Positions 1 to 64,000 are shown, counted from the first letter of the stretch. The stretch is 64,000 nucleotides of DNA from Sporomusa acidovorans (GCF_900101845.1 NZ_FNAM01000013.1:62001-126000), one strand, 5' to 3'. The notes: a model not told the origin generated them from the sequence alone. A program made the numbers and translations.

Positions 1-2
1 CT

Positions 3-902
3 GCCATGTTAGCCTACCTTCTAAAGCACGATTCAACGCAAGGTAAATACCGGCTTGCCGCTGAGGTAAAATTTGCCGAAGACTACATCAGTGTTCGCCA
101 AAGGAAAATTAAAGTCTATAAAGAAGCAGATGCCTCAAGACTTCCCTGGCGGCAACTTGGTGTAGACGTTGTGCTAGAGTGTTCTGGTGCTTATTTGTCT
201 AAAGCCAAATCACAGGCTCATCTTGCTGCAGGCGCAGGTAAGGTCGTTATTTCCGCTCCGGCTGGCAAAGATATGTCAACCATTGTTTACGGTATAAATG
301 AGAAACTGTTGACACCCGATGATAAAATCATTTCTGCTGCTTCGTGTTCAACGAATTGCTTAGCATTAATGGCCAAGGCGCTCAATGACTATGTACCCAT
401 TCAGAGCGGTATTTCAACTACAATTCATGCTTTTACGGCCACCCAAATGATACTGGATGGACCACAAAGAAAAGGTAACTTGCGCAGATCACGTTCAGCC
501 CCGGCTAACATTGTTCCTACCACAGCAGAAGCTGCCAAAGCGATTGGACTTGTAATTCCGGAATTGGCTGGAAAACTCAGCGGCTCAGCACAACGAGTTC
601 CAGTTGCAGCAGGATGCTTAATTATTTTTATCGCAGTTGTTAACGGAAAGAATATAACGGTTGAAAGCATCAATGCGGCCATGAAGGCATGCTCATCAGA
701 TTCATTTGGTTATACGGAAGAAGAACTCGTCTCGTCTGATATAGTTGGCATCACCTATGGCGCACTGTTTGACGCTACGCAAACCATAGTTAGTCAAATT
801 AATGAGAATACATACCAAGTTCAGGTCACATCGTGGTTTGACAATGAGAACTCATATGTAAGCCAAATGGTTAAAACAACTAAGTATTTCGCAAAGCTTT
901 GA
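3..902 (+). CDS. gap: Glyceraldehyde-3-phosphate dehydrogenase, type I (5' end outside window)
   Basis: This gene encodes the glycolytic enzyme that converts glyceraldehyde-3-phosphate to 1,3-bisphosphoglycerate with NAD(P) in the cytoplasm. The frame is open from base 3 with no start codon at the edge, and the first visible residues match about position 40 of the usual protein, so roughly 40 N-terminal residues with the dinucleotide-binding start lie outside the window. The catalytic motif SCSTNC is present (nucleophile Cys at residue 114 counting from the first visible Met), followed by the catalytic His in TTIHAFTATQ and the C-terminal WFDNENSY signature. The sequence has some unusual substitutions (SCSTNC for the common SCTTNC), so it may be a secondary gap copy. 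A terminator follows directly, so it ends its transcription unit. Confidence 0.93.
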   Translation, partial: AMLAYLLKHDSTQGKYRLAAEVKFAEDYISVRQRKIKVYKEADASRLPWRQLGVDVVLECSGAYLSKAKSQAHLAAGAGKVVISAPAGKDMSTIVYGINEKLLTPDDKIISAASCSTNCLALMAKALNDYVPIQSGISTTIHAFTATQMILDGPQRKGNLRRSRSAPANIVPTTAEAAKAIGLVIPELAGKLSGSAQRVPVAAGCLIIFIAVVNGKNITVESINAAMKACSSDSFGYTEEELVSSDIVGITYGALFDATQTIVSQINENTYQVQVTSWFDNENSYVSQMVKTTKYFAKL

Positions 903-930
903 TTATGGATCACTTCTGAAAAATAAAAGA

Positions 931-966
931 GGCCGGTCAAGTTTTCTGCCCTAACCGGCTTTTTTC
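931..966 (+). terminator. Intrinsic terminator after gap
   Basis: A GCCGGT/ACCGGC stem separated by a loop of about 16 bases is followed by a run of six T. It lies about 30 bases after the gap stop codon and fits termination of the plus-strand gene. Confidence 0.8.
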
Positions 967-1015
967 TATCTCTATTTAATTTAATCCCATATTCCATATC
1001 TTACATGAAAGTTCC

Positions 1016-1771
1016 TTAAACCTCAACTTGGCGAAATTCCTGATAAATCTCTTTCCTTATCTGCTGAAAAACCGTATCAGAACGATTTCTTGGCCGTGGA
1101 AGATCTATCGTAAATTCTTTTTTTATCGTTCCGGGACGTTCTGACATTACAATAACCCGGTCTCCCATATATACAGCTTCCTCAATGTCGTGAGTGACCA
1201 TAATCATTGTGGTTTTCTCTTGCTCCCAAATATCCAGAACCTCTTGCTGCAGCTTTAAGCGAGTTAGCGCATCTAAAGCGCCAAAAGGTTCGTCTAATAG
1301 TAAAATTTCCGGCCGGTTAACCAAAGCACGGGCAATCGCGACTCTTTGCGACATACCTCCGGATAGCTGCCCGGGATATGCGTTTTTAAAACGCTCAAGC
1401 CCCACAAGCTTAAGGTGATCAATAATAAGTTTGTTCTTTTCTTCTTTCGATCCCTTTTGCAGTGCAAACTCCATATTTTCCCATACCGTTAGCCAGGGCA
1501 ATAAGCGGTGTTCCTGAAAGACAATCCCCCGGTCGAGACCCGGACCGGTAATTTTGGTTTTTCCAATGCTGACTGTGCCACTGTATTCCCTGTCAAGCCC
1601 GCCGATAATACGCAGCAAGGTACTCTTACCGCAGCCGCTGGCGCCAACAATACAGAGAAATTCATTCCGGGATACATTGAGAGATATTCCATTTAGCGCC
1701 AGCACTTCGCTATTTTGTTTTTTATATATCTTAGTCAAATTATGTATGGTTACATGATTGCTATCTCTCAT
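1016..1771 (-). CDS. ABC transporter ATP-binding protein, SsuB/TauB/NrtD-like
   Basis: This is the ATPase of a nitrate/sulfonate/taurine-type importer acting on the inner face of the cytoplasmic membrane. The 251-residue protein has Walker A GASGCGKST, signature LSGGMSQR, Walker B ILLLDEP and the H-loop histidine in MVTHDIEEAV. It overlaps the permease gene by four bases (start inside the permease stop), so the two are translationally coupled. It is the last gene of a substrate-binding protein, permease, ATPase operon read from about 3657 down. The family moves sulfonates, taurine, nitrate, thiamine precursors and other small anions; nothing here fixes the substrate. Its regulon partners suggest a role in the same pathway as the arsS and Trs genes (inference). 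Confidence 0.92.
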   Translation of the reverse strand: MRDSNHVTIHNLTKIYKKQNSEVLALNGISLNVSRNEFLCIVGASGCGKSTLLRIIGGLDREYSGTVSIGKTKITGPGLDRGIVFQEHRLLPWLTVWENMEFALQKGSKEEKNKLIIDHLKLVGLERFKNAYPGQLSGGMSQRVAIARALVNRPEILLLDEPFGALDALTRLKLQQEVLDIWEQEKTTMIMVTHDIEEAVYMGDRVIVMSERPGTIKKEFTIDLPRPRNRSDTVFQQIRKEIYQEFRQVEV

Positions 1772-2577
1772 ACCCCGGTAAATGACTCCTTCCAGCGGAT
1801 AATTTTCTTTTCTATGACACGCAATAGACTATCCATAATTTTGCCGACTACACCAATGGCCAGCATGCCTACCAAAACCCTGTCGGTTTGGGCTAATGCC
1901 CGGGCATCTGTTAACATATAGCCGATGCCTTTCATCCCGGCAGACAATTCCGCCGCTACCACACACATCCAGGCATAGCCAAGGCCGACGCGAAGTCCGG
2001 AAATAATAAAAGGAAGAGCACCGGGGATAACCACTTTCGTAATAAACTTACGTCTGGGTACTTCCAGCACCTGGGACAATTCCACAAATTTATGATCTGT
2101 CTGCCGAATGCCATCTAAGACATTGATAAAAATCGGGAAAAATGCGCCGATGACAATGATAAAGATTTTTGATCCTTCCTCAATCCCAAACCAGAGGATG
2201 GCTAAAGGCAGCCAGGCTATGGGGGGAATAGGCCGCAACAGTTGAATCAAGCCGTCCATCAATTCAAACATAAGGGGAAAAATACCCAGCCCCAAGCCTA
2301 ACCCTACTCCTAACAGCGCAGCTAAGAAAAATCCTTCCACTACCCGAATCATACTTGTTCCCAGATGAGTGACCAATTCTCCGGTAGAAAGCATAGCAAC
2401 AAAAGCGTCAAATACCTGGGCCGGAGATGGCAGTAAGATCGGTTTTACCATGCCGCTGACAGTAATGCCGTGCCATATGGCGAGCAAAATACAGGGTAAT
2501 AAAATCCGTTTCCACTGCTGAAAGCCGGTAGTTATGCCGAGCTTGTACACTTTCGCTATCTTTAATACCAGTTCCAT
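1768..2577 (-). CDS. ABC transporter permease, SsuC/TauC-like
   Basis: This is the integral membrane subunit of the importer, of the BPD_transp_1 family (269 residues). Several hydrophobic helices are evident, and the cytoplasmic coupling loop contains the EAA-like segment around the VIPGALPFIISGLRVGLGYA region. The length is normal for SsuC. It lies between the binding-protein gene (56 bases upstream) and the ATPase gene (four-base overlap). A truncated permease of the same family is found at 11850-12059, showing that this transporter class was once more numerous in the block. Confidence 0.92.
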   Translation of the reverse strand: MELVLKIAKVYKLGITTGFQQWKRILLPCILLAIWHGITVSGMVKPILLPSPAQVFDAFVAMLSTGELVTHLGTSMIRVVEGFFLAALLGVGLGLGLGIFPLMFELMDGLIQLLRPIPPIAWLPLAILWFGIEEGSKIFIIVIGAFFPIFINVLDGIRQTDHKFVELSQVLEVPRRKFITKVVIPGALPFIISGLRVGLGYAWMCVVAAELSAGMKGIGYMLTDARALAQTDRVLVGMLAIGVVGKIMDSLLRVIEKKIIRWKESFTGV

Positions 2578-2632
2578 CCTTTACATCTCCTTGCCGAGTC
2601 CCAACATATTTTATACTCGCATCAGTATCATC

Positions 2633-3610
2633 TTATTTTCTAAGAATAAAGGACTGAACATCTACCGGATTTTTAATCAAACCGTTTTTCCGCATAAACT
2701 CTTCTGTATCTTTCATATCAGCTACAAATTTATCCGTAACTTTTCCCTCATAATTGAATTTGCCAATAATTTTTGTTAACTGCGCTTGAGGCATTTTTAT
2801 ATCTTCCATCAACAATTTGATACATTCATCCGGGTTTTGTTGCAAATACTCATTTCCTCGCTGGAATGCCCGCAATACGGCATCTACCGCCTCCGGATTC
2901 TTATCAAGCAACTCCCCGTTCGCCATCAATACGGCGTAACCTTCATAGATGCCGGTCCCGTCAGCGATAATCTTGATTTCGCCGGCTTCTTCCATGCGGG
3001 TGATCAAAGGATCCCACATAACGCCGGCGGCGACATCACCGCGCAGCAGCGCTGTAGAGAGATCATCCATAGACATATGAACAAATTGGATATCATTCAT
3101 GGTCATACCATTTTGCTCCAACAGCAGCGACAATAGTTTCTGTCCATACGCGCCTTTTGTCGTAGCTACTTTCTTCCCTTTTAAATCAGTCACTTTAACA
3201 ATATCTGAATCTTTTTTCGCAACCATCGCCAACGCCTTCGGTGCTGCGGAAGCAACGGAAACAATACGGTAGTTCGTGCCGGCAGCGCGGCCCACAAAAG
3301 CAGGGAAATCGCCCATTACGCCCATGTCCAAATGTCCGGCGGCAAAAGCTTCGCTCACCATGGGTCCCAGGCTAAAAGGCTGCCACTTCAGCTTAAACCC
3401 GACCTTTTGCAATTCTTCATCAATAAACCCTTTCTTTTTTGCCACCCACATATGAGCATAATGAGGCAATGGCACAACACCGACGCGAATCTCTTTTAAG
3501 GCGGACGCATCATTCTTGGGTTGGGCTGCCGGAGTGCTTGTACAGCCACTGGCTGCTAAAACAGCCGACAACAAAATAAACAGCACCGCCAATAATTTCC
3601 ACTTACGCAT
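2633..3610 (-). CDS. ABC transporter substrate-binding lipoprotein, SsuA/NrtA-like
   Basis: This is the extracytoplasmic binding protein of the importer (325 residues). A signal peptide with lipobox LAASGC ends near residue 23, followed by a short Ala/Pro linker and a NMT1/SsuA-like fold (segments around VGVVPLPHYAHMWVAKKKG and a central TDLKGKKVATTKGAYG hinge). A ribosome binding site AGAGGTG sits nine bases before the ATG. It is the first gene of its operon, about 47 bases downstream of a predicted start site in promoter/operator A. Only one cysteine besides the lipobox is present, in contrast to the Cys-rich paralogue at 21994-22989. Substrate unknown. Confidence 0.9.
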   Translation of the reverse strand: MRKWKLLAVLFILLSAVLAASGCTSTPAAQPKNDASALKEIRVGVVPLPHYAHMWVAKKKGFIDEELQKVGFKLKWQPFSLGPMVSEAFAAGHLDMGVMGDFPAFVGRAAGTNYRIVSVASAAPKALAMVAKKDSDIVKVTDLKGKKVATTKGAYGQKLLSLLLEQNGMTMNDIQFVHMSMDDLSTALLRGDVAAGVMWDPLITRMEEAGEIKIIADGTGIYEGYAVLMANGELLDKNPEAVDAVLRAFQRGNEYLQQNPDECIKLLMEDIKMPQAQLTKIIGKFNYEGKVTDKFVADMKDTEEFMRKNGLIKNPVDVQSFILRK

Positions 3611-3656
3611 TATACATACACCTCTTGATCGTTCATTTAAATTCCGGTATTTCTCC

Positions 3657-3715
3657 TATATCCATTATATAATAAAAAAGCCAACGATTGCAAGTTAAAA
3701 TAATCATGCAATCGT
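3657..3715 (-). promoter_or_regulatory. Promoter/operator A (TTGCAA dyad)
   Basis: On the minus strand the -35 box TTGCAA (3693-3688) is separated by 18 bases from a perfect TATAAT (3669-3664). The -35 lies in a perfect nine-base inverted repeat (3684-3692 with 3707-3715), equivalent to two TTGCAA-like half-sites 12 bases apart. It drives the importer operon 3610-1016. The same design recurs at B, C, D, E, F and G. Confidence 0.8.
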
Positions 3716-3728
3716 CCGCTCTTCTCGC

Positions 3729-4568
3729 CTAATCAACTGTAGGTTTCTGCTCAGGAAGCGCGAATTTAAATTCCGGCTCCTTTTCTCGCATTTTTTTGGC
3801 TTCTTCCCCTGTCATCACTTGAAACCAAATACCTTCTACCCTGCGTCCGGAAAATGTCGGTCCAAACCGGACAAATATCGCCTTGTCCCAATCATAAATT
3901 TCCTGAAGCGAAGGCTCTAAAACCCGGAGTTTTAACTGCCCATAAGAATATCTGGTGTGCTCCAGAGACAATAGCTTCATAAGTTCGGGAATCGAATATT
4001 CCGTAATCCCACTATCCTTCGAAGACCAAATAATATCAAAAACAGCTAATGTATGTTTGCCTCTGTATTGAATTCCTTTGATTAACTGACACTCAAAATC
4101 ATCGGGATCCATGGCTGCAAACAAATGCAAAATTTTATCCGTGAATTGAAAAGTTATTCTGTTTTCCGTATATTCGATACTTTGAAACCACTGCGTCCTG
4201 ATTAATCTGCGACTGTTTTTTTCGTACAGCCAAACCCCTTTTGTGGATACCTTTTCCAGTTCATTAACTAATGAAGCATACAGTCGATTGGCGTCGAGAT
4301 CGCACACTTCTAAAAAATCACGAATTGACATCCCGCATGCTGATTGGATGGCGTCACTTGTTGGGGACACCTGCAGTTGAGAGATAGCCGCAGTTAACAT
4401 TTTTTGCTGTAGCTCGGTAAGAGGGTCACGGCGTCCGATTACATTTTCCACGCTGATCGATCTATTAGGATTTGTTGTAAGCCCCTCAGGCTGAAGCGCC
4501 GCAGATACAAATTGTTCACTATCAAAATCATCTGGAACTTTTCTTAAAACAATATCCAATTTTTCCAC
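3729..4568 (-). CDS. Rep_3 (RepB)-like winged-helix protein, candidate regulator 1
   Basis: This 279-residue protein resembles plasmid replication initiators of the Rep_3 family. The N-terminal half has the LTELQQKMLTAAISQL helix and a strand pair ending in ITFQFTDKILHLF. The C-terminal winged-helix half has YSIPELMKLLSLEHTRYSYG and LKLRVLEPSLQEIYD. It is not accompanied by any other plasmid gene. The start is taken as GTG at 4568, because the predicted promoter B would start transcription at about 4573, giving a nearly leaderless mRNA. A paralogue of exactly equal length (8643-9482) shares most of the C-terminal half. Both genes carry the TTGCAA dyad upstream. Rep_3 proteins bind iterons as monomers and inverted repeats as dimers (family knowledge). 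I infer it is a transcription factor of the local regulon, but a leftover plasmid initiator is an alternative. Confidence 0.72.
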   Translation of the reverse strand: MEKLDIVLRKVPDDFDSEQFVSAALQPEGLTTNPNRSISVENVIGRRDPLTELQQKMLTAAISQLQVSPTSDAIQSACGMSIRDFLEVCDLDANRLYASLVNELEKVSTKGVWLYEKNSRRLIRTQWFQSIEYTENRITFQFTDKILHLFAAMDPDDFECQLIKGIQYRGKHTLAVFDIIWSSKDSGITEYSIPELMKLLSLEHTRYSYGQLKLRVLEPSLQEIYDWDKAIFVRFGPTFSGRRVEGIWFQVMTGEEAKKMREKEPEFKFALPEQKPTVD

Positions 4569-4572
4569 CTCA

Positions 4573-4630
4573 TAGCACTATTATATAGTGGCGATATATC
4601 GATTGCAAGTCACATTCATGCTCGCAATCG
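4573..4630 (-). promoter_or_regulatory. Promoter/operator B for rep-like gene 1
   Basis: On the minus strand TTGCAA (4608-4603), 17 bases, TATAAT (4585-4580). The dyad 4600-4630 pairs CGATTGC with GCAATCG; the half-site spacing is 13 rather than 12 bases. No leader terminator or second operator is present. The predicted start site is only about five bases from the GTG start codon. Confidence 0.75.
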
Positions 4631-4755
4631 ACTATTTCCAGTTGCAAAGGAAATTACAGAAATTACACACTATGAGGTTTAGAGCGCGTATTGTTCCTTT
4701 CACCGGCACCTGCGCCATGCAACCCATTTCGGATAAATACGACATTGAAATACTT

Positions 4756-4926
4756 CTAGTAGGGCCATAAAAATTCCTTCCAGTGTGGCAAGCCACTATT
4801 TTCAGCGACTGCTCTTACAGCAGTACGCTTATTTGCTTCTATTACCTTTGCAAATTTCTGCGTGGCTTCTGTCTTGATTTGTCTCTGCTTTTTTGTAAAT
4901 GCCAGACATCTATTCAAAACACTCAT
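4756..4926 (-). CDS. Small protein of unknown function downstream of rhodanese
   Basis: A short gene of about 56 codons starts 19 bases after the rhodanese stop and is preceded by GGAGGAG. The ATG at 4926 is directly adjacent to that site; the in-frame TTG three codons later has better spacing and may be the real start. The product is basic and helical (FTKKQRQIKTEATQKFAK region), without cysteines beyond one and without a signal peptide. I do not recognise a family. It would be the last gene of the degenerate arsS-like/rhodanese operon. Confidence 0.45.
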   Translation of the reverse strand: MSVLNRCLAFTKKQRQIKTEATQKFAKVIEANKRTAVRAVAENSGLPHWKEFLWPY

Positions 4927-4945
4927 CTCCTCCACTTCAGGCAGC

Positions 4946-5758
4946 CTATTGCCCATCAATCTCAGCCGGCAGTTCCCCTCGTTGACTCCATTCGATCCAC
5001 GACCCGGCATAGTTTTTCACGTTTTTGTAGCCGAGAACCTCACTCAGCACATAAGCAGTATGCGTAGCACGGACTCCTGCCTGGCAATAGGTAATGACCG
5101 TCTTATCCGGAGTAATTCCCTTGGTTTTGAATATTTTTCGCAACTCGTCGACATTTTTGAGCGTTTTATCCGGATTCAGCACATCCCCCCAGTATAGCCA
5201 AACGGCTCCGGGAATTCGTCCCTTCCGCACTGCGCCCGGGGCCTGTATGCTGCCCGAGAATTCGTCCCATTCCCTGACATCCAAAATAATTACCTTAGGA
5301 TCAGGCTCTTTTACGGCATTCCAAACTTCTTCCGTTGTCGCCAATTTACCGGTATCTATCCTTGTTAACTTAAAATTGCCGGGGGCAACTTTCAAAACCG
5401 CGTTAGTCAATTTATACCCTAAAGCCTGCCAAGCTTCCAAACCGCCGTCCAACATCTTCGCGTTATGATAACCGAAAATATCGAGCAGCCACCAAAAGTG
5501 AGCCACATAAGCAGGGCCATGCTTATCAGAATCAGCATAAAGCACAATAGTATCCTGATCACTAATCCCCAGTTTGCTCAGCAAGGCAGCAAAATGCTCC
5601 GGCGTTGGGACCGGACCCTTTTGATCCATATAGTCTTGCCACCAGGCATTTACGGCCCCGGGAAGGTGCTCTTTCTGATAGCGTTCCGGTGGTCTTACGT
5701 CAATTATTTTGACAGTTTCGTTCTTGATTAAGTCCTGCAAATTTCCCGGGGTTATCAA
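4946..5758 (-). CDS. Rhodanese, thiosulfate sulfurtransferase (two-domain)
   Basis: Two tandem rhodanese domains: residues about 10-120 are the inactive first domain and about 135-262 the catalytic domain with active-site loop CQAGVRATH (Cys225). This family moves a sulfane sulfur from thiosulfate to a thiol acceptor such as cyanide or dithiols. The annotated start is a TTG at 5758, ten bases after the upstream stop. The frame is open a further 22 codons upstream and contains ATANAYAEAAG, which looks like the end of an export signal, but it has no normal start codon (an ATA preceded by TGAGGAAAT is present). So either the protein is cytoplasmic and coupled to the upstream gene, or its signal peptide was lost when the two genes were joined. 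A sulfurtransferase beside a lipoyl/radical SAM block may supply sulfur (inference). Confidence 0.85.
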   Translation of the reverse strand: MITPGNLQDLIKNETVKIIDVRPPERYQKEHLPGAVNAWWQDYMDQKGPVPTPEHFAALLSKLGISDQDTIVLYADSDKHGPAYVAHFWWLLDIFGYHNAKMLDGGLEAWQALGYKLTNAVLKVAPGNFKLTRIDTGKLATTEEVWNAVKEPDPKVIILDVREWDEFSGSIQAPGAVRKGRIPGAVWLYWGDVLNPDKTLKNVDELRKIFKTKGITPDKTVITYCQAGVRATHTAYVLSEVLGYKNVKNYAGSWIEWSQRGELPAEIDGQ

Positions 5759-5768
5759 GGAAGCTTTA

Positions 5769-6860
5769 TTAACAACCCCTTGATTGCCGGCAGCTTCCGC
5801 ATAGGCGTTCGCAGTAGCTTTTATATTTCCTCAGATTAACAGTTGATTGTAGTACGTTATATTCATCAAACTGCCTGCAGTTTACAGGAGCAACTTTCTT
5901 ATTTTCCGGGTTCATCCAGGAGTAAGAAGAACTCCCCCTACAAACTGCACCTGCAGTGCAGCCGAAGCAATGATCGTCGGTCTCAATAGACAACCCCAAC
6001 AAATCTTCAGGTCTTATTTTTCCAATGGGTTTAAAGGTAACGGCTGGCAATCTTACCATCTGATTAAAACAACAAGCAAACAATCTGCCTCGCCAATCAA
6101 CATTGATTTGTTCCCGGCACATTACTTTATCCAATTTAGCAACGTCAAAATTGCGGATAAGCAAATTCATATAGCTATTAAGCAAACCTTTTTGAGTTAA
6201 AAATGCCCGAAATCGGTCGATAGGCATATTAGGTATGGCAAAAAAATCATCAAAAATAATTCCGTAATCGTTGCCCAGGTTTTCGCGATATACAGCTTCC
6301 AAATTACCCTGAACAGGCAGAAACGCACCTAGAGGTCTATACACCAAATTAAGTTTCAAATTCGATTTTTTTGTACCATAACCGATACTGTTCAGTTGTT
6401 TCAGGACTTCAATTTTTCGGAAAAACCTTTGTCGGTCGGTTAAGTTAGTTTCCTTATAAAACGGCATGGATGCAATAATTTCGACGTTATTCTTAGCAAG
6501 AAATTCCGGTAAATGCCGATATTCCGAATTCTCAATAATGTCTAGATTGACACGCAGCATAATCTGTTTTACGGATTTTATTTGCCGAAGGATTTTGATA
6601 AGAATTGGCAGATTGGGATTTAATGTTGACGACTCACCGAAAATATCCACGGCTATTTTTCCGGCATTATCAACAAATTTTAAACAGTCTTGCATAACCG
6701 CGAGTCCCATCATCTTCATTGGCACACCACCATGACAGCGACGAAAATGCAGATTGTCCAAATACCCCATGTTTACCTGCAGACACCGAATTGCATCCCG
6801 TATCAGTGCTTTCCCAGTCTTGTCAACATACTGCCGAAATCTGTTCTGCACTTCCGTCAC
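5769..6860 (-). CDS. ArsS-like radical SAM homologue with a lost Fe-S motif
   Basis: This 363-residue protein aligns over its length with the intact ArsS at 9768-10718 and with the radical SAM/Cys-rich domain family. The cluster-binding CX3CX2C is replaced: the intact VCNLTCKHCH becomes LDNLHFRRCH, so the first Cys is Asp35, the second Phe39 and only Cys42 remains. The following GGSPEMN-type motif is also altered. By contrast the C-terminal Cys-rich region is kept and extended (CFGCTAGAVC, then CERLCGSC and a terminal Cys). It therefore cannot hold a normal SAM-cleaving [4Fe-4S] cluster and is either a pseudo-enzyme that binds substrate or partner, or a decaying gene. The GTG start at 6860 follows AAGGA closely; GTG at 6851 has better spacing. 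It heads an operon with the rhodanese; no TTGCAA dyad was seen upstream. Confidence 0.75.
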   Translation of the reverse strand: MTEVQNRFRQYVDKTGKALIRDAIRCLQVNMGYLDNLHFRRCHGGVPMKMMGLAVMQDCLKFVDNAGKIAVDIFGESSTLNPNLPILIKILRQIKSVKQIMLRVNLDIIENSEYRHLPEFLAKNNVEIIASMPFYKETNLTDRQRFFRKIEVLKQLNSIGYGTKKSNLKLNLVYRPLGAFLPVQGNLEAVYRENLGNDYGIIFDDFFAIPNMPIDRFRAFLTQKGLLNSYMNLLIRNFDVAKLDKVMCREQINVDWRGRLFACCFNQMVRLPAVTFKPIGKIRPEDLLGLSIETDDHCFGCTAGAVCRGSSSYSWMNPENKKVAPVNCRQFDEYNVLQSTVNLRKYKSYCERLCGSCRQSRGC

Positions 6861-7012
6861 TTCCTTAAAAACTAAGTATTCCTACCTAGGACTTTTCAAC
6901 AATTTCATCAATCTCGTCAATTCGACAAGTAATTGTGGCGTGGGTGACCAAGGCCAGGCATAAGTACGCCGCCTATCCTCTTAAAGGATGAGCACATACC
7001 GGTTCAAGTCAA

Positions 7013-8341
7013 TTAAAAAAAGAAATGCAGCTGGGTCTGATAAAACTTAGTCTTTGATTTGTCGCCGGGAACGGTGGCTTTAATATCATCATAATAAAAA
7101 TCCCATTTAATGTTTTTAGCCGGGACATACGCAAACCCTATTTCATAACCTTTCGACCCTGAGGCGGCATAGGTCCAGTCAGCGACACCGCTAAAACTAT
7201 CCCAAATTACCGAGGGATCGGCTTTGAGATAGTGGGCCCAGGCACCATAGCTGCCGGGTTTATTCAGATCGGCGCCCTTATAGCTGACTTGTAGCATATA
7301 GCCTTTATTGTAGTCACTGGCATCCGATTTGGCATAAGCGCCAGTGAAAATATAGTCATGCGCAAAGGGAACTACATACCCGGCTTCCCAACGCTTGGTA
7401 GATACATGAATGTCGTTGTTCTTTGTTTGAAAATATGTAGCCTTCAATGTGCCGGGGCCTACCGGAATGCTGACGTCGCCGCCGGTGACAATTGTGCTGC
7501 CTTCGGATGTACTGTCCCAAAATTCGTCGCTAGTAGCCAGGAAAGACTGCTTTTTATCTGATGAAAAAATCTTGCCGCTGCGGAAATCGCGGCCATAAAC
7601 CAGGTTTACCTTAACGGTGTTGCCATAGCTTATTTTTGCCCCTTGCAAGGTGGAAGCGCCATTAATAAATCCAGTGGCCAGTGTATAGTCTTGCCGGCCC
7701 AAAGTGACGTTGAAACAACCGATTGGACCTTGAACATTGGCAACCCGAATATAGCTGCCATAGTTTGAAGTGCTTTCATCGTTGCCAAGGTAACCGGCAT
7801 AGGCGCCTTGGTTGGTTTTGTTGTCGTTGCGCAGTTCAAACACATACTTCCAGTCGTCATTGATTTTGCCGTTCACATCAAAGGCCAAAATCTGTTTGTG
7901 CTGAATCCAGGTGCCTTGTTTAACGCCTGCCGGATTGGTTATATCCCCGTTGCGGTAGCGGTCTTTTATTTCACCGGAAAACTGCGGCAGTTTGTCAACT
8001 TTCGTTTTTACGCTATCAACTTTAACCCCGAGATTTTGCAGTTCACCGGAAAACTCTGTCGATAATTTTTTAATAAGTTCTTTTTGCTGCCCATCAGCCT
8101 TTTCGGCCTTTTCCATTGCTTTACCCACAATCATCGCCATTTCATAACGGGTCATAATGTGGTCGCCCCGGAAGGTTCCATCGCCATAACCATCAACGAT
8201 GCCAGCTTTCGCCAGACTGGCCACAGCATCGTAGGCCCAGTGGTTCGCCGGCACATCGGCAAACGGTCTAGCGGCAAAAGTGGTTCCCGCAATTCCCAGC
8301 GCAATGCTCAGGGTCAGTGCCATTGCTATTTTTTTATTCAT
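7013..8341 (-). CDS. S-layer-homology outer membrane porin (OmpM-like)
   Basis: This is a 442-residue outer membrane protein typical of Negativicutes. The start is the ATG at 8341, with AGGAGG seven bases upstream; an in-frame start 8 codons earlier lacks such a site. A signal peptide ending in TTFAA is followed by one SLH domain (FADVPANHWAYDAVASLAKAGIVDG over two lines of about 45 residues), which anchors the protein to modified peptidoglycan. A coiled-coil linker (about residues 75-115) and a beta-barrel domain follow, ending with aromatic residues (QLHFFF), the usual C-terminal insertion signal. It appears monocistronic. It is the clearest marker of the diderm Firmicute origin. Confidence 0.92.
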   Translation of the reverse strand: MNKKIAMALTLSIALGIAGTTFAARPFADVPANHWAYDAVASLAKAGIVDGYGDGTFRGDHIMTRYEMAMIVGKAMEKAEKADGQQKELIKKLSTEFSGELQNLGVKVDSVKTKVDKLPQFSGEIKDRYRNGDITNPAGVKQGTWIQHKQILAFDVNGKINDDWKYVFELRNDNKTNQGAYAGYLGNDESTSNYGSYIRVANVQGPIGCFNVTLGRQDYTLATGFINGASTLQGAKISYGNTVKVNLVYGRDFRSGKIFSSDKKQSFLATSDEFWDSTSEGSTIVTGGDVSIPVGPGTLKATYFQTKNNDIHVSTKRWEAGYVVPFAHDYIFTGAYAKSDASDYNKGYMLQVSYKGADLNKPGSYGAWAHYLKADPSVIWDSFSGVADWTYAASGSKGYEIGFAYVPAKNIKWDFYYDDIKATVPGDKSKTKFYQTQLHFFF

Positions 8342-8405
8342 AGTCTGCCTCCTATTTTGTTGCATTCTAGCTGGTTTCTTTTATCATAAGATAAATTATA
8401 AGAGC

Positions 8406-8538
8406 TATATACAACGTGTTAAAGATTTGTGCAGGCGGGTGGTGTGTTGGCAAAAGCGGAAGTCAAACGCCAGTGGTGGAGCGTTGTCAATGCACCGCCC
8501 ACCTGCGCCTGCAGTATTCTTTAAGGCGGAATATATAG
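8406..8538 (+). repeat. 133-bp intergenic repeat, copy 1
   Basis: These 133 bases are identical, in inverted orientation, to 61103-61235. The unit can fold on itself: GCAGGCG near one end pairs with CGCCTGC near the other, with further GC-rich pairing inside. Both copies sit in noncoding DNA beside a gene end or gene fragment. There is no transposase in it. It fits a REP- or MITE-like element. Confidence 0.85.
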
Positions 8539-8642
8539 TATATAAGCCTTATCTAAATGCCGGTAGCAAAACCTTTCTTAAAAGTCGTTGTACCTCCTCT
8601 CATATGTTTTTCGGTTCGGCTATCAGCACAAGATCCTAGGAA

Positions 8643-9482
8643 TCAAGCCATAGGCTGTTCGATCGGTTTTTCCTTTGGAGAGGCAAACTTAAATTTTGGC
8701 TCTTTTTCTCGCAATTTCCGGGCTTCTTCCCCGGTCGTTACTTTAAACCATACTTCTTCCACTCTTCGCCCTGAGAAGGTTGGCCCAAACTGAACGAATA
8801 TGGAATCATCGATATCATAAATTTCTTGCAGTGAAGGTTCCAGAACCCGAAGCTTAAGCTGTCCATAGGAATAGCGCGTATGCTCCAAAGATAAAAGTCT
8901 CATTAATTCAGAAATGCTGTACTCAGTCACTCCTTTCGCATTCGAAGAGCTAATGATTTCAAAAATGGCTCGCGTATATTTCCCTCTATATTGAATTCCT
9001 TTGATTAACAGCCTATCGACATCGTTAGGTTCTATAGCGGCGACCAGCTCCAGAATTTTACTAGTAAATTGAAATGTAATTTCTCCGTCTGCGTACCCGA
9101 TCGTTTGAAACCATTGTGTCCGAATTAACCTTTTATGTCTTTTTTCATATAGCCATATCCCTTTGGAAGCTACCTTTTCAATTTCACCTAGCAGCTTATG
9201 ATGCATGTTATCTTGTTTTATATTACAGAGTTCCAAAAATTGATTGATATGGATTTTGCATACCGTCCGCGCAGCGCCAAAATCGCCGGAAGAATAAATA
9301 ACGGAAATGGCTGTACTCAATATTTTCTGCTGAAGTTGTGTAAGGGAATCACTGTACCCGATTGCATCGCCAATTCTTATCAAACGCCTGAACCTGGCGG
9401 CGCGTCCCTCGGGATGAACAACAGCAGATGCCAAGTTTTCAACATCGATGTCCGCTTTAACCCGCCTCAAAAAAATTGCCAC
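8643..9482 (-). CDS. Rep_3 (RepB)-like winged-helix protein, candidate regulator 2
   Basis: A paralogue of the protein at 3729-4568, also 279 residues when started at the GTG at 9482, which follows GGTGAGGAAA. The frame is open 70 codons further upstream, but that stretch is the promoter/operator region and has no protein-like character. Shared blocks include LTQLQQKILSTAIS, LIRTQWFQTI, LLSLEHTRYSYGQLKLRV and TFSGRRVE. The N-terminal third is more diverged, which may mean different partner or operator specificity. The gene is preceded by two operators and a leader terminator and is divergent from arsS. Divergent control of an enzyme gene and a regulator from one operator-rich region is typical of autoregulated regulators (inference). 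Alternative: vestige of an integrated Rep_3 plasmid. Confidence 0.72.
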   Translation of the reverse strand: MAIFLRRVKADIDVENLASAVVHPEGRAARFRRLIRIGDAIGYSDSLTQLQQKILSTAISVIYSSGDFGAARTVCKIHINQFLELCNIKQDNMHHKLLGEIEKVASKGIWLYEKRHKRLIRTQWFQTIGYADGEITFQFTSKILELVAAIEPNDVDRLLIKGIQYRGKYTRAIFEIISSSNAKGVTEYSISELMRLLSLEHTRYSYGQLKLRVLEPSLQEIYDIDDSIFVQFGPTFSGRRVEEVWFKVTTGEEARKLREKEPKFKFASPKEKPIEQPMA

Positions 9483-9512
9483 TTTCCTCACCCCAAACGC
9501 AATATATAGCAA

Positions 9513-9548
9513 TATCAATTGCAGATATAAATTTGTTTGCAATCGATA
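9513..9548 (-). promoter_or_regulatory. Operator C' (second dyad in the rep2 leader)
   Basis: Half-sites TTGCAG (9519-9524) and TTGCAA (9537-9542) separated by 12 bases, in an imperfect 12-base inverted repeat. It lies between the leader hairpin and the rep2 start; centre-to-centre distance to operator C is 117 bp. A weak TATATT follows but no good -35 at the right distance. Confidence 0.65.
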
Positions 9549-9562
9549 AGCCAAAAATATAG

Positions 9563-9590
9563 GGCAAAACTGCAATACTGCAGTCCTGCC
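9563..9590 (-). terminator. Leader hairpin C (attenuator-like)
   Basis: GGCAAAACTGC pairs with GCAGTCCTGCC (9 of 11 bases). On the minus strand it is followed by TATATTTTT, a weaker U-tract than in copies E and F. It lies between promoter C and rep2. Confidence 0.5.
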
Positions 9591-9605
9591 AAGTGTTTTA
9601 GACCA

Positions 9606-9666
9606 CATTGCTATTATATAACAGCGCGCATTCAATTGCAAGTATAAAGCAACTTGCAATTGAATG
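9606..9666 (-). promoter_or_regulatory. Promoter/operator C for rep-like gene 2
   Basis: On the minus strand TTGCAA (9641-9636), 17 bases, TATAAT (9618-9613). The dyad 9629-9666 is a perfect 15-base inverted repeat with an 8-base centre, i.e. TTGCAA half-sites 12 bases apart. This is the best-conserved operator in the window. Confidence 0.8.
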
Positions 9667-9681
9667 TTTTTATCTTTATTA

Positions 9682-9735
9682 TTGCAAATCAAAAATATCT
9701 TGCAATTAATAAAAAAATATTATATCATTGGAAAT
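9682..9735 (+). promoter_or_regulatory. Promoter/operator G for arsS (plus strand)
   Basis: Half-sites TTGCAA at 9682-9687 and 9700-9705, again 12 bases apart. The right half-site doubles as -35, with 17 bases to TATCAT (9723-9728). It reads toward arsS, about 33 bases from the predicted start site to the ATG at 9768. It lies 46 bp from the centre of operator C, so the divergent genes share an operator cluster. Confidence 0.7.
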
Positions 9736-9767
9736 AGCAATTACTTAATAGGGAACGGGGGATATAC

Positions 9768-10718
9768 ATGAAAACATTTTGTGAAAGCATCAAGGAAACG
9801 GGAGAAAAATTAGTCAGAAACAAAATTGATATTGTGCAAGTGAATATCGGCTATGTTTGCAATTTGACATGCAAGCATTGCCACGTGCAGGCAGGTCCTA
9901 ACCGCACAGAACAAATGAGTGCCGAAACCATGCAAGCGTGTCTTAAGTTTATCGGCGAGGCAAAAGCAGCTACTATCGATATTACCGGGGGTTCGCCAGA
10001 GATGAATCCTCATCTGCCGCTGCTGATCGAAGAACTACGTAAAATCAGTACGGTAAAACGCATTTTGGTCAGAACTAATATGACCCTTTTAACCACAGAT
10101 AAGTATAAGCATTTGCTTGATTTGTTTAAAGCGAATAAAATTGAACTTGTCGGCTCATTACCTTGCTATGGCGAAGAAAATGTCAATGCCCAAAGAGGCG
10201 ATGGCGTATTTAACAGCAATATCAGTGTATTGAAATTATTGAACAGTATTGGCTATGGAAAAGAAAAAACCGGACTCATCCTTGATCTTGTGTATAATCC
10301 GGGCGGCGCCTTCTTACCGGGGCCGCAAGCGGTATTGCAAGCCGCCTATAAGGAGCAGCTAAAAAACAATTATGGGATTGAATTTAATCATCTTTTCACT
10401 ATCACCAATGCACCATGCGGCCGTTTTAAGGAAGATCTGAAAAAAAGCGGCGAATTTGATGCCTATATGAATGTCCTCGTTGATAATTTTAACAGGGACA
10501 ACCTTAAGAAAGTTATGTGCGTATCACAAGTCAACATCGGCTGGAATGGTGCCGTTTATGACTGTGATTTCAACCAGGCGCTTGGCATGCGCATTGGCTC
10601 ACCGAAAACAATTGCCGATTTCACGCCTGATGAGTTACTGTGTGAAGTATTGGCAGACGATCATTGCTATTGTTGTACTGCCGGGGCAGGCAGCAGTTGC
10701 CAAGGCAGTCTGGATTAA
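9768..10718 (+). CDS. arsS: Arsenosugar-type radical SAM protein ArsS
   Basis: This 316-residue protein has the radical SAM motif CX3CX2C (Cys31, Cys35, Cys38 in VCNLTCKHCH), the glycine-rich GGSPEMN motif and the C-terminal Cys-rich signature DDHCYCCTAGAGSSC of the radical SAM/Cys-rich (ArsS) family. In cyanobacteria ArsS acts after ArsM, adding a 5'-deoxyadenosyl group to a dimethylated arsenical to give the arsenosugar precursor (family knowledge). The family also contains members of unknown substrate. Ribosome binding site GGGGG lies seven bases before the ATG. It is the only plus-strand gene of the block, divergent from rep-like gene 2, and followed by a terminator. The arsM at 27528-28511 under the same kind of operator is its expected partner. 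Confidence 0.85.
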   Translation: MKTFCESIKETGEKLVRNKIDIVQVNIGYVCNLTCKHCHVQAGPNRTEQMSAETMQACLKFIGEAKAATIDITGGSPEMNPHLPLLIEELRKISTVKRILVRTNMTLLTTDKYKHLLDLFKANKIELVGSLPCYGEENVNAQRGDGVFNSNISVLKLLNSIGYGKEKTGLILDLVYNPGGAFLPGPQAVLQAAYKEQLKNNYGIEFNHLFTITNAPCGRFKEDLKKSGEFDAYMNVLVDNFNRDNLKKVMCVSQVNIGWNGAVYDCDFNQALGMRIGSPKTIADFTPDELLCEVLADDHCYCCTAGAGSSCQGSLD

Positions 10719-10727
10719 TATAAGTTT

Positions 10728-10765
10728 AAAAACCACATGTCCAGCGTGCTGACGTGTGGTTTTTA
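10728..10765. terminator. Bidirectional terminator between arsS and lplA
   Basis: AAACCACATGTC pairs with GACGTGTGGTTT (11 of 12), with A-rich and T-rich flanks. It can end both the plus-strand arsS and the minus-strand lplA transcription units. Confidence 0.85.
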
Positions 10766-10792
10766 TTATAGTATTATTTAATTGCGATTAAA

Positions 10793-11806
10793 TTAAAACT
10801 CTTGCGCTCCTATCATCTGACCTATATCTCGCATTATTTTTTTCTCGTCCCTATTCTGGGCAGGTACTTGAGAAAGTGCAGCGCAAATATTGTTTTTTTC
10901 AAAAATGCACCCTTTCAAAACCGCAGGTATCGCTGCGATCAAATCCGAATTCATAGCGTCAGAATAGACTCCTACTGTTACGATTTTTCCACTGCTCACA
11001 TTAAACTGAAAAACAACTTCACCCCAGGCAAACCTTTTGGAAATTTCATACTTGAAATTGATTTTTCTTCCAAATATCCATTCCCAGGAGGAAAATTTAT
11101 CAATCGATTTTTGTAAATCAATGTGATCAATCTGTTCCATGCCCAGTTTCAATGGTGTCAATCTGTATGTTTCACCAAAAGCCTCTACCAGTTTTTCTTT
11201 TAAGCTGGTAACAGATAGAGTCTCTTCACAAAAATTTACCAAATTAGCAACCCTTGATCTTATCGAATTAACGCCATTGGATTGTAACTTTTCATTCGAT
11301 ACATGCAAATATTGGGACACCTTCCGGATATCTACATTTACCATCAAAGTCCCATGGTGCAAACAGCGTTCATTCTTTTCGTAAAATGCATTTCCTGAGA
11401 TTTTTTTTCCCCCAATAGTAAGATCATTACGCCCGGATTTCGCTGCGTTAAGTCCAAGTTTTTGCAATGCCAGCAAAATAACATTTATTTGCTTATCAAG
11501 AGAATAGTCATTTTGTTTCACTAAAAATGAAAAATTTAAATTTCCCTCATCATGGAAAACCGCACCACCTCCTGATACCCTTCTTGCCAAATGTCCTCCA
11601 TTCGCTTGCAGTTGGTCTATGCTGCATTCCTTCCAGCAATTTTGGTTTCTTCCAATTACAACCGTATTTGAATTTTGCCAGAGATACAATATACACTGCT
11701 TTTTCTTCACATTGAAAAGCAAATATTCTTCCAGTGCTAAATTATAATAGGGGTTTGTTTGATCGCTTTCGATATAAATAATTTCTTCTATCATAACATT
11801 TACCAC
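10793..11806 (-). CDS. lplA: Lipoate-protein ligase A
   Basis: The 337-residue protein attaches free lipoate to a lysine of a lipoyl domain through lipoyl-AMP. Motifs seen: RRVSGGGAVFHDEGN (adenylate binding), SGRNDLTIGGKKISGNA with the catalytic lysine, and a C-terminal accessory domain of about 85 residues, so it is a full-length two-domain LplA. The start may be GTG at 11806 or ATG four codons later; neither has a strong binding site. It is the last gene of the operon that begins with DUF5714 and the lipoyl protein (17948-18241), which is its most likely substrate. Its place at the end of the Trs-like gene set suggests a dedicated lipoylation system rather than housekeeping (inference). 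Confidence 0.9.
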   Translation of the reverse strand: MVNVMIEEIIYIESDQTNPYYNLALEEYLLFNVKKKQCILYLWQNSNTVVIGRNQNCWKECSIDQLQANGGHLARRVSGGGAVFHDEGNLNFSFLVKQNDYSLDKQINVILLALQKLGLNAAKSGRNDLTIGGKKISGNAFYEKNERCLHHGTLMVNVDIRKVSQYLHVSNEKLQSNGVNSIRSRVANLVNFCEETLSVTSLKEKLVEAFGETYRLTPLKLGMEQIDHIDLQKSIDKFSSWEWIFGRKINFKYEISKRFAWGEVVFQFNVSSGKIVTVGVYSDAMNSDLIAAIPAVLKGCIFEKNNICAALSQVPAQNRDEKKIMRDIGQMIGAQEF

Positions 11807-11849
11807 TTTTCAAACAGGCTGCAAAAATTACCATGCAGCACATCTTTCA

Positions 11850-12059
11850 TCATGTTTCATCTCCATTTGACAACATTTTTTCCAAGATATTTACACCTTT
11901 ATTCAAAATTGTAATAACAAGCCCAACCATAATAATACCTGCCACAACATTGGTATAGTTGGCATATTCTGCGTATAACTTAATAAAATAACCAAGACCT
12001 GCCGAAGCTCCCATCATCTCCGCAAAAATTAGAATCATAAAGGAAGTTGATAATGTCAC
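11850..12059 (-). pseudogene. Truncated ABC permease (SsuC/TauC C-terminal fragment)
   Basis: Sixty-nine residues match the end of an SsuC-type permease (FAEMMGASAGLGYFI, then GIIMVGLVITILNKG and a terminal LEKML). The coupling loop and all earlier helices are missing. It lies 20 bases after the CoA ligase stop and 44 bases before lplA, so a whole transporter may once have been in this operon and was deleted except for this end. The related intact permeases are at 1768-2577 and 20951-21970. Confidence 0.8.
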
Positions 12060-12078
12060 CCAATCTCATTAACTCTCT

Positions 12079-13338
12079 TCAAATCAAACTGATTTGCCGC
12101 TTCTTCAATTGATACATATAGGGCCTAATGCCGTATTGAACCTCCAGCTTCGCCCTGTAAGGCAAGACCTTTTCGATGTCCGCTGCCTGCCACTTATGCC
12201 CGGGTTCCAAACAGTAGACAGTCAGCAGCAAAATATTATCCTTTAATGTGCCTTGATAATCCAAAACCCCGTCAAAAGCAAAAACTATCTCATCCAGAGC
12301 CGGAAGATCAAGCGGACTGTCCAAGCGCCCTTTGACCTTGTCCAGGCATGGCAGAACACTGCCGCAAGAGCAGGGTTCCTTAAGAAACCTGCCTTTATCG
12401 CCGGTAGCATAGCGGATCAGCGGCATCGCATCCCGGGTCAGCGTTGTAAAGACAATTTCCCCGTACTCCCCAACCGGCAGGGATTTACCGCTTTGATCCA
12501 CCACTTCCCAATATATGTCCGCTTCCCGCAGGTGGTAACCCCTTAGCGCACTGCAGGACACACCGCCGCCCAGCCCCATTTCCGTCATTCCGTAATGCTC
12601 GTGAACCCGGCATTGGAATATCTCCGTCAAGCGTTCTTTTATACTGTCGGCGATATAGTCCGTACTTAACAGAATGGCCTGCAGTTCAATAGGCGTAGTC
12701 CCCTGCTTAATGCTGTTTCGGTACCAGTAAGCTACAAGCAGCATCTGCACCGGATTGGCTACGACAACTTGGGGCTTTTCTTTTAACATCAGCCCAATAA
12801 CCTTTTGACAGTCATCAACCGGTCCGTATTTCAGAGCCAACGCGCCAAAACGTCCCAGACTTCGGGCCAGTAAATCCCCTACCCCGCCCGGACGTACACA
12901 GGGGAGCAGGATCAACACTTTGTCACCGCTCTTGGTCATGGTCGTCATACCGTTAGCAAAAAAATCCACGGTCAACTCCTGGTCGGACCGGGAAAAAAAG
13001 ATCCGTTTCGGGGCGCCAGTCGTTCCGCTGCTATCCAAGGTAACAATCCGGTGGATATCCTCCTGCCCAACACACAGCATACGAGAGCCATGCTCCCGTA
13101 AATCCCTGTCCCTGATCAGCGGCAGCTTTTCCCAATCTGCCAAGCATCGAATTTCACTTACGCAAACATCCTTATACAATTCACGATAAAAAGCGGAACG
13201 TTCCTTTACGTAATTGAGCCTCGTCAGCAAAACCCGGTTTTGATAGTCCCTGAGGGCAGGAAGACTAAGTTTGTCCACGTCAATTTTTTGCGCTATCCAA
13301 CCCTCCAGTGGGGTAAGTTCTTTAGCAATACCGTCCAT
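12079..13338 (-). CDS. AMP-dependent CoA ligase of the phenylacetate-CoA ligase family
   Basis: The 419-residue protein is an adenylate-forming enzyme of the PaaK/CapK class. Visible motifs are TLDSSGTTGAPKRIFFS (P-loop), EHYGMTEMG (adenylate motif) and VGEYGEIVFTT followed by LIRYATGD. The family makes acyl-CoA from a carboxylate, ATP and CoA; the substrate is not evident. It overlaps the end of the radical SAM gene by 17 bases. In Desulfovibrio vulgaris a CoA ligase of this kind (DVU_1553 family, from memory) sits with a TrsS-like radical SAM protein, a methyltransferase and a small CxxC protein, the same order of types as here. Confidence 0.82.
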   Translation of the reverse strand: MDGIAKELTPLEGWIAQKIDVDKLSLPALRDYQNRVLLTRLNYVKERSAFYRELYKDVCVSEIRCLADWEKLPLIRDRDLREHGSRMLCVGQEDIHRIVTLDSSGTTGAPKRIFFSRSDQELTVDFFANGMTTMTKSGDKVLILLPCVRPGGVGDLLARSLGRFGALALKYGPVDDCQKVIGLMLKEKPQVVVANPVQMLLVAYWYRNSIKQGTTPIELQAILLSTDYIADSIKERLTEIFQCRVHEHYGMTEMGLGGGVSCSALRGYHLREADIYWEVVDQSGKSLPVGEYGEIVFTTLTRDAMPLIRYATGDKGRFLKEPCSCGSVLPCLDKVKGRLDSPLDLPALDEIVFAFDGVLDYQGTLKDNILLLTVYCLEPGHKWQAADIEKVLPYRAKLEVQYGIRPYMYQLKKRQISLI

Positions 13339-14731
13339 ACAAATTTCTTCCTTCTTTATCCGTCAGATTGTAAGCACAGAAAGGAATTAATTTGTGGGTG
13401 GGGGTGGCCACATGAACCCGGCATTTTTGCAGCCGCTCCAAATCGATATTCCAGACATCCTGGAACGCCATAGCCGTAATGCTGAAGCCCTTTTCATGGA
13501 CCTGCTTGATAAACAGATCCCACTCGTCGACAGCGTCACCGTCACTGCTGTCGTTGCCGCTGTCGCATGCGGTGCTTTCCGCCCTTTTGCCCCATTTGCT
13601 TCCTAAATATTTGCGAGCGCCGATAATAGCATCCTGCTGACAGGAACAGCATTTTTTTTCCGGTGGAGTGGAAATGGCAGAAATCTGTCCGTCAGACATA
13701 ACCAGAAAATTACCATGAAAAGAGCAAAGGGAATGCCCCGTCAACAGCGGAATAAAATTACCGGTCCGAAGCCGGCCTTGGGTTTGATCTTCCAGATCCC
13801 GCAAAAGCCTGGGGATAGTATAACGCATCGCATCGGTAGGTTCCGCCGGAAAACGTCCGAAATAGCTGACTGGCTGGAAATGGATGCCACGCACTGCCGG
13901 CTGGTTGTCCAGCAGAAAATCGACGATAGAGCCAATCTCCCCGTCATTGATGCCTGGAACGACCGTAACGACCAAAACGACCCCGATACCGGCTTGCCCG
14001 CAATTCCTGATCGCTTGTTTTTTTATGTCTATAAGTGCCTCGGAGCGGATCTCCCGGTAAATTTCATCGTTAGTCCCGTCAAACTGTAAAAAAACACAGT
14101 CAAGTCCGGCCGCTGCCAGCTTTTGGGCATAAGCCGGATCCGCTGCCAACAGCTTGCCGTTGCTGTTGACCTGAATATAAGGAAAGCCTTTTGCTTTGCC
14201 CAGCCGGATAATCTCCGCCAAATCTTCCCTTAAGGTCGGTTCTCCGCCCGAAAGCTGGATATTGAACGGCCGCCCGGGACTGCGTTCCAGCAAAAAGTCG
14301 TATAGCGCGCTTATTTCCTCCAGATTCATTTCCGCCAGCTTGTGCCCGGCATCCGCGAAGCAAAATTTGCAGTTTTGGTTGCAGCGCTGGGTAAGCTCGA
14401 TCAGGACACAGCAGGCCTGCTGCTCATGCTGTGGACACATACCGCAGTCATAAGGACAACCCCTTTCCACCTCGGTATCACAAATCACCGGTTTGGTGTT
14501 GTCCGCCTGCCGCAGCCAGGCTTGATAGCGAGGTTTGCCCTCCCATACCAGGCTTTTGAAATCGCCGTGCTCCGGGCAGGTTTTTTCCAGGTAAATAGTA
14601 TCGCCATAAGCGGTCTTTTGGGCCGGAATACGTTCCAGACAAACCGGACATACACTGGCTGTTTCCCGAATGACTTTCCTTTTGGGTTTTCGCTCCCTTA
14701 CTTCATTGTCTTCATGCATCATTCTCACCAC
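13322..14731 (-). CDS. Radical SAM protein, TrsS-like
   Basis: The 469-residue protein has an N-terminal zinc-ribbon-like region (CPVC at 28-31, TCPEHGD), a Cys cluster CPYDCGMCPQH near residue 92-102 and the radical SAM motif CNQNCKFC (Cys117, Cys121, Cys124). SGGEPTLREDL and a C-terminal Cys pair region CCSC follow. The N-terminal layout is shared with tetraether lipid synthase-type and TrsS-type enzymes. I assign TrsS because its neighbours match that uncharacterised gene set. A run rich in Ser/Asp around residue 390-405 looks like an inserted loop. No in-frame TGA suggests selenocysteine here. Reaction unknown. Confidence 0.78.
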   Translation of the reverse strand: MVRMMHEDNEVRERKPKRKVIRETASVCPVCLERIPAQKTAYGDTIYLEKTCPEHGDFKSLVWEGKPRYQAWLRQADNTKPVICDTEVERGCPYDCGMCPQHEQQACCVLIELTQRCNQNCKFCFADAGHKLAEMNLEEISALYDFLLERSPGRPFNIQLSGGEPTLREDLAEIIRLGKAKGFPYIQVNSNGKLLAADPAYAQKLAAAGLDCVFLQFDGTNDEIYREIRSEALIDIKKQAIRNCGQAGIGVVLVVTVVPGINDGEIGSIVDFLLDNQPAVRGIHFQPVSYFGRFPAEPTDAMRYTIPRLLRDLEDQTQGRLRTGNFIPLLTGHSLCSFHGNFLVMSDGQISAISTPPEKKCCSCQQDAIIGARKYLGSKWGKRAESTACDSGNDSSDGDAVDEWDLFIKQVHEKGFSITAMAFQDVWNIDLERLQKCRVHVATPTHKLIPFCAYNLTDKEGRNLYGRYC

Positions 14732-15481
14732 CTACTCTTTTTCCCATACAGATAAATAATAGCCGATCTTGACCTTCTTAATATTATTTTGTATCGTACA
14801 CGCTTTGTCGCAAGAGCCTACGAGACTTTCCCAAAAAGCGGACATCGAACCGTAATTCATAATCAGGCCAGCCAGAAATCCCTTATAGACAGGGGTCTCG
14901 TCGTGCCATTCCTTCAACTTGAAACCAGCACCCGCCACTTCCTGGCAGACCACATCCTGACTGGTAATGCCGTTGATGCAGGTAACCATAGGCAAACGGG
15001 CAAAGGCCTGGGCGTTTTCCCGGATATACAGATCGCTAATAATCAGTTTGCCCTCAGGAACCAGGACACGCCTAATTTGATTAAGAGCCAGCGGTTTATC
15101 CTCAAACAAGGTAAAAACGCATTCCGTCAACACGCCATCAATGGAATCATTCCCGTAGGGCAGATCGTAAACACTTCCCACTTGGACATTCAGAGCACTG
15201 TTACGGGCTTTGGCCTTAGCAATTAGTTCTTCGGATATATCGATGCCCAAAGCCTCCATTCCACACTCCACAGCCAAAAACTCTGCTGTTTTGCCGCAGC
15301 CGCAGCCGATATCCAGCAGACGGCTGCCAACCGGGAAGCCAGCAATTTCCACTGCCTTTCTGGTCAGTTCCAGTCCGCCGGGGCGTAAGGCTTCCTCCGT
15401 GTATTGCTGAAATTCTTCATTTTCATATAAGATACTGGTGTTTTCCTCTATGTTATGTTCTTGTGTCCCGCTGTCTTTCAT
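14732..15481 (-). CDS. SAM-dependent methyltransferase, TrsM-like
   Basis: The 249-residue protein is a class I methyltransferase with motif I LLDIGCGCGKTAEFL, motif II ALGIDISEELI, motif IV LTECVFTLFEDK and motif VI region VPEGKLIISDLYI. The C-terminal 70 residues contain two cysteines (TCINGITSQDVVCQEV) and are longer than a minimal methyltransferase, as in the DVU_1556-like family. The stop codon is directly followed by the radical SAM gene, so the two are probably coupled. The substrate is unknown; a thiol, a metalloid or a carboxylate intermediate are all possible. Confidence 0.8.
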   Translation of the reverse strand: MKDSGTQEHNIEENTSILYENEEFQQYTEEALRPGGLELTRKAVEIAGFPVGSRLLDIGCGCGKTAEFLAVECGMEALGIDISEELIAKAKARNSALNVQVGSVYDLPYGNDSIDGVLTECVFTLFEDKPLALNQIRRVLVPEGKLIISDLYIRENAQAFARLPMVTCINGITSQDVVCQEVAGAGFKLKEWHDETPVYKGFLAGLIMNYGSMSAFWESLVGSCDKACTIQNNIKKVKIGYYLSVWEKE

Positions 15482-15483
15482 CT

Positions 15484-15699
15484 CTATTTCTCCTCCAAAG
15501 CCGTTTCCGCTTCCAGCATCTTGCCTAAAGCCAGGCTCTCAGAAATATAGCTTTGACCGCACAGCGGACAGCTCAGGATTTTCACCGGAAACGCACTCTT
15601 CAGGTAGCTCAGCGTTATCGGTAAAGGCTCCAATTCAACATCGCAGGACACACACCGGATCCGTTCACTGTTTTTAATCTCCAATTGAAAATTTGCCAT
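15484..15699 (-). CDS. Small CxxC redox protein (DVU_1557-like)
   Basis: Seventy-one residues with two CxxC pairs (RCVSCDVE and SCPLCGQSY) and an acidic C-terminal helix. It resembles a zinc ribbon or rubredoxin-like small redox protein. It is squeezed between the oxidoreductase and the methyltransferase genes with 0 and 2 bases of spacing. Genes of this type accompany TrsM/TrsS homologues (from memory of the DVU_1551-1557 neighbourhood). Function unknown. Confidence 0.75.
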   Translation of the reverse strand: MANFQLEIKNSERIRCVSCDVELEPLPITLSYLKSAFPVKILSCPLCGQSYISESLALGKMLEAETALEEK

Positions 15700-17928
15700 T
15701 TAATCTTCCTCCATGCTGATGCGGTGGCTATAAGCGTTATAGATTTCGTAACCCTCGTCTTTGGGTGCGTATTCCACCCAATAGGTAATAATACCCGGCT
15801 TAAAACCGGCAACAAAATGGTTGTCCGCCGGACGGAGCAGCTTCCGATTATGCTCTTCGGCATAGCGAATAACCTTTTCGATATTGCCCTCGTCAATCAG
15901 CCGTTCTTCCAGCAGGCGGCGTACCTGCGGACTGATGAAAAGCCGAGGCCCATCCCCTTGCTCCCGGCCATCCTGATAAAATTCTTGGAGTAAATCCCTT
16001 TTCAAAATCCGGCGATTCTCCTCCTGCTGTCTTAAGCCTGGCGCGGGCCGGCAGGCTGTTTCCGGCGTATCTTGGCCGAAAATTACATCAAAAATATGGT
16101 AAGTCGGTTTGCCGGCGCTAACAAAATAATTGCGGCAAACGGTACAGTAAGCCACATAATCCAAGGGACTTTCACTGATTCTTTCCGCAACTGCCTTCAA
16201 GGCGGCCTCCTTATTCTCACAGAAAACTAACCCGCTGTAACCACAGCATTTGGTCTTTTCCCGGCTATATGCCAGTTCCTCGACTTGATAGCCGGCTTCC
16301 TGCAAAATCCGGCGTACAGCATCTTGAATTTCTTTTTCATAGCGGACCGTACAGCTGTCGTGTACAGCTACCGTATGTGGTTCTCTTTCGGCCTGAGGCA
16401 AACCGTATTCGGCAAAAACCTCCCAAAGAAGTTTCACCCGCATTAACGGCTCAGCCGCTTTAAACTGTTGATAGCAGGTTGTACAGCCTACGATCATGAT
16501 CGGTTTGCCCATCCGTGACCATTTCGTCAAAAGTTCGGACATGGTTTTCTCAAAAAGCTTTGACTGACCTGCCCACTCAGCCGGAGCGCCGCAGCAGCCC
16601 AAAAATATCCCGACACTATCCAGCTTGTCCTGCAAATACCGATAAGCCGGCCCGATATATTCCGGCATGGTGGCAGCCATTTGGCAACCCGGAAAAAACA
16701 GATACCTGCTTTCTTCCAGGCCTGACCGGTGGCGGCACAAGCTGAATTCATCGCTATTGGAAAAAAGCATATCCCGAACCGGAAGATCAATATTCGATGT
16801 TTCAACCTTTCCCACTGCCTTCTCCCCGCCGGACAGCGGCAGGGCATTCGGGCAAATATCCTTGCACAAGCCGCACAACGTACAGTCTGTTTCTTCCTTT
16901 TTATCTGTACCGCCTCCCATAACAGGCGCGGTATCGGCAATCTCTTTGATATAGGATTTTGTAAATTTACCAAAACGTTCCGCCAGCTTGCACTCTCGGA
17001 TACAGCTCGTACAATGGCAGTCCAGACAGCGCTCAGCTTCTGTTAAACACTCGTCTCTGGTATATGTACTTTTCACTGCGCGAGCTTTTTTCCCCATACC
17101 CTGCAGTGAGACTTTCAGTTGACTTTGATAATATCCTTCTCCATAGCGGGCCGCCGTAAACGATTTATTTTTCAAATATCTGTCCAGGGAAACAGCTGCC
17201 CTGCGACCGTCGGCAATAGACTGGACGATCGAGTAAGGCCCGTCTTCCCTTAACATGCTGCCACCCGCAAAAACCTTGGGATTAGCGGTCTGCAATGTTT
17301 TTCGGTCAATACGAGTGTCGCTTAAAGTTTTGTCCCCGCTCAGATAGACACCGTCATACTCCTCCAGGATCTGTGCCATAGAAATATCCCCGCCTATTTC
17401 GGTATGAAACCGGAATTCAATAGGCAGCGCCGTAAGCGGGGCTAAATCCACGGCTATATCTTCAGCACTGACATTCGCTGCCGTACAAGCCCTGCCACCT
17501 AAATTCCCGGTCTTTTCAAAAATAGTAAGGGCAAAACCTTTTTCGTATAAAGCCCAGGCAGCAGCCAACGCGCCCATTCCTCCGCCGATAAGCGCAATTT
17601 TCTTTCTGATTTGCATTTCAGGAACAATCCGTGGCACAGAGAATGTCGCGTTAGCCGCAACAGCCTTTTCCAACAAGTTAATCGCAACGCCCTCGTCAAG
17701 TTCTTTTCTTTGACAGGCATTCTCGCAGGGGGCCGAACAAGCTTTGGCCACAAGCCGGGGAAAATAGCTATACTTTTGAAATAACTCGGCCGCCCCGTCA
17801 AAATCATCTTTTTTGATAAGGTTTATCAGCATACGCACCGGCAAGTGCAACGGACAAGCCGCCTGGCAAGACGGTGCATGCTCGGCCATACATTGAGCCT
17901 CGGTTTTCTTAATTAGATTTGAATTCAT
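15700..17928 (-). CDS. FAD/Fe-S oxidoreductase fused to CCG domains (GltD-HdrD-like)
   Basis: The 742-residue protein combines four parts. Residues 1-105 form a GltD-like Fe-S domain (CQAACPLHLPVRML and CSAPCENACQR). About 110-280 form a shortened FAD domain (KIALIGGGMGALAAAWAL and VFAGGSMLREDGPYS), lacking much of the NADPH subdomain. About 295-365 are Fe-S motifs (CLDCHCTSCIREC and CTLCGLCKDICPN). About 415-600 are two CCG-type cluster modules (FPGCQMAAT, FLGCCGAPAEWA, CTTCYQQF, then CCGYSGLVF and YCTVCRNYF). CCG modules in HdrB/HdrD bind noncubane clusters that reduce disulfides (family knowledge). A disulfide-reducing enzyme beside a lipoyl protein suggests that the lipoyl disulfide is its substrate (inference). 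No partner HdrA, HdrC or membrane subunit is encoded nearby. Confidence 0.8.
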   Translation of the reverse strand: MNSNLIKKTEAQCMAEHAPSCQAACPLHLPVRMLINLIKKDDFDGAAELFQKYSYFPRLVAKACSAPCENACQRKELDEGVAINLLEKAVAANATFSVPRIVPEMQIRKKIALIGGGMGALAAAWALYEKGFALTIFEKTGNLGGRACTAANVSAEDIAVDLAPLTALPIEFRFHTEIGGDISMAQILEEYDGVYLSGDKTLSDTRIDRKTLQTANPKVFAGGSMLREDGPYSIVQSIADGRRAAVSLDRYLKNKSFTAARYGEGYYQSQLKVSLQGMGKKARAVKSTYTRDECLTEAERCLDCHCTSCIRECKLAERFGKFTKSYIKEIADTAPVMGGGTDKKEETDCTLCGLCKDICPNALPLSGGEKAVGKVETSNIDLPVRDMLFSNSDEFSLCRHRSGLEESRYLFFPGCQMAATMPEYIGPAYRYLQDKLDSVGIFLGCCGAPAEWAGQSKLFEKTMSELLTKWSRMGKPIMIVGCTTCYQQFKAAEPLMRVKLLWEVFAEYGLPQAEREPHTVAVHDSCTVRYEKEIQDAVRRILQEAGYQVEELAYSREKTKCCGYSGLVFCENKEAALKAVAERISESPLDYVAYCTVCRNYFVSAGKPTYHIFDVIFGQDTPETACRPAPGLRQQEENRRILKRDLLQEFYQDGREQGDGPRLFISPQVRRLLEERLIDEGNIEKVIRYAEEHNRKLLRPADNHFVAGFKPGIITYWVEYAPKDEGYEIYNAYSHRISMEED

Positions 17929-17947
17929 TTATCCTCCTGAAAATGCT

Positions 17948-18241
17948 CTAACATTCTGTTTCGATATAACCTAAAATATCCCCAAATTTAAAGGTATCAC
18001 CGTCTTCCAAGCAAATTTTCTCGATCATTCCGGAACAGGGGGCGGATATTTGAATCGTGGTTTTTTGGACTTCCCCCTCACAGATGGGTTCCCCCTCTTC
18101 CACCCAATCATCAAGCTCCGCCAGCCAAAAGATCAGGCCTTCCTTCTCCTGCATATCCAGCGGTATTTTTTCACACTCACAAGCATATTTTCCGGTGACT
18201 TTGCTAGCCAGTTCCGGAACTTTTATCGCCACTCTTGACAT
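17948..18241 (-). CDS. Stand-alone lipoyl-domain protein
   Basis: A 97-residue protein made only of a biotinyl/lipoyl domain. It starts like dihydrolipoamide acyltransferases (VAIKVPELASK), carries the acceptor lysine Lys60 in GEVQKTTIQISAPCSG and ends with GDTFKFGDILGYIE. It has additional cysteines near 21-23 (CEC), at 54 and at 74, which is unusual for E2 lipoyl domains. It lies in an operon with a disulfide-reductase-like enzyme and lplA. No dehydrogenase E1/E2/E3 or glycine-cleavage gene is present, so it acts as a carrier for something else. Dihydrolipoyl dithiols bind trivalent arsenic strongly, and an arsenical carrier is one possibility (inference). Confidence 0.85.
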   Translation of the reverse strand: MSRVAIKVPELASKVTGKYACECEKIPLDMQEKEGLIFWLAELDDWVEEGEPICEGEVQKTTIQISAPCSGMIEKICLEDGDTFKFGDILGYIETEC

Positions 18242-18254
18242 TCATAGTCCTCCT

Positions 18255-18848
18255 TTACTCGCTTTCGCAATAAAACGGACATTGTCTGCGCTTGCATTCT
18301 TTATTGCGCGAACTGTGCCGACACTGAATCGTATCACAATCCGCCAAATTAACTCCCAGGTGTTCCCGGCTGAAAGCTGAGGCATATTGCAGCGCTAAAT
18401 ATGTATTGCGTTTGCAGCAGCGCGGCCCGTTTATTTTAGCCATTTCCAGCAGACTTTCAGCCGTACCGAGGTTAACTAGGGACCAGGTCTCCACCGAATA
18501 AGGCGTGGTATCGGTCAGTACACTGGCATAGATACCAATGCCGATTGCCGCACCGCAGGCGCCATACAAACCACAAAATTTTCCCAGCACATTTTGGGAA
18601 CGGCTTTGGGCTTTTTCCAGGAGTTTCGCCAGATCATCGGCTGGCCGCCCCTGTATCCGGCAGGCTGCCGTGAGCAGTACTGCCGGCACCAGATAATGGT
18701 GCTCCTGACAATGCATGTTGAATTCCGAATGTTTCATCAGACTTTCGGCCATCGCCAACGGAGTCTTAACCAAAGATTCCCGGAAATACTGCAGGCATTG
18801 CGCTGTAATATAGCCATATAGATCAAATTTTTTTGACTGTTCTTCCAT
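18255..18848 (-). CDS. DUF5714 protein
   Basis: First gene of the Trs/lipoyl operon. The start is the ATG at 18848, six bases after AAAGGAAG; the open frame further upstream is leader DNA. The 197-residue product has the DUF5714 features: HCQEHHYLVPAVLLTA, GKFCGLYGACGAAIGIGI and NGPRCCKRNTYLAL. It ends with a Cys-rich tail (CDTIQCRHSSRNKECKRRQC) that could bind a metal or Fe-S cluster. Function unknown. Two decayed copies of the same tail are found beside promoter modules E and F (25500-25541 and 28723-28920). Confidence 0.75.
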   Translation of the reverse strand: MEEQSKKFDLYGYITAQCLQYFRESLVKTPLAMAESLMKHSEFNMHCQEHHYLVPAVLLTAACRIQGRPADDLAKLLEKAQSRSQNVLGKFCGLYGACGAAIGIGIYASVLTDTTPYSVETWSLVNLGTAESLLEMAKINGPRCCKRNTYLALQYASAFSREHLGVNLADCDTIQCRHSSRNKECKRRQCPFYCESE

Positions 18849-18903
18849 AAAGAACTTCCTTTCATTTAGTTTTAGACAAAACTTTATCCAATTTACTAAA
18901 ATA

Positions 18904-18935
18904 TCAATTGCTAAATTTTTAAAAATTGCAATTCT
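18904..18935 (-). promoter_or_regulatory. Operator D' (second dyad)
   Basis: Half-sites TTGCTA (18908-18913) and TTGCAA (18926-18931), 12 bases apart, between leader hairpin D and the DUF5714 start. Centre-to-centre distance to operator D is 118 bp. Confidence 0.65.
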
Positions 18936-18945
18936 TAAATCTAAA

Positions 18946-18986
18946 ATATATGGCAAAACTGCCGATGTTACAGTTCTGCCATATAT
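18946..18986 (-). terminator. Leader hairpin D (attenuator-like)
   Basis: An extended stem of about 16 base pairs (ATATATGGCA outer part, AACTG/CAGTT inner part) with one mismatch. On the minus strand the outer arm ends in ATATATTTTAG, a modest U-tract. It lies in the leader between promoter D and the DUF5714 operon. Confidence 0.6.
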
Positions 18987-18995
18987 TTCACACTA

Positions 18996-19056
18996 CTATT
19001 TCAGTATATAGCAGCGCGCTTATAGCTGCAAGTATAAAACAGTTTGCAATTATAAG
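18996..19056 (-). promoter_or_regulatory. Promoter/operator D for the DUF5714-lipoyl-Trs-lplA operon
   Basis: On the minus strand TTGCAG (19031-19026), 17 bases, TATACT (19008-19003). The dyad 19019-19056 pairs CTTATAGCTGCAA with TTGCAATTATAAG, two mismatches, half-sites 12 bases apart. Confidence 0.75.
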
Positions 19057-19116
19057 TGTTTAATTTTGATTAATATGTGCTCCTCCACTAGTCTTAACTA
19101 ACACCGAGCAATAAAT

Positions 19117-20115
19117 TTATTTACCGGCAAACATGACAGACGGACCCTTAACCACTTTCCACCCGGTTTCTTCAAAGGCATCCCTGCGTTCTGCCACAGT
19201 CGCACCGATGATGGTATCGGCTTTGGTGTCACGCGGATTAGAACCGGATTCGGCCCAGGAAAGGTTGCAGCCGGTTACACCGCCAAGAATAGAATGATCA
19301 CCGGCATGCCAGGGAATTTCATAGCCGAAAAATACGCGGGTTGCCGCCATGCGAAGGGCCTGTGCCAGCTTATCCAGAATGCCCAAACTATTAAGCGGTG
19401 ATGTCGGAATGGGAAGTCGGCGGCCGCAGCCGGTATGAACTGGTTTAATTTCATCACGGAGAAATACGGCTCGGTTTACAATTTCGGTCAGAGGATGTTC
19501 CGGACCGCAAGGTTCAATGCAAGTTCCGACTTTGAGACCATTGCGTTTAGCTGCTAGCATGGTTTCTTGGCGAATCGCCGGATCGATTCCGGTTGTTTCC
19601 CCTTCTCCCATGCGCCATACATGATAAATACCGGCATACCCGGCTTCTTTTAATTGTTTTGCTTCCGCATCGCCAAAATCACCTACATTAGCAACCAGGA
19701 TTGATTCTGGTTTAAGTCTCTTGCGAACTGCCCGGGAAACTTCGAGAAAGAGCTCAAACGGATAGTCCGCTGTAATCATGAGATAGATCGCATTGGCGCC
19801 ATCTGTTTCAAAACGCAAAGCGCGTTCAACAATTTCTGCGGTAGAATAACGCTTTTCTTCAGGAAATACATTGTTGACCGGAGCAAATGAACAAAACTGG
19901 CAATTTTTTGAGCAAGGCCCCGCATTTACACCGACTTGGGCATGGACTTCCGCCATCCCGCCGGAAGATTCCATAGCGATCTTCCGGGCTGCCTGCCAAA
20001 TAGCAAATGCCTCACGGGATTCCGGGTCTTGCTGCAACAAAAGCAGCAGTTCGTCACTGGTGATTTTTGTACCGTCAATCGCTTGATTGAGAATTTGTTC
20101 AACCTCTTGATTCAT
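19117..20115 (-). CDS. Radical SAM protein of the BioB/HydE/LipS-like class
   Basis: The 332-residue protein has CX3CX2C in PCSKNCQFCSF (Cys68, Cys72, Cys75) within a BioB-like TIM barrel (segments RALRFETDGANAIYLM, VGTCIEPCGPEH, PTSPLNSLGILDKLAQAL). Extra cysteines occur after the barrel (GVTGCNLSWAESG). BioB-like enzymes include biotin synthase, HydE, methylornithine synthase and the two-part lipoyl synthases LipS1/LipS2 of archaea and sHdr bacteria. A lipoyl-related sulfur insertion is attractive given the lipoyl protein next door but is not shown. It is the last gene of the second transporter operon. Confidence 0.75.
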   Translation of the reverse strand: MNQEVEQILNQAIDGTKITSDELLLLLQQDPESREAFAIWQAARKIAMESSGGMAEVHAQVGVNAGPCSKNCQFCSFAPVNNVFPEEKRYSTAEIVERALRFETDGANAIYLMITADYPFELFLEVSRAVRKRLKPESILVANVGDFGDAEAKQLKEAGYAGIYHVWRMGEGETTGIDPAIRQETMLAAKRNGLKVGTCIEPCGPEHPLTEIVNRAVFLRDEIKPVHTGCGRRLPIPTSPLNSLGILDKLAQALRMAATRVFFGYEIPWHAGDHSILGGVTGCNLSWAESGSNPRDTKADTIIGATVAERRDAFEETGWKVVKGPSVMFAGK

Positions 20116-20174
20116 ATAGAACCCACCCCATCAAATTTTATAAAAATAGGCCTGTTTTTCAAAAGCAAAAGCAT

Positions 20175-20957
20175 TTAATCTATGCTTACGCCCAGCGCAT
20201 CCAGCATGATTTTTTTGTAGCGAAAAAAGATATCGTCATTTCTGCGGCGCGGCTTGGGGATATCAATAGCAATGATCCTTTGAAATTGTCCGGGATTTGC
20301 CGACATAATAACCACACGGTCTCCAAGATAAATGGCTTCATCAATGTCATGGGTAACAAAAAGCAGCGTCATTTTCCGTTCGTTCCAAATGCGTAAAATC
20401 TCATCCTGCATGCTCATGCGGGTCAAGGCATCAAGCGCGCCCAGCGGTTCATCCAAAAGCAAAGCTTTCGGATGATTTACAAGGGCACGCGCAAGTGCTA
20501 CACGTTGCGCCATCCCGCCGGAAAGTTGATGGGGAAAAGCATTTTTGAACGGAGTCAAGCCCACAAGCTCGATATATTCGTCAACATCGGCGGCATGTTC
20601 TTTAAGAATACCGCGTGCTTCAAGACCGGTAGCGACATTGTGCCATACATCCTTCCACGGAAACAGCGTTGGATTTTGAAAGGCAAAACCGCGTGTAAAA
20701 TGGGGCCCGGTGATACGTTCGCCGTCGATGTACAGTTCGCCGCCGTTTGGGTTTTCGAGTCCCGAAACCAGCCGCAAGAGTGTGGATTTGCCACAGCCGC
20801 TGGGGCCGATGATCGTAATCAATTCACCGGCTTTGATTTCAAGATTGATATTCTGGAGAGCCTTTACTTCGGTGTTTTTTGCGTCAATAAATGTTTTGGA
20901 AACATTGCGGATGGAAATTTCCCCATGTACGCCGGATGCTTGTTTTGCTTCTACCAC
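20175..20957 (-). CDS. ABC transporter ATP-binding protein, SsuB-like (second importer)
   Basis: The 260-residue ATPase has Walker A GPSGCGKST, signature LSGGMAQR, Walker B ALLLDEP and the LFVTHDIDEA switch. The start overlaps the permease stop by seven bases. It pairs with the permease and the Cys-rich binding protein upstream and is 59 bases from the radical SAM gene. It differs clearly from the ATPase at 1016-1771, so the two importers are paralogous rather than a recent copy. Confidence 0.92.
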   Translation of the reverse strand: MVEAKQASGVHGEISIRNVSKTFIDAKNTEVKALQNINLEIKAGELITIIGPSGCGKSTLLRLVSGLENPNGGELYIDGERITGPHFTRGFAFQNPTLFPWKDVWHNVATGLEARGILKEHAADVDEYIELVGLTPFKNAFPHQLSGGMAQRVALARALVNHPKALLLDEPLGALDALTRMSMQDEILRIWNERKMTLLFVTHDIDEAIYLGDRVVIMSANPGQFQRIIAIDIPKPRRRNDDIFFRYKKIMLDALGVSID

Positions 20958-21970
20958 TTTACCGTTCCTTTCTGCCAGATCAAAACCCGGTCACGCACTT
21001 TGAACAGGAGTGATGTGCAGCCGGAACACATGAACGCGCTGATGCCAAGGGCTGCATAGAGTTTGTAGTATTCAGCCCAGCCTTGCGCCCAGTTAATATA
21101 CCAGCCGAGGCCGGCTTTTACGCCAAGCATTTCGGCGGCAATGAGGGTGGCAAAAGCGCCGCCGAGGCCCATAAACATCCCCACAAATATGGTGGGAGCC
21201 GCACCGGGAAGGGCAATTTTTAAAAGTTGATAGCGCTCATCCGCCCCCAATGTACGGGCAATTTCAAAATAGGATTTATTGATGTTGCAGACACCCGAGC
21301 AGGTCATAACTGTAACCGGGAACCAGACCGATAAGGCAATAAGGAACACGCTGCCGGAAAAGCTGGTCGGAAAAGCCACCAGTATGACAGGAATCCAAGC
21401 GGTAGCCGGGATCGGTCCGATAATGCGAACGACAGGATTCAGCCAATAGCCGAATTTCCGGTACCATCCCATCATTAAGCCACTGGGAATGCCCAGCGCC
21501 ATACCGATGAAGTAACCGAGAACGAGCAGCCGCAGGGAATAGGCAACGCTTTTTAGAAGAACCTTCCAGTCAGTGACATACGCTTCCAAGATCTTTGCCA
21601 GCGACGGAAAAAACGGTAATGGCAGCCAAGCTTCTTTTAACGTAATGATTTCATAGATAAGCGTTAACAGAATGACGACAGTAATAAACAACGAGTAATA
21701 GGAAAGTTTTTCACACCATTTCGGCTTAACATTTGCGCTAATAGCGCAAACTGCGAATACGAGCGTGAGGCAAGAAATGAGCATCGTATAGTAGTCGGCA
21801 TGAACCGGTTGTTGGTTAGGCATTTCCATATGGACGCCCAGTGTGATAACTAGTGCCAAAACCGGCGCCCACAAGGCGCATTGTTTTTTTAAAGTTTGCC
21901 TAGTCCCTGAAGCTAAAAGCTGCTCTGCGAATATGGGCCTTGCTGTAAATTGTTTTTTTAGAGTTTCCAT
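20951..21970 (-). CDS. ABC transporter permease, SsuC-like (second importer)
   Basis: The 339-residue membrane protein is longer than usual SsuC because of an N-terminal extension of about 30 hydrophilic residues and two additional hydrophobic segments (near 33-45 and 62-78). The BPD_transp_1 core starts near residue 130, with the coupling-loop region EIARTLGADERYQLLKIALP and the helix FVGMFMGLGGAFATLIAAEM. It is transcribed between the binding protein and the ATPase. Confidence 0.9.
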   Translation of the reverse strand: METLKKQFTARPIFAEQLLASGTRQTLKKQCALWAPVLALVITLGVHMEMPNQQPVHADYYTMLISCLTLVFAVCAISANVKPKWCEKLSYYSLFITVVILLTLIYEIITLKEAWLPLPFFPSLAKILEAYVTDWKVLLKSVAYSLRLLVLGYFIGMALGIPSGLMMGWYRKFGYWLNPVVRIIGPIPATAWIPVILVAFPTSFSGSVFLIALSVWFPVTVMTCSGVCNINKSYFEIARTLGADERYQLLKIALPGAAPTIFVGMFMGLGGAFATLIAAEMLGVKAGLGWYINWAQGWAEYYKLYAALGISAFMCSGCTSLLFKVRDRVLIWQKGTVKW

Positions 21971-21993
21971 AGCACTTACTCCAAATATAAACT

Positions 21994-22989
21994 TTATTCC
22001 AGAATTTTATAAGATTTTTGAATCAGTTCTTCCGGATTTGTTGCTGCGTCAAATATGCCGGCTTCTTTAAAGATTTTGACATGCCATTTCCAGTCCTTTA
22101 ACCCGCGCGCCGGATCGGAAAACCATTGATATGCTTTGATAAGCTGTGCATTCAGTTCAGGCGAACCGCCGGTGTATTTTTTTTCAACCATCATCTTGGC
22201 AACTTCATCCGGTTGTGTTTTGCATAATTCGCCGCCGGTTTTGAAAAATGCCTGAATGTTTTTCGCCACTTCCGGTTCTTCTCTAACGACTTTGCCGTTA
22301 ACACCTACAAAGCAGCAAGTATAATTTTTGTAGGGAGACATGGTTGTATTGCTCCATATAATTTTTGCTTTACCTTCATTTACAGGAATCTGCGGAAACG
22401 GATCCCATGTGCCAAAGCAATCGATTTCTCCTTTATCCATTGCGGTCTGTAGTTGGGGCGGCGGATAAACCTTCCATTCAACGTCGTTTTTCGGATCAAT
22501 ACCATGCTGTTTAAGTTCATTGCTGATATAAGCCATAAATGGCCCTCCCATGGCGTCTACTCCAACTCTTTTCCCTTTGAGATCAGCGGCACTATTAATG
22601 GGAGAATTAAGCGGAGCACACGCTTGAATACAACCAGTGTGAGCGGAATCGATTAATACAAGATCCATTCCCTGCTCAATTCCTTTGAAGCTACCAGGGG
22701 ACGAAAGAACAGCATCTACTTTACCGGTAGAAAGCATTTCAGCAGTATTTTTTGATCCCATAAGTACGAGTTCAACTTTGATACCAAGTTTCTCTGCAAC
22801 CTTGTTTTCGTAAGCGGCAAAGATGGGCGCTTCACAGGTACCGCCCCAGTACCCAATTTTATAAACCCGTTCCGTTTTCTTGTTTTTGTCTTGGTCTGCG
22901 GCGGTTTTCTGGCTGCTGCCACAGCCAGTCATGACGAAAACTGTCGTTACTATGAATGCGAGCAAAAAAGCAATCAATTTTTTATTCAT
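21994..22989 (-). CDS. Cysteine-rich ABC substrate-binding lipoprotein, SsuA/NrtA-like
   Basis: The 331-residue protein has a lipoprotein signal (lipobox VMTGC) and an SsuA/NMT1-like fold (YKIGYWGGTCEAP start, SAADLKGKRVGVDAMGGPF hinge). Besides the lipobox Cys there are seven cysteines: in GGTCEAP, HTGCIQAC (two), EIDCFGT, YTCCFVG (two) and GELCKT. Some lie in loops that form the ligand cleft in related proteins, so the ligand may bind through thiols or the Cys residues form disulfides. This is unusual compared with the paralogue at 2633-3610, which has one. The ligand could be a soft metalloid compound or a thiol (inference). Confidence 0.88.
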   Translation of the reverse strand: MNKKLIAFLLAFIVTTVFVMTGCGSSQKTAADQDKNKKTERVYKIGYWGGTCEAPIFAAYENKVAEKLGIKVELVLMGSKNTAEMLSTGKVDAVLSSPGSFKGIEQGMDLVLIDSAHTGCIQACAPLNSPINSAADLKGKRVGVDAMGGPFMAYISNELKQHGIDPKNDVEWKVYPPPQLQTAMDKGEIDCFGTWDPFPQIPVNEGKAKIIWSNTTMSPYKNYTCCFVGVNGKVVREEPEVAKNIQAFFKTGGELCKTQPDEVAKMMVEKKYTGGSPELNAQLIKAYQWFSDPARGLKDWKWHVKIFKEAGIFDAATNPEELIQKSYKILE

Positions 22990-23006
22990 GTGGACCTCCT
23001 CCTTTT

Positions 23007-23669
23007 TTAGCGGACATGATGTAAAATACCGTCCGCCAAATGATATTCACAATCCGTCTTGGCAGCAAGAGAGCGGTCATGCGTGACAATCACAACAGCA
23101 GTTCCGTTTTCTCCTGCTTTAAAGAGGGAAGATGTGACGATTTGCGATACTGTAGGATCAAGATCATTTGTCGGCTCATCGGCCAGCAGGATATCCGGTT
23201 CCATAACAAGCGCCCTGGCAAGGGCAACACGACGCATTTGTCCAATACTGAGCTGTTCCGGTTTATAGTCCAGGCGCTTGCCCATATCAAAAGTGTCCAG
23301 AAGGGCAATAGCTCTTTTTCGCATATCGTTTTTGCCGGCAAAGGCAGGACAGACAAGGATATTTTCAAGAGCAGTCAAAGAACCAACCAGGCGCGGTGTT
23401 TGAAAAAGATAGCCAAAGCGCGCGGCACGAATTCTGGAAAGCTCAGCAATGCCGGTATCGGCAATCTCCTTGCCGTTAATTAAGATACTCCCGGAAGTTT
23501 GCTTTTGCAGCAACCCCATAATGGAGAGCAGGGTAGTTTTCCCCTCGCCGGAATTGCCGGTGATAGACGTGGTTGTCCCTGCCGCAGCAATAAAATCAAT
23601 GCCTTTGAGAATGTCAGCTTTCCCAAATGATTTATGGATAGCATTGAGTTCAATCCGTATTTTGTTCAT
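23007..23669 (-). CDS. ABC ATPase, LolD/MacB-like
   Basis: This is the ATPase partner of the FtsX-like permease upstream. The start is the ATG at 23669, which overlaps the permease stop (TGATG), giving 220 residues; the longer open frame is not used. Motifs: GNSGEGKTTLL (Walker A with Glu for Cys), LSIGQMRRVALARAL (signature) and ILLADEPTNDLDP. Such pairs power export, lipoprotein release or mechanotransmission across the envelope. It precedes the binding protein gene by 17 bases, so exporter and importer are cotranscribed. Confidence 0.9.
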   Translation of the reverse strand: MNKIRIELNAIHKSFGKADILKGIDFIAAAGTTTSITGNSGEGKTTLLSIMGLLQKQTSGSILINGKEIADTGIAELSRIRAARFGYLFQTPRLVGSLTALENILVCPAFAGKNDMRKRAIALLDTFDMGKRLDYKPEQLSIGQMRRVALARALVMEPDILLADEPTNDLDPTVSQIVTSSLFKAGENGTAVVIVTHDRSLAAKTDCEYHLADGILHHVR

Positions 23670-24877
23670 CAAGCATATTCTCCCTTTGTCATTACACTGC
23701 TTGGATCTAACCTTGCCGCCTGCCATGCCGGCAAAATAGAGGCGGCGGTTGTAACCAACACGCCAACAATAAAGACGATGGCCGCACTTATGAAAAGCTC
23801 ACGGCCTGAAAGGGAAACCAACGGGTAAGAACGCAGAGCGGAAAGAAAGCTGCAGGAGCCACGGTACAGGAGCATGCCGGCCAATAAGCCGCTAAACCCG
23901 CCGACTACGGAAATAGATATAGCTTCTCCGACAACCAGCGTATAAATCTTACAGCGTGATGCGCCAAGAGCAAGATAAGTGCCATATTCACTGCGGCGAT
24001 GCCGCATGGAAAGATAGAAATTAGAAAATATTTGCAAGATAATCGTACCGATAATCGCAAAACAAAACGTACCAATGATTTGCATCAGAAGCTGCATTTG
24101 ACTCTGAATGCTTTTTTTCACATCAACAGCGATAATTGGTTTTATGCTCCCTGTTTTGGCAAGATATTCATTGATGAAATTTATATCCGCGCTTTCTTCT
24201 ACTCTGACGAGAATAACCGAAATAAGATTTTCAGGTTGTCCGTACTTAGCCCACATAGAACGAAACTCATCATTATCTTTTACCAGTTGGCGAGCCGTAT
24301 TGATATTCATATAAATGGAATAGTCTATTGATGTGCCGGTCTCTCCGGCAACGGCTGCTATGTCAAATATTTTCCCAAGAATCTTGATCTGCGGTTCTCC
24401 TGCGTAATCATTTTTGGCCCCAAGGATAACGCTATTTTCGGGTAATCTACCGTTATAGGCTTCAGGCAGCCACGGTTTAATATAAGTATCTGTTGCCGGA
24501 TCAATCCCGATAACACGTGTCGGAATATCGATACTGCAGCAGTCAGCACCGGAAAGTGTATGCACAAAAAACTGCGGTGATACGGAAATAAAACCGGGAA
24601 TGGTTTTGATTTCATCTAATTTTGATTGATTCATATAAACATTTACAGGGGCACCGCCGTAAAGAAGAGTGCCGCCTTCGACTTCAGCCGTATTGGGAAC
24701 AATGACAATATCAGCACCCATACGTTTAATCGCCTCATTCATACCGGTATCCGCACTTTTATAAAGCGCAGATGCCGCAAAGGCAATAGCAACACCCAGA
24801 ACAATCATAAGAATAAGAATACTGTTTTGCAATTTTCTATGCAGAAGGTTGCTGCCAATCATCTGAAATACAGTCAT
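23669..24877 (-). CDS. FtsX/MacB-type ABC permease
   Basis: The 402-residue protein has an N-terminal transmembrane helix, a large extracytoplasmic MacB-like domain (about 40-260, with a CC pair in SGADCCSIDIP) and three C-terminal helices, with the DevC/FtsX-type segment RRSEYGTYLALGAS. It overlaps the DUF4418 gene by four bases and the ATPase by one. Together they would form an exporter-like complex of the LolCDE/MacB class. Substrate unknown. Confidence 0.88.
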   Translation of the reverse strand: MTVFQMIGSNLLHRKLQNSILILMIVLGVAIAFAASALYKSADTGMNEAIKRMGADIVIVPNTAEVEGGTLLYGGAPVNVYMNQSKLDEIKTIPGFISVSPQFFVHTLSGADCCSIDIPTRVIGIDPATDTYIKPWLPEAYNGRLPENSVILGAKNDYAGEPQIKILGKIFDIAAVAGETGTSIDYSIYMNINTARQLVKDNDEFRSMWAKYGQPENLISVILVRVEESADINFINEYLAKTGSIKPIIAVDVKKSIQSQMQLLMQIIGTFCFAIIGTIILQIFSNFYLSMRHRRSEYGTYLALGASRCKIYTLVVGEAISISVVGGFSGLLAGMLLYRGSCSFLSALRSYPLVSLSGRELFISAAIVFIVGVLVTTAASILPAWQAARLDPSSVMTKGEYA

Positions 24878-25299
24878 TCCACTCCATCCTCATCAGTCAC
24901 TTTATGAATGCGAAAATTGGTATAAAAAATACTTATGCCTAATACAAACAAGGGAATAGCCCCCACCATTGTATACAGATAAGTTTTATGACAGGCCATC
25001 GTTTCTTTGACGCACATACCAAGTGCCCACGACTGAGGAAGTGCTGCGGCAATCAACCCACAGAGGCAAAGAATCAGCCCCAATGCTTTTTTTACCTGAG
25101 AATTCGCTGTTAACAGGAGGTAGCTGCTAACAATGACAGCCATAATTGCATTGAATGGTTCCGCACGCCATGTATACCAGCAAGCCATATGCCCCATCCC
25201 GTGAACTTGCGAAACACAGGGTGGAAAAAAGTACGGTACTGCCAAAAGCCATAAGGACAGTAACAGACATATCCCCGGTATTAGTTTTTTAGATTGCAA
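24874..25299 (-). CDS. DUF4418 membrane protein
   Basis: A 141-residue protein with four predicted hydrophobic helices and conserved extracytoplasmic cysteines (FFPPCVSQ, GHMACWYTW, LGMCVKETMACHKT), matching DUF4418 proteins that accompany FtsX/LolD-type transporters. It is the first gene of the operon downstream of module E and overlaps the permease gene by four bases. The paired cysteine/methionine motifs suggest metal or disulfide chemistry at the membrane surface, but no function is known. Confidence 0.75.
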   Translation of the reverse strand: MQSKKLIPGICLLLSLWLLAVPYFFPPCVSQVHGMGHMACWYTWRAEPFNAIMAVIVSSYLLLTANSQVKKALGLILCLCGLIAAALPQSWALGMCVKETMACHKTYLYTMVGAIPLFVLGISIFYTNFRIHKVTDEDGVE

Positions 25300-25326
25300 T
25301 TTTAGGCCTCCCCATATAACAATTTA

Positions 25327-25358
25327 ATAATTGCAAAATAAATTTTATTTGCAATTAT
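25327..25358 (-). promoter_or_regulatory. Operator E' (second dyad)
   Basis: TTGCAA at 25331-25336 and 25349-25354, 12 bases apart, in a perfect ten-base inverted repeat. It lies 28 bases before the DUF4418 start. Centre-to-centre distance to operator E is 113 bp. Confidence 0.72.
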
Positions 25359-25374
25359 CGAAATCAAAAAAATG

Positions 25375-25398
25375 GCAAAACTGCGATTCCAGTTTTGC
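25375..25398 (-). terminator. Leader terminator E
   Basis: Perfect nine-base stem GCAAAACTG/CAGTTTTGC with a six-base loop. On the minus strand it is followed by CCA and seven T, a canonical intrinsic terminator between promoter E and its operon. Confidence 0.8.
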
Positions 25399-25413
25399 GA
25401 TGTGCTTTAAATC

Positions 25414-25469
25414 CAATTCCATTATATAGCAACGTCTTATCGATTGCAAGCATAACTTAAATTGCAATC
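25414..25469 (-). promoter_or_regulatory. Promoter/operator E for the DUF4418-transporter-radical SAM operon
   Basis: On the minus strand TTGCAA (25449-25444), 17 bases, TATAAT (25426-25421). Second half-site TTGCAA at 25462-25467, 12 bases away; the eight-base arms are perfect. Confidence 0.8.
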
Positions 25470-25499
25470 TTGTTTATCCTTTATTTCACATTGAAAGGT

Positions 25500-25541
25500 C
25501 CATCAACAAATCACGATAAACATTCTGTAAAATGGACATTT
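25500..25541 (-). pseudogene. Vestige of a DUF5714 C-terminal tail
   Basis: Directly after the CobW stop the minus strand reads EKCPFYRMFIVIC and stop. This matches base for base most of the tail of the larger fragment at 28723-28920 (GEKCPFYAKVHRDL) and of the intact protein at 18255 (RQCPFYC). It is the last trace of a third DUF5714 copy. Confidence 0.6.
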
Positions 25542-25551
25542 TTCATTAACG

Positions 25552-26649
25552 CTACACGACAGCGTCAAAACGGTACGTTGGGTTCGGACGGCCAGGTTGT
25601 AAGCAGTTTAATGCCGTTTCCTTTATGGCGATTTTATCCTTACATACTGTAGAAATCGCCTCCAAAACAATGGTTCTTAGCTTCTCCGGCGACATTTCCA
25701 CTCGTGCATTAACAGTTAGGCTGGCTTCGTCCACTTTGCCAACGGACCCGCGAAGTTGCAGAGTCTCTTTTTTGCCGGTGATATTGCCGACAAGCATTTT
25801 ATTTTTTGCTGTCATAAGTGCTTTTACATGTCCAACCGAAGCCTGTACGGCATCAAAGCGGTTTCCTAAATTGCTTAATAGTGACTGAAGCAATGCATCA
25901 CCATCCATTTGGTTTCCTTTTAATTCCAGACTTGTATTGAGCCAACCAAGCACCGCTTCCCCTTCCGCATAAACATCATAGTCTACTTCAGCCAAACGGG
26001 TTCCTGCCTTTTGCTGCGTTGATACTTCAGTCAGCCATTCGTTTACGCCTATCCCTGTTTGGGCACTGATAGCAAAAACAGAAGTATTGGTCCAGCGGGC
26101 AGCGGTTCTATTTTTTAAGGTTTCTAACGCTTCCGCTGTTAACAAATCGATCTTATTGATGACAATTATATCTGCTTCATCAAGCTGTTTTTCCAAAATA
26201 TAAGCTGCACTCGGATGCAAATCACCTGTTTTTTTATCGAGAATATTGCTAAGGCGCTTAGGATCTACCAGGACCGAAAGCGGTGCAATAGATAAAGTGT
26301 CTGCCGCATATTTCTTAAGTGGCTGCAAAATTGTTGCCGATAAGTCGGTACAACTGCCGACCGGTTCCGCAATAATTATGTCGGCAGCAAGCTCCTCCCT
26401 TAAATGGGACACCGCTTTTTTAAATCCTGGGAAATTGCAACAAAAGCAGCTGCCGCTTACTTCCGTTACCCGGTCTTTATTATCGCCTAATTGCGCTAAT
26501 AGTACCGTATCCACTAACGCAGAGGCCTGATCATTGGTAATTAGGCCTACCTTTTTCCCCTGGTCTGTCACCATACTTGCCATTTTTGCCAGCAGTGTTG
26601 TTTTACCGGCTCCCAGAAAGCCGCCAACTAAAATTAATTTTGTTGTCAT
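25552..26649 (-). CDS. CobW/COG0523 GTPase
   Basis: The 365-residue G3E-family GTPase has Walker A GGFLGAGKTTLL, the metal-binding motif SGSCFCC (Cys68, Cys70, Cys71), Walker B-like ADIIIAEPVG, and the guanine motif NKIDLL. Members load metals into enzymes or corrinoid proteins using GTP; a C-terminal CobW_C-like region is short and poorly matching. It is the last gene of the arsM operon (arsM, aquaglyceroporin, CobW). Which metal or client it serves is unknown; zinc, cobalt or a metalloid-linked enzyme are options. Confidence 0.85.
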   Translation of the reverse strand: MTTKLILVGGFLGAGKTTLLAKMASMVTDQGKKVGLITNDQASALVDTVLLAQLGDNKDRVTEVSGSCFCCNFPGFKKAVSHLREELAADIIIAEPVGSCTDLSATILQPLKKYAADTLSIAPLSVLVDPKRLSNILDKKTGDLHPSAAYILEKQLDEADIIVINKIDLLTAEALETLKNRTAARWTNTSVFAISAQTGIGVNEWLTEVSTQQKAGTRLAEVDYDVYAEGEAVLGWLNTSLELKGNQMDGDALLQSLLSNLGNRFDAVQASVGHVKALMTAKNKMLVGNITGKKETLQLRGSVGKVDEASLTVNARVEMSPEKLRTIVLEAISTVCKDKIAIKETALNCLQPGRPNPTYRFDAVV

Positions 26650-26691
26650 TTTATTTCCCCCATCTTCTTTTTCATTTTTGTTTATGTACTT

Positions 26692-27497
26692 TTAACAGCT
26701 CTCACAGGATTTATGTTCCTTTTTCAGTAATGGTTCCAATATATAGCTAAATAGTGCTGCAGCCACCAAACCGCCTATTATCGGCGCAAGTACATATACA
26801 TAGAAAAATCCACCACTCTGATCAGGGAAGGCATAACTCCCCCAGCCAGTCAGCCAGGCAACTAACCGTGGCGCAAGATCCCGTGCGGGGTTAAAACCGG
26901 CTTGTGTTAACGGCGCAATCAGACAAATCAAGGAAGATACCGTTAAACCAATAAAGATAGGAGCTAAATTATTATCGGGACGCCCGACATTACAGCCCTC
27001 TGTCAAAAAGAAAATCATTAAGACCAATAAGAATGTGCCAAATCCTTCAGCCAGCATGGCAAGCGGCATGGAAACAATTGCCGCATCGCCTGGCAACTGA
27101 TAGTACTCTCCAAACATTTTGCCGGTGCTCATAGATTCCGCAGTTCCCCTTACAATATGATGTGCTGCCTCATAGGCGGCAATGGAGGGTTCAAAAAATA
27201 AATACAGCAAAAAACCCGCAAGCAACGCTCCTAAAAATTGACCGCTAATATATACCGGAATTTTAGCTGCCTTCATTCTTTTACTCGCCACCATCGCCAA
27301 GGTTACTGCCGGATTAAAATGAGCACACGACAGTGATCGCGTCGCATAGATGGCCAGTCCGATACTCAAGCCCCAAATCACACGGCAATCTGAAAAAGTC
27401 CCGCGTGGGAATTAAACAGTACCGATACGGCCACTGAACCGCAGCCGAACAGAACCATTAGAAAAGTTCCAAAAAATTCTCCCAGAAATTCACGCAT
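26692..27497 (-). pseudogene. Aquaglyceroporin (GlpF/MIP) split by a 2-bp frameshift
   Basis: From ATG 27497 (GGAAGGA upstream) the frame gives a normal MIP start (MREFLGEFFGTFLMVLFGCG) and continues to QIAV, where a TGA stops it after 39 codons. Three bases away the remaining 229 codons continue in another frame with IWGLSIGLAIYATRSL, FNPAVTLA and the second motif FNPARDLAPR (Asp after NPAR marks a glycerol-conducting channel). The disturbance is an extra GT in a GTGTG tract at about 27379-27383. Aquaglyceroporins carry arsenite, and several ars operons contain one (AqpS). Here the protein is either dead, a sequencing error, or switchable by slippage. Confidence 0.85.
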
Positions 27498-27527
27498 TGT
27501 TGTTCCTTCCCTTCAATTTTGGTAATA

Positions 27528-28511
27528 TTATCCGCAACAGCAACAACTGCCCGGGGACGACTTGTGCCCGATATAATGATAGGTCGGGGGCGTAACCACG
27601 AAATCCTCGCGCTGGCGCAGCCGCTTTGCTATTCTTTGCGAAACAGATACGGGAACTCCCCGCTTATAAACTTGTCCGACATTATCGATGCACGCTACTT
27701 CCTTGCCGTTGTAAATAGCGGTTTCCCCAATAAAAACATCCGCCGCCATTTCTTTGTCCGGCACTTTAACTGCGACTAATTCTATAGTTTCCAATAAAAT
27801 ATCATCAACCCCGTACGTTGCCTTATCAAGCAGGCGATAGGGGCGGCGTGCGCGTATTTGCATTTCACCAAAGCCAGCCTCGATAACCTTTTGCACATAG
27901 GCTTCGAAAGACAGCGCACCGGATAAACACATCGCTCTCAGTCGCTCGTCATTGCGCAAGCTATCCGGTATCGGCTGGGTCGTAATCGGATCGGAGATAT
28001 ATAATCTGCCCCCCGGCTTCAATACACGATACATTTCTTTTAGTGCAGTCAGCAGATCTTTTTCCTTAAAAATATTAAACAAACAATTCTGCGCTGCAAC
28101 ATCTACGCACTCTGACGGCAAAGGCAGGTTAAGTGCATCACCACTGACAATTTTTATAAACTCAGATTTAAACCAGGGATTCACTTGTTCCGCTATTTTA
28201 AAATTCGCCTTTGCCCTTTCTATCATCTCCGGTACGCGGTCTACGGCAATCACTGCCTCAGGGCGGCGCGAAAAATAAGCAAACTGTAACGCTTCCATAC
28301 CGCCGCCGATTCCCACATAAAGAATGGTTTCATTACTCGACAACTCGCCTAAATGCACTGTCGTTCCACAGCCATAATCCATACACGACATTTCTTGGGG
28401 AATTGTCAGTCCCGGTAAAAGTTGGGCAGGCCTTTCTACACAGCAAAGATTTTCTGGTACCGCCTGCGATGCTTCCTTATACAGTTCATGGGCCGTTTCT
28501 AAATAACTCAT
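27528..28511 (-). CDS. arsM: Arsenosugar-type arsenite methyltransferase ArsM
   Basis: The 327-residue class I methyltransferase has LYVGIGGGMEALQFAYFS (motif I), AVIAVDRVPEMIERA (motif II), and AAQNCLFNIFKEKDLLTAL. Conserved cysteines are in ENLCCVERP, MSCMDYGCGTTVH and AAQNC. The layout LYKEASQ..LCC..LPGL..YGCGTTVH matches the ArsM subfamily that works with ArsS in arsenosugar synthesis. These enzymes methylate As(III) bound by three cysteines. The C-terminus adds a CCCCG tail not needed for catalysis. AAAGGAG precedes the ATG by seven bases. First gene of operon F, with the aquaglyceroporin and CobW. It differs from the second ArsM at 55774, which is fused to an acetyltransferase. Confidence 0.85.
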   Translation of the reverse strand: MSYLETAHELYKEASQAVPENLCCVERPAQLLPGLTIPQEMSCMDYGCGTTVHLGELSSNETILYVGIGGGMEALQFAYFSRRPEAVIAVDRVPEMIERAKANFKIAEQVNPWFKSEFIKIVSGDALNLPLPSECVDVAAQNCLFNIFKEKDLLTALKEMYRVLKPGGRLYISDPITTQPIPDSLRNDERLRAMCLSGALSFEAYVQKVIEAGFGEMQIRARRPYRLLDKATYGVDDILLETIELVAVKVPDKEMAADVFIGETAIYNGKEVACIDNVGQVYKRGVPVSVSQRIAKRLRQREDFVVTPPTYHYIGHKSSPGSCCCCG

Positions 28512-28556
28512 TTTCTACGCTCCTTTTGTGCAAATGATGTTTTATAAATTCGGAAT

Positions 28557-28594
28557 ATATTAATTGCATCTTTAAATAAATTTGCAATTAATAT
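28557..28594 (-). promoter_or_regulatory. Operator F' (second dyad)
   Basis: TTGCAT (28564-28569) and TTGCAA (28582-28587), 12 bases apart, in a 13-base inverted repeat with one mismatch. Centre-to-centre distance to operator F is 114 bp. Confidence 0.72.
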
Positions 28595-28607
28595 GACTAA
28601 AAAAAGG

Positions 28608-28631
28608 GCAAAACTGCTATTCCAGTTTTGC
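28608..28631 (-). terminator. Leader terminator F
   Basis: Perfect stem GCAAAACTG/CAGTTTTGC with a six-base loop, then CC and seven T on the minus strand. Nearly identical to leader terminator E. Confidence 0.8.
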
Positions 28632-28647
28632 GAATGTATTTTAAACC

Positions 28648-28706
28648 TGATTCCATTATATAGCAGCAATTATTTAATTGCAAGTTAAAATAAGTTTGCA
28701 ATTAAA
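28648..28706 (-). promoter_or_regulatory. Promoter/operator F for the arsM operon
   Basis: On the minus strand TTGCAA (28683-28678), 17 bases, TATAAT (28660-28655). Second half-site 28696-28701, 12 bases away; 11-base arms are perfect. Confidence 0.8.
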
Positions 28707-28722
28707 CTTTTTTACTCTTACA

Positions 28723-28920
28723 TCAAAATCCCGTCAGCAGATCACGATGAACTTTCGCATAAAACGGGCATTTTTCACCAAGACATTCTTTATTTCTTAA
28801 AAAATGAGTACATTTGATTTCTACAGGCAACTCCATCGTTACCCCGAAATATTCTTTGGCAAACCGCACGGTACTCATAGATTCAGAACTAGAATCTCCC
28901 GCCCAAAGAAACATTTTCAA
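28723..28920 (-). pseudogene. DUF5714 C-terminal fragment
   Basis: Sixty-five codons match the last part of the DUF5714 protein at 18255-18848: FAKEYFGVTMELPVEIKC and FLRNKECLGEKCPFYA align with its Cys-rich tail. The N-terminal two thirds with the CGLYGACG region are gone. Read in the minus direction it ends just before promoter F, the same arrangement as the vestige beside promoter E. Confidence 0.7.
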
Positions 28921-28948
28921 AACTCAAGATATCTAAGACATAACCATA

Positions 28949-29320
28949 CTAATCCGTCGGTGATCTTAGTCCTTTTTCCGTTTGAACCACTGCCTGTTCA
29001 TAATTTGCGATTTTATAATCTAGACGTTTCAGTGTTTTCTCCATATCTTTCATTTTTTCTATAAAAAGCTTCCGTTGCTCAGTCAAGAGCTCTTTTCTAA
29101 CCTTTATGGTCGCATCACCCTGTTGAAACAGCGTAACATACTCAATCAATACTTCAATTGGAAGGCCTGCTCCCCGCATACATTTGATAAATTCGACCCA
29201 CTTACAGTCTTCTTCCGTATAATCCCTGATTCCGCTTTTATTGCGGTTCACATGGGGAATCAGTCCGATGCGTTCGTAAGATGCTGTCAAGTAGGGACTA
29301 AGAACTGGCTTGGAAGTCAT
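28949..29320 (-). pseudogene. MerR-family regulator lacking its N-terminal helix-turn-helix
   Basis: Residues from YERIGLIPHVNRNKSGIRDY to the coiled-coil C-terminus match the intact MerR at 31332-31742 closely. The first about 14 residues (MTSKPVLSPYLTAS) do not, so the first DNA-binding helices are missing, and no ribosome binding site precedes the ATG. A fitting N-terminal piece exists at 30395-30486, so the locus may have been split. Confidence 0.7.
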
Positions 29321-29361
29321 TATCTGTGAAGGAACGGTGTCAGGACGTTATCATATGTAGT

Positions 29362-29392
29362 AAAGCACCTGCCAAATTGGGCAGGTGCTTTT
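29362..29392. terminator. Intrinsic terminator
   Basis: AAAGCACCTGCC pairs perfectly with GGCAGGTGCTTT around a six-base loop, followed by TTATT on the plus strand. It separates the AraC and MerR remnants. Confidence 0.85.
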
Positions 29393-29398
29393 TATTGA

Positions 29399-30168
29399 TT
29401 ATGACTTCCGTACTGGCCTGATATACTTCCAAAACCGCTCCGGATTAAATGAAAAGTAAATTATTCTACCGGGGGAAGTATCAAAGCAGTAACCGGTGCC
29501 TGCAAAATCAAAAGTTGCCATTGCCTTTTCCATCTTTTCCTCCACACTACGATTTTCCTGCTCATAATCGAATGGCCCATGTTCAAAAACAATATACTCG
29601 GCTTCGGGAACATCAATCATAAGCATTTGTGGTGGTACTTCGCCTTTATAATCAAAAGGAAGACGTACACCATAACACTCTGTACGTGGAATACCCCAAT
29701 CGCAGAGTCTGCCGTCCGGGTCATTAATGTACGCCATAATCTGACCGCTGCCACTGTTAGATTCGCTCCCACCATCGTCATCCAATTTGCCCTTGATACT
29801 ATCGAGTAAGCCGCAAATTGTTTCGCAGTCCTGTCCCGGAATAAGGCTTTGCTTTTGCCAAAAATCCCAATACCCATTACTCTCATAGTTTTTAATGTGC
29901 AAAAATTTGTGTGCGGGAATGGTTACAAAATAAATTTTAACATCATCTGTAGATTTCATCATACCAATCTCTCCAAATCCGAAAAAGTAGCGGTCGAAAG
30001 GGTTTATTTTTGTACGAAGGGCGACAGGCATAGGCTTTTTTCGGTATTCACTTGGAGTTACACCATATGTTCCCTTAATCGTAGCGTTACTGCTTCACCG
30101 TTACGATTTTTAATACACTCGTCAATTTCATCAACGATTATTTGGATTTGCTTGTGCCACTCGTACAT
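29399..30168 (-). pseudogene. AraC-family regulator with deleted DNA-binding domain
   Basis: From ATG 30168 (GAGGTG upstream) the frame reads an AraC-family N-terminus (YEWHKQIQIIVDEIDECI) and stops at 30058 after REHMV. Immediately there, in another frame, the sequence continues IKGTYGVTPSEYRKKP, which normally follows the two helix-turn-helix motifs, and then a complete GyrI-like effector-binding domain to 29399 (FDRYFFGFGEIGMM, then PRTECYGVRLPFDY). About 90 codons with both helix-turn-helices are missing. The remaining effector domain (from an internal ATG at 30031) could still be translated, but the gene is not a functional AraC. Confidence 0.8.
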
Positions 30169-30394
30169 TCGTCTGTTCACCTCGTTTCAACCACTCTATA
30201 GTCATTATAGAGTAATGGAAATTGCATTGCTTGATTTTACTTGCGGAAAAGAGAGGATATATTTTATTTCTTAACTCGCCTAATATAAATTTTCAACGCT
30301 TACACAACATCAAACACTAAGCGCAGATAAGGAAACTACTCTGCCTTGGATAATATCAACGTTATCATTCAATGACAATTCAAACGTTTTGGTC

Positions 30395-30486
30395 CTAACC
30401 AAACACCAGCCTCACCTTATCGTAATAGCGAAGTGTATCCTGTGGAATATCAAATTTTTTACTTACTTCTGAAATCGTAACGGCTT
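30395..30486 (-). pseudogene. MerR N-terminal fragment
   Basis: The minus strand reads VTISEVSKKFDIPQDTLRYY and then a stop after about 30 codons. It matches the helix-turn-helix of the MerR protein at 31332-31742. It is preceded by AGGAGGTG and by a MerR-type promoter but has no proper start codon (GTT in place of TTG). Confidence 0.65.
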
Positions 30487-30504
30487 CACCTCCTGATATC
30501 CAAT

Positions 30505-30535
30505 ATTATAATATTCGGAGTTAACTTCATGTCAA
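30505..30535 (-). promoter_or_regulatory. MerR-type promoter 1 (19-bp spacer)
   Basis: On the minus strand TTGACA (30535-30530), 19 bases, TATAAT (30510-30505). The spacer contains the dyad GAAGTTAACTCC. The overlong spacer is the hallmark of promoters twisted open by MerR activators. Confidence 0.7.
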
Positions 30536-30577
30536 TTATTTATTACGTCATTTTTATTCTATAACCTGCATAATTGC

Positions 30578-30708
30578 TTAATTGCCAAAAAGCTTAACAG
30601 CCTGTTCCATTTTATTGATAACATCCACACCGAATGGGCAGTTCTTCATACACAACCCGCATTCTATGCATTCATTGGCGTGATGGTCTAATAAATTATA
30701 ATGTTCTT
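30578..30708 (-). pseudogene. Fe-S tail of an aldo/keto reductase (fragment)
   Basis: The minus strand reads ANECIECGLCMKNCPFGVDV followed by a short helix and stop. This matches the [4Fe-4S] C-terminus of ferredoxin-type aldo/keto reductases. No start or catalytic domain is present. Confidence 0.6.
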
Positions 30709-30784
30709 TATTGTTTCAGGAACATCTTCTTGAATTAACGCAGTCTAGATATTTGTTTACTGATGTAATATCTATCCTTTTCGA

Positions 30785-31126
30785 ACAGAGAGCACTGAAG
30801 CAGGCTGTCCTAAGAAGATTGCTATCCCTGATTATTTTTCCTTATATAACAGTTCAAAACGCGCTATCACCGATAATATTTCAAGCCAGTTTGTTTATTA
30901 TTTAAACCTTACCTCAAATCATGGCAAGGCTGGTGATTGTATCGAATGTAGACAGTGTGAAAAAGCATGCCCCCAGCATCTGAAGATCGTAGAGCACTTA
31001 AAAGACGTTTCAGAACTATTTGATAATGGTCGGGCTTACCGTCAAAATAACCAGTTATTACCCTATGTAGGATATCCAAGAACATTAAATGCCATAAGAT
31101 GTTTAAATGAAATAATACCTGAATAG
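30785..31126 (+). pseudogene. Aldo/keto reductase C-terminal fragment (plus strand)
   Basis: The plus strand encodes TEAGCPKKIAIPDYFSLYN, then GDCIECRQCEKACPQHLKI and a C-terminal helix to the stop at 31126. This is the Fe-S end of an aldo/keto reductase of the Firmicute type. The TIM barrel upstream is absent. A Tat-signal start of a similar protein occurs at 33130-33216. Confidence 0.7.
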
Positions 31127-31188
31127 ATATAATGGTACAAAGAATCTGCCGTTTGAGAAAAAACTTAAGAGAATTTAAATAAAAAGAA

Positions 31189-31220
31189 ATGCCATCAGAT
31201 TGCATAAAATCTGGTGGCAT
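31189..31220. terminator. Hairpin, probable terminator
   Basis: ATGCCATCAGATT pairs with AATCTGGTGGCAT, with one G-U pair, after the aldo/keto reductase remnant. The downstream T-run is short. Confidence 0.5.
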
Positions 31221-31331
31221 CTACTGTAAATTTATTTTAAGACTGTATAACTTGTATGAAATAATATAAGCCAGGAAATCATTGACCATGTCTGCAATAA
31301 AGAGCTATGTTAAAAAAAAGCGTTAACTATT

Positions 31332-31742
31332 TTACTTTTCCTTTTTCAAAGACTCCGTTGCTTCATTTACCCTTCCGTAATGAGCAATCTTGCCGTTCAA
31401 ACGCTCCAACGTTACTTGCATTTCATTGATACGCGCTATCAGTTGGTCACGCTGATTAAGCAAAAGTTGCTTTCTGACTTCCTTGGTCCCATCTCCCTGT
31501 TGATAGAGCCCCACATATTCAATGAGCACCTCAATCGGTAGTCCGGCGCTGCGCATGCAGCGGATGAATTCTACCCAGCCACAGCTATGCTCATCGTAAA
31601 CACGAATGCCGTTCGCCTTGCGCGGCACACGCGGTATTAGCCCTACGCGTTCGTAATAACGCAGGGTATCCTGAGATATGCCGTATTTTTCGCTTACTTC
31701 CGAAATTGTCAATATTGCACCTTCTTTCCTAAGATCCCCCAT
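31332..31742 (-). CDS. MerR-family transcriptional regulator
   Basis: An intact MerR protein of 136 residues with helix-turn-helix ISEVSEKYGISQDTLRYYER, wing RKANGIRVYDEHSCGWVEF and a C-terminal coiled coil. Translation may start at the ATG 31742 or at a TTG ten codons downstream, which has AAGGTG at better distance. It has one cysteine (Cys in EHSCGW) and another in RCMR. The gene is last in a decayed flavodoxin unit and four 19-bp-spacer promoters lie within 2.5 kb, three with the dyad CTTGAGY-like core, so it likely activates these and itself. The inducer is unknown; this subfamily is often near flavodoxins and aldo/keto reductases. Confidence 0.85.
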   Translation of the reverse strand: MGDLRKEGAILTISEVSEKYGISQDTLRYYERVGLIPRVPRKANGIRVYDEHSCGWVEFIRCMRSAGLPIEVLIEYVGLYQQGDGTKEVRKQLLLNQRDQLIARINEMQVTLERLNGKIAHYGRVNEATESLKKEK

Positions 31743-31762
31743 TCTGTCTCATTCCAAAATAT

Positions 31763-32303
31763 TTATTCGCCAAAGCCCACCTTGCTCAGCCATGCATAAA
31801 TCTCCTTTTGAGCGTACGTTTTGCTTCCATCAAGTACAAGCTCATCTAATACCCGGGACTTGGGCGCAAGCTTTTTGATATCCTCCAGGCTATGACCCGC
31901 CCCATAGCCGCCGTGCGTACAGAATGGAATGATCGTCTTGCCTGCCAGATCAGATTCAGCCAGAAACGTGGCAACCGGGGAAGCGATCGTATACCACCAA
32001 ATCGGCGTACCAACAAAAATAACGTCATAAGCTGCGAGATTTTCCACCTTCGCCTTAAGCGGCGGCTTGTAGCCTGACTCGACTTCCTGTTTTCCCTGCT
32101 TTACCACAGTATCATACTACCAATGCCTTTTTAGTCTTCGGAATACCCGGTTCCTTGTCACCTCCCTTGGAAGATACGGCTGCCGTCGGCGGCGGCGCCT
32201 TCGAAACCGCCGGCACTGCAGCCGGCTTCTGCAAGGCTTCCACCGCTGCAAAAGCAAGTACTGCAACCACGGCAAACATCAGTACTATATATCTCATTTT
32301 CAT
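31763..32303 (-). pseudogene. Exported flavodoxin with internal deletion
   Basis: From ATG 32303 the frame reads a signal-anchor (YIVLMFAVVAVLAFAAVEAL), a Pro/Ala linker and KKALVV, the first beta strand of a flavodoxin, then a stop. In another frame the rest follows directly: YDTVVKQGKQEVESGYK, VGTPIWWYTIASPV and a normal C-terminus at 31763. The FMN phosphate loop and first helix (about 40 residues) are missing. Confidence 0.8.
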
Positions 32304-32334
32304 TTCTGCATTCCTCCAGCTTTATCTCAAAAAA

Positions 32335-32535
32335 TTATTTTTCTATACACTGATCTACAAGTTCCTGTGCCATCCGGGCATAGTCCTCCTCTGACACATA
32401 ATTACTGCAGACAAAACATTTCAGCCATAAAATCGAGCTGAATACGCCAACTACCATCATCACAGCAACAACACCGAACAGCTTTTTCAAGGTAATCACC
32501 TTCATCCCTGCAAAATTACAGTTGTTTCTATTCAT
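32335..32535 (-). CDS. Small single-span membrane protein
   Basis: Sixty-six residues from ATG 32535, or 56 from ATG 32505. One hydrophobic helix (LFGVVAVMMVVGVFSSILWL) is followed by CFVC and an acidic helix. It starts next to MerR-type promoter 4 (predicted start site almost at the ATG 32535, so the 32505 start may be the real one). I do not recognise a family. Confidence 0.5.
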   Translation of the reverse strand: MNRNNCNFAGMKVITLKKLFGVVAVMMVVGVFSSILWLKCFVCSNYVSEEDYARMAQELVDQCIEK

Positions 32536-32537
32536 AG

Positions 32538-32568
32538 AGCTTATCACCTTGAGTCGGCTCAAAGTCAA
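32538..32568 (-). promoter_or_regulatory. MerR-type promoter 4
   Basis: On the minus strand TTGACT (32568-32563), 19 bases, TAAGCT (32543-32538). The spacer holds the dyad TTGAGCCGACTCAA. Confidence 0.7.
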
Positions 32569-32660
32569 TAGCTTTTTTATCAGTTTTAAAAATTTTTTAA
32601 AAAAATACAAGGTGCTATACCAACAAGAATTCGCCGGCACAGCACCCTCATATTGTCATC

Positions 32661-32929
32661 AACACTGTTCCACGACTGTGTTGTAGTCGCCAGGATAGGC
32701 TTTTTCCGGCAGCAGTTCGCAGAGCGTTCCGCCGGTCTCCTGCTCGATCAGCTTCGCCAGCTTACGTGTGTTTCCAGAATGGGAATAATACACAATCAAA
32801 CTATTTTTGCTCATCTAAAAAAGGTTGTACGCTGCCGGAGCTTTCCGCCCCGCCACTGCTTTTCCCTGCCTCCGTGCCGCAGCCCGCCAGAACAATGAAA
32901 AATCCTATCGTTAGAACAAAGAAAACCAT
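32661..32929 (-). pseudogene. Lipoprotein flavodoxin, frameshifted and truncated
   Basis: From ATG 32929 a lipoprotein signal (lipobox LAGC) and linker lead to a stop at FLDEQK. Overlapping it in another frame is SKNSLIVYYSHSGNTRKLAK, the FMN-binding start of a flavodoxin, ending with a stop after YNTVVEQC. The C-terminal half is absent. YNTVVEQ resembles the junction YDTVVKQ at 32107, so recombination between two flavodoxin genes may have produced both wrecks. Confidence 0.75.
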
Positions 32930-32984
32930 TAAAAATCTCTTTACTTCTATCACCTCACAAGCTTTGGATTTATTCTACGGTCAT

Positions 32985-33015
32985 AGGGTATCACTTTGAG
33001 CTAACTCGAAGTCAA
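32985..33015 (-). promoter_or_regulatory. MerR-type promoter 3
   Basis: On the minus strand TTGACT (33015-33010), 19 bases, TACCCT (32990-32985). The spacer holds TCGAGTTAGCTCAA. It reads toward the lipoprotein flavodoxin remnant. Confidence 0.65.
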
Positions 33016-33066
33016 GAGTTCTTTTCATGCTTTTTCCTGTTTTTCTGAACTTTTTTGAAAAAACGC

Positions 33067-33097
33067 TTGACCTCGAGTTGACTTCAAGTGCTATGCT
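33067..33097 (+). promoter_or_regulatory. MerR-type promoter 2
   Basis: On the plus strand TTGACC (33067-33072), 19 bases, TATGCT (33092-33097), with the dyad CTCGAGTTGACTTCAAG. It is divergent from promoter 3 and reads toward the Tat-signal fragment. Confidence 0.7.
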
Positions 33098-33129
33098 CAA
33101 TTTATTAGAGAAAAAATGGAGGCATTATC

Positions 33130-33216
33130 ATGAAACGTCGTGATTTTATCAAAGCTATGGGAGCCGGAGCTGTCCAAGCTCGGAATGGTTTGATTCGCGA
33201 ATCTGTCCGCAAATGA
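33130..33216 (+). pseudogene. Tat-signal N-terminal fragment
   Basis: Twenty-eight codons starting MKRRDFIKAMGAGAV, a twin-arginine signal, followed by unrelated residues and a stop. A GGAGG-like site precedes it. It is the start of an exported oxidoreductase, possibly the aldo/keto reductase whose end is at 30785-31126. Confidence 0.65.
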
Positions 33217-33227
33217 AAATTTCATAA

Positions 33228-33288
33228 AAAAGCAAAGACTCTATGCAGCAAGAGTTTTGTTCCCTGCTGTATAGGGGCTTTGCTTTTA
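33228..33288 (+). terminator. Probable terminator
   Basis: AAAAGCAAAG at 33228 pairs with CTTTGCTTTT at the end of the interval, enclosing a second stem (CAGCAAGAG region); the distal arm ends in four T. Confidence 0.6.
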
Positions 33289-33376
33289 GAAGAGCTGTAT
33301 TATTACCAATAGTTCCCATTCAGATCTTGCAACTTAAGTTCCAAGTAATAATATACAAAAAGGAGTCGTGAGAAAA

Positions 33377-33739
33377 ATGGAAACATCGGGTCATCAAGAG
33401 AAAGAACGCAAAGAATTATCTAGGCGTAACTTTTTAAAGTTTGCCGGCGGTACGATGGCAGCATTGGCAGCAATTCCGTCGTTTGGCCGGCTAATTGCGC
33501 ATGCGCGGGAAAATGGGCATGACATTGGTATTATTGGCTCGACAGATATTCTGGCAGCCGACCAGGCTTGTATAGATTTGATTTATCAAATGCCTGATAA
33601 TGAGCGCTATGATATCGTCGAACGCGTTGAATCCCGTCTCGGCCTGCATCAGCTAGAATATATGGAAGTGCTGGGTATGGGTAGTCGGGAAACTAGCTTT
33701 AATGATCCATTAACCGATAGCCAACACCCGATTCTGTAA
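33377..33739 (+). pseudogene. DUF362-type Tat protein with internal deletion
   Basis: A Tat signal (SRRNFLKFAGGTMAALAAIP) is joined after about 50 residues to the C-terminal end of a DUF362 protein (GIIGSTDILAADQACIDLIY and LEYMEVLGMGSRE). The DUF362 core and the ferredoxin-like region are missing. The last about 15 codons run into the antisense of kdpE. ATG 33377 has AGGAG at suitable distance; a GTG three codons upstream is less likely. Confidence 0.7.
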
Positions 33740-34379
33740 CAATATACTTGGGTCTGATAGGATTATCCTCAATTTTGCGCCGCAATTGATTAATATATAC
33801 CCTAATATAATGGTTATCATCGTAATAATTGTTTCCCCATACGGCTGTAAATAACTGCCGGTGGGTTATCACTTTTCCCACATTTTGGGCTAAAACTTTT
33901 ATGATTTCATACTCAGTCGGTGTCAGCTTTACTTCCTTACCGCTTACAAAAATGTGTCTCTGCGCAAGATCTACCGTTAACTCACCACATACTACAACCG
34001 GTTTATCATCAACCCGTGTCGTCCTTCTGATAAATACTCGTATTCTAGCCATAAGCTCTTCAACACCAAAAGGTTTCGTAACATAGTCGTCAGCACCCGC
34101 ATCAAGTGCCTCTACTTTTTCTTTTTCCTGATCACGCGCCGTAAGGACAATAATTGGTACTTGCGACCATTCACGGATTTGGTTGATTACCTTTTTGCCA
34201 TCCATATCAGGCAACCCCAAATCCAGTAAAATAATATCGGGCTTACATATTACAGCACGTTGAATGGCTTCCTGCCCATTTGTGACTTCATCCGTATCAT
34301 ACCCACCAACTCTGAGTGAAACCTTTAAAAATTTTCTAATTTGTGGTTCATCATCAACAACTAAAATTTTAATTCCCAT
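33699..34379 (-). CDS. kdpE: KdpE response regulator
   Basis: OmpR-family regulator of 226 residues. The receiver domain has the acidic pair (VDDEP), phospho-acceptor Asp in DIILLDLGLPDMDG and Lys in DYVTKPFG; the C-terminal winged helix has LTPTEYEIIKVLAQNVGKVI and YIRVYINQLRRKIE. It overlaps kdpD by 11 bases and is cotranscribed with it. It activates kdpFABC at low potassium or high osmolarity. The stop region overlaps the plus-strand DUF362 remnant. Confidence 0.95.
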   Translation of the reverse strand: MGIKILVVDDEPQIRKFLKVSLRVGGYDTDEVTNGQEAIQRAVICKPDIILLDLGLPDMDGKKVINQIREWSQVPIIVLTARDQEKEKVEALDAGADDYVTKPFGVEELMARIRVFIRRTTRVDDKPVVVCGELTVDLAQRHIFVSGKEVKLTPTEYEIIKVLAQNVGKVITHRQLFTAVWGNNYYDDNHYIRVYINQLRRKIEDNPIRPKYIVTESGVGYRLMDH

Positions 34380-37113
34380 TGAAAATACTTCCTTCCTGAT
34401 CCATCAGTCTTTTATCTTGTTCGGGAACGGGAATAAAAAAATGAATCATCGTACCGCCGTCCGGGCGGTTTTCTGCCCAAATTTTTCCGTTATGGGCTTC
34501 TATAATAGTTCGGCAGATCGATAATCCTAAACCAATGCCGTTACTATTACCCTCAATTTGCTTTGCCCGGTAAAACTTATCAAAGATCTGCGTTAAGTCA
34601 GCAGCCGGTATGCCAATTCCTCTGTCGGCAACGGAAACCTGAACTTGATTTTTACCGGTTACAACAGTTATTTCCACAGGACTATTGGCCGGTGAGTATT
34701 TAAACGCATTATCCAGCAAATTTACCATAACCTGTTCCAGTAATTTACCGTCCCCACGTACAATGGGAACTTCCGCTGAAATATTGAATTGGATTGCCCG
34801 CTCTTTTATCTGATCCTCAACCTGACGCAAAGCTACACCAATGATATCCTGTAAATCACACCAATCATTTTTCAGTCGTAATGTTCCGCCTTCTAACCTT
34901 GCCGTGTCTAATAAGTTCGCCACGATTCGTGTCATCCGCTTTGCCCCGTCAATAATATTATCCCATAACTCATTTTTCTCTTCAGGCGAACAATGCTGGG
35001 CCGCATCTCTGAGCGTTAAAGCCGAACCAATAATTGATGCCAGCGGCGTGCGCAATTCGTGAGAAACCGAATTAAACAAAGTACTTTTCAGTTTGTCTGA
35101 TTCAAGCAATAATTCCGCTTCGCGGGCCTTTTCCGTCAATTGTACCCTTTCAATGGCAATCGCTGCCAGACCGGCCCAAGCCTCCATGAGCCGGCGTTGT
35201 TCGGGAGTAATAAGTTTTTCGATGATTTTAATTCCTAACACACCCACAATGTGTTCCCGTGTAACCAGCGGTAAATAAAGATAGTCGGCACTCGGCAGGG
35301 TTGCGGCCGAGCGTCCGGCGGCTTCGCAGTGCGCATAAACCCAGGCTGCCACAGCCGCTTCTGTGCTATCAGCGACCGGATGAATTGTGTATTGTTTCAT
35401 TGCCGCCCCTGGCTCGTGTTCCGCGCATACCATAAGCTGATTATGCTCATCAGGCAATAACACCATGACCCGACGTCCCAAGGTGTCTGCCGCCTGAATC
35501 GCCAGACTGCGCGTAATCGTCGCCAAATCGACCACCGCAGCAATTTCTTTACTGAAACTATATAACGAGCGAATACTACGTTCCCGCTGACGTGCCAAAT
35601 CAGCCTCTTCTCTTAAGAATTCAGTACGTCCGCCAATAATAAAGGCAACAATTAAAAACGTGATAAAACTCCAAATATAACGCAAATCATAGACCGTAAA
35701 GGCAAAAACCGGCGGCACAAACAAAAAGTCAAATAAAACCATGCTGCTTACCGCCGTAAAATAAGACGGCCAGCGCCCCCACCAAAATGCGCTTAAGGTT
35801 ACGGGCAACTGATAAAGTAAGGCAATATTGATAATTTCTATTAAATCCTTAAAAAACCAGCCAAAGCCACTAATACCAATTATCATGCAAAAACTCAGCA
35901 GATAATATTGCCAGTTTCCCTGAACAGGTGCCGCTTCGGTATTGATGTATGTACTGTGGCTTGGCTGCTCCTTTTGGGCCTGAATAACATAAACATTAAT
36001 ACCGCCGCTATGCCGGATCAGCTTATTGACAATCGATTCATGTACCATATCCCTTAAGCGGCTCTGTTGCGGTTTGCCGACCACAATGGCTGTAACATTA
36101 TTGTTGCGGGCAACAGCCAGCAATTCATGCAGTAAATCGCGGCCAGCTATGCTGATCGTTTTAGCGCCAAGTTCTTCCGCTAAGCGCATGTTGCGCGCCA
36201 CACGGTCACGCAGACGTTCTTTCTCCCTGAGCGAAAATTTAGTATTGGTTTCAATGTGAACTGCCAGCCATTCGGCCTGCAGACCGGCGGCCAGCCTGCA
36301 AGCCGCACGAATAAGCTGAGCGGAAAAAGGACTGGCGCTGACACATACCATGACCTTGCCGGAAGCCGGCCAGGGACCATCAATCTTGTGTTCGCGCATA
36401 TATTCACTCAAATCACTGTCTACTCTCTTCGCCATAAACCGCAAGGCCATTTCACGCAATGCATTGATATTGCCTTGCCGGAAAAAATTCCGCAGCGCTT
36501 GTTCTGCCTGGCCGGCAACATACACCTTACCTTCCTGTAAACGCTTAATCAGGTCTTGCGGCGATATATCGATTAATTGAACATTATCTGCCTGTTCCAC
36601 CACATAATCAGGAACCGTTTCCCTGACGATAACACCGGTAATCTGGGCAACGACATCGTTCAGACTCTCAATATGCTGAATGTTAAGGGTAGTATATACA
36701 TTGATACCGGCCTTCAAAAGTTCCTCAACATCCTGAAATCTGCGCACATGGCGCGATCCCTGAATATTGGTATGCGCCAGTTCATCAACCAGGACAAGTT
36801 CAGGCCTGCGGGCGAGAATCGCATCAATGTCCATTTCCTGTATTACCTTGCCCCGATAGGTAATACACTTAGGCAATATGACAGGCAGCCCGGAAACCAA
36901 GCCCTCCGTCTCTTTCCTGCCATGGGTCTCCACCCAGCCGATGACTACATCGATCCCCGCCTGCAAACGTTCGTGGGCAGTCTCCAGCATGGTGTAGGTT
37001 TTTCCCACCCCGGCTGAAGCGCCTAAAAAAACAGTAAGTTTTCCCATTTCACTTCTTGCTATTTTTTGCAGAATCGTATCAGGATCCGTACGATTCTCCT
37101 GCTTCATAGGCAT
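34369..37113 (-). CDS. kdpD: KdpD sensor histidine kinase
   Basis: The 914-residue kinase has the N-terminal KdpD domain with Walker A GASAGVGKTYTML and the TNIQGSRH region, a universal stress protein-like domain (about 245-370), four short transmembrane helices (about 400-500), a GAF domain (about 520-650) and the HisKA/HATPase module with phospho-acceptor His in SVSHELRTPLASI. Ribosome binding site GGAGG lies nine bases before the ATG. It senses potassium supply and phosphorylates KdpE. It is separated from kdpC by about 900 bases, which is wider than usual. Confidence 0.95.
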   Translation of the reverse strand: MPMKQENRTDPDTILQKIARSEMGKLTVFLGASAGVGKTYTMLETAHERLQAGIDVVIGWVETHGRKETEGLVSGLPVILPKCITYRGKVIQEMDIDAILARRPELVLVDELAHTNIQGSRHVRRFQDVEELLKAGINVYTTLNIQHIESLNDVVAQITGVIVRETVPDYVVEQADNVQLIDISPQDLIKRLQEGKVYVAGQAEQALRNFFRQGNINALREMALRFMAKRVDSDLSEYMREHKIDGPWPASGKVMVCVSASPFSAQLIRAACRLAAGLQAEWLAVHIETNTKFSLREKERLRDRVARNMRLAEELGAKTISIAGRDLLHELLAVARNNNVTAIVVGKPQQSRLRDMVHESIVNKLIRHSGGINVYVIQAQKEQPSHSTYINTEAAPVQGNWQYYLLSFCMIIGISGFGWFFKDLIEIINIALLYQLPVTLSAFWWGRWPSYFTAVSSMVLFDFLFVPPVFAFTVYDLRYIWSFITFLIVAFIIGGRTEFLREEADLARQRERSIRSLYSFSKEIAAVVDLATITRSLAIQAADTLGRRVMVLLPDEHNQLMVCAEHEPGAAMKQYTIHPVADSTEAAVAAWVYAHCEAAGRSAATLPSADYLYLPLVTREHIVGVLGIKIIEKLITPEQRRLMEAWAGLAAIAIERVQLTEKAREAELLLESDKLKSTLFNSVSHELRTPLASIIGSALTLRDAAQHCSPEEKNELWDNIIDGAKRMTRIVANLLDTARLEGGTLRLKNDWCDLQDIIGVALRQVEDQIKERAIQFNISAEVPIVRGDGKLLEQVMVNLLDNAFKYSPANSPVEITVVTGKNQVQVSVADRGIGIPAADLTQIFDKFYRAKQIEGNSNGIGLGLSICRTIIEAHNGKIWAENRPDGGTMIHFFIPVPEQDKRLMDQEGSIFNGN

Positions 37114-37343
37114 CTAGTTTTCCTCCAGTAGTTGTAACTTACAGTTAGTATAGCTCTTACCCCGTCAGAAACGTGTCTGAGATTCTAAACTACCTGTAAA
37201 AATATTATCAAAACGAGCAAAAAACCTGTACAAAAAGCGCATTGAAATGAAATCAACGCGCTTTTTTGTCATACAACCTATTTCCTGCATGAATTAATAT
37301 GATATATCTGGTAATAAACAACTATACAGATCAACCCATGATG

Positions 37344-37442
37344 TTATTTGAATCCTATTAATTTGGGCCACAACAGTAATCCCAGACAAACACCCAAACC
37401 AAAAACGAATAATATCACACCCGCCAACTCAAAAGCGCCCAT
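37344..37442 (-). CDS. Small membrane protein in the kdpC-kdpD gap
   Basis: Thirty-two codons with GGAAGG seven bases before the ATG. The product is one hydrophobic helix (AGVILFVFGLGVCLGLLLWP) followed by a short basic end. It resembles a single-span regulator in size, like KdpF, but KdpF itself is at 42372-42458. I do not recognise it. The rest of the 37114-38026 gap holds a terminator at 37756-37794 and nothing else I can name. Confidence 0.5.
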   Translation of the reverse strand: MGAFELAGVILFVFGLGVCLGLLLWPKLIGFK

Positions 37443-37755
37443 ATATTTACCTTCCTTTACCAAAATGAGTCGAACATTTTTCATAAGGCATATTAACTAT
37501 CGAATATCTCGCCAGTAATAAATGACACGATTGCAAGGCCGCACTTATAAAATCCCTGTTATAAAAACTGTCATACAGCCCCAGATCATTGTATTTACTT
37601 AGGTTAATAATACCATATAATCCCGTAAAAAATGGGTCAAATTACGTAGGCATTGTGTCAGAATTCCGTCAAAATGATTAGCCTGATCAAAGAATCTTAT
37701 TTTCTCTAATTTGTTTATGTTACAAATCATTTTGCTTGAATTGGGTTAAAAAACG

Positions 37756-37794
37756 AAAAGGCAGTGCATTGGACGTCTCCATACACTGTCTTTT
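37756..37794. terminator. Terminator in the kdpC-kdpD gap
   Basis: AAAAGGCAGTGCATTGGA pairs with TCCATACACTGTCTTTT around a four-base loop. It would end the kdpFABC transcript, so kdpDE probably has its own promoter. Confidence 0.75.
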
Positions 37795-38026
37795 CATACT
37801 GACCTACAAAACGCCCAAATTATCACTTCTGCGTTTTGTCCGCCAGTATTTACTAAGTCTGCAGCCTGCCTTGTGCCAATTATAATTAGCAAGCAATTGC
37901 TTAGGCCCATCTTTATTTTACCCATAATAACCATTAAGATGCTGTCAATTAATCTTGATAAGGCGTAAAGAAAGCATAAAAATAAACCTTGTTTTTAAGT
38001 TTCATATTACTAGGAATTATTTATAC

Positions 38027-38602
38027 TTATTTTAATCTATCCAGCGCCATGTTGAGTTCCAGGACATTAACCCTTGGCTCGCCAAACAGCGCTAGCTGCC
38101 GGTTTAAAATACGTTTATCCACTAAATTGGCTACTTCCTTGGCCGCTAACCCGCGCGCTTCAGCCACGCGCTCAACCTGGAGATAGGCCGCCTCCGGGGA
38201 AATATCGGGATCCAGTCCGCTTGCCGACGCAGTTACCAGATCGGCAGGTATAGCGGCACTCTCACTAAGACCATTTTCCTGACGTGCTTTGTTCACATTG
38301 TCAGCAACCGTATCAATTAGTTTCTTATTGGTAGGACCAAGATTGGAGCCAGCCGAGCCGGCGGCGTCATAACTATCTTTGCCGGCCGCCGACGGTCTTC
38401 CATGAAAATAACCCGGTTGCGTAAAATTCTGTCCAATCAGTTTCGAGCCAACAACCTGCCCTTGACGCTCAACCAACGAGCCTTTTGCTTGAGACGGAAA
38501 AATCGTGTTAGCTACCCCAACCATCGTTAGCGGATACACAAAACCGGTAATAACGGTTAAAACAAGCAGCATTCTGAAAGAATTTACTATTTGGCGCCAC
38601 AT
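38027..38602 (-). CDS. kdpC: Potassium-transporting ATPase subunit KdpC
   Basis: The 191-residue accessory subunit has one N-terminal transmembrane helix (LLVLTVITGFVYPLTMVGVA) and the conserved YFHGRPSAAG and DLVTASASGLDPDISPEAA motifs. It stabilises the KdpFABC complex in the cytoplasmic membrane. A GGGAG site precedes the ATG. It follows kdpB by 24 bases. Confidence 0.95.
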   Translation of the reverse strand: MWRQIVNSFRMLLVLTVITGFVYPLTMVGVANTIFPSQAKGSLVERQGQVVGSKLIGQNFTQPGYFHGRPSAAGKDSYDAAGSAGSNLGPTNKKLIDTVADNVNKARQENGLSESAAIPADLVTASASGLDPDISPEAAYLQVERVAEARGLAAKEVANLVDKRILNRQLALFGEPRVNVLELNMALDRLK

Positions 38603-38626
38603 TGACGTCCAGCTCCCTTCTTTATC

Positions 38627-40651
38627 TTAAACAAGTCCCAAGGCGACGATTATGACATCAATTATTTTAATGCCGAGGAATGGCACGAGTAATCCGCCTA
38701 CACCGTAGATTAGAATATTTCTACGAAGAATGACTTCCGCTCCCAGCGGCCGGTAGGTTACCCCACGCAGGGCCAGCGGAATAAGCGCAACGATGATCAG
38801 TGCATTAAAGATAACCGCACTGAGTATCGCGCTTTCCGGAGTCGCCAAACGCATAATGTTAAAAACATTCATCTCCGGATAGGTGCCTGCAAACATGGCC
38901 GGTATAATCGCGAAATATTTAGCGACATCATTGGCGATGCTGAAAGTTGTCAGCGAGCCACGCGTCATGAGTAACTGCTTGCCGATCTCAACAATTTCAA
39001 TAAGTTTCGTCGGGTTACTGTCAAGATCCACCATATTGCCGGCTTCTTTCGCCGCCTGAGTACCGCTGTTCATCGCTACACCTACATCGGCTTGAGCAAG
39101 GGCAGGCGCATCGTTGGTGCCGTCACCGGTCATAGCCACCAGCATGCCTTTTTCCTGATATTCGCGGATTAACCGCAGTTTAGCCTCGGGAGTCGCCTCT
39201 GCCAAAAAGTCGTCCACCCCTGCCTCAGCGGCTATTGCGGCGGCAGTCAGCGGATTATCGCCTGTTATCATAACGGTCTTGATGCCCATCTGCCTAAGCG
39301 CCTGGAACCGTTCCTTAATACCGCCTTTAACGATATCCTTTAGATAGATAGTGCCCAGCGCTTTGGTCCCTTGCGCAACTATCAGCGGTGTCCCGCCCGC
39401 TTTGGCAATATTCTCGGCAGCCGCTTTCACTTCTTCAGGAAACTGGCCGCCCTGTTCACCTATATATTTTTGGATCGCATCGATAGCACCCTTACGAATC
39501 GGATTTCCTTTACTATTGACGCCGCTCATCCTGGTTTGGGCGGTAAACGGCACAAACTCGGCTTCCAGTGTGGTAAGATCCCGCTCACGGATGTTGTATT
39601 TTTCTTTGGCCAGCACAACCACACTGCGTCCCTCGGGAGTTTCATCCGCCAAGGATGACAGTTGCGCCGCATCCGCCAACTCGCTTTCGCTTACACCGGG
39701 CGCCGGGATAAACTCGGTTGCCATTCTGTTGCCGAGAGTAATCGTGCCGGTCTTATCCAGTAGCAGGGCATTTACGTCCCCGGCAGCCTCTACCGCCCGG
39801 CCGGACATTGCCAGTACGTTACGCTTCAGGAGGCGGTCCATACCCGCAATCCCGATAGAGCTCAATAACCCGCCGATTGTTGTCGGGATAAGGCAAACCA
39901 GCAAGGAGATCAAAGTGATCACGGAGATTAAGGTCCCTGAGTAAACGGCAAAGGGTTCAATGGTTGCCACGGCTACTAGAAAAATAATAGTCAAACCAAC
40001 GAGCAATATGGTTAGCGCAATTTCATTAGGCGTCTTCTGCCGTTTCGCACCTTCCACCAGCGAAATCATCCGGTCAAGGAACGTTTCGCCGGGATTCGCG
40101 GTAATCCTTACCTTAATCCAGTCAGACAGCACCCTGGTGCCACCGGTTACCGCTGACCGGTCGCCGCCGGATTCGCGGATAACAGGCGCGGATTCACCGG
40201 TTACGGCACTCTCATCCACCGATGCCATTCCCTCAACGACTTCGCCGTCACCGGGAATAAATTCGCCCGCGTTGATTAAAACCACGTCGTCTTTACGAAG
40301 TTTGGCAGCATCAACCTGGATCGTACTGTTGCCGTTCACTTTGTGCGCTTTCGTCTGGGAACGGGCCGTCTTCAGCGATTGGGCCTGGGCTTTCCCCCGG
40401 CCTTCAGCCACCGCCTCGGCAAAATTGGCGAATAATACGGTAAACCATAACCAAAGGGTTATCTGCAAAGAAAAGGCGATTGGCTCTCCGGTAAAAAAGT
40501 CACGAACTGTCAGCCAGGTGGTTACCAGCGCGCCGATATAGACAATGAACATGACCGGGTTACGAAGCTGCGTCTTAGGATTGAGCTTATTAAAAGCGTC
40601 CTGAATTGCCTGTACTAACATATCTTTATTGAAACTACTGCGTTCATTCAT
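38627..40651 (-). CDS. kdpB: Potassium-transporting ATPase ATP-binding subunit KdpB
   Basis: P-type ATPase subunit (674 residues from ATG 40651, which has AAGGAG nine bases upstream; a GTG three codons earlier is less likely). It carries the phosphorylation motif DKTGTIT, the TGES-type actuator motif (AVTGESAPV), the hinge [12 protein letters not shown], and seven hydrophobic segments. It hydrolyses ATP to drive potassium uptake through KdpA. Confidence 0.95.
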
Positions 40652-40663
40652 TTCCTTCACTCC

Positions 40664-42370
40664 TTAAAAGGTAGTGCCTTGTAGCATTAATACGTGTTCG
40701 ACAATGGGTCCCAGTGCCAACGCCGGTAAAAAGGTCAGTGCGCTGACCACCAATACTACGGCCGCTAACAGCACGACGAACAGCCAGCCCGTGGTCGGGA
40801 AAGTACCGGGACCAGGCGGTGTTATTTTTTTTTCCGCCATACTGCCGGCAATCGCCAGCACGGGGATGATAACGCCAAACCGGCCGAGTAGCATCGCCAG
40901 GGCAAGTGCAAGATCGTAAAACAAAGTATTGACCGTAAGTCCGGCAAAAGCACTGCCGTTATTGCCGGCGGCGGAAGCGAAGGCATACAGCATTTCACTC
41001 AGGCCATGAGGACCCGGGTTGGCGATGCCGGCCAACCCGTCTTCTGTTACGGACGCGACGGCACTGCCGATAAGGATGGTAACAGCCGGAATCAGAATGG
41101 CGACAGTCGCCATTTTCATTTCCCAGGAATCGATCTTTTTCCCGAGATATTCGGGTGTCCGTCCCACCATTAAGCCAACAATAAACACAGTAAGCACGAC
41201 AAAAACAAGTATGCCGTAGAAACCGGCGCCAACCCCGCCGAAGACAACTTCACCAAGCATCATTTGCAGCAGCGGCACCAGGCCGCCCAGCGGCGTAAAG
41301 CTGTCGTGCATCGCATTTACCGCCCCGCAGGACGCGGCCGTGGTTACGGTTGCAAACAGCGAAGTCCCGCCGATCCCAAAGCGGACTTCCTTACCCTCCA
41401 TTGCCGAAGATCCGCTGACGTCGCTCACCGCTACCAAAGGATTGCCGGCCAACTCACTGGTATAGTTAAGAGTCAGCATCATAAGGAACAAGAGTGTCAT
41501 CGCCGCCAGTACCGCATAACCTTGACGCCGGTCTCTTACCATATACCCGAAGGCAAATGCCAAACCGGCAGGAATTAAAAAGATGCTAAGAGTCTCAAGA
41601 AAGTTCGTAAACGGGGTAGGGTTCTCGAAAGGATGGGCCGAGTTGGCGTTAAAAAAGCCGCCGCCATTCGTTCCCAACAATTTAATTGCCTCTTGGGAAG
41701 CAACCGGCCCTACCGCGATTTTTTGCTCCGCTCCTTCAAGGGTCTGCGCACTTACATAGGGCGACAACGTCTGCGGCACACCTTGCTGGACAAGCACCAC
41801 GGAAAACAGAATCGATATGGGAAGCAGGATATAGATAACACTGCGGGTAAGGTCGACCCAGAAGTTACCGATAAGCTGGGTTGTTTTGCGGGTAAGACCT
41901 CTGATAAAGGCTATTGCCACCGCAAGGCCTGTAGCTGCCGACAGGAAATTCTGCACAGTCAGCGCGGCCATCTGCGTAAAATAGCTCATCGTCGTCTCGC
42001 CGCCGTAAGCCTGCCAGTTGGTATTGGTCATAAAACTGACCGCTGTATTGAAAGCGACGTGCCACGGCGCCACCGCCGCCAAATTTTCAGGATTCAACGG
42101 TAGTTTATCTTGCAGCATCTGAATGATAAATACCAGTGCCATCCCCAGAAGATTGAACCAGATAACCGCGCCCGCATAGCGCTGCCAGTTCATTTCTGTC
42201 GAATCGTCAACCCCCGTTATCCGATACAGTATTTTTTCTATTGGTCGCAAAACTGGATCAAAAACAGTTTTTTCAAGATTAAATACTTTGGCCATATACC
42301 GGCCGAGTGGCCAAGCCAGGCCAAAAAGAACTGCAAAAAACAGGCCAAATAATGTCAGATCGCTTGCCAT
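40664..42370 (-). CDS. kdpA: Potassium-transporting ATPase potassium-binding subunit KdpA
   Basis: The 568-residue channel-like subunit has ten hydrophobic helices and the four selectivity-filter-like repeats (for example TNTNWQAYGGE, GTNGGGFFNANSAHPFENP and ASAAGNNGSAFAG). It lies one base after kdpF and 12 bases before kdpB, in the usual F-A-B-C order. Confidence 0.96.
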   Translation of the reverse strand: MASDLTLFGLFFAVLFGLAWPLGRYMAKVFNLEKTVFDPVLRPIEKILYRITGVDDSTEMNWQRYAGAVIWFNLLGMALVFIIQMLQDKLPLNPENLAAVAPWHVAFNTAVSFMTNTNWQAYGGETTMSYFTQMAALTVQNFLSAATGLAVAIAFIRGLTRKTTQLIGNFWVDLTRSVIYILLPISILFSVVLVQQGVPQTLSPYVSAQTLEGAEQKIAVGPVASQEAIKLLGTNGGGFFNANSAHPFENPTPFTNFLETLSIFLIPAGLAFAFGYMVRDRRQGYAVLAAMTLLFLMMLTLNYTSELAGNPLVAVSDVSGSSAMEGKEVRFGIGGTSLFATVTTAASCGAVNAMHDSFTPLGGLVPLLQMMLGEVVFGGVGAGFYGILVFVVLTVFIVGLMVGRTPEYLGKKIDSWEMKMATVAILIPAVTILIGSAVASVTEDGLAGIANPGPHGLSEMLYAFASAAGNNGSAFAGLTVNTLFYDLALALAMLLGRFGVIIPVLAIAGSMAEKKITPPGPGTFPTTGWLFVVLLAAVVLVVSALTFLPALALGPIVEHVLMLQGTTF

Positions 42371-42371
42371 T

Positions 42372-42458
42372 TTAAAATTCCTCCGGTTTCATCAAAGCAT
42401 AAACAAGATAAATCAACAATAGAGAGGTTATTCCCCCTGCCACCCACAGGTCGGTCAT
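42372..42458 (-). CDS. kdpF: KdpF, small Kdp subunit
   Basis: A 28-residue single-helix protein (MTDLWVAGGITSLLLIYLVY) ending in KPEEF, preceded by GGAGG and directly upstream of kdpA. Its size, place and the LVYALMKPE end are those of KdpF, which stabilises the Kdp complex. Confidence 0.88.
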   Translation of the reverse strand: MTDLWVAGGITSLLLIYLVYALMKPEEF

Positions 42459-42573
42459 GCTAGCGCCTCCTTGTTATTGTCTAACCTGGTAACACGCTTA
42501 TTGTACAGCAAAACCCTGTCAGAATGCCGTCTGGGAAGTCTTCAAAGGCGTCAATATTTTGTCAGGGACAATG

Positions 42574-42643
42574 GATAATAAAAACGCCTAAAGCATCTTA
42601 ACCGACAAAGTTCCGGCTGCTTTAGGCGTTTTTCATGGTGGAG
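42574..42643. repeat. 70-bp hairpin repeat, copy 1
   Basis: A 17-base-pair stem (AAAAACGCCTAAAGC with GCTTTAGGCGTTTTT) closes a loop of about 20 bases containing CCGACAAAGTTCCG; CATGGTGGAG follows. Copy 2 is at 61251-61320. Stem differences between the copies are compensated. Confidence 0.75.
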
Positions 42644-42843
42644 AGTCCATTTATAAGGATAATCCACCCAATTTTCATTTTTCACGCATTAACCTGTTCT
42701 GTCATTATCATTGGCCTGTTCTCTGGGTCCTATTTTTGTAGACTCGCGGGGACGGTTCCAGCGATGCGATAACCAATGAATCAAAATAACCATCCCTGTG
42801 AGTCACTTGAATCTTTACCGCGGCCACTTTAAATTGAAAAGTG

Positions 42844-43971
42844 TTATTCAAATTTGATATTAATTTCGACAATCTCCGGTTGATTACCAAGTCTTATTGG
42901 TGGGCCCCACGTACCATAGCCGCACGATACAATAAGTTGATACCCAGCTTTTTTCAGATAGCCCCAGTCTTGTTCATATATTGCTTGCGTGATCAGATTA
43001 TTGGGGAAGAACTGCCCCTTGTGTGTATGGCCGGATACTTGAAGATCCACACCTTGTTGAGCGGCTTCATTAATGCGTGACGGTTGATGATCTATTAAAA
43101 TAATTGGTTTCTTTTTATCAATATCTTTCATTATGTCTGCAAGTGTCCCTGTTCCTCTGTCAGCATATCGGACAGCAGAAAGATCATCACGACCCACAAT
43201 ATAAATTGCATCACTGATCGTGGTCCTTTGATCTTGAAGGACAGTAATACCGTTATTTTTTAATAGTGAAACTGCTAAGGCTGGTTGTCCACTAATATAT
43301 TCGTGATTGCCAAGAACTGCATATGACCCGAACCGCGTTTTTACATTCCGAAGTGGTTCTGCGATCTTGTTGTTTGCTACATAGGTAGCGTCATCATCAA
43401 TTTGATCGCCGGCATATAAAATTATATCCGGATTCAGTTCATGTAGGGATTTTGCTAATCGTTCCACGCGATCAATTCCAACGACTCGCCCCATATGAAT
43501 GTCTGACACCAAAACAATCTTTAAATGATCGATTCCTTCGGCCTTTTTATTGATCGATAGATCATAGCGGGTTATAACTGGGTTTAGCGCATTCCAAGCA
43601 CCGTAAGCTAGCATTCCCAGAAGGATAAAAAAAACTATATACCCCTGGTTGGTCATATCTTTAGCTATAGCCGGTAAGAAATTTAATCGTTTATCAGCGA
43701 CTTTTGTAATATCTACAATAAACCACAACAGCACTGACCAGTAGGTTATAGCTAACCACCAATCACCAATGATAAATAAGCTTTCTGTCTTAGCTATACC
43801 CGATCTTGCCAAGATACGTGAGAGGATGGGAGCGGTGACTACCAAAATAAATATAACCCAATAAAATATTGGTGGAACAGATACTAACGTTCTTAACCAA
43901 TAAAAAAAACGATTACCAATATATAAGTTTGCCAGTCCGTAGACTACTAAGAAGGTTAGAAGAAATCCCAT
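42844..43971 (-). CDS. Membrane-anchored metallophosphoesterase
   Basis: The 375-residue protein has four or five N-terminal hydrophobic helices (to about residue 130) and a calcineurin-like phosphoesterase domain with the full metal set: DIHMG, GDQIDD, GNHE, and GHTHKGQ. It resembles YkuE/YaeI-type phosphodiesterases acting on lipids or nucleotides at the membrane surface. It appears monocistronic. The 200 bases before its end hold repeat copy 1 and a GGGACGGTTC remnant but no gene. Confidence 0.85.
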   Translation of the reverse strand: MGFLLTFLVVYGLANLYIGNRFFYWLRTLVSVPPIFYWVIFILVVTAPILSRILARSGIAKTESLFIIGDWWLAITYWSVLLWFIVDITKVADKRLNFLPAIAKDMTNQGYIVFFILLGMLAYGAWNALNPVITRYDLSINKKAEGIDHLKIVLVSDIHMGRVVGIDRVERLAKSLHELNPDIILYAGDQIDDDATYVANNKIAEPLRNVKTRFGSYAVLGNHEYISGQPALAVSLLKNNGITVLQDQRTTISDAIYIVGRDDLSAVRYADRGTGTLADIMKDIDKKKPIILIDHQPSRINEAAQQGVDLQVSGHTHKGQFFPNNLITQAIYEQDWGYLKKAGYQLIVSCGYGTWGPPIRLGNQPEIVEINIKFE

Positions 43972-44173
43972 ATTAGCCCCCTAAGAAAATAATCACTTTT
44001 CCATACTACAACGTATAAATTAAAAACGCAAATATTTTAGTGAGTGCAAACTGCTACGGTCACCCTCAATAGAAGGAAACAGAACGAACCGTCCCTTTTT
44101 ATTTTAAGTCCTAAGCACTAGACAGAGTGTAGTTACATAATATGTAATATAAATATTTTTGGAGGGGTACGAC

Positions 44174-45010
44174 TTGGATATTTTTTGTAGAGAAGTAAAA
44201 CCTTTTGTTCCCTTAAATATTCACCAAGTTCGTTTCTGGTTGCGTATTATGAAGGAGCACTCTCTGTTCATAAAATTGGGATTACCTTGTGATCAAACAG
44301 AATTAATTCAAGAGGCAGATCAATTCTATGCGGTGTTTGCCGATCTGGAAAAAAGAGCTTGCCAGATCGGAAGTGAAAACGATTTTCTATGTTTTATAGA
44401 TAGGGTCATGACAGCCGTAAAAAATATATTCTGTTTTAAAAGACATCTATTACATCTACTAATTGAATGCAAAATTCGTGGTGGTGCCAACTATCCATTA
44501 TTAATTGATCACATATCACGCGAAGCTATGTACTTTCATAAAATTTTACAAAAAGTTAAAGATGGTGAAATGAAGTATCCTGTAGATTCCATCGTAAGTG
44601 AAAATGTATTTTGGTTGAGGATTATGGGAGATCACCTAAAATTCATTCGTGGTTTGCTTGATCCGTCAGAACGTGATTTAGTGGATACTTCAAATGCGTT
44701 AAGTGACAAGTTTGACCAACTCCAATTACACGCAAGGGACTTTGACAGCATGCTTTGGCATTTCAGAATTACTAATGATTTTTGGCGTTTTGAAAAAGAC
44801 GTTACTACATCAACTATGCAACTTCGAGATTTTAAAGCAACCGCTGAAGAATTAATTAAAGAATGTGCGGCATTATCTCTAATACCACCGCTGCTCGCCG
44901 ATCATGTTCGAAGAGAAGCCGAGCATTTCCTTGAAATACTGAACTCAATCCAGAGTGAGGGTATGGAATGCTCTCAGCCAGATATTTTCCATTGTGACCA
45001 TGAATTCTAA
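44174..45010 (+). CDS. DUF2935 protein
   Basis: A 278-residue helical protein made of two related halves, each starting with a FWLRIM segment (HQVRFWLRIMKEHSLFI, then NVFWLRIMGDHLKFIRG) and ending with HISREAMYFHKIL or HVRREAEHFLEIL. These conserved His/Glu residues form a putative di-metal ferritin-like site in DUF2935 proteins. The start TTG 44174 follows GGAGGGG by seven bases. Function unknown; a terminator follows. Confidence 0.8.
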   Translation: MDIFCREVKPFVPLNIHQVRFWLRIMKEHSLFIKLGLPCDQTELIQEADQFYAVFADLEKRACQIGSENDFLCFIDRVMTAVKNIFCFKRHLLHLLIECKIRGGANYPLLIDHISREAMYFHKILQKVKDGEMKYPVDSIVSENVFWLRIMGDHLKFIRGLLDPSERDLVDTSNALSDKFDQLQLHARDFDSMLWHFRITNDFWRFEKDVTTSTMQLRDFKATAEELIKECAALSLIPPLLADHVRREAEHFLEILNSIQSEGMECSQPDIFHCDHEF

Positions 45011-45069
45011 ATTTATTGCAGGTAAGATGGCCATATACCCTTTGCCTTCTGTACTTTGGTGCAACAAAA

Positions 45070-45105
45070 GCAGCCTTGACAATGATTACAAATTGTCAAG
45101 GCTGC
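45070..45105. terminator. Bidirectional terminator between DUF2935 and the fucose operon
   Basis: GCAGCCTTGACAATG pairs with the distal AATTGTCAAGGCTGC (about 15 base pairs). It serves the plus-strand DUF2935 gene and the minus-strand fucose operon. Confidence 0.8.
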
Positions 45106-45175
45106 TCATCACCCTATTTTTAATTTCTACTGCTTCTTGTAAAAGAAATGTTCACGTTCAATATTATTAAGTATT

Positions 45176-46327
45176 TCAATAGATGGACTTATAAATAGCC
45201 AATATATCATCTACCGTTACGTCACGCGGATTACCCGGAGTGCAGGCATCAGCTAAAGCAGACCTAGCCAAAAATTCTAAATCTTTTTCTTTCACGCCTA
45301 ATTCGCTTAGGCGGCGTGGAATCTTGATGTCGTCGGCCAATTTCTGCACGGCGTCGATAGAGGCCTGACGGTATTCGTCTTGACTCATACCGTCTACGCC
45401 TGCTACGCCCATAGCACGTGCTACCTCGCGATACCGTTCGTCCGTTGCCGGTGCATTGAATTTTAATACCGGGGCCAGGAGGATTGCGCAGGCCACGCCG
45501 TGGGGGATGTCATAAAGCGCGCTTAGAGGATGAGCCATGGAATGGTCGATGCCAAGACCGACGTTGGAGAAGCCCATACCGGCGATGTACTGGCCGATAG
45601 CCATCTCTTCGCGAGCCTTCAATTCGCCTTCCACGGATTTGCGCAGCCATTTGCTGATGATTTCAATGGCTTTCAAATGCATCATATCGGTCAATTCCCA
45701 AGCGCCCTTGGTGATATAGCCTTCAATGGCATGTACCAAAGCATCCATACCGGTGGCAGCGCACAGGCCTTTCGGCATGGAGGCGCACATATCCGGATCG
45801 ACAATGGCGACGACAGGGATATCGTGAGGATCGGCACAAACGAATTTGCGGTTCTTTTCTCGATCGGTAATGACATAATTGATGGTGACTTCCGCCGCCG
45901 TGCCGCTCGTCGTGGATACAGCGATAACCGGCATGGCTTTGTGCGTCGTCGGCGAAGCGCCTTCCAAGCTGCGAACATCGGCGAATTCCGGATTCGTCAT
46001 AATGATGGCAATAGCCTTGGCTGTGTCGATAGCCGAACCGCCGCCGATGGCGACGATGACGTCGGCGCCCTGTCCCTTACAGAAGGCCACGCCTTCCTGG
46101 ACATTTTCAATCGTCGGGTTGGCTTTGATGTGATCGTAAACGGCATACTCGATACCGGCAGCATCGAACAGCTCCGTCACCTTAGCGGCTACCTTGAATT
46201 TGATTAAATCCGGGTCGGTAGCGACCATGACCTTTTTCAAGCCCCGCTTCTTAACTTCATTGACAATTTCACGAATAGCGCCTTTACCGAAATAAGATGT
46301 TTCATTTAAGATAATACGATTCGCCAC
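45176..46327 (-). CDS. fucO: Iron-dependent lactaldehyde reductase FucO
   Basis: The 383-residue group III alcohol dehydrogenase has GGGSAIDTAKAIAI (NAD binding), STTSGTAAEVT, and the iron ligands in DALVHAIEGY, GIDHSMAHPL and DIPHGVACA. Length and sequence agree with FucO, which reduces L-lactaldehyde to 1,2-propanediol. It is the last gene of the fucose operon, downstream of the aldolase that would release lactaldehyde, so it recycles NADH in fermentation. Campylobacter uses an aldehyde dehydrogenase at this step instead. Confidence 0.9.
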   Translation of the reverse strand: MANRIILNETSYFGKGAIREIVNEVKKRGLKKVMVATDPDLIKFKVAAKVTELFDAAGIEYAVYDHIKANPTIENVQEGVAFCKGQGADVIVAIGGGSAIDTAKAIAIIMTNPEFADVRSLEGASPTTHKAMPVIAVSTTSGTAAEVTINYVITDREKNRKFVCADPHDIPVVAIVDPDMCASMPKGLCAATGMDALVHAIEGYITKGAWELTDMMHLKAIEIISKWLRKSVEGELKAREEMAIGQYIAGMGFSNVGLGIDHSMAHPLSALYDIPHGVACAILLAPVLKFNAPATDERYREVARAMGVAGVDGMSQDEYRQASIDAVQKLADDIKIPRRLSELGVKEKDLEFLARSALADACTPGNPRDVTVDDILAIYKSIY

Positions 46328-46366
46328 TTTACTCCCCCCATAACTAAGATACTTTTCACTTACTTT

Positions 46367-47269
46367 TTATTTTTCATCTTTACGCCATAAATCATCGGCA
46401 AATTCATGTAATGACTGTTTTACTTCATTAGTTAGCGGTGTTAACGGTTCTTTGCAGTTTTCCTGCATAGGTTTATGTAATTCCTTCATCGCCCATTTCA
46501 TAACCGGATTGAAGGGCGTGTAGACTTCATAAAACTGCATGCGCTTGTCAATTTCCCGCTGCACGGCTTTAATCTGCTGCAAATCTTCCTGCCGCAATGC
46601 TGCGGCGACATTATGGCAAAGTTCCGGATATACGTTCGATAGCGCGCCGATGCAACCGTCGCCGCCGGAAATAACCGCTGGGATGCAATTGTTGTCATAG
46701 CCGGTAAACACCTGGAAGTCAGGGTATTTACTCTTAATTTCCTGAATGTATTTCTGCGTATGCCTTAGTACGGGGTGGGTATCTTTCACACCGACCAAAT
46801 TTTTATGTTTAGCCAGCAGCCGCAAAATGGTATCGGACGATATATCATAGCCGGTACGATCCGCGTAATTGTATATGAAAATATTACCGTGAATCTGACT
46901 CATAACATCATCATAATAAGTAAATACGTCTCCCTGATTACAGGCACTGTAATAAGGACCGACAATAATAACCGCATCTGCCCCGGCATCAATAGCCGCA
47001 TTAGAAAGGCTAATGGTTTCGGCTTTAGCCATCCGCCCCGTACCGGCTAACACGAAGCCTTTATGATTGATATGCTTCACCGCATCGATAATCATAGCCT
47101 GCATTTCCTGATAGGTAAAAGCATAAAATTCACCGGCGCTACCGCCGACCAACACCCCATCGATACCAGCACCGAGAATCTGATCGTATAACGCGTGCAT
47201 TTCTTCATAATTTACCGTTCCGTCTTCCTTTACCGATGTTAAAATTGGACAAATATATTTACAATCCAT
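46367..47269 (-). CDS. DapA-family aldolase, probably 2-keto-3-deoxy-L-fuconate aldolase
   Basis: The 300-residue protein is a class I aldolase of the dihydrodipicolinate synthase family, with the GGSAGEFYAFT phosphate/carboxylate-binding motif, YNYADRTGYDIS (catalytic Tyr) and LVGVKDTH (Schiff-base Lys). Family members include DHDPS, N-acetylneuraminate lyase and several 2-keto-3-deoxy sugar acid aldolases. Operon context points to splitting 2-keto-3-deoxy-L-fuconate into pyruvate and L-lactaldehyde, corresponding to Cj0481 of Campylobacter jejuni. Confidence 0.85.
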   Translation of the reverse strand: MDCKYICPILTSVKEDGTVNYEEMHALYDQILGAGIDGVLVGGSAGEFYAFTYQEMQAMIIDAVKHINHKGFVLAGTGRMAKAETISLSNAAIDAGADAVIIVGPYYSACNQGDVFTYYDDVMSQIHGNIFIYNYADRTGYDISSDTILRLLAKHKNLVGVKDTHPVLRHTQKYIQEIKSKYPDFQVFTGYDNNCIPAVISGGDGCIGALSNVYPELCHNVAAALRQEDLQQIKAVQREIDKRMQFYEVYTPFNPVMKWAMKELHKPMQENCKEPLTPLTNEVKQSLHEFADDLWRKDEK

Positions 47270-47314
47270 TGTGCTTCTCCTTTTCCCACATATAATGACA
47301 TAAATCCAACCTTC

Positions 47315-48418
47315 TTAATCTAGATCATATACGAGTTTCATATCAGCCCACCACTCAGACTTAAAAGCGCCTTCTATGCGCGTCTGGCAGGGATCGGTTT
47401 CCTGCCACCATCTCTGCGTTTCAGGGTCCTGTGCCATCTTGGCCATATCGTATGCGAAATCGTCGCCACCGTACTCCATAATCGAAAAGAGCAAATCATC
47501 ACGGTTAAAAATCTGATATTTGGTGATCCCGCATTCTCTGATCATCTTATTTACGCCGGCGAACGGATTAGCATGCAGTTTTTTATAGTACTCTGCCTTT
47601 TCCGGGCGAAGTCGGATCACACTGGCAAAAACCTGAGGCTTATTGATTTTATAAAGCTTCTTGGCATTTTTACTGAAAAAGTCTGCATCATCACCAAAGT
47701 ATTCCCTTACTGCCTGCAAATGTTCATCAAATGACGCGTACAACTCCACAACCGGGAAGTTTGAAGCATAAATAAGTTTGGAATGATCAAATTCGCCAGT
47801 CAAAAAGTCAAGCAGATTTTTTACAAAAAGCTTGTCTTTGGTAGCAAACCCGGAAACCTTGCAGTACACATTAGGTAACTTTGCCAGTTTTCTCATCGCC
47901 TGTTTGTAAGCTGCAGTCAGTTCTGTCACATTGCCGCAGTGATTGATGATCACCTTGGCCTGCGGCACCTGGGAAACTGCATGATACATATCTTCCAGTT
48001 CTGCTACCCGATTGCAGCTCTCAAAAATCATATCCTGATCCGCCAAAACTTCAAGCCCTTCTATAAAGCTTCGTTCTAAGCATCTACCGCGCGGCGACGA
48101 GTCAATATGAAGCGGCTCTCTCACACCGGTAATTCCCAGGGGAAGCCGCATGTGAGCGCATAAATGCGGCGCGCGCATAATTCTGGCCAAAATCTTAGAA
48201 CTAGGCAGATTATAAATATACTCGTCCTCTTTACTAGCGTTATCACAGTCAACTTCTACGTAAACGCCACCCTTAAAATCGAGATCATGCTTACCGTAAG
48301 CTTTGCATAAATCATCCATGCTAAAGCTTTTTTTAATGCCGGCGCATGAATCCAGCCAGGGAAGATGCAATATGTCCAAATCCCAAATGTGAAAGTGACT
48401 ATCAACTACTTCAAGCAT
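47315..48418 (-). CDS. Fusion of fuconolactonase-type amidohydrolase and sugar mutarotase
   Basis: The 367-residue protein joins two enzymes. Residues 1-255 are an amidohydrolase_2 domain with SHFHIWD, the conserved VIINHCGN and LIYASNFPV, which would hydrolyse L-fucono-1,5-lactone. Residues about 262-355 are a RhaM-type mutarotase (ASVIRLRPEKAEYYKKLHAN, IFNRDDLLFSIMEY, TQRWWQETDP), which interconverts pyranose anomers. In Campylobacter the two activities are separate genes (Cj0487 and Cj0488). The stop overlaps the transporter gene by eight bases. A fusion couples anomer choice with lactone opening in one polypeptide. Confidence 0.85.
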   Translation of the reverse strand: MLEVVDSHFHIWDLDILHLPWLDSCAGIKKSFSMDDLCKAYGKHDLDFKGGVYVEVDCDNASKEDEYIYNLPSSKILARIMRAPHLCAHMRLPLGITGVREPLHIDSSPRGRCLERSFIEGLEVLADQDMIFESCNRVAELEDMYHAVSQVPQAKVIINHCGNVTELTAAYKQAMRKLAKLPNVYCKVSGFATKDKLFVKNLLDFLTGEFDHSKLIYASNFPVVELYASFDEHLQAVREYFGDDADFFSKNAKKLYKINKPQVFASVIRLRPEKAEYYKKLHANPFAGVNKMIRECGITKYQIFNRDDLLFSIMEYGGDDFAYDMAKMAQDPETQRWWQETDPCQTRIEGAFKSEWWADMKLVYDLD

Positions 48419-49682
48419 TTATTATCTCCTCATTCGGCTTTTCGGTCTTTACATCCATACCACATTCCGCATTACAGCCTTTAAATCCATACCACGCAAC
48501 ATATAAAAAGCAAGGTAAAAGCAGCAGATAACCAGCCGCTGTACCAAAGTTGTCGGCAACATGGCCCATGAAAAAGGGCATGATCGCCCCGCCAACGATG
48601 CTCATAATAATGATACTGGAAGCTGTTTTTACAAGATTCTCAGGAATTTTTACAACACTTAAAGCAAAGATTGTCGGGAAGCTAATCGACATAAAGAAGA
48701 AGGAGGCGATCAGCAAGAATATACTTAGGCTGCCGGTTGCAACGTTCAAGCAAAGCATGAGTATCACATTGATTGCGGAATATACGCCGAGAATTTTACC
48801 GGCACTGAATTTCTTCATTAAAGGAGTCGTTACAATTCTACCAACCATGAATGCGATTAATGCAATACCGAAGAAATAAGCAGCTTTGCTATCGGCAAGT
48901 CCCTGCCAGTGCTCAACACTGTAATTAATGAAAAATGCGCCGGCACCAACCTGGGCAGCGATATATAAAAACTGTGCCAATGCGCCAAGTTTAAAATGCT
49001 TATAGCTAAAAAGCTGACTATATGACCCATTGCCTTCCGCCGAATTTTCGCCGTCTGAAACTTCCGCTCCCTCCGGCATTTTAGTAATAAGGAATAAAAA
49101 GAGCATACATACAACAATGGCCGCAATGCCAACATAAACCAGTTGAACATTATGCATGTTCCGGGCGATATCATCACTCTTGGCGATAGAAAGAAACAAG
49201 CTGCCGCCGATGATTGGCCCCAAAAACTGGCCAACACCGTTAAAACTTTGGGCCACATTGATGCGAAATGCTGCGTCTTCATCATGACCAAGCTTTGTAA
49301 TGTACGGATTGGCATTTGTTTCCAAACTGCCAAGGCCGCAGGCAATCACAAAAAATGCCCCTAAAAACATAGTAAAACTGTGAGCATTGCTTGCCGGAAC
49401 GATAAGCAGGGCCCCCACGGCATACAGGAAAAGTCCCATGATAATTCCGCCTTTAAAACCAAACCGTTTCGCTACCAGTGCAGCGGGCGTAGCAATGACA
49501 AAATATCCACCAAAATAAGCTGCCTGCAACAGACCGGATGTCGCTTTGGTAATGCCTAACTGGTTTTGAAAGTTTTTGTTCATAACGTCAATCAAACCAT
49601 AGCTTAAGCCCCAAAGAAAGAACAGTACTGTAACCAAACAAGCAGCTATCTTAACATTTTTACTACTAACATTGTCACCCAT
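48411..49682 (-). CDS. fucP: L-fucose:proton symporter FucP
   Basis: Major facilitator protein of 423 residues with 12 hydrophobic helices, the N-terminal FFLWGLSYGLIDVMNKNFQ motif typical of FucP, and LGSLETNANPYITKLG. It imports L-fucose by proton symport through the cytoplasmic membrane. It lies between the dehydrogenase and the lactonase-mutarotase fusion. Confidence 0.92.
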   Translation of the reverse strand: MGDNVSSKNVKIAACLVTVLFFLWGLSYGLIDVMNKNFQNQLGITKATSGLLQAAYFGGYFVIATPAALVAKRFGFKGGIIMGLFLYAVGALLIVPASNAHSFTMFLGAFFVIACGLGSLETNANPYITKLGHDEDAAFRINVAQSFNGVGQFLGPIIGGSLFLSIAKSDDIARNMHNVQLVYVGIAAIVVCMLFLFLITKMPEGAEVSDGENSAEGNGSYSQLFSYKHFKLGALAQFLYIAAQVGAGAFFINYSVEHWQGLADSKAAYFFGIALIAFMVGRIVTTPLMKKFSAGKILGVYSAINVILMLCLNVATGSLSIFLLIASFFFMSISFPTIFALSVVKIPENLVKTASSIIIMSIVGGAIMPFFMGHVADNFGTAAGYLLLLPCFLYVAWYGFKGCNAECGMDVKTEKPNEEIINA

Positions 49683-49699
49683 TTTTTTCCCTCCCTTAC

Positions 49700-50479
49700 T
49701 TAGCTTAACGCTCTATCAAGATGAACATAACCGCCATCCACAAATACCCACTGAGCCGTGGTATGCGATGAAAGCGGGGAAAGCAGGAAGACTGCCATAT
49801 CTGCAATCTCTTCAATCGATGTAAAACGATGTTCAAACGGAATTTTATCTGCAATAACTTTTTTTCTTGCTTCCGGATCGTCAAAGGTTTTAATCCAGTT
49901 TGCGTATAGCGGCGTCCAGCATTCGCTGACGACAATCGCATTGCTTCTTACATGATCCTTGGCTAAAGCAGCTGCCCACTCGCGGGTCAGAGCCAAAATT
50001 GCCCCCTTGGCAGCCGCATAGGCGCTGGTCTTGCCCTGTCCGGTAAGAGCTGTTTTGGAAGAAATATTTAAAATGGACCCTCTGCTGTCTTTAAGATACG
50101 GAACGGCAGCATGAACAAGTGCATAGTAATGTGTCAGATTTTCATGAAGGCTCTTCTCAAAATCCCGCCAGGAAGTTGTTTCTAGATCCTTATTGTCATT
50201 GGCACCAGCGTTATTTACGATACCGTAAATAGATCCCCTCCGTTTTGCCATGTCGTCAACAATTGGTTGAATTTTATCCGTTTCGTTAAGATCAATCTGA
50301 ATAAATTCATAATCCTTAGTGAGCGCTTCCAGCTTTTCTTTGAACTCAGGCAAAATTGCCGAACGGGAAAGCACAATCGGAATCGCCCCTTCTCTGGCCA
50401 GAGCAAGTGTAATACCGCTTCCTATACCTTTTCCGCCACCTGTTACAAAAACAACCTTTTCTTTTAATTGCAAATCCAT
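49700..50479 (-). CDS. SDR oxidoreductase, probably L-fucose dehydrogenase
   Basis: The 259-residue short-chain dehydrogenase has TGGGKGIG (coenzyme binding), NNAGAND, the catalytic Ser in NISSKTALTG, and YAAAKGA (Tyr and Lys). Its position next to fucP and the lactonase matches FucX/Cj0485 of Campylobacter jejuni, which oxidises L-fucose to the lactone with NAD(P). GGAGG precedes the ATG. Confidence 0.85.
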   Translation of the reverse strand: MDLQLKEKVVFVTGGGKGIGSGITLALAREGAIPIVLSRSAILPEFKEKLEALTKDYEFIQIDLNETDKIQPIVDDMAKRRGSIYGIVNNAGANDNKDLETTSWRDFEKSLHENLTHYYALVHAAVPYLKDSRGSILNISSKTALTGQGKTSAYAAAKGAILALTREWAAALAKDHVRSNAIVVSECWTPLYANWIKTFDDPEARKKVIADKIPFEHRFTSIEEIADMAVFLLSPLSSHTTAQWVFVDGGYVHLDRALS

Positions 50480-50503
50480 GTCGTTCGACCTCCTTCTAAA
50501 ATC

Positions 50504-52021
50504 TTAAACAGTTGTTGCCAGCCGCCAAATGGAAAAATCATTTTGTCTGTTCATCTCAGCCTTAGTAAGTTTCCCATTGCTTACCGCCACAATAAAGTCC
50601 AAGATCTCCTCTCCCACTTCTTGAATGTGCTTGGTACCTTCTATCACGGTGCCAGCATTTAAATCTATGGAATCATTCATACTCTGAAATACCGCCGAGT
50701 TTGACGCCAGCTTTATCGTCGGCGTAACAGCGCTTCCGGTCGGGGTTCCACGACCGGTGGTAAACACGCAAATATTACATCCGCCGGCAACCATGCCGCT
50801 TAGCTGTTCGATGTCATTGCCCGGTGTGTTCATAAAAGTCAGCCCCTTACCGGTTATCCTTTTAGCGTACTCTTTCACTGCCACAACAGGCTGGTTGCCT
50901 GCTTTGTAAATACAACCCAACGATTTTTCCTCAATACTACTCAAGCCACCTTCAATATTTCCCGGGCTGGGATTGGCACCGCGTATATCGGCATGCGATT
51001 TTATTACGGTATCTTCATAGCCCTTAATCGTGCTGAGAATTGCATCTTTCACGCTGGCATTTATCGCTCTGCTGGCCAGAATATGTTCAGCACCGATAAG
51101 TTCTGTTGTTTCAGCCAGTATTACGCTGCCACCATGCTGGATAATCATATCGGCAGCTGCGCCAAGGCTTGGGTTTGCGCTAAGGCCTGAAAAACTATCG
51201 CTCCCGCCGCACTCGGTGCCAAGCACTATATCGGCCAAGGATCCTTCGCTTTTCTGCACTTTCAGCGCCGCCGCGAGCATTTTTTTAACTATTTGTACTC
51301 CTTTTTCAATACTCCGCACGGTTCCGCCGGCTTCCTGAATAGTAAAGTACTCCACAGCCTTATACGGCGCTCTTTCCCTGATTTCTTCCGCAACAGCCCT
51401 TGCCTGTACACCTTCACAGCCAAGACCTACCACCAAAACACCGTATACATTCGGGTTGGCGCCGGTTCCAACGATGACATCCTGCGTTTGTCTTACATCG
51501 TAGCTTAGCTCGCTGCAGCCGTGCTGATGGATAACGTAAACGACATTCGTTTCATCATTTTTTGCTTCGTCACTGTACGTTACGGCATTGGCAATACTTT
51601 CCGCTACTTTATTGGCACAATGCACGCTAGGAATCACCAGAATGTGATTTCTAAAGCCAAAGCCGCCGTCACTTCGTCTGTACCCCATAAGCTTGTATGT
51701 TTTGTCACTTTGAGCAACAGTGGTTTTACAATAAACATCCTGTCTAATGTCTCTTACACCACTGTCCGTATCACCTCTGCCGCGTTCGCCTTCCATATTA
51801 TGTACATGCACCCATTCCCCGGCTTTTATATCACAGCTTGCAAGACCGATGTGCGAAGCATATTTAATAACAGGCTCGCCTTTTTTAATGTCCGCAGTTG
51901 CAAATTTATGGCCTTGGCGTATGTCCTGAAGAACGGCTACGCCAAGCGCAATATCGCCTTTTTTAAGAAGTTCTAAAGCGGTTGCAACATTATCAAGTTC
52001 GCTTACGTGAATGGCATTCAT
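50504..52021 (-). CDS. UxaA/GarD-family dehydratase, probably L-fuconate dehydratase
   Basis: The 505-residue protein has an N-terminal SAF domain (about 1-95) and a large UxaA catalytic domain with CGGSDSFSGLSANPSLGAA and FTTGRGTPTGS; conserved Cys and His residues fit iron binding as in altronate dehydratase. The start is ATG 52021, with AAGGAGG 11 bases upstream; the longer frame covers operator DNA. In Campylobacter jejuni the same activity is split over Cj0482/Cj0483. It would dehydrate L-fuconate to 2-keto-3-deoxy-L-fuconate. First gene of the fucose operon. Confidence 0.85.
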   Translation of the reverse strand: MNAIHVSELDNVATALELLKKGDIALGVAVLQDIRQGHKFATADIKKGEPVIKYASHIGLASCDIKAGEWVHVHNMEGERGRGDTDSGVRDIRQDVYCKTTVAQSDKTYKLMGYRRSDGGFGFRNHILVIPSVHCANKVAESIANAVTYSDEAKNDETNVVYVIHQHGCSELSYDVRQTQDVIVGTGANPNVYGVLVVGLGCEGVQARAVAEEIRERAPYKAVEYFTIQEAGGTVRSIEKGVQIVKKMLAAALKVQKSEGSLADIVLGTECGGSDSFSGLSANPSLGAAADMIIQHGGSVILAETTELIGAEHILASRAINASVKDAILSTIKGYEDTVIKSHADIRGANPSPGNIEGGLSSIEEKSLGCIYKAGNQPVVAVKEYAKRITGKGLTFMNTPGNDIEQLSGMVAGGCNICVFTTGRGTPTGSAVTPTIKLASNSAVFQSMNDSIDLNAGTVIEGTKHIQEVGEEILDFIVAVSNGKLTKAEMNRQNDFSIWRLATTV

Positions 52022-52055
52022 TTGATCAAGTCCTCCTTCTTTTAAATTTTTGTTC

Positions 52056-52101
52056 GTATATACTATCACTGTTTGTATATACTTACTACACCTGAAGTGT
52101 A
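52056..52101 (-). promoter_or_regulatory. Probable IclR operators upstream of the fucose operon
   Basis: Two copies of the palindrome GTATATAC (52056-52063 and 52075-52082) 19 bases apart, and next to them CTACAC/GTGTAG. They lie between the regulator terminator and the first enzyme gene, the place expected for binding by the IclR protein at 52234. Confidence 0.5.
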
Positions 52102-52166
52102 GCAAATTTATTCCATATTGTCAAGAATTTAATGAAAAATTAAATAATAAGGAAATAAAGAAAAAG

Positions 52167-52216
52167 TGCACCTCCAAATGCTAGAATTATTGTCTAACAC
52201 TTGGAGGTGCACTTCA
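52167..52216. terminator. Bidirectional terminator after the iclR gene
   Basis: AAGTGCACCTCCAA pairs with TTGGAGGTGCACTT, with further pairing inside. It separates the regulator from the fucose operon. Confidence 0.85.
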
Positions 52217-52233
52217 AACGTCGTTTTTTATTT

Positions 52234-53013
52234 TCAGTCAGAAAACAGCTTTACTTCCATTGGTAGCAGCGCAATTTCTTTTGCAATCAATTCGGCATGC
52301 AGTTTCAAAACAGCCAAAATTTGCTCAGTCTTTTTCGGCGTAGACCGAAATATGGGAAGACTAACGCTAATAGATGCCAAAACCTTGTCAGAAATTTTGA
52401 TCGGAACAGCCAGACACTCTATGTCAATATTGGTTTCACCTATTTCATGAGCATATCCATTGTTCCTTACTGCCTCAAGCTGCTGTAAAAGCATTTTTAA
52501 ATCCGGTATAGTCCTTACCGTATATTTTATAAATTCGTTTGGATAAAGTTTAACTATCTCATCATTGCTTAAACCGCTAAGAAGACATTTGCCGAGAGCG
52601 GTTGCATAGGCGGCAATCGTCTTGCCGGCAGACGATTCAATTCGTATTGCCTGATTCGGTTCTGTTTTCTCTACATAGAGTACGTCGCCTCCGTCTAATA
52701 TGCCAAGCTGGCATATTTCGTCGCAAGCAGCCACAATTTCTCTCATGTGCGGTTTAAGGATGTCCAAATAATTCAAGGAATGGACGTAAGCATATCCCAG
52801 TTTAAAGCAGTTTTTACCAATTACAATTCGTGAACCAAAATTCTGGAGAAATCCTTCATGTAAAAGTGTCATGACTATCGGGTGCAACGTGCCCTTGAAA
52901 ATGCCAGTACGTCTTGAAATTTCAGCAAGAGTAAGGCCATCGACACTGTTATATATAGCTTCTAAAATGTGCAAAACTCTAAGAGTTGGATTATGTAATT
53001 TAATTTTATCCAT
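52234..53013 (-). CDS. IclR-family regulator of the fucose operon
   Basis: The 259-residue protein has an N-terminal winged helix (GLTLAEISRRTGIFKGTLHP) and an IclR effector domain (AYATALGKCLLSG, GYAHEIGETNIDIECLAVPI). It is upstream of and codirectional with the operon it probably controls, corresponding to Cj0480c in the Campylobacter fucose locus. The effector may be fucose or a pathway acid. Confidence 0.88.
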   Translation of the reverse strand: MDKIKLHNPTLRVLHILEAIYNSVDGLTLAEISRRTGIFKGTLHPIVMTLLHEGFLQNFGSRIVIGKNCFKLGYAYVHSLNYLDILKPHMREIVAACDEICQLGILDGGDVLYVEKTEPNQAIRIESSAGKTIAAYATALGKCLLSGLSNDEIVKLYPNEFIKYTVRTIPDLKMLLQQLEAVRNNGYAHEIGETNIDIECLAVPIKISDKVLASISVSLPIFRSTPKKTEQILAVLKLHAELIAKEIALLPMEVKLFSD

Positions 53014-53221
53014 ATATGCATTATAGCTAATTAATTATTTATTGTAAAGTTTGGGGTACTGTCAGTAATTTTTTCACACATTTGTAATGAGAAAGCCAAA
53101 AGGCATGTCGTGGGGTGTCTCGGGGACGCTTTCGTCTCTGCTGCCTTATGCTCGCCAGGGATATACTGATTTTACTTGCATTTCCGGTATAAAGAGCTAT
53201 AATTAGAAATAGGTGGAAATT

Positions 53222-53316
53222 AAAAGTCGCCGTGTCCTGAAAGTGTTACCAGCACTTTCAGGCACGAGCAGGTGGTTAGGCACCTACACGCAACAGTTAA
53301 CTGTCCACGACGACAC
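53222..53316 (-). ncRNA. Candidate structured small RNA with its own promoter
   Basis: On the minus strand TTGTAT (53349-53344), exactly 17 bases, TATAAT (53326-53321), predicts a start near 53315. The following about 95 bases close on themselves: GTCGTCGTG (53314-53306) pairs with CACGGCGAC (53234-53226; one G-U). Inside are a palindromic ACAGTTAACTGT arm, an AGGTG/CACCT hairpin and a perfect ten-base CCTGAAAGTG hairpin. UUUU follows the closing stem. No reading frame of note covers it. I cannot assign it to a known RNA family. Confidence 0.55.
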
Positions 53317-53491
53317 TATTATTATACCGTGTTGCCGCTTGGGATACAAGCATCGGCCAGCCGGTTAAAAGAGTGTTTGTCCGGGGGCGGAGCTGTGCGG
53401 CTGCGCGCAATATCTGCATAAGGTAACAGGCGGTCAACGGATTTTTGATCAAGAGCGCCTGCTTACAGATAGCAGCAAGCGATAGAGCAAG

Positions 53492-53530
53492 CGCATGTGT
53501 AGGTTGAAAGACCTGCCATGCGCTTTTAAT
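53492..53530 (+). terminator. Hairpin before the sigma-54 regulator
   Basis: AAGCGCATG pairs with CATGCGCTT around an inner AGGT/ACCT stem, followed by TTAATTT. It may end a plus-strand leader transcript 100 bases upstream of the regulator gene. Confidence 0.6.
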
Positions 53531-53625
53531 TTCCTCCCAAACCGGGTTGGACTGCAGGTTCCTCCAACATGGGACTCCAACAGGGGAACCTGCGGTTACA
53601 GCCTGAATCGAGGGAGGGACTTTCT

Positions 53626-55197
53626 ATGCGTTTGCGGCTGCCCTGTGTGAATCGGGTAGGTCTTATTCATGATATTACCCAGTGTTTGGCCAAACGGCAG
53701 ATCAATATTGTTTCGCTGGAAGTCGAACAGGGTAATGTATTTCTCGAGTGTCCCTGGCTGGAACCGGAGAGAGAAAAAGCTTTCATTCAGGCCCTGCGGA
53801 AAATTGGCGGCGTGTACCGGGTGGAAACCATCGCGTTGATGCCGTCTAAGGAACGGGCCGAGCAGTTGAATGCCATCCTGGGGTCGGTACAGGATGGCAT
53901 TCTGACCGTCAATCAGGATTCCATCCTGACGCAGTGCAATATGGCGGCTGTCCGGATCTTACGGTTATCCCTGGCTGCCAGCATGGGACAACCCATCGAC
54001 GACAGTTTGGCCGGTAATTTGTTCGTCCTGGAAACCCTGCGTACCGGAAAATCCTTTCGTAATCGTGAAGTTTTTGTCGACAGTAAGGGCGGTTACTGCA
54101 TCGTCAGTACCCTGCCGCTGCGCAACAGGCAGGAAGAAGTGGTCGGCGCGGTGGCGGTTGTCCGGGATATTCGCGAAGTACGGGAGTTAGTCCACAAAAT
54201 CACAGCTTCCAGGCCGGTGACTTTTGCCGATATCCCTTTTACCAGTACGGCAATGGCCAGGGTAATGGAGCAGGCCCGCCTGTATGCCCGCAGTGATTCT
54301 ACCGTGCTGCTATGCGGTGAGACCGGCACAGGCAAAGAACTGTTTGCCCGGGCGCTCCACAGTGGATCGTCCCGGGCTCAAGCGGCTTTTATACCGGTCA
54401 ATTGCGCGGCCATTCCCGAAACCTTGCTGGAAAGCGAGCTGTTTGGTTATGAAGAGGGAGCGTTTACCGGTGCGGTGAAAGGCGGCAAACCCGGCTTGTT
54501 TGAATTAGCCAACGAGGGCACGCTGTTTTTGGATGAAATCGGGGAAATGTCGGTTCATTTACAGGCCAAACTGCTGCGTACCCTGCAGGACCGGCGGGTG
54601 CGCCGTGTGGGCAGCAGCCGTGAGATCGCAATAAATGTGCGGATAATTTCGGCAACCAACCGCGATCTCGAAAAACAAGTGGCCGGCGGTTTGTTCCGGG
54701 AAGATTTATATTATCGTTTGAACGTGATTCCCTTGTTTTTACCGCCGCTGCGGGAGCGGCAGGAAGATATTCGGTTATTGGCCGAATATTTTTTAAAACG
54801 CTTTGCCGGCAAGCTGCAGCGTCCGGTGCAGGGCTTTACCCCGGCGGCGCTGGAACGTCTGCAGTATTACGACTGGCCGGGCAATGTGCGGGAATTGGAA
54901 AATGTGGTGGAACGGGCCGTCAACCTGGTGGGAGGAACGGCAGTAGAAGAACGGCACATTTTATTGGGACGCCGTCCTCCGTCGCGCCAAATTCAAGTAC
55001 CGGACGTCCGTTTTGAAACCTATCAGACCCTGCACGAGCGATTAGCCCAAGTGGAAAAAATCATTCTGCGGGAAACGGTTAAGCGGTTTGGTTCAGCGCG
55101 GCGGGTAGGCTCAGTATTAGGATTGTCGCATACGGCGGTGTTAAAAAAACTCAGAAAGTATAACTTGAATCAGCCGCATCAAGCGAATGATGGCTGA
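53626..55197 (+). CDS. Sigma-54-dependent regulator with ACT and PAS domains (TyrR-like)
   Basis: The start is ATG 53626 after GAGGGAGGG; a longer frame begins in the leader. The 523-residue protein has an ACT domain (1-75; RLPCVNRVGLIHDITQCLAK), a PAS domain (about 80-190), an AAA+ domain with GETGTGKE, the sigma-54 contact loop GAFTGA and Walker B LFLDEIGEM, and a C-terminal Fis-type helix-turn-helix (VGSVLGLSHTAVLKKLRKY). ACT domains bind amino acids. Its probable target is the amino-acid permease directly downstream, which is now a fragment. No convincing -24/-12 promoter was seen. Confidence 0.9.
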   Translation: MRLRLPCVNRVGLIHDITQCLAKRQINIVSLEVEQGNVFLECPWLEPEREKAFIQALRKIGGVYRVETIALMPSKERAEQLNAILGSVQDGILTVNQDSILTQCNMAAVRILRLSLAASMGQPIDDSLAGNLFVLETLRTGKSFRNREVFVDSKGGYCIVSTLPLRNRQEEVVGAVAVVRDIREVRELVHKITASRPVTFADIPFTSTAMARVMEQARLYARSDSTVLLCGETGTGKELFARALHSGSSRAQAAFIPVNCAAIPETLLESELFGYEEGAFTGAVKGGKPGLFELANEGTLFLDEIGEMSVHLQAKLLRTLQDRRVRRVGSSREIAINVRIISATNRDLEKQVAGGLFREDLYYRLNVIPLFLPPLRERQEDIRLLAEYFLKRFAGKLQRPVQGFTPAALERLQYYDWPGNVRELENVVERAVNLVGGTAVEERHILLGRRPPSRQIQVPDVRFETYQTLHERLAQVEKIILRETVKRFGSARRVGSVLGLSHTAVLKKLRKYNLNQPHQANDG

Positions 55198-55264
55198 GAA
55201 CAGGCAGGCAACTTTTTGGCGCTTAGGCAACCTTTTTGGCAACCTGCTTTTCCATTATCGCTGA

Positions 55265-55897
55265 TTTTTCCTGACAAACAGCCTCTTTTCCTTTCTGCCT
55301 TTTGGCTATTCCGGAGTTTCGGCCGGGGCCGCGGTTATCTTCTTTGCTTATTTAGGCGTTGACTCTATTGCAACTTCAGCGGAAGAGACCCGGAATCCCA
55401 GTAAGGATATGCCGATTGGCATCATCGGTTCCTTAGCGATTTGTACAGTATTATATGTTTTGGTAGCTGCTGTTTTAACCGGCGTCGTGCCTTATGATCA
55501 ATTAAATAATGCTGAACCCGTAGCCTATGCGTTGCGTACTCTCGGCTATCAATTTGGTTCGGCGCTGGTAGGCACAGGCGCTATTTGCGGTTTGTCAACT
55601 GTTCTCTTGGTTATGATGTATGCACAAAACCGGGCGTTTTTTGCGATGTCGCGTGATGGATTGATTCCAGCCGCAGTTTGCAAGATTCATCCCCAATACG
55701 GAACTCCTCATATTATTACCATCCTTGTTGGTATGGCTGACCTTTGCTTTTTCTGTCCTATTCCCATGGTCGATTATAGCTTTAATCTCATACACGTGCT
55801 ACAGCAGGAGCAGGCGGTATTCAATGTCGAGTTATTCATCAATTCTTCCGGAATATCGGAACGCAAAATCTCTGTAAATCCAAACCTTGCTAAATAG
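55265..55897 (+). pseudogene. Amino-acid permease (APC family) fragment
   Basis: The open frame reads the middle of a cationic amino-acid transporter (GAAVIFFAYLGVDSIATSAEE, GIIGSLAICTVLYVLVAAV, MMYAQNRAFFAMSRDGLIP) up to about 55740. The first half is missing: a stop precedes at 55262 only 67 bases after the regulator. The last about 50 codons are antisense to the ArsM gene. Deletions on both sides have destroyed it. Confidence 0.8.
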
Positions 55898-57048
55898 TTA
55901 GCTGCAGTCTCTGTCAATAAATATAACTCGCTTATCCCGTTCGACTTAGCCTGCTTAATAGCATGGGTTAGGAGTTTCTTCGCGAGTCCTTGCTTTTTCC
56001 ATTTAGGACTAACTGCCAGCGAGCGTAATAATCCATACGAGTCGGAGCGCTCCATACCGATTACGGCGACAATTTCTTTGTCTTTAGTCTCGGCTACCAG
56101 GAAGTAAGCAAGGTTAACCTCAACCCCGTCTGTCGGAAGCTTTGCATCTGCAAGTAGCTGCTCTAATCTTTGCAAATCCGTTGCGGTCGCTTGCCTTATA
56201 ACAAAGTCTCCCTCCTTTAGCGCAGTTGCCTTAGGCTTACGGGCTCTAATAAAGGAACTTACTATCGCACCATCTAGGTCTACCAGCTCCGTTTTAGACA
56301 ACTTTGCAAACAGTTCGGAATCTGAGTCAGTAAAGTCATAGACCCTAGTTACCTCAAGATCGATATTTTCAAATCCAGCTGCCAATAGTTTTCCTTTGTA
56401 TTCCTCATCGCTAAGAGCACCGGCTATGCAACCGGCCCATGCAGTAAGATCCTGCTGCAATTTTTGAGGTATCGATTTTTTTAAAACAATATCAGATACC
56501 GCAAACCGGCCACCTGGCTTTAAGACGCGGAAACATTCTGTTAAGACCTTATCTTTATCAAAAGATAGATTAATGACGCAGTTGGATATGATAACATCAA
56601 CCGTGTTATCGGGGAGTGGAATGTCTTCAATGTGGCCCTTTAAGAAATCTGCATTGGTTATCCCGGATTTTTGCTGGTTTGCTCTTGCTTCTGCCAGCAT
56701 CTCGTCAGTCATGTCCAGGCCATATGCTTTACCGGTAGGTCCTACCCTTTTAGCAGAAAGCAAAACATCGAGCCCAGCGCCGCTGCCTAGGTCTAATACA
56801 ATCTCTCCCGGATGAAGCTCAGCCAGTGCCGTTGGATTACCACAACCGAACGAAGTGGCAATCATATCGAAAGGCAGTCCCTCAACATCTGTCTCTGAAT
56901 ACAAATTCCCGGTTATGCTTTGCGTCGCTTTGTTAAGGCTGGTATCGCAGCAGGAGCCAACCGAACCTGCCCCTCCGCAACATCCTTTCTTTCCGGTAAT
57001 AGCCTTGGCGTATTTCTTCTTGACAACCTCTCTAATGCTATTACTCAC
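55774..57048 (-). CDS. arsM: Arsenite methyltransferase ArsM fused to ArsN2-like acetyltransferase
   Basis: The start is GTG 57048, six bases after GGAGGGG and overlapping the marR stop. The 424-residue protein has a Cys-rich N-terminus ([16 protein letters not shown]), a methyltransferase domain ([20 protein letters not shown], with As-binding Cys in [15 protein letters not shown] and [10 protein letters not shown]) and, from about residue 285, a GNAT domain ([20 protein letters not shown]) of the ArsN2 type. It ends with CSCCSTC. ArsM methylates As(III); ArsN acetyltransferases modify organoarsenicals such as arsinothricin (family knowledge). Controlled with marR. No TTGCAA dyad was found here, so it is outside the 3-29 kb regulon. 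Confidence 0.88.
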
Positions 57049-57544
57049 AATTAGCCCCTCCCTTATCTTGTGTAGTACCGGAACAAACTTGCCGTACAGC
57101 AAAACCCATTTCTGTATTTTTTACTGCGGTGAGGAGATACGGTAAGATCTCTATCACGGCTTCGCACTTTTCCTTGGGAATTGAACGCAAAACCCGCTCA
57201 AAATATTCCTCCATCCCGCTATTAATTGCCTTAACCATCTCCGTTCCTTCTGCTGTTAACGTAATTTTTGTGTAACGCCTATCCTCATTATCGGATTGCC
57301 TTTCTACCAGCCCTGTTTTAACCAAGTTGTCGACGGTACGACTCATGGTACTCTTGTCAAGAGTAAGGGCCTCAGACAATTCATTTAACGACAAACCATT
57401 AGTTCTGCCAATCTCCACTAAAGTGTGGCATTGAGCAACCGTAATCCCACAACATGCGGCGTCCGCCTTCTGCAGCAAACCTAGTTTTTTCACACATGTC
57501 TTAATAATTTCCCTAAAAATTTCGGCGCTATTTGCATCTGCCAA
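57041..57544 (-). CDS. MarR-family regulator, Cys-containing
   Basis: The 167-residue protein has a MarR winged helix ([33 protein letters not shown]). Cysteines occur in CVKKLG, the pair [13 protein letters not shown] near residue 31-39 and near the C-terminus (QVCSGTT, GGANCE). It overlaps the arsM-arsN2 start by eight bases, so they are coupled. The Cys set could bind As(III) and relieve repression (inference). Confidence 0.85.
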
Positions 57545-58042
57545 TTCAATTCCCTCGCTTTCTTTTATTTCGACCGGCTTTAATTTATTGTAAAAAAGAA
57601 TTCACGCACTTTGCTTGCTTTCATCGCTGCAATCCATATACTTTCTCCTCATAGCTATTTTTAAAAGGAATTTACATCCCTTATAATTCTATTTTAATTG
57701 TAACACGAAACAGTTTTATTTTGCAACTATATTTTAATCTAAAATAATTGCACTTTTATTTAAAATTTTTAGGATAGCAGTTGCATTTTAAGTATCTACC
57801 TCATATAATGCAAAAATATATTCCTATATGGGAATATAATAGTGAATGAATCGAAAGAACTGTCCCTACGAGTCTTTCGCAAATAAAACAGATAAAACAG
57901 GATTCCACAAAGATTATTCGTGAGCAGCTTACAACCGAACAGCAAGCCAAATTTGACGCTTGACAGCACAAAAAAAGCCCGCTTTCTAGAAGAAAATAAT
58001 ACCTGCTGCCGTATGAAGTAAAATTCGACGACGAATAAAAAA
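57545..58042. other. About 500 bases without an intact gene
   Basis: It holds the marR promoter region, a GAACTGTCCCT sequence at 57857-57867 belonging to scattered GGGACGGTTC remnants, and on the plus strand (57880-57963) the end of a frame reading IIREQLTTEQQAKFDA and stop. That end looks like the C-terminus of a Spy/CpxP-like periplasmic protein. No complete gene was found. Confidence 0.4.
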
Positions 58043-58074
58043 ATTCGAAGCCTTACTTAAAGACTTCGGATTTT
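58041..58074. terminator. Intrinsic terminator
   Basis: AAATTCGAAGCCTT pairs imperfectly with AAGACTTCGGATTT around a short loop, followed by TTTATTT on the plus strand. Confidence 0.65.
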
Positions 58075-58152
58075 TTATTTCGCGCTCAAGTTTTCGCTGA
58101 CCTTGATTATGCCATTACTATTGGCTCCCAGTAAGAGTTCCCACTGCATTCC

Positions 58153-59364
58153 CTAGAAATAGTCCGAAAAATAAGGTGTCTGTTGCTCAATCGCATCCTC
58201 CAGCATATCTACCATTTCCGGGCTGCAGGCAATGCGTCCAATCTTATGCAAATAATCCGGACGCTTGTACCCCAATAGCATGGTTGTCATGGTTTGAATA
58301 TCTATCCTTGCGCCACTGCGCTCTGCCGTGCGAAAGATTTCACCGTTTCCAGCCGGATCGATGCGCAATGTAAAGGGTCCCTGGTTCCATGAAAGCAGCG
58401 GATCATCCAGGTTAAAGGTCCATTCTCGCTCTCTTGTATCCGGCTTAAAGGGATATTGGGCAATAAACTGCTCCACATCCACTATTCGGGCCATATAATA
58501 AGGTGAGATGACTTCCTTGATATCAGCGTCCTCCAGTAAAAACGCCAGCGGCTCATCTGTATGAATATTGCCTACGACCTTGGAGATCATGGAAAAGTGG
58601 GCGCTGATAAAATTCCAAAGCCCGCTGCGAGCTTCTTCATTTACGAAGATCATATCTTTGATATGGAAAATTTCGTCCGCGATCCAGTAGAGAACATAGC
58701 CGGCCGGCTGCCCGTCGTCACTGTAATAAACAGCGGCCATCAGGTCATCCAGATCCCACCGCCAGTATTCATCCCAGGCCAGATCATCGCGCAGCATGGC
58801 CCCATGGGTTTGAAGGGCAAAACGTTTATACGCTTTTTTTACATCGTCGCTTTCGATACCAACCCTCCCTACTTCTCCGGCAACCTGTTTATTTTTCGGC
58901 AGCTGATAATCCTTCACTTCAAAAGTTATTTTGTCGGAAATAATCTCCCATCCCTTTCGGCGATAGTAAGGAATCGAGTAGGGATACAGGTAAGAAATCG
59001 ACTGCTTTTTCTCTCTCATTTTTTCCAGGGCCTGATACAGCAGTTTGTGCATTAAGCCTTGATTGGAGTATTCTGGGAAAGTACCGACACCGGTAAGCCC
59101 CCCCATGTCGTAAGTTTTATTGAATATCCGGACCTGGAACGGATAAACCGCCACTTGAGACACTAGTTTATCGCCGTCAAACCATCCCCACACATCGGCC
59201 TGTTCCAAAGTCGGTGATTTGGCGTGAACGATGTCCCGTTCTTCCCAGCCAACCTTGCGCAGATCGGCATCGGTTACTTGAAACACATATCGTAACAGTT
59301 GGTTGTACTGCTCAAGATGCTCTAAGCCGACTTTTTTCATTCTTAATTGCCTTTTTTTAACCAT
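58153..59364 (-). CDS. Eis-like GNAT N-acetyltransferase
   Basis: The start ATG 59364 follows AAAGGAG by six bases, giving 403 residues. The N-terminal GNAT domain has the acetyl-CoA loop GGLTGVGTFPEYSNQGLMHKL and a second GNAT-like part; the C-terminal sterol carrier-like domain ends with a free aromatic carboxylate (SDYF), as in Eis enzymes. Eis proteins acetylate aminoglycosides or other amines; the substrate here is unknown. It is monocistronic. Confidence 0.85.
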   Translation of the reverse strand: MVKKRQLRMKKVGLEHLEQYNQLLRYVFQVTDADLRKVGWEERDIVHAKSPTLEQADVWGWFDGDKLVSQVAVYPFQVRIFNKTYDMGGLTGVGTFPEYSNQGLMHKLLYQALEKMREKKQSISYLYPYSIPYYRRKGWEIISDKITFEVKDYQLPKNKQVAGEVGRVGIESDDVKKAYKRFALQTHGAMLRDDLAWDEYWRWDLDDLMAAVYYSDDGQPAGYVLYWIADEIFHIKDMIFVNEEARSGLWNFISAHFSMISKVVGNIHTDEPLAFLLEDADIKEVISPYYMARIVDVEQFIAQYPFKPDTREREWTFNLDDPLLSWNQGPFTLRIDPAGNGEIFRTAERSGARIDIQTMTTMLLGYKRPDYLHKIGRIACSPEMVDMLEDAIEQQTPYFSDYF

Positions 59365-59496
59365 AAAAATCTCCTTTCGTACAAACTTTAACAAATCCGC
59401 TATACTATTGTGAACGAGCGAATAAGTTGACAAAATTCGCCGCCACGACTACCGTTGCCAGAAAGATAGAACGAACACACCATAATGTTAAAAATA

Positions 59497-59536
59497 AAAA
59501 TAGCCATAACTGCCTCAATAAGTTATGACTATTTTC
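59497..59536. terminator. Terminator-like hairpin
   Basis: AAAATAGCCATAACT pairs with AGTTATGACTATTTT with one mismatch around a nine-base loop, between the Eis and MscS genes. Confidence 0.7.
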
Positions 59537-59685
59537 TATTAGAAGATGGCTAAGTCCTGCTAGGAGACAAATGGGGACGTCTCTGCGCTTCCTCGAAATC
59601 GCATCCTACGGGGGTGGCTTTTTCCATTTCTAAGGAAATTCTAAAAATAAGTATCTATAATTACTTTTTGTCATAGGAGGAAAGT

Positions 59686-60714
59686 ATGTTAAATTTTTTC
59701 AATGAAATAGTAAATCAAATTATACACGGTCGCTTTGAAACGCATTTAGTAGTTTTCATTATTTGCCTGGGACTAGGTATTATCATGCTTCAGTGGATAT
59801 GTACTAGGATACTCAAAATAATTGCAAAAGGAGCAAATATCTCTTACTTCCTATTACAGCAAACATTTAGAGGAATACCCACCTTACTAGGCATTCTCAT
59901 TGGTATCTACATGGCTATGGAATTTCTGGATATTCCACCGGGACCGATGCAATTTCTCCACCATTTGTTCCATTCTGTTGTCATTATGATCTTGACCCTT
60001 ATGGTAGCCCACCTGGCCTCTGGGTATCTTAAGTATAAACTAGGGAAAAGTTCTGAATATTATGCTTCTACTTCGATCTTAGTTACAACAATTGACCTGA
60101 CTGTTTACGCCATCGGCGCATTGGTGTTGCTGGAATCCTTAGGAGTTTCCATTTCACCACTTATTACCGCTTTGGGCGTTGGCGGTTTGGCTACCGCTTT
60201 GGCATTACAGGACACTTTGGCAAATTTATTTTCCGGTATCAACACCCTGCTGTCCAAACAAATCAAGATAGGTGATTTTATCAAACTCTCCACGGGCGAA
60301 GAAGGCCATGTGGTAGATATGAACTGGCGCAATACAACAATAAAAACTCCGACTGAGAATATGGTAGTAGTACCCAACAAAAATATTGCTTCTTCTATAA
60401 TTACTAATTATGCGCAGCCTTTCGCGGAATGTTCTATTTCTATTCCCATAGGAGTCAGTTATGAAAGTGATTTGGACCATGTGGAGAAAGTTACCGCCGC
60501 AGTTGCCAAAGAAGTCCTCGAAGAAACCCAAGGAGGCGTAAAAGGGGTTCAACCATTAGTTCGATACTGCAGTTTTGGCGAGTACGGTATCAACTTCAAT
60601 GTTATATTGCGAGTCAAAACCGTAACGGATCAGTCCTTAATTCGTCACCAATTTATTAAAAGAATTTATGCACGTTATCAGCAGGAAGGAATAGTAATTC
60701 CAGTCCAGAGGTAA
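59686..60714 (+). CDS. MscS-family mechanosensitive channel
   Basis: The 342-residue protein has four or more hydrophobic helices, the pore-lining helix ITALGVGGLATALALQDTLANLF typical of MscS, and the cytoplasmic beta domain (GDFIKLSTGEEGHVVDMNWR, VVVPNKNIASSIITNY). It opens under membrane tension after osmotic downshock. GGAGG precedes the ATG by six bases. Confidence 0.9.
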   Translation: MLNFFNEIVNQIIHGRFETHLVVFIICLGLGIIMLQWICTRILKIIAKGANISYFLLQQTFRGIPTLLGILIGIYMAMEFLDIPPGPMQFLHHLFHSVVIMILTLMVAHLASGYLKYKLGKSSEYYASTSILVTTIDLTVYAIGALVLLESLGVSISPLITALGVGGLATALALQDTLANLFSGINTLLSKQIKIGDFIKLSTGEEGHVVDMNWRNTTIKTPTENMVVVPNKNIASSIITNYAQPFAECSISIPIGVSYESDLDHVEKVTAAVAKEVLEETQGGVKGVQPLVRYCSFGEYGINFNVILRVKTVTDQSLIRHQFIKRIYARYQQEGIVIPVQR

Positions 60715-60790
60715 AAGGCCAATTTTGAGTGCGCCTTTTACCATTTATCCCTTCTTTTCATTACGGAGGTCTTTGGGGTATCTATTTTAG

Positions 60791-61066
60791 ACGGAATTCA
60801 GTTTAATCACCGAATCCTACTGGTACATTTATGATTGCAGCATGGTTGCCGGCAATCTCCATCTTCTTGCCGAGGAAGAGGGGCTCGGGTGCTGCTGGAT
60901 TGGGGAAGCCCATAATATATTCGCTGACCCAATGGTAAAAAAGGAACTCGGAATTCCGGAAAAGTACGCATTAGTTGCACCGCTGATTATTGGCCATCCG
61001 GCAGGCAAAAAGTCTGTTACCGAGAGTCCGAACAAGAGGAAACCGTTTGGGATTATATTTATCTAG
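60791..61066 (+). pseudogene. Nitroreductase C-terminal fragment
   Basis: The frame reads YDCSMVAGNLHLLAEEEGLG, CCWIGEA and YALVAPLIIGHPAGK to the stop at 61066. This is the last third of an FMN nitroreductase. A stop precedes at 60788 and no start region exists. Confidence 0.75.
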
Positions 61067-61102
61067 TACTTGAGTCAATTAAAATTATTGGTATAATTGA
61101 AT

Positions 61103-61235
61103 CTATATATTCCGCCTTAAAGAATACTGCAGGCGCAGGTGGGCGGTGCATTGACAACGCTCCACCACTGGCGTTTGACTTCCGCTTTTGCCAACACACC
61201 ACCCGCCTGCACAAATCTTTAACACGTTGTATATA
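61103..61235 (-). repeat. 133-bp intergenic repeat, copy 2 (inverted)
   Basis: Identical over 133 bases to the reverse complement of 8406-8538. It follows the nitroreductase remnant and is 15 bases from the 70-bp repeat copy 2. Confidence 0.85.
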
Positions 61236-61250
61236 AATCAGCAAATCTTC

Positions 61251-61320
61251 GATAATAAAAACGCCTCAAGCAGCTTGACCGACAAAGTTCCGGCTGCTTG
61301 AGGCGTTTTCCATGGTGGAG
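61251..61320. repeat. 70-bp hairpin repeat, copy 2
   Basis: Matches 42574-42643 except for a few positions. The stem AAAAACGCCTCAAGCAGC/GCTGCTTGAGGCGTTTT is perfect and the loop with CCGACAAAGTTCCG is conserved. Confidence 0.75.
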
Positions 61321-61330
61321 GAAATCTTTT

Positions 61331-61405
61331 TCACGCGATAGGAGAAGCAAAGAGACGCTCATTTTGCTTCCCATCAAAATGTTTCGTTTTCTTTTGACCC
61401 GACAT
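61331..61405 (-). CDS. Very short frame of unknown status
   Basis: Twenty-four codons on the minus strand (SGQKKTKHFDGKQNERLFAS) from ATG 61405, preceded by GGGGG ten bases upstream. The composition is hydrophilic and basic. It may be the start of a lost gene rather than a real protein. The hairpin at 61409-61452 lies directly upstream. Confidence 0.2.
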   Translation of the reverse strand: MSGQKKTKHFDGKQNERLFASPIA

Positions 61406-61408
61406 ACT

Positions 61409-61452
61409 AATACCCCCAGTTATAGTTTGCTTATTCTATAACTGAGGGTATT
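61409..61452 (-). terminator. Hairpin downstream of glmS
   Basis: AATACCCCCAGTTATAG pairs with CTATAACTGAGGGTATT around ten bases, 60 bases after the glmS stop. It lacks a clear T-run but is the only candidate terminator for glmS. Confidence 0.45.
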
Positions 61453-61511
61453 TAGCAATCTTCGTTTTTATTGACTCAGTTCAACCTGAGGTGGTGTCTT
61501 TTCCAAGCTTC

Positions 61512-63341
61512 TTATTCCACTGTCACGCTTTTGGCCAAATTTCTCGGTTTATCCACGTCGCAGCCACGCGTTACCGCAGCATAGTAAGCCAGTAATTGCA
61601 GTGGTATGACGGAGAGAATGGGTGTCAGGAATTTATCCGTTGCCGGAATATAGATGGTATGGTCAACATGTTTTTCAATCTCTTTGTCGCCTTTGAGCCC
61701 AATCCCGATGACAACGGCATCCCGGGCTTTCACTTCCTTGATATTGCTGAGCATTTTGTCATAAACATCTTTTTGGGTAGCTAAGGCGATGACCGGCACT
61801 CCCTCGATGATCAGTGCCAGGGTACCGTGTTTGAGTTCGCCGGCGGCGTATGCTTCGGCATGAATATAGGAAATTTCTTTGAGTTTGAGAGAACCTTCGA
61901 GGGCTACGGCATAGTCCAGGGAACGGCCAAGGAAGAATACGTCTTCGTTAAAGCCGTATTTCTGGGCAAAGGTTTTAATGGGTTCAACGTCTTCCAGCAA
62001 TTCATGGACTTGACTCGGCAAGTTGCGCAGTTCCTGGCAAAGTTCGCGGGCTCTGGCCTGGGGCAGCGTGCCCTTGAGCGATCCCATATAAATGGCCAGC
62101 ATAGCCATAATAATAAGCTGGGTGGTATATGCCTTGGTTGAAGCTACCGCGATCTCCGGACCGGCCCAGGTATAGATAACCTGATCAGCCTCGCGGGCGA
62201 TAGAGGAACCGACCACATTGGTAACGGCAAGTACGCGCGATCCCAATTTTTTAGCTTCCTTTAATGCGGCCAGTGTATCCAGTGTTTCGCCAGACTGGCT
62301 GATTATAAGCGTTAACGTCTGATCGTCAATAAGCGGTGAACGATACCGGAATTCGGAAGCCACATCGACTTCTACCGGAATGCGGGCCAGGTTTTCGATC
62401 AGATATTTGCCGACGATTCCGGCATGATAGGCCGTGCCGCAGGCAACAACAGCGATCTTTTTAATGGCTGTGACATCTTCCTTAAGCCATTGCAGTTCCT
62501 CAAAGTTTATACCATTGTCATCCTTGGCGATCCGTCCGGTCATGGTTTCCCGGACAGCCTTAGGCTGCTCGTAAATTTCTTTGATCATGAAATGCTCATA
62601 GCCGCCTCTTTCAGCCGCTTCCGCATCCCAGTTAACCTCAAATACTTTTTTAGTGAGCGGTACCCCCTGCCGGTTTGTCACCCACACGGAGTCCTTAGTG
62701 ACAATGGCCATTTCACCATCACTCAGGATATACGTTCTGCGCGTCCGGTTAATGATGGCGGGAATATCGGAGGCAATAAAGTTCTCCCCTTCACCAAGGC
62801 CGATAACCAATGGATTGTCTTGTTTGGTGCAAATTAGTTTATCCGGCTCATCCTGGCACATAAAAACCAGGGCATAGGAGCCTTCAATATTTTCCAGAAC
62901 TTTTTTAACAGTCGCCTCAAAATCTCCCTGGTAGTATTCTTCCAGCAGATGAGCGATCACTTCCGTATCGGTTTCCGAGGTAAATTTATGGCCTTTAGCC
63001 AGCAGTTTTTCCTTGAGGTGCATATAGTTTTCAATAATGCCGTTATGCACAACAACAAACTTGCCGGTACAATCGGTATGCGGATGAGAGTTGGCGTCAG
63101 AGGGACGGCCATGTGTTGCCCAGCGGGTGTGGCCAATGCCAACATGACCTGCCAGCGGACTAATTTCAACTTTTTTGGCAAGTATATTCAGTCGGCCAAC
63201 ACTTTTTTCTACATGTATACTGTTGCCGTCAAAGACAGCGATGCCCGCCGAATCATAACCCCGGTATTCAAGTTTGCTCATTCCTTCCAATAAAAAGGGA
63301 GCAGCCTGATCGGGACCAATATAGCCTACAATACCACACAT
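61512..63341 (-). CDS. glmS: Glutamine-fructose-6-phosphate aminotransferase
   Basis: The 609-residue enzyme makes glucosamine-6-phosphate from fructose-6-phosphate and glutamine for cell wall synthesis. The glutaminase domain starts with the nucleophile Cys (MCGIVGYIG) and contains GHTRWATHG; the two SIS domains have ISQSGETLDT and the C-terminal KPRNLAKSVTVE. Length is normal. GGAGG lies eight bases before the ATG. It is controlled by the ribozyme in its leader. Confidence 0.97.
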   Translation of the reverse strand: MCGIVGYIGPDQAAPFLLEGMSKLEYRGYDSAGIAVFDGNSIHVEKSVGRLNILAKKVEISPLAGHVGIGHTRWATHGRPSDANSHPHTDCTGKFVVVHNGIIENYMHLKEKLLAKGHKFTSETDTEVIAHLLEEYYQGDFEATVKKVLENIEGSYALVFMCQDEPDKLICTKQDNPLVIGLGEGENFIASDIPAIINRTRRTYILSDGEMAIVTKDSVWVTNRQGVPLTKKVFEVNWDAEAAERGGYEHFMIKEIYEQPKAVRETMTGRIAKDDNGINFEELQWLKEDVTAIKKIAVVACGTAYHAGIVGKYLIENLARIPVEVDVASEFRYRSPLIDDQTLTLIISQSGETLDTLAALKEAKKLGSRVLAVTNVVGSSIAREADQVIYTWAGPEIAVASTKAYTTQLIIMAMLAIYMGSLKGTLPQARARELCQELRNLPSQVHELLEDVEPIKTFAQKYGFNEDVFFLGRSLDYAVALEGSLKLKEISYIHAEAYAAGELKHGTLALIIEGVPVIALATQKDVYDKMLSNIKEVKARDAVVIGIGLKGDKEIEKHVDHTIYIPATDKFLTPILSVIPLQLLAYYAAVTRGCDVDKPRNLAKSVTVE

Positions 63342-63404
63342 ATATATAATCCTCCTAAAATGTCAATACCAAGTATCACGAAATTGTCATCGCCTGTAGG
63401 CGAT

Positions 63405-63556
63405 ATGGATTTTGTTGCACGCTGCCGTTTTGTGCCGCAGATCACCCTGCGGATTTGTCGGCAAGCTCACGACGGCAACCGCCGAGAGGCATCCGCTGAC
63501 TGCTCGATGAACCTCTACCTCGTCTGCTTGGAACCAATTTCCAAGCACCAGCGCTT
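63405..63556 (-). ncRNA. glmS ribozyme: glmS ribozyme (glucosamine-6-phosphate riboswitch)
   Basis: In the glmS leader the minus strand contains the core signatures of the self-cleaving riboswitch: AGCGCTGG at the expected cleavage end (A at 63555, G at 63554), GACGAGGTAGAGGTTCATCG, GCGGATGCCTC with CGGC, and a P4-like hairpin AGGGTGATCTGCGGCAC. It cleaves the mRNA when glucosamine-6-phosphate binds, lowering GlmS. The 3' boundary is approximate. Confidence 0.9.
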
Positions 63557-63910
63557 TTGGTTTAGTTTTTGTCGCAATCCTTATTCTTATCCTTAGCTCT
63601 GTCATTCTCACCTTCTTCCTAATTCATTAGCTGGGCCGAAAGCTATAGGCCGCCGGCAGCAGCTATACCTTTAAGGGATATATAGCTATTCTATCCGGTG
63701 AGACGTACTTTTTCTCCGGATAATAACTATACATATGCAAAGGAGCACTATTTAGTGCTCCTTCGCTATATTCTATCTTATTGTAATATAGTTTACCCCA
63801 TTGGTCAATAACCGTTTACGTACTGATCAGGGGATGTTCATGAAAAATAAGTTATAAAAAAAGAGGAAAAAAGAGAGAAATAGAAAATATAAGGCAATGA
63901 GGTGAAGAAG
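63557..63910. other. Upstream leader of glmS and insertion-sequence margin
   Basis: No gene is supported. On the minus strand, before the ribozyme, are several stems: GGAGCAC/GTGCTCC (63742-63761), TATCCGG/CCGGATA (63693-63724), AGCTATA/TATAGCT (about 63655-63690) and a GGCC/GGCC stem near 63635-63650. They form a long structured leader or a terminator of an unseen transcript. The plus-strand end holds the A-rich approach to the transposase gene. Confidence 0.4.
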
Positions 63911-64000
63911 ATGGAAAATCTCATTGCGATATTAGAAAAAGTGTCAGATCCACGACAGGCATGGAAGATTAAACATAAGCTATCGGACATATTACTCATC
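63911..64000 (+). mobile_element. ISAs1-family transposase, N-terminal end (runs off the window)
   Basis: From ATG 63911, preceded by GAGGTGAAGAAG, the frame is open to the edge and reads MENLIAILEKVSDPRQAWK and KHKLSDILLI. This is the start of the DDE_Tnp_1-associated N-terminal domain of ISAs1-type transposases (pattern DPR then LSDILL). The rest of the element is outside the window. Confidence 0.65.

Follow-up and report, generated by a model that had tools for sequence, protein, structure and literature searches.

Two chromosomal proteins of Sporomusa acidovorans, termed RepX1 and RepX2, have the fold of Rep_3 plasmid replication initiators. On the sequence comparisons described below, it is quite probable that RepX is such an initiator turned dedicated chromosomal transcription factor, likely repressing its own gene and an organoarsenical (arsenosugar-type) regulon. 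A specific operator is common to the RepX gene itself and to several putative target promoters. A preliminary description of this DNA had proposed that the Rep_3 fold was reused as the chromosomal regulator of the gene block, a proposal now supported by the fold, the chromosomal conservation, the operators and the lack of iterons. Coordinates refer to the window, the whole 64-kb stretch of DNA that was analysed, which covers positions 62001-126000 of a 126-kb contig in a 6.0-Mb assembly of 126 contigs.

Fold, distribution and ancestry of RepX

The genes for RepX1 (3729..4568) and RepX2 (8643..9482) lie on the − strand, and each encodes 279 residues, the length given in the preliminary description, from a GTG start; the RepX2 open frame reaches further upstream (349 residues counted from a TTG). 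The paralogues share 60% identity over 271 residues in a gap-free alignment, with the C-terminal half closer than the N terminus, in agreement with the conserved C-terminal winged helix and diverged N terminus described earlier. Because RepX orthologues vary between 264 and 296 residues, the shared length of 279 residues is a coincidence.

RepX1 matched the Pfam families PF01051 (Rep3_N, E = 1.1e-11) and PF21205 (Rep3_C, E = 2.3e-7), as did RepX2 (E = 3.4e-12 and 2e-9, respectively), all above the Pfam cut-offs. The notable matches in Pfam and NCBIfam were of the Rep3 type only, with no ArsR-type helix-turn-helix domain. An AlphaFold2 model computed from an alignment of 15 family members (mean pLDDT 80.6, pTM 0.73) contained two winged-helix units (WH1-WH2), and its top match among solved structures was 2z9o, the operator-bound RepE dimer (Z 10.2, rmsd 5.9, 205 residues), alongside pi (2nra; Z 10.0) and iteron-bound RepE54 (1rep; Z 9.8). 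These Z scores differ by less than 1, so the structural match alone does not favour the dimer-operator form, and the high rmsd is probably an effect of domain orientation. By Pfam domains and predicted structure, RepX1 and RepX2 are genuine Rep_3-fold proteins, which bears out the earlier assignment both for the PF01051 profile and for a model closest to the plasmid initiators RepE and pi.

Homologues of RepX, 49-87% identical, were present in 13 of the order's 28 genomes and in Desulfuromonadaceae. Among 398 genomes sampled across the phylum, one had a homologue, namely that of S. acidovorans itself. A named genome collection yielded 13 RepX loci, in Sporomusa species, in Selenomonadales and Bacillota MAGs and in two Desulfuromonadota MAGs. 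The family is narrow and crosses phyla. Three of the loci lie on contigs of chromosomal size (5.22, 5.18 and 4.36 Mb). ArsS (TIGR04167) scored above its cut-off in 15 genomes of the order, 13 of which contain RepX, whereas RepX occurred in none of the 13 ArsS-less genomes (Fisher p 2.8e-6, which overstates the association, as related genomes within an order are not independent samples).

The preliminary description had also suggested a heteromeric or opposing relationship between RepX1 and RepX2. Their 60% identity, with the N-terminal domain the more diverged, would suit such an arrangement, as would the retention of both copies in S. acidovorans and in Sporomusa sp. KB1. However, a single copy is present in 11 of the 13 RepX genomes of the order, a maximum-likelihood tree places the RepX1/RepX2 split as a duplication inside Sporomusa, and S. 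ovata has RepX1 alone with its target operators intact. The suggestion is not supported by these comparisons, and a heteromeric or antagonistic pair is improbable.

Resemblance to plasmid initiators raises the alternative that the RepX genes were left behind by integrated iteron plasmids and encode present or former initiators, with the dyads as origin repeats. The two-winged-helix fold is common to RepX and to the initiators RepE (plasmid F), pi (R6K), RepA (pPS10) and RepM, and RepX is 20-27% identical to plasmid Rep_3 proteins. An ancestral plasmid origin of RepX is not in dispute. When the DNA beside the rep gene was scanned for spaced direct repeats in three or more copies, arrays of 4-9 copies were detected at seven of eight plasmid relatives, the eighth lying at the start of its record, but at none of 18 RepX loci, and no tandem repeats of the iteron type were found within the 64-kb window. 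The half-sites of the dyads are inverted at one spacing rather than directly repeated, and dyads occur at unlinked loci. Orthologues and operators have been kept with metabolic genes across species and phyla, and searches of phages and viral contigs returned no relatives. In the maximum-likelihood tree, RepX forms one side of a branch with 100/100 support, with plasmid Rep_3 proteins opposite and a stem measuring 2.4 changes per site. The plasmid-remnant alternative, which the earlier description had itself raised with iterons becoming operators, is left with no trace of direct repeats and is very improbable.

Neighbouring genes point in the same direction. The absence of plasmid partner genes claimed in the preliminary description was confirmed: par, mob or other plasmid genes were not recognised beside RepX1 or RepX2 in the window, and par or mob genes were not seen at homologous loci. 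The preliminary description had named homologues mainly on plasmids, and apart from these genes, as a refuting outcome; the survey gave the opposite, with chromosomal conservation next to ArsS-type genes and with plasmid Rep_3 proteins as the distant relatives at the 20-27% level given above. RepX thus differs from iteron initiators in having no iterons, no plasmid context, a separate clade and operators at unlinked metabolic genes, although an inverted-repeat operator stands before its gene, as autorepression by an iteron-initiator dimer would require. RctB of Vibrio chromosome 2 is likewise structurally related to RepX (5tbf/5ubf, Z ~6.3) and chromosome-resident, but RctB genuinely initiates replication and has repeat sites of its own, and origin features were not seen for RepX.

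A third, highly divergent Rep3_N-like protein is encoded elsewhere in the S. acidovorans genome (locus L032, 8230-9051, on the 121-kb contig C69), beside a TonB-dependent receptor. None of the other 27 genomes of the order holds a relative, no association with the dyads was seen, and the protein was set aside.

Operator dyads and promoter geometry

At loci selected solely for holding a RepX protein, the dyad ATTGCA-N14-TGCAAT occurred in 25 copies at a spacer of 14, with no more than one copy at any other spacing from 0 to 40; as direct or everted repeats, the same half-sites reached no more than two per spacing. The full site spans 36 bp and holds ~38 bits of information, with outer arms that are 71% complementary. 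Ten dyads scored at least 8 bits on the dyad matrix in the window, compared with 0.0 per shuffled window, which excludes chance. The exact core is present at eight sites across the 6.0-Mb S. acidovorans genome, every one of them in the RepX block, and a reversed-core control gave no match in any of 20 genomes.

In the window, the dyad at 3682..3717 (36.7 bits) contributes one half as the −35 element of a − strand promoter for the first SsuABC-like transporter, with TATAAT 18 bp on. RepX2 is preceded by a pair of dyads, proximal at 9513..9548 (40.7 bits) and distal at 9630..9665 (35.0 bits; −35 TTGCAA with TATAAT 17 bp on, − strand), whereas the RepX1 promoter carries a variant whose spacer is one base longer (4601..4629), followed by TATAAT on the − strand. 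The statement that each RepX gene is preceded by the operator of the block therefore holds, in the case of RepX1 for the variant form. The RepX1 operator is also weak in KB1 and S. ovata (6-7 bits), which, like its longer spacer in S. acidovorans, counts against the regulatory reading of RepX. A further dyad at 9676..9711 (34.3 bits) lies at the ArsS promoter, TTGCAA-17-TATCAT on the + strand. The remaining dyads are paired: proximal and distal sites precede the DUF5714 gene (18902..18937, 25.7 bits; 19020..19055, 19.2 bits), the DUF4418-MacB-LolD genes (25325..25360, 39.9 bits; 25438..25473, 29.0 bits) and ArsM (28558..28593, 39.2 bits; 28672..28707, 34.9 bits), the last two distal sites each having TATAAT 17 bp on (− strand).

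Dyads far from RepX precede ArsM, ArsS, SsuABC and other genes in three genomes; these others include DUF5714, aquaporin, MacB-LolD and molybdopterin oxidoreductase genes, as well as a PHO4 permease gene accompanied by one for an LMW-phosphatase-family (ArsC-like) protein. In genome G004, ArsS follows a 27.5-bit dyad at a distance of 115 bp, with RepX on a different contig. At one Desulfuromonadaceae locus (L041), a 26-bit dyad lies in the interval from RepX to ArsS, with no clear −10 element at 17-18 bp, and no dyad was found with the matrix at another (L040); these two cases also count against the regulatory reading. Exact-core matches in the RepX-less genomes G016 and G018 (only 9-11 bits), and those inside coding sequence in G010 (C58) and G011 (C3, 191 kb), were discounted as chance.

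The dyads could in principle be operators of another regulator, with RepX merely travelling with the cluster, and a MerR-like DNA-binding gene at 28949-29320, of which an orthologue was also seen, would be a candidate. Yet each of five genomes of one genus (g12) has a sole exact dyad, placed directly before the RepX operon, and two genomes with ArsS and no RepX (G003 and G005) have nothing scoring 5 bits or more on the dyad matrix at their ArsS loci. No further obvious regulator gene is common to the loci, and control by a regulator other than RepX is decidedly improbable.

The promoter-side TTGCAA of each dyad was taken as a −35 element, and a −10 match was defined as at least five of six positions. 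Such matches numbered 25 at a spacing of 17 and 12 at a spacing of 18, with 0-5 at each other spacing, and the −10 element was a perfect TATAAT at most dyads. The dyad centre derived from this 17-18-bp spacing is −41.5 or −42.5. As the −35 element lies inside the operator and the −10 element is mostly a perfect TATAAT, repression is preferred, and RepX is reasonably likely to be a repressor rather than an activator. The same dyad centre is also the classical class-II activator position, which makes activation the chief rival. On that account, RepX would have the same DNA target and regulon and would recruit polymerase from −41.5 to promoters with mediocre −35 elements. TTGCAA agrees with the −35 consensus at only four of six positions, and positive feedback would equally fit those genomes whose single site lies before the RepX operon itself. 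Weighing against activation, a 36-bp site extending to about −24 would mask the whole −35 element together with a large part of the spacer. The −10 element is already perfect at most sites, and Rep_3 dimers at the inverted repeats of their own operators are, in the classical description, autorepressors (RepE; PMC13028717). Class-II activation is therefore on the unlikely side, and repression by RepX remains the preferred reading.

Leader cassettes and putative target genes

Twin dyads 111-118 bp apart were found in eight units from three genomes of the genus, in addition to the pair at 18902/19020. The distal dyad was followed by TATAAT 17 bp on in all eight units, but a −10 match at 17-18 bp from the proximal dyad was present in only two. 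Between the paired dyads lies a leader of ~55 nt that ends in a hairpin and a T-run, as in the ArsM leader, which ends GCAAAACTGGAATAGCAGTTTTGC-CC-TTTTTTT. An RNA covariance model built from the leaders (R1) gave strong scores at dyad units only. In the window, these promoter, short RNA and hairpin units lie on the − strand before RepX2 (9555..9622, 72.6 bits; terminator-like hairpin 9563-9590), DUF5714 (18944..19012, 50.1 bits), DUF4418-MacB-LolD (25366..25430, 84 bits) and ArsM (28599..28664, 81.3 bits; terminator-like hairpin 28608-28631). The leaders matched no Rfam family above chance. The copies are similar in sequence, their hairpin showed no covariation beyond that of shuffles, and the hairpin of the G017 leader is unrelated to that of the other units; without covariation support for the hairpin, the claim is restricted to the arrangement of the cassette. 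Transcripts from the distal promoter should end early unless read through, which would make the cassette an attenuator, a source of short RNA, or both. DNA looping via the paired dyads was considered and rejected, as the observed spacings spread over two-thirds of a helical turn and the phasing is unconvincing.

ArsS and ArsM, both above their family cut-offs, are among the putative targets, each with dyads upstream. The ArsS radical SAM gene (9768..10718, +) scored 411 bits against a TIGR04167 cut-off of 300, and the arsenosugar-type ArsM gene (27528-28511) scored 450.5 bits against an NF038099 cut-off of 400; the latter is followed by a MIP aquaporin gene (26692-27381), the two making up a − strand unit at 26692..28511. 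Also on the − strand, the first SsuABC-like ABC transporter (1016..3610; SsuA 2633-3610, permease 1768-2577, ATPase 1016-1771) has a single dyad upstream. Genes for a MacB/FtsX-type permease and a LolD-type ATPase (23007..24877, −) lie behind that for the DUF4418 protein, and a MacB/LolD-type orthologue with a dyad is present at locus L066. The DUF5714/MbdU-like gene (18255..18956, −), whose orthologue at locus L063 belongs to PF18978, probably has its mechanically called start too far upstream. A BioB-like CxxxCxxC protein (19117-20115) and a second SsuABC-like transporter complete the putative targets (19117..22989, −); the BioB-like protein had no Pfam match at 1e-5 and no NCBIfam match at 1e-20. 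Orthologues of these last genes come straight after RepX in other genomes, where copies of the BioB-like protein are 44-56% identical. At most RepX loci, RepX is followed by ArsS, the BioB-like protein and one or two SsuABC-like transporters. Matches below the cut-off to TIGR04282 ('arsenosugar biosynthesis glycosyltransferase') occur near RepX in S. malonica and one Desulfuromonadaceae MAG.

An ArsS paralogue at 5769-6860 (−) scored 270.7 bits, under the cut-off of 300, and is without the radical-SAM CxxxCxxC motif (GYLDNLHFRRCHGG, compared with GYVCNLTCKHCHVQ in the intact ArsS). Among the matches listed, an ArsS match lacking this motif occurred in the S. acidovorans genome only, and the protein is possibly a pseudo-enzyme. 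Outside the dyad block, an ArsM-type arsenite methyltransferase is fused to an ArsN2-type acetyltransferase domain (55774-57102, −), and a truncated amino-acid permease fragment (55409-55897, +) overlaps the end of that gene. In Sporomusa sp. KB1 (G013), a PHO4-type permease and an LMW-phosphatase (ArsC-like) protein are encoded behind a twin-dyad leader (L065, 4270-7022), which suggests that arsenate uptake and reduction are regulated and supply organoarsenical synthesis.

Proposed regulation and its implications

In the proposed mechanism, a RepX dimer would bind the 36-bp dyad, whose half-sites are separated by roughly two helical turns, with the promoter-side half-dyad doubling as the −35 element (TTGCAA) of a sigma-70-type promoter and the −10 element 17-18 bp on. 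With the −35 element within the dyad, occupancy by RepX and by RNA polymerase should be mutually exclusive, and RepX would thereby most likely repress its own gene or operon and the organoarsenical regulon. This regulon would comprise ArsS, ArsM, the SsuABC-like transporters, the BioB-like protein, the aquaporin and DUF5714, and in one species also the PHO4 permease with its ArsC-like partner. At some targets, a second dyad and a terminator-bearing leader would be added, and an arsenic-related signal would relieve the repression.

The nature of such a signal is constrained by the RepX family alignment, which contains no fully conserved cysteine; the best-conserved one (FLxxC) is lost in two members. 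Direct sensing of As(III) by RepX cysteines was rejected as unlikely on this basis, whether by direct coordination or by simple chelation. Rep_3 proteins act as dimers on inverted repeats and as monomers on iterons, with chaperone-driven conversion between the two (PMC13028717), although the same paper argues that monomers contribute, beside dimers, to autorepression. By analogy, this biology offers RepX a ready-made switch. A kept monomer-dimer switch might itself be the sensor, with dimers repressing the arsenic regulon, monomerisation by chaperones or ligand under arsenic stress releasing it, and the leader cassettes copied as a second layer; we regard this extension as speculative and rather unlikely.

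RepX would work like the ArsR/SmtB repressors in being autoregulated, in being the first gene of an arsenic operon and in having an operator placed over the promoter. It differs from them in belonging to an unrelated family, in having no fully conserved cysteine and in its 36-bp dyad, and its putative targets are methylation and arsenosugar-type genes, whereas those of ArsR/SmtB are efflux genes.

The Rep_3 fold and its autorepressor logic are already known. In the literature consulted, chiefly open papers, no chromosomal Rep_3 transcription factor was found, nor any regulator for ArsS in Sporomusa or for anaerobic organoarsenical metabolism. A Rep_3 protein dedicated to metabolic regulation through a genome-wide set of operators appears to be undescribed. 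Rep_3 proteins are automatically annotated as 'replication initiation protein', and if RepX is a transcription factor, this label would be wrong for the whole clade. Anaerobic organoarsenical (arsenosugar-type) metabolism would then have a regulator with a precisely defined operator and a list of targets, and RepX, with its long and highly specific operator, would be a DNA-binding protein well suited to experiments. More broadly, plasmid initiators would be a source of new chromosomal regulators.
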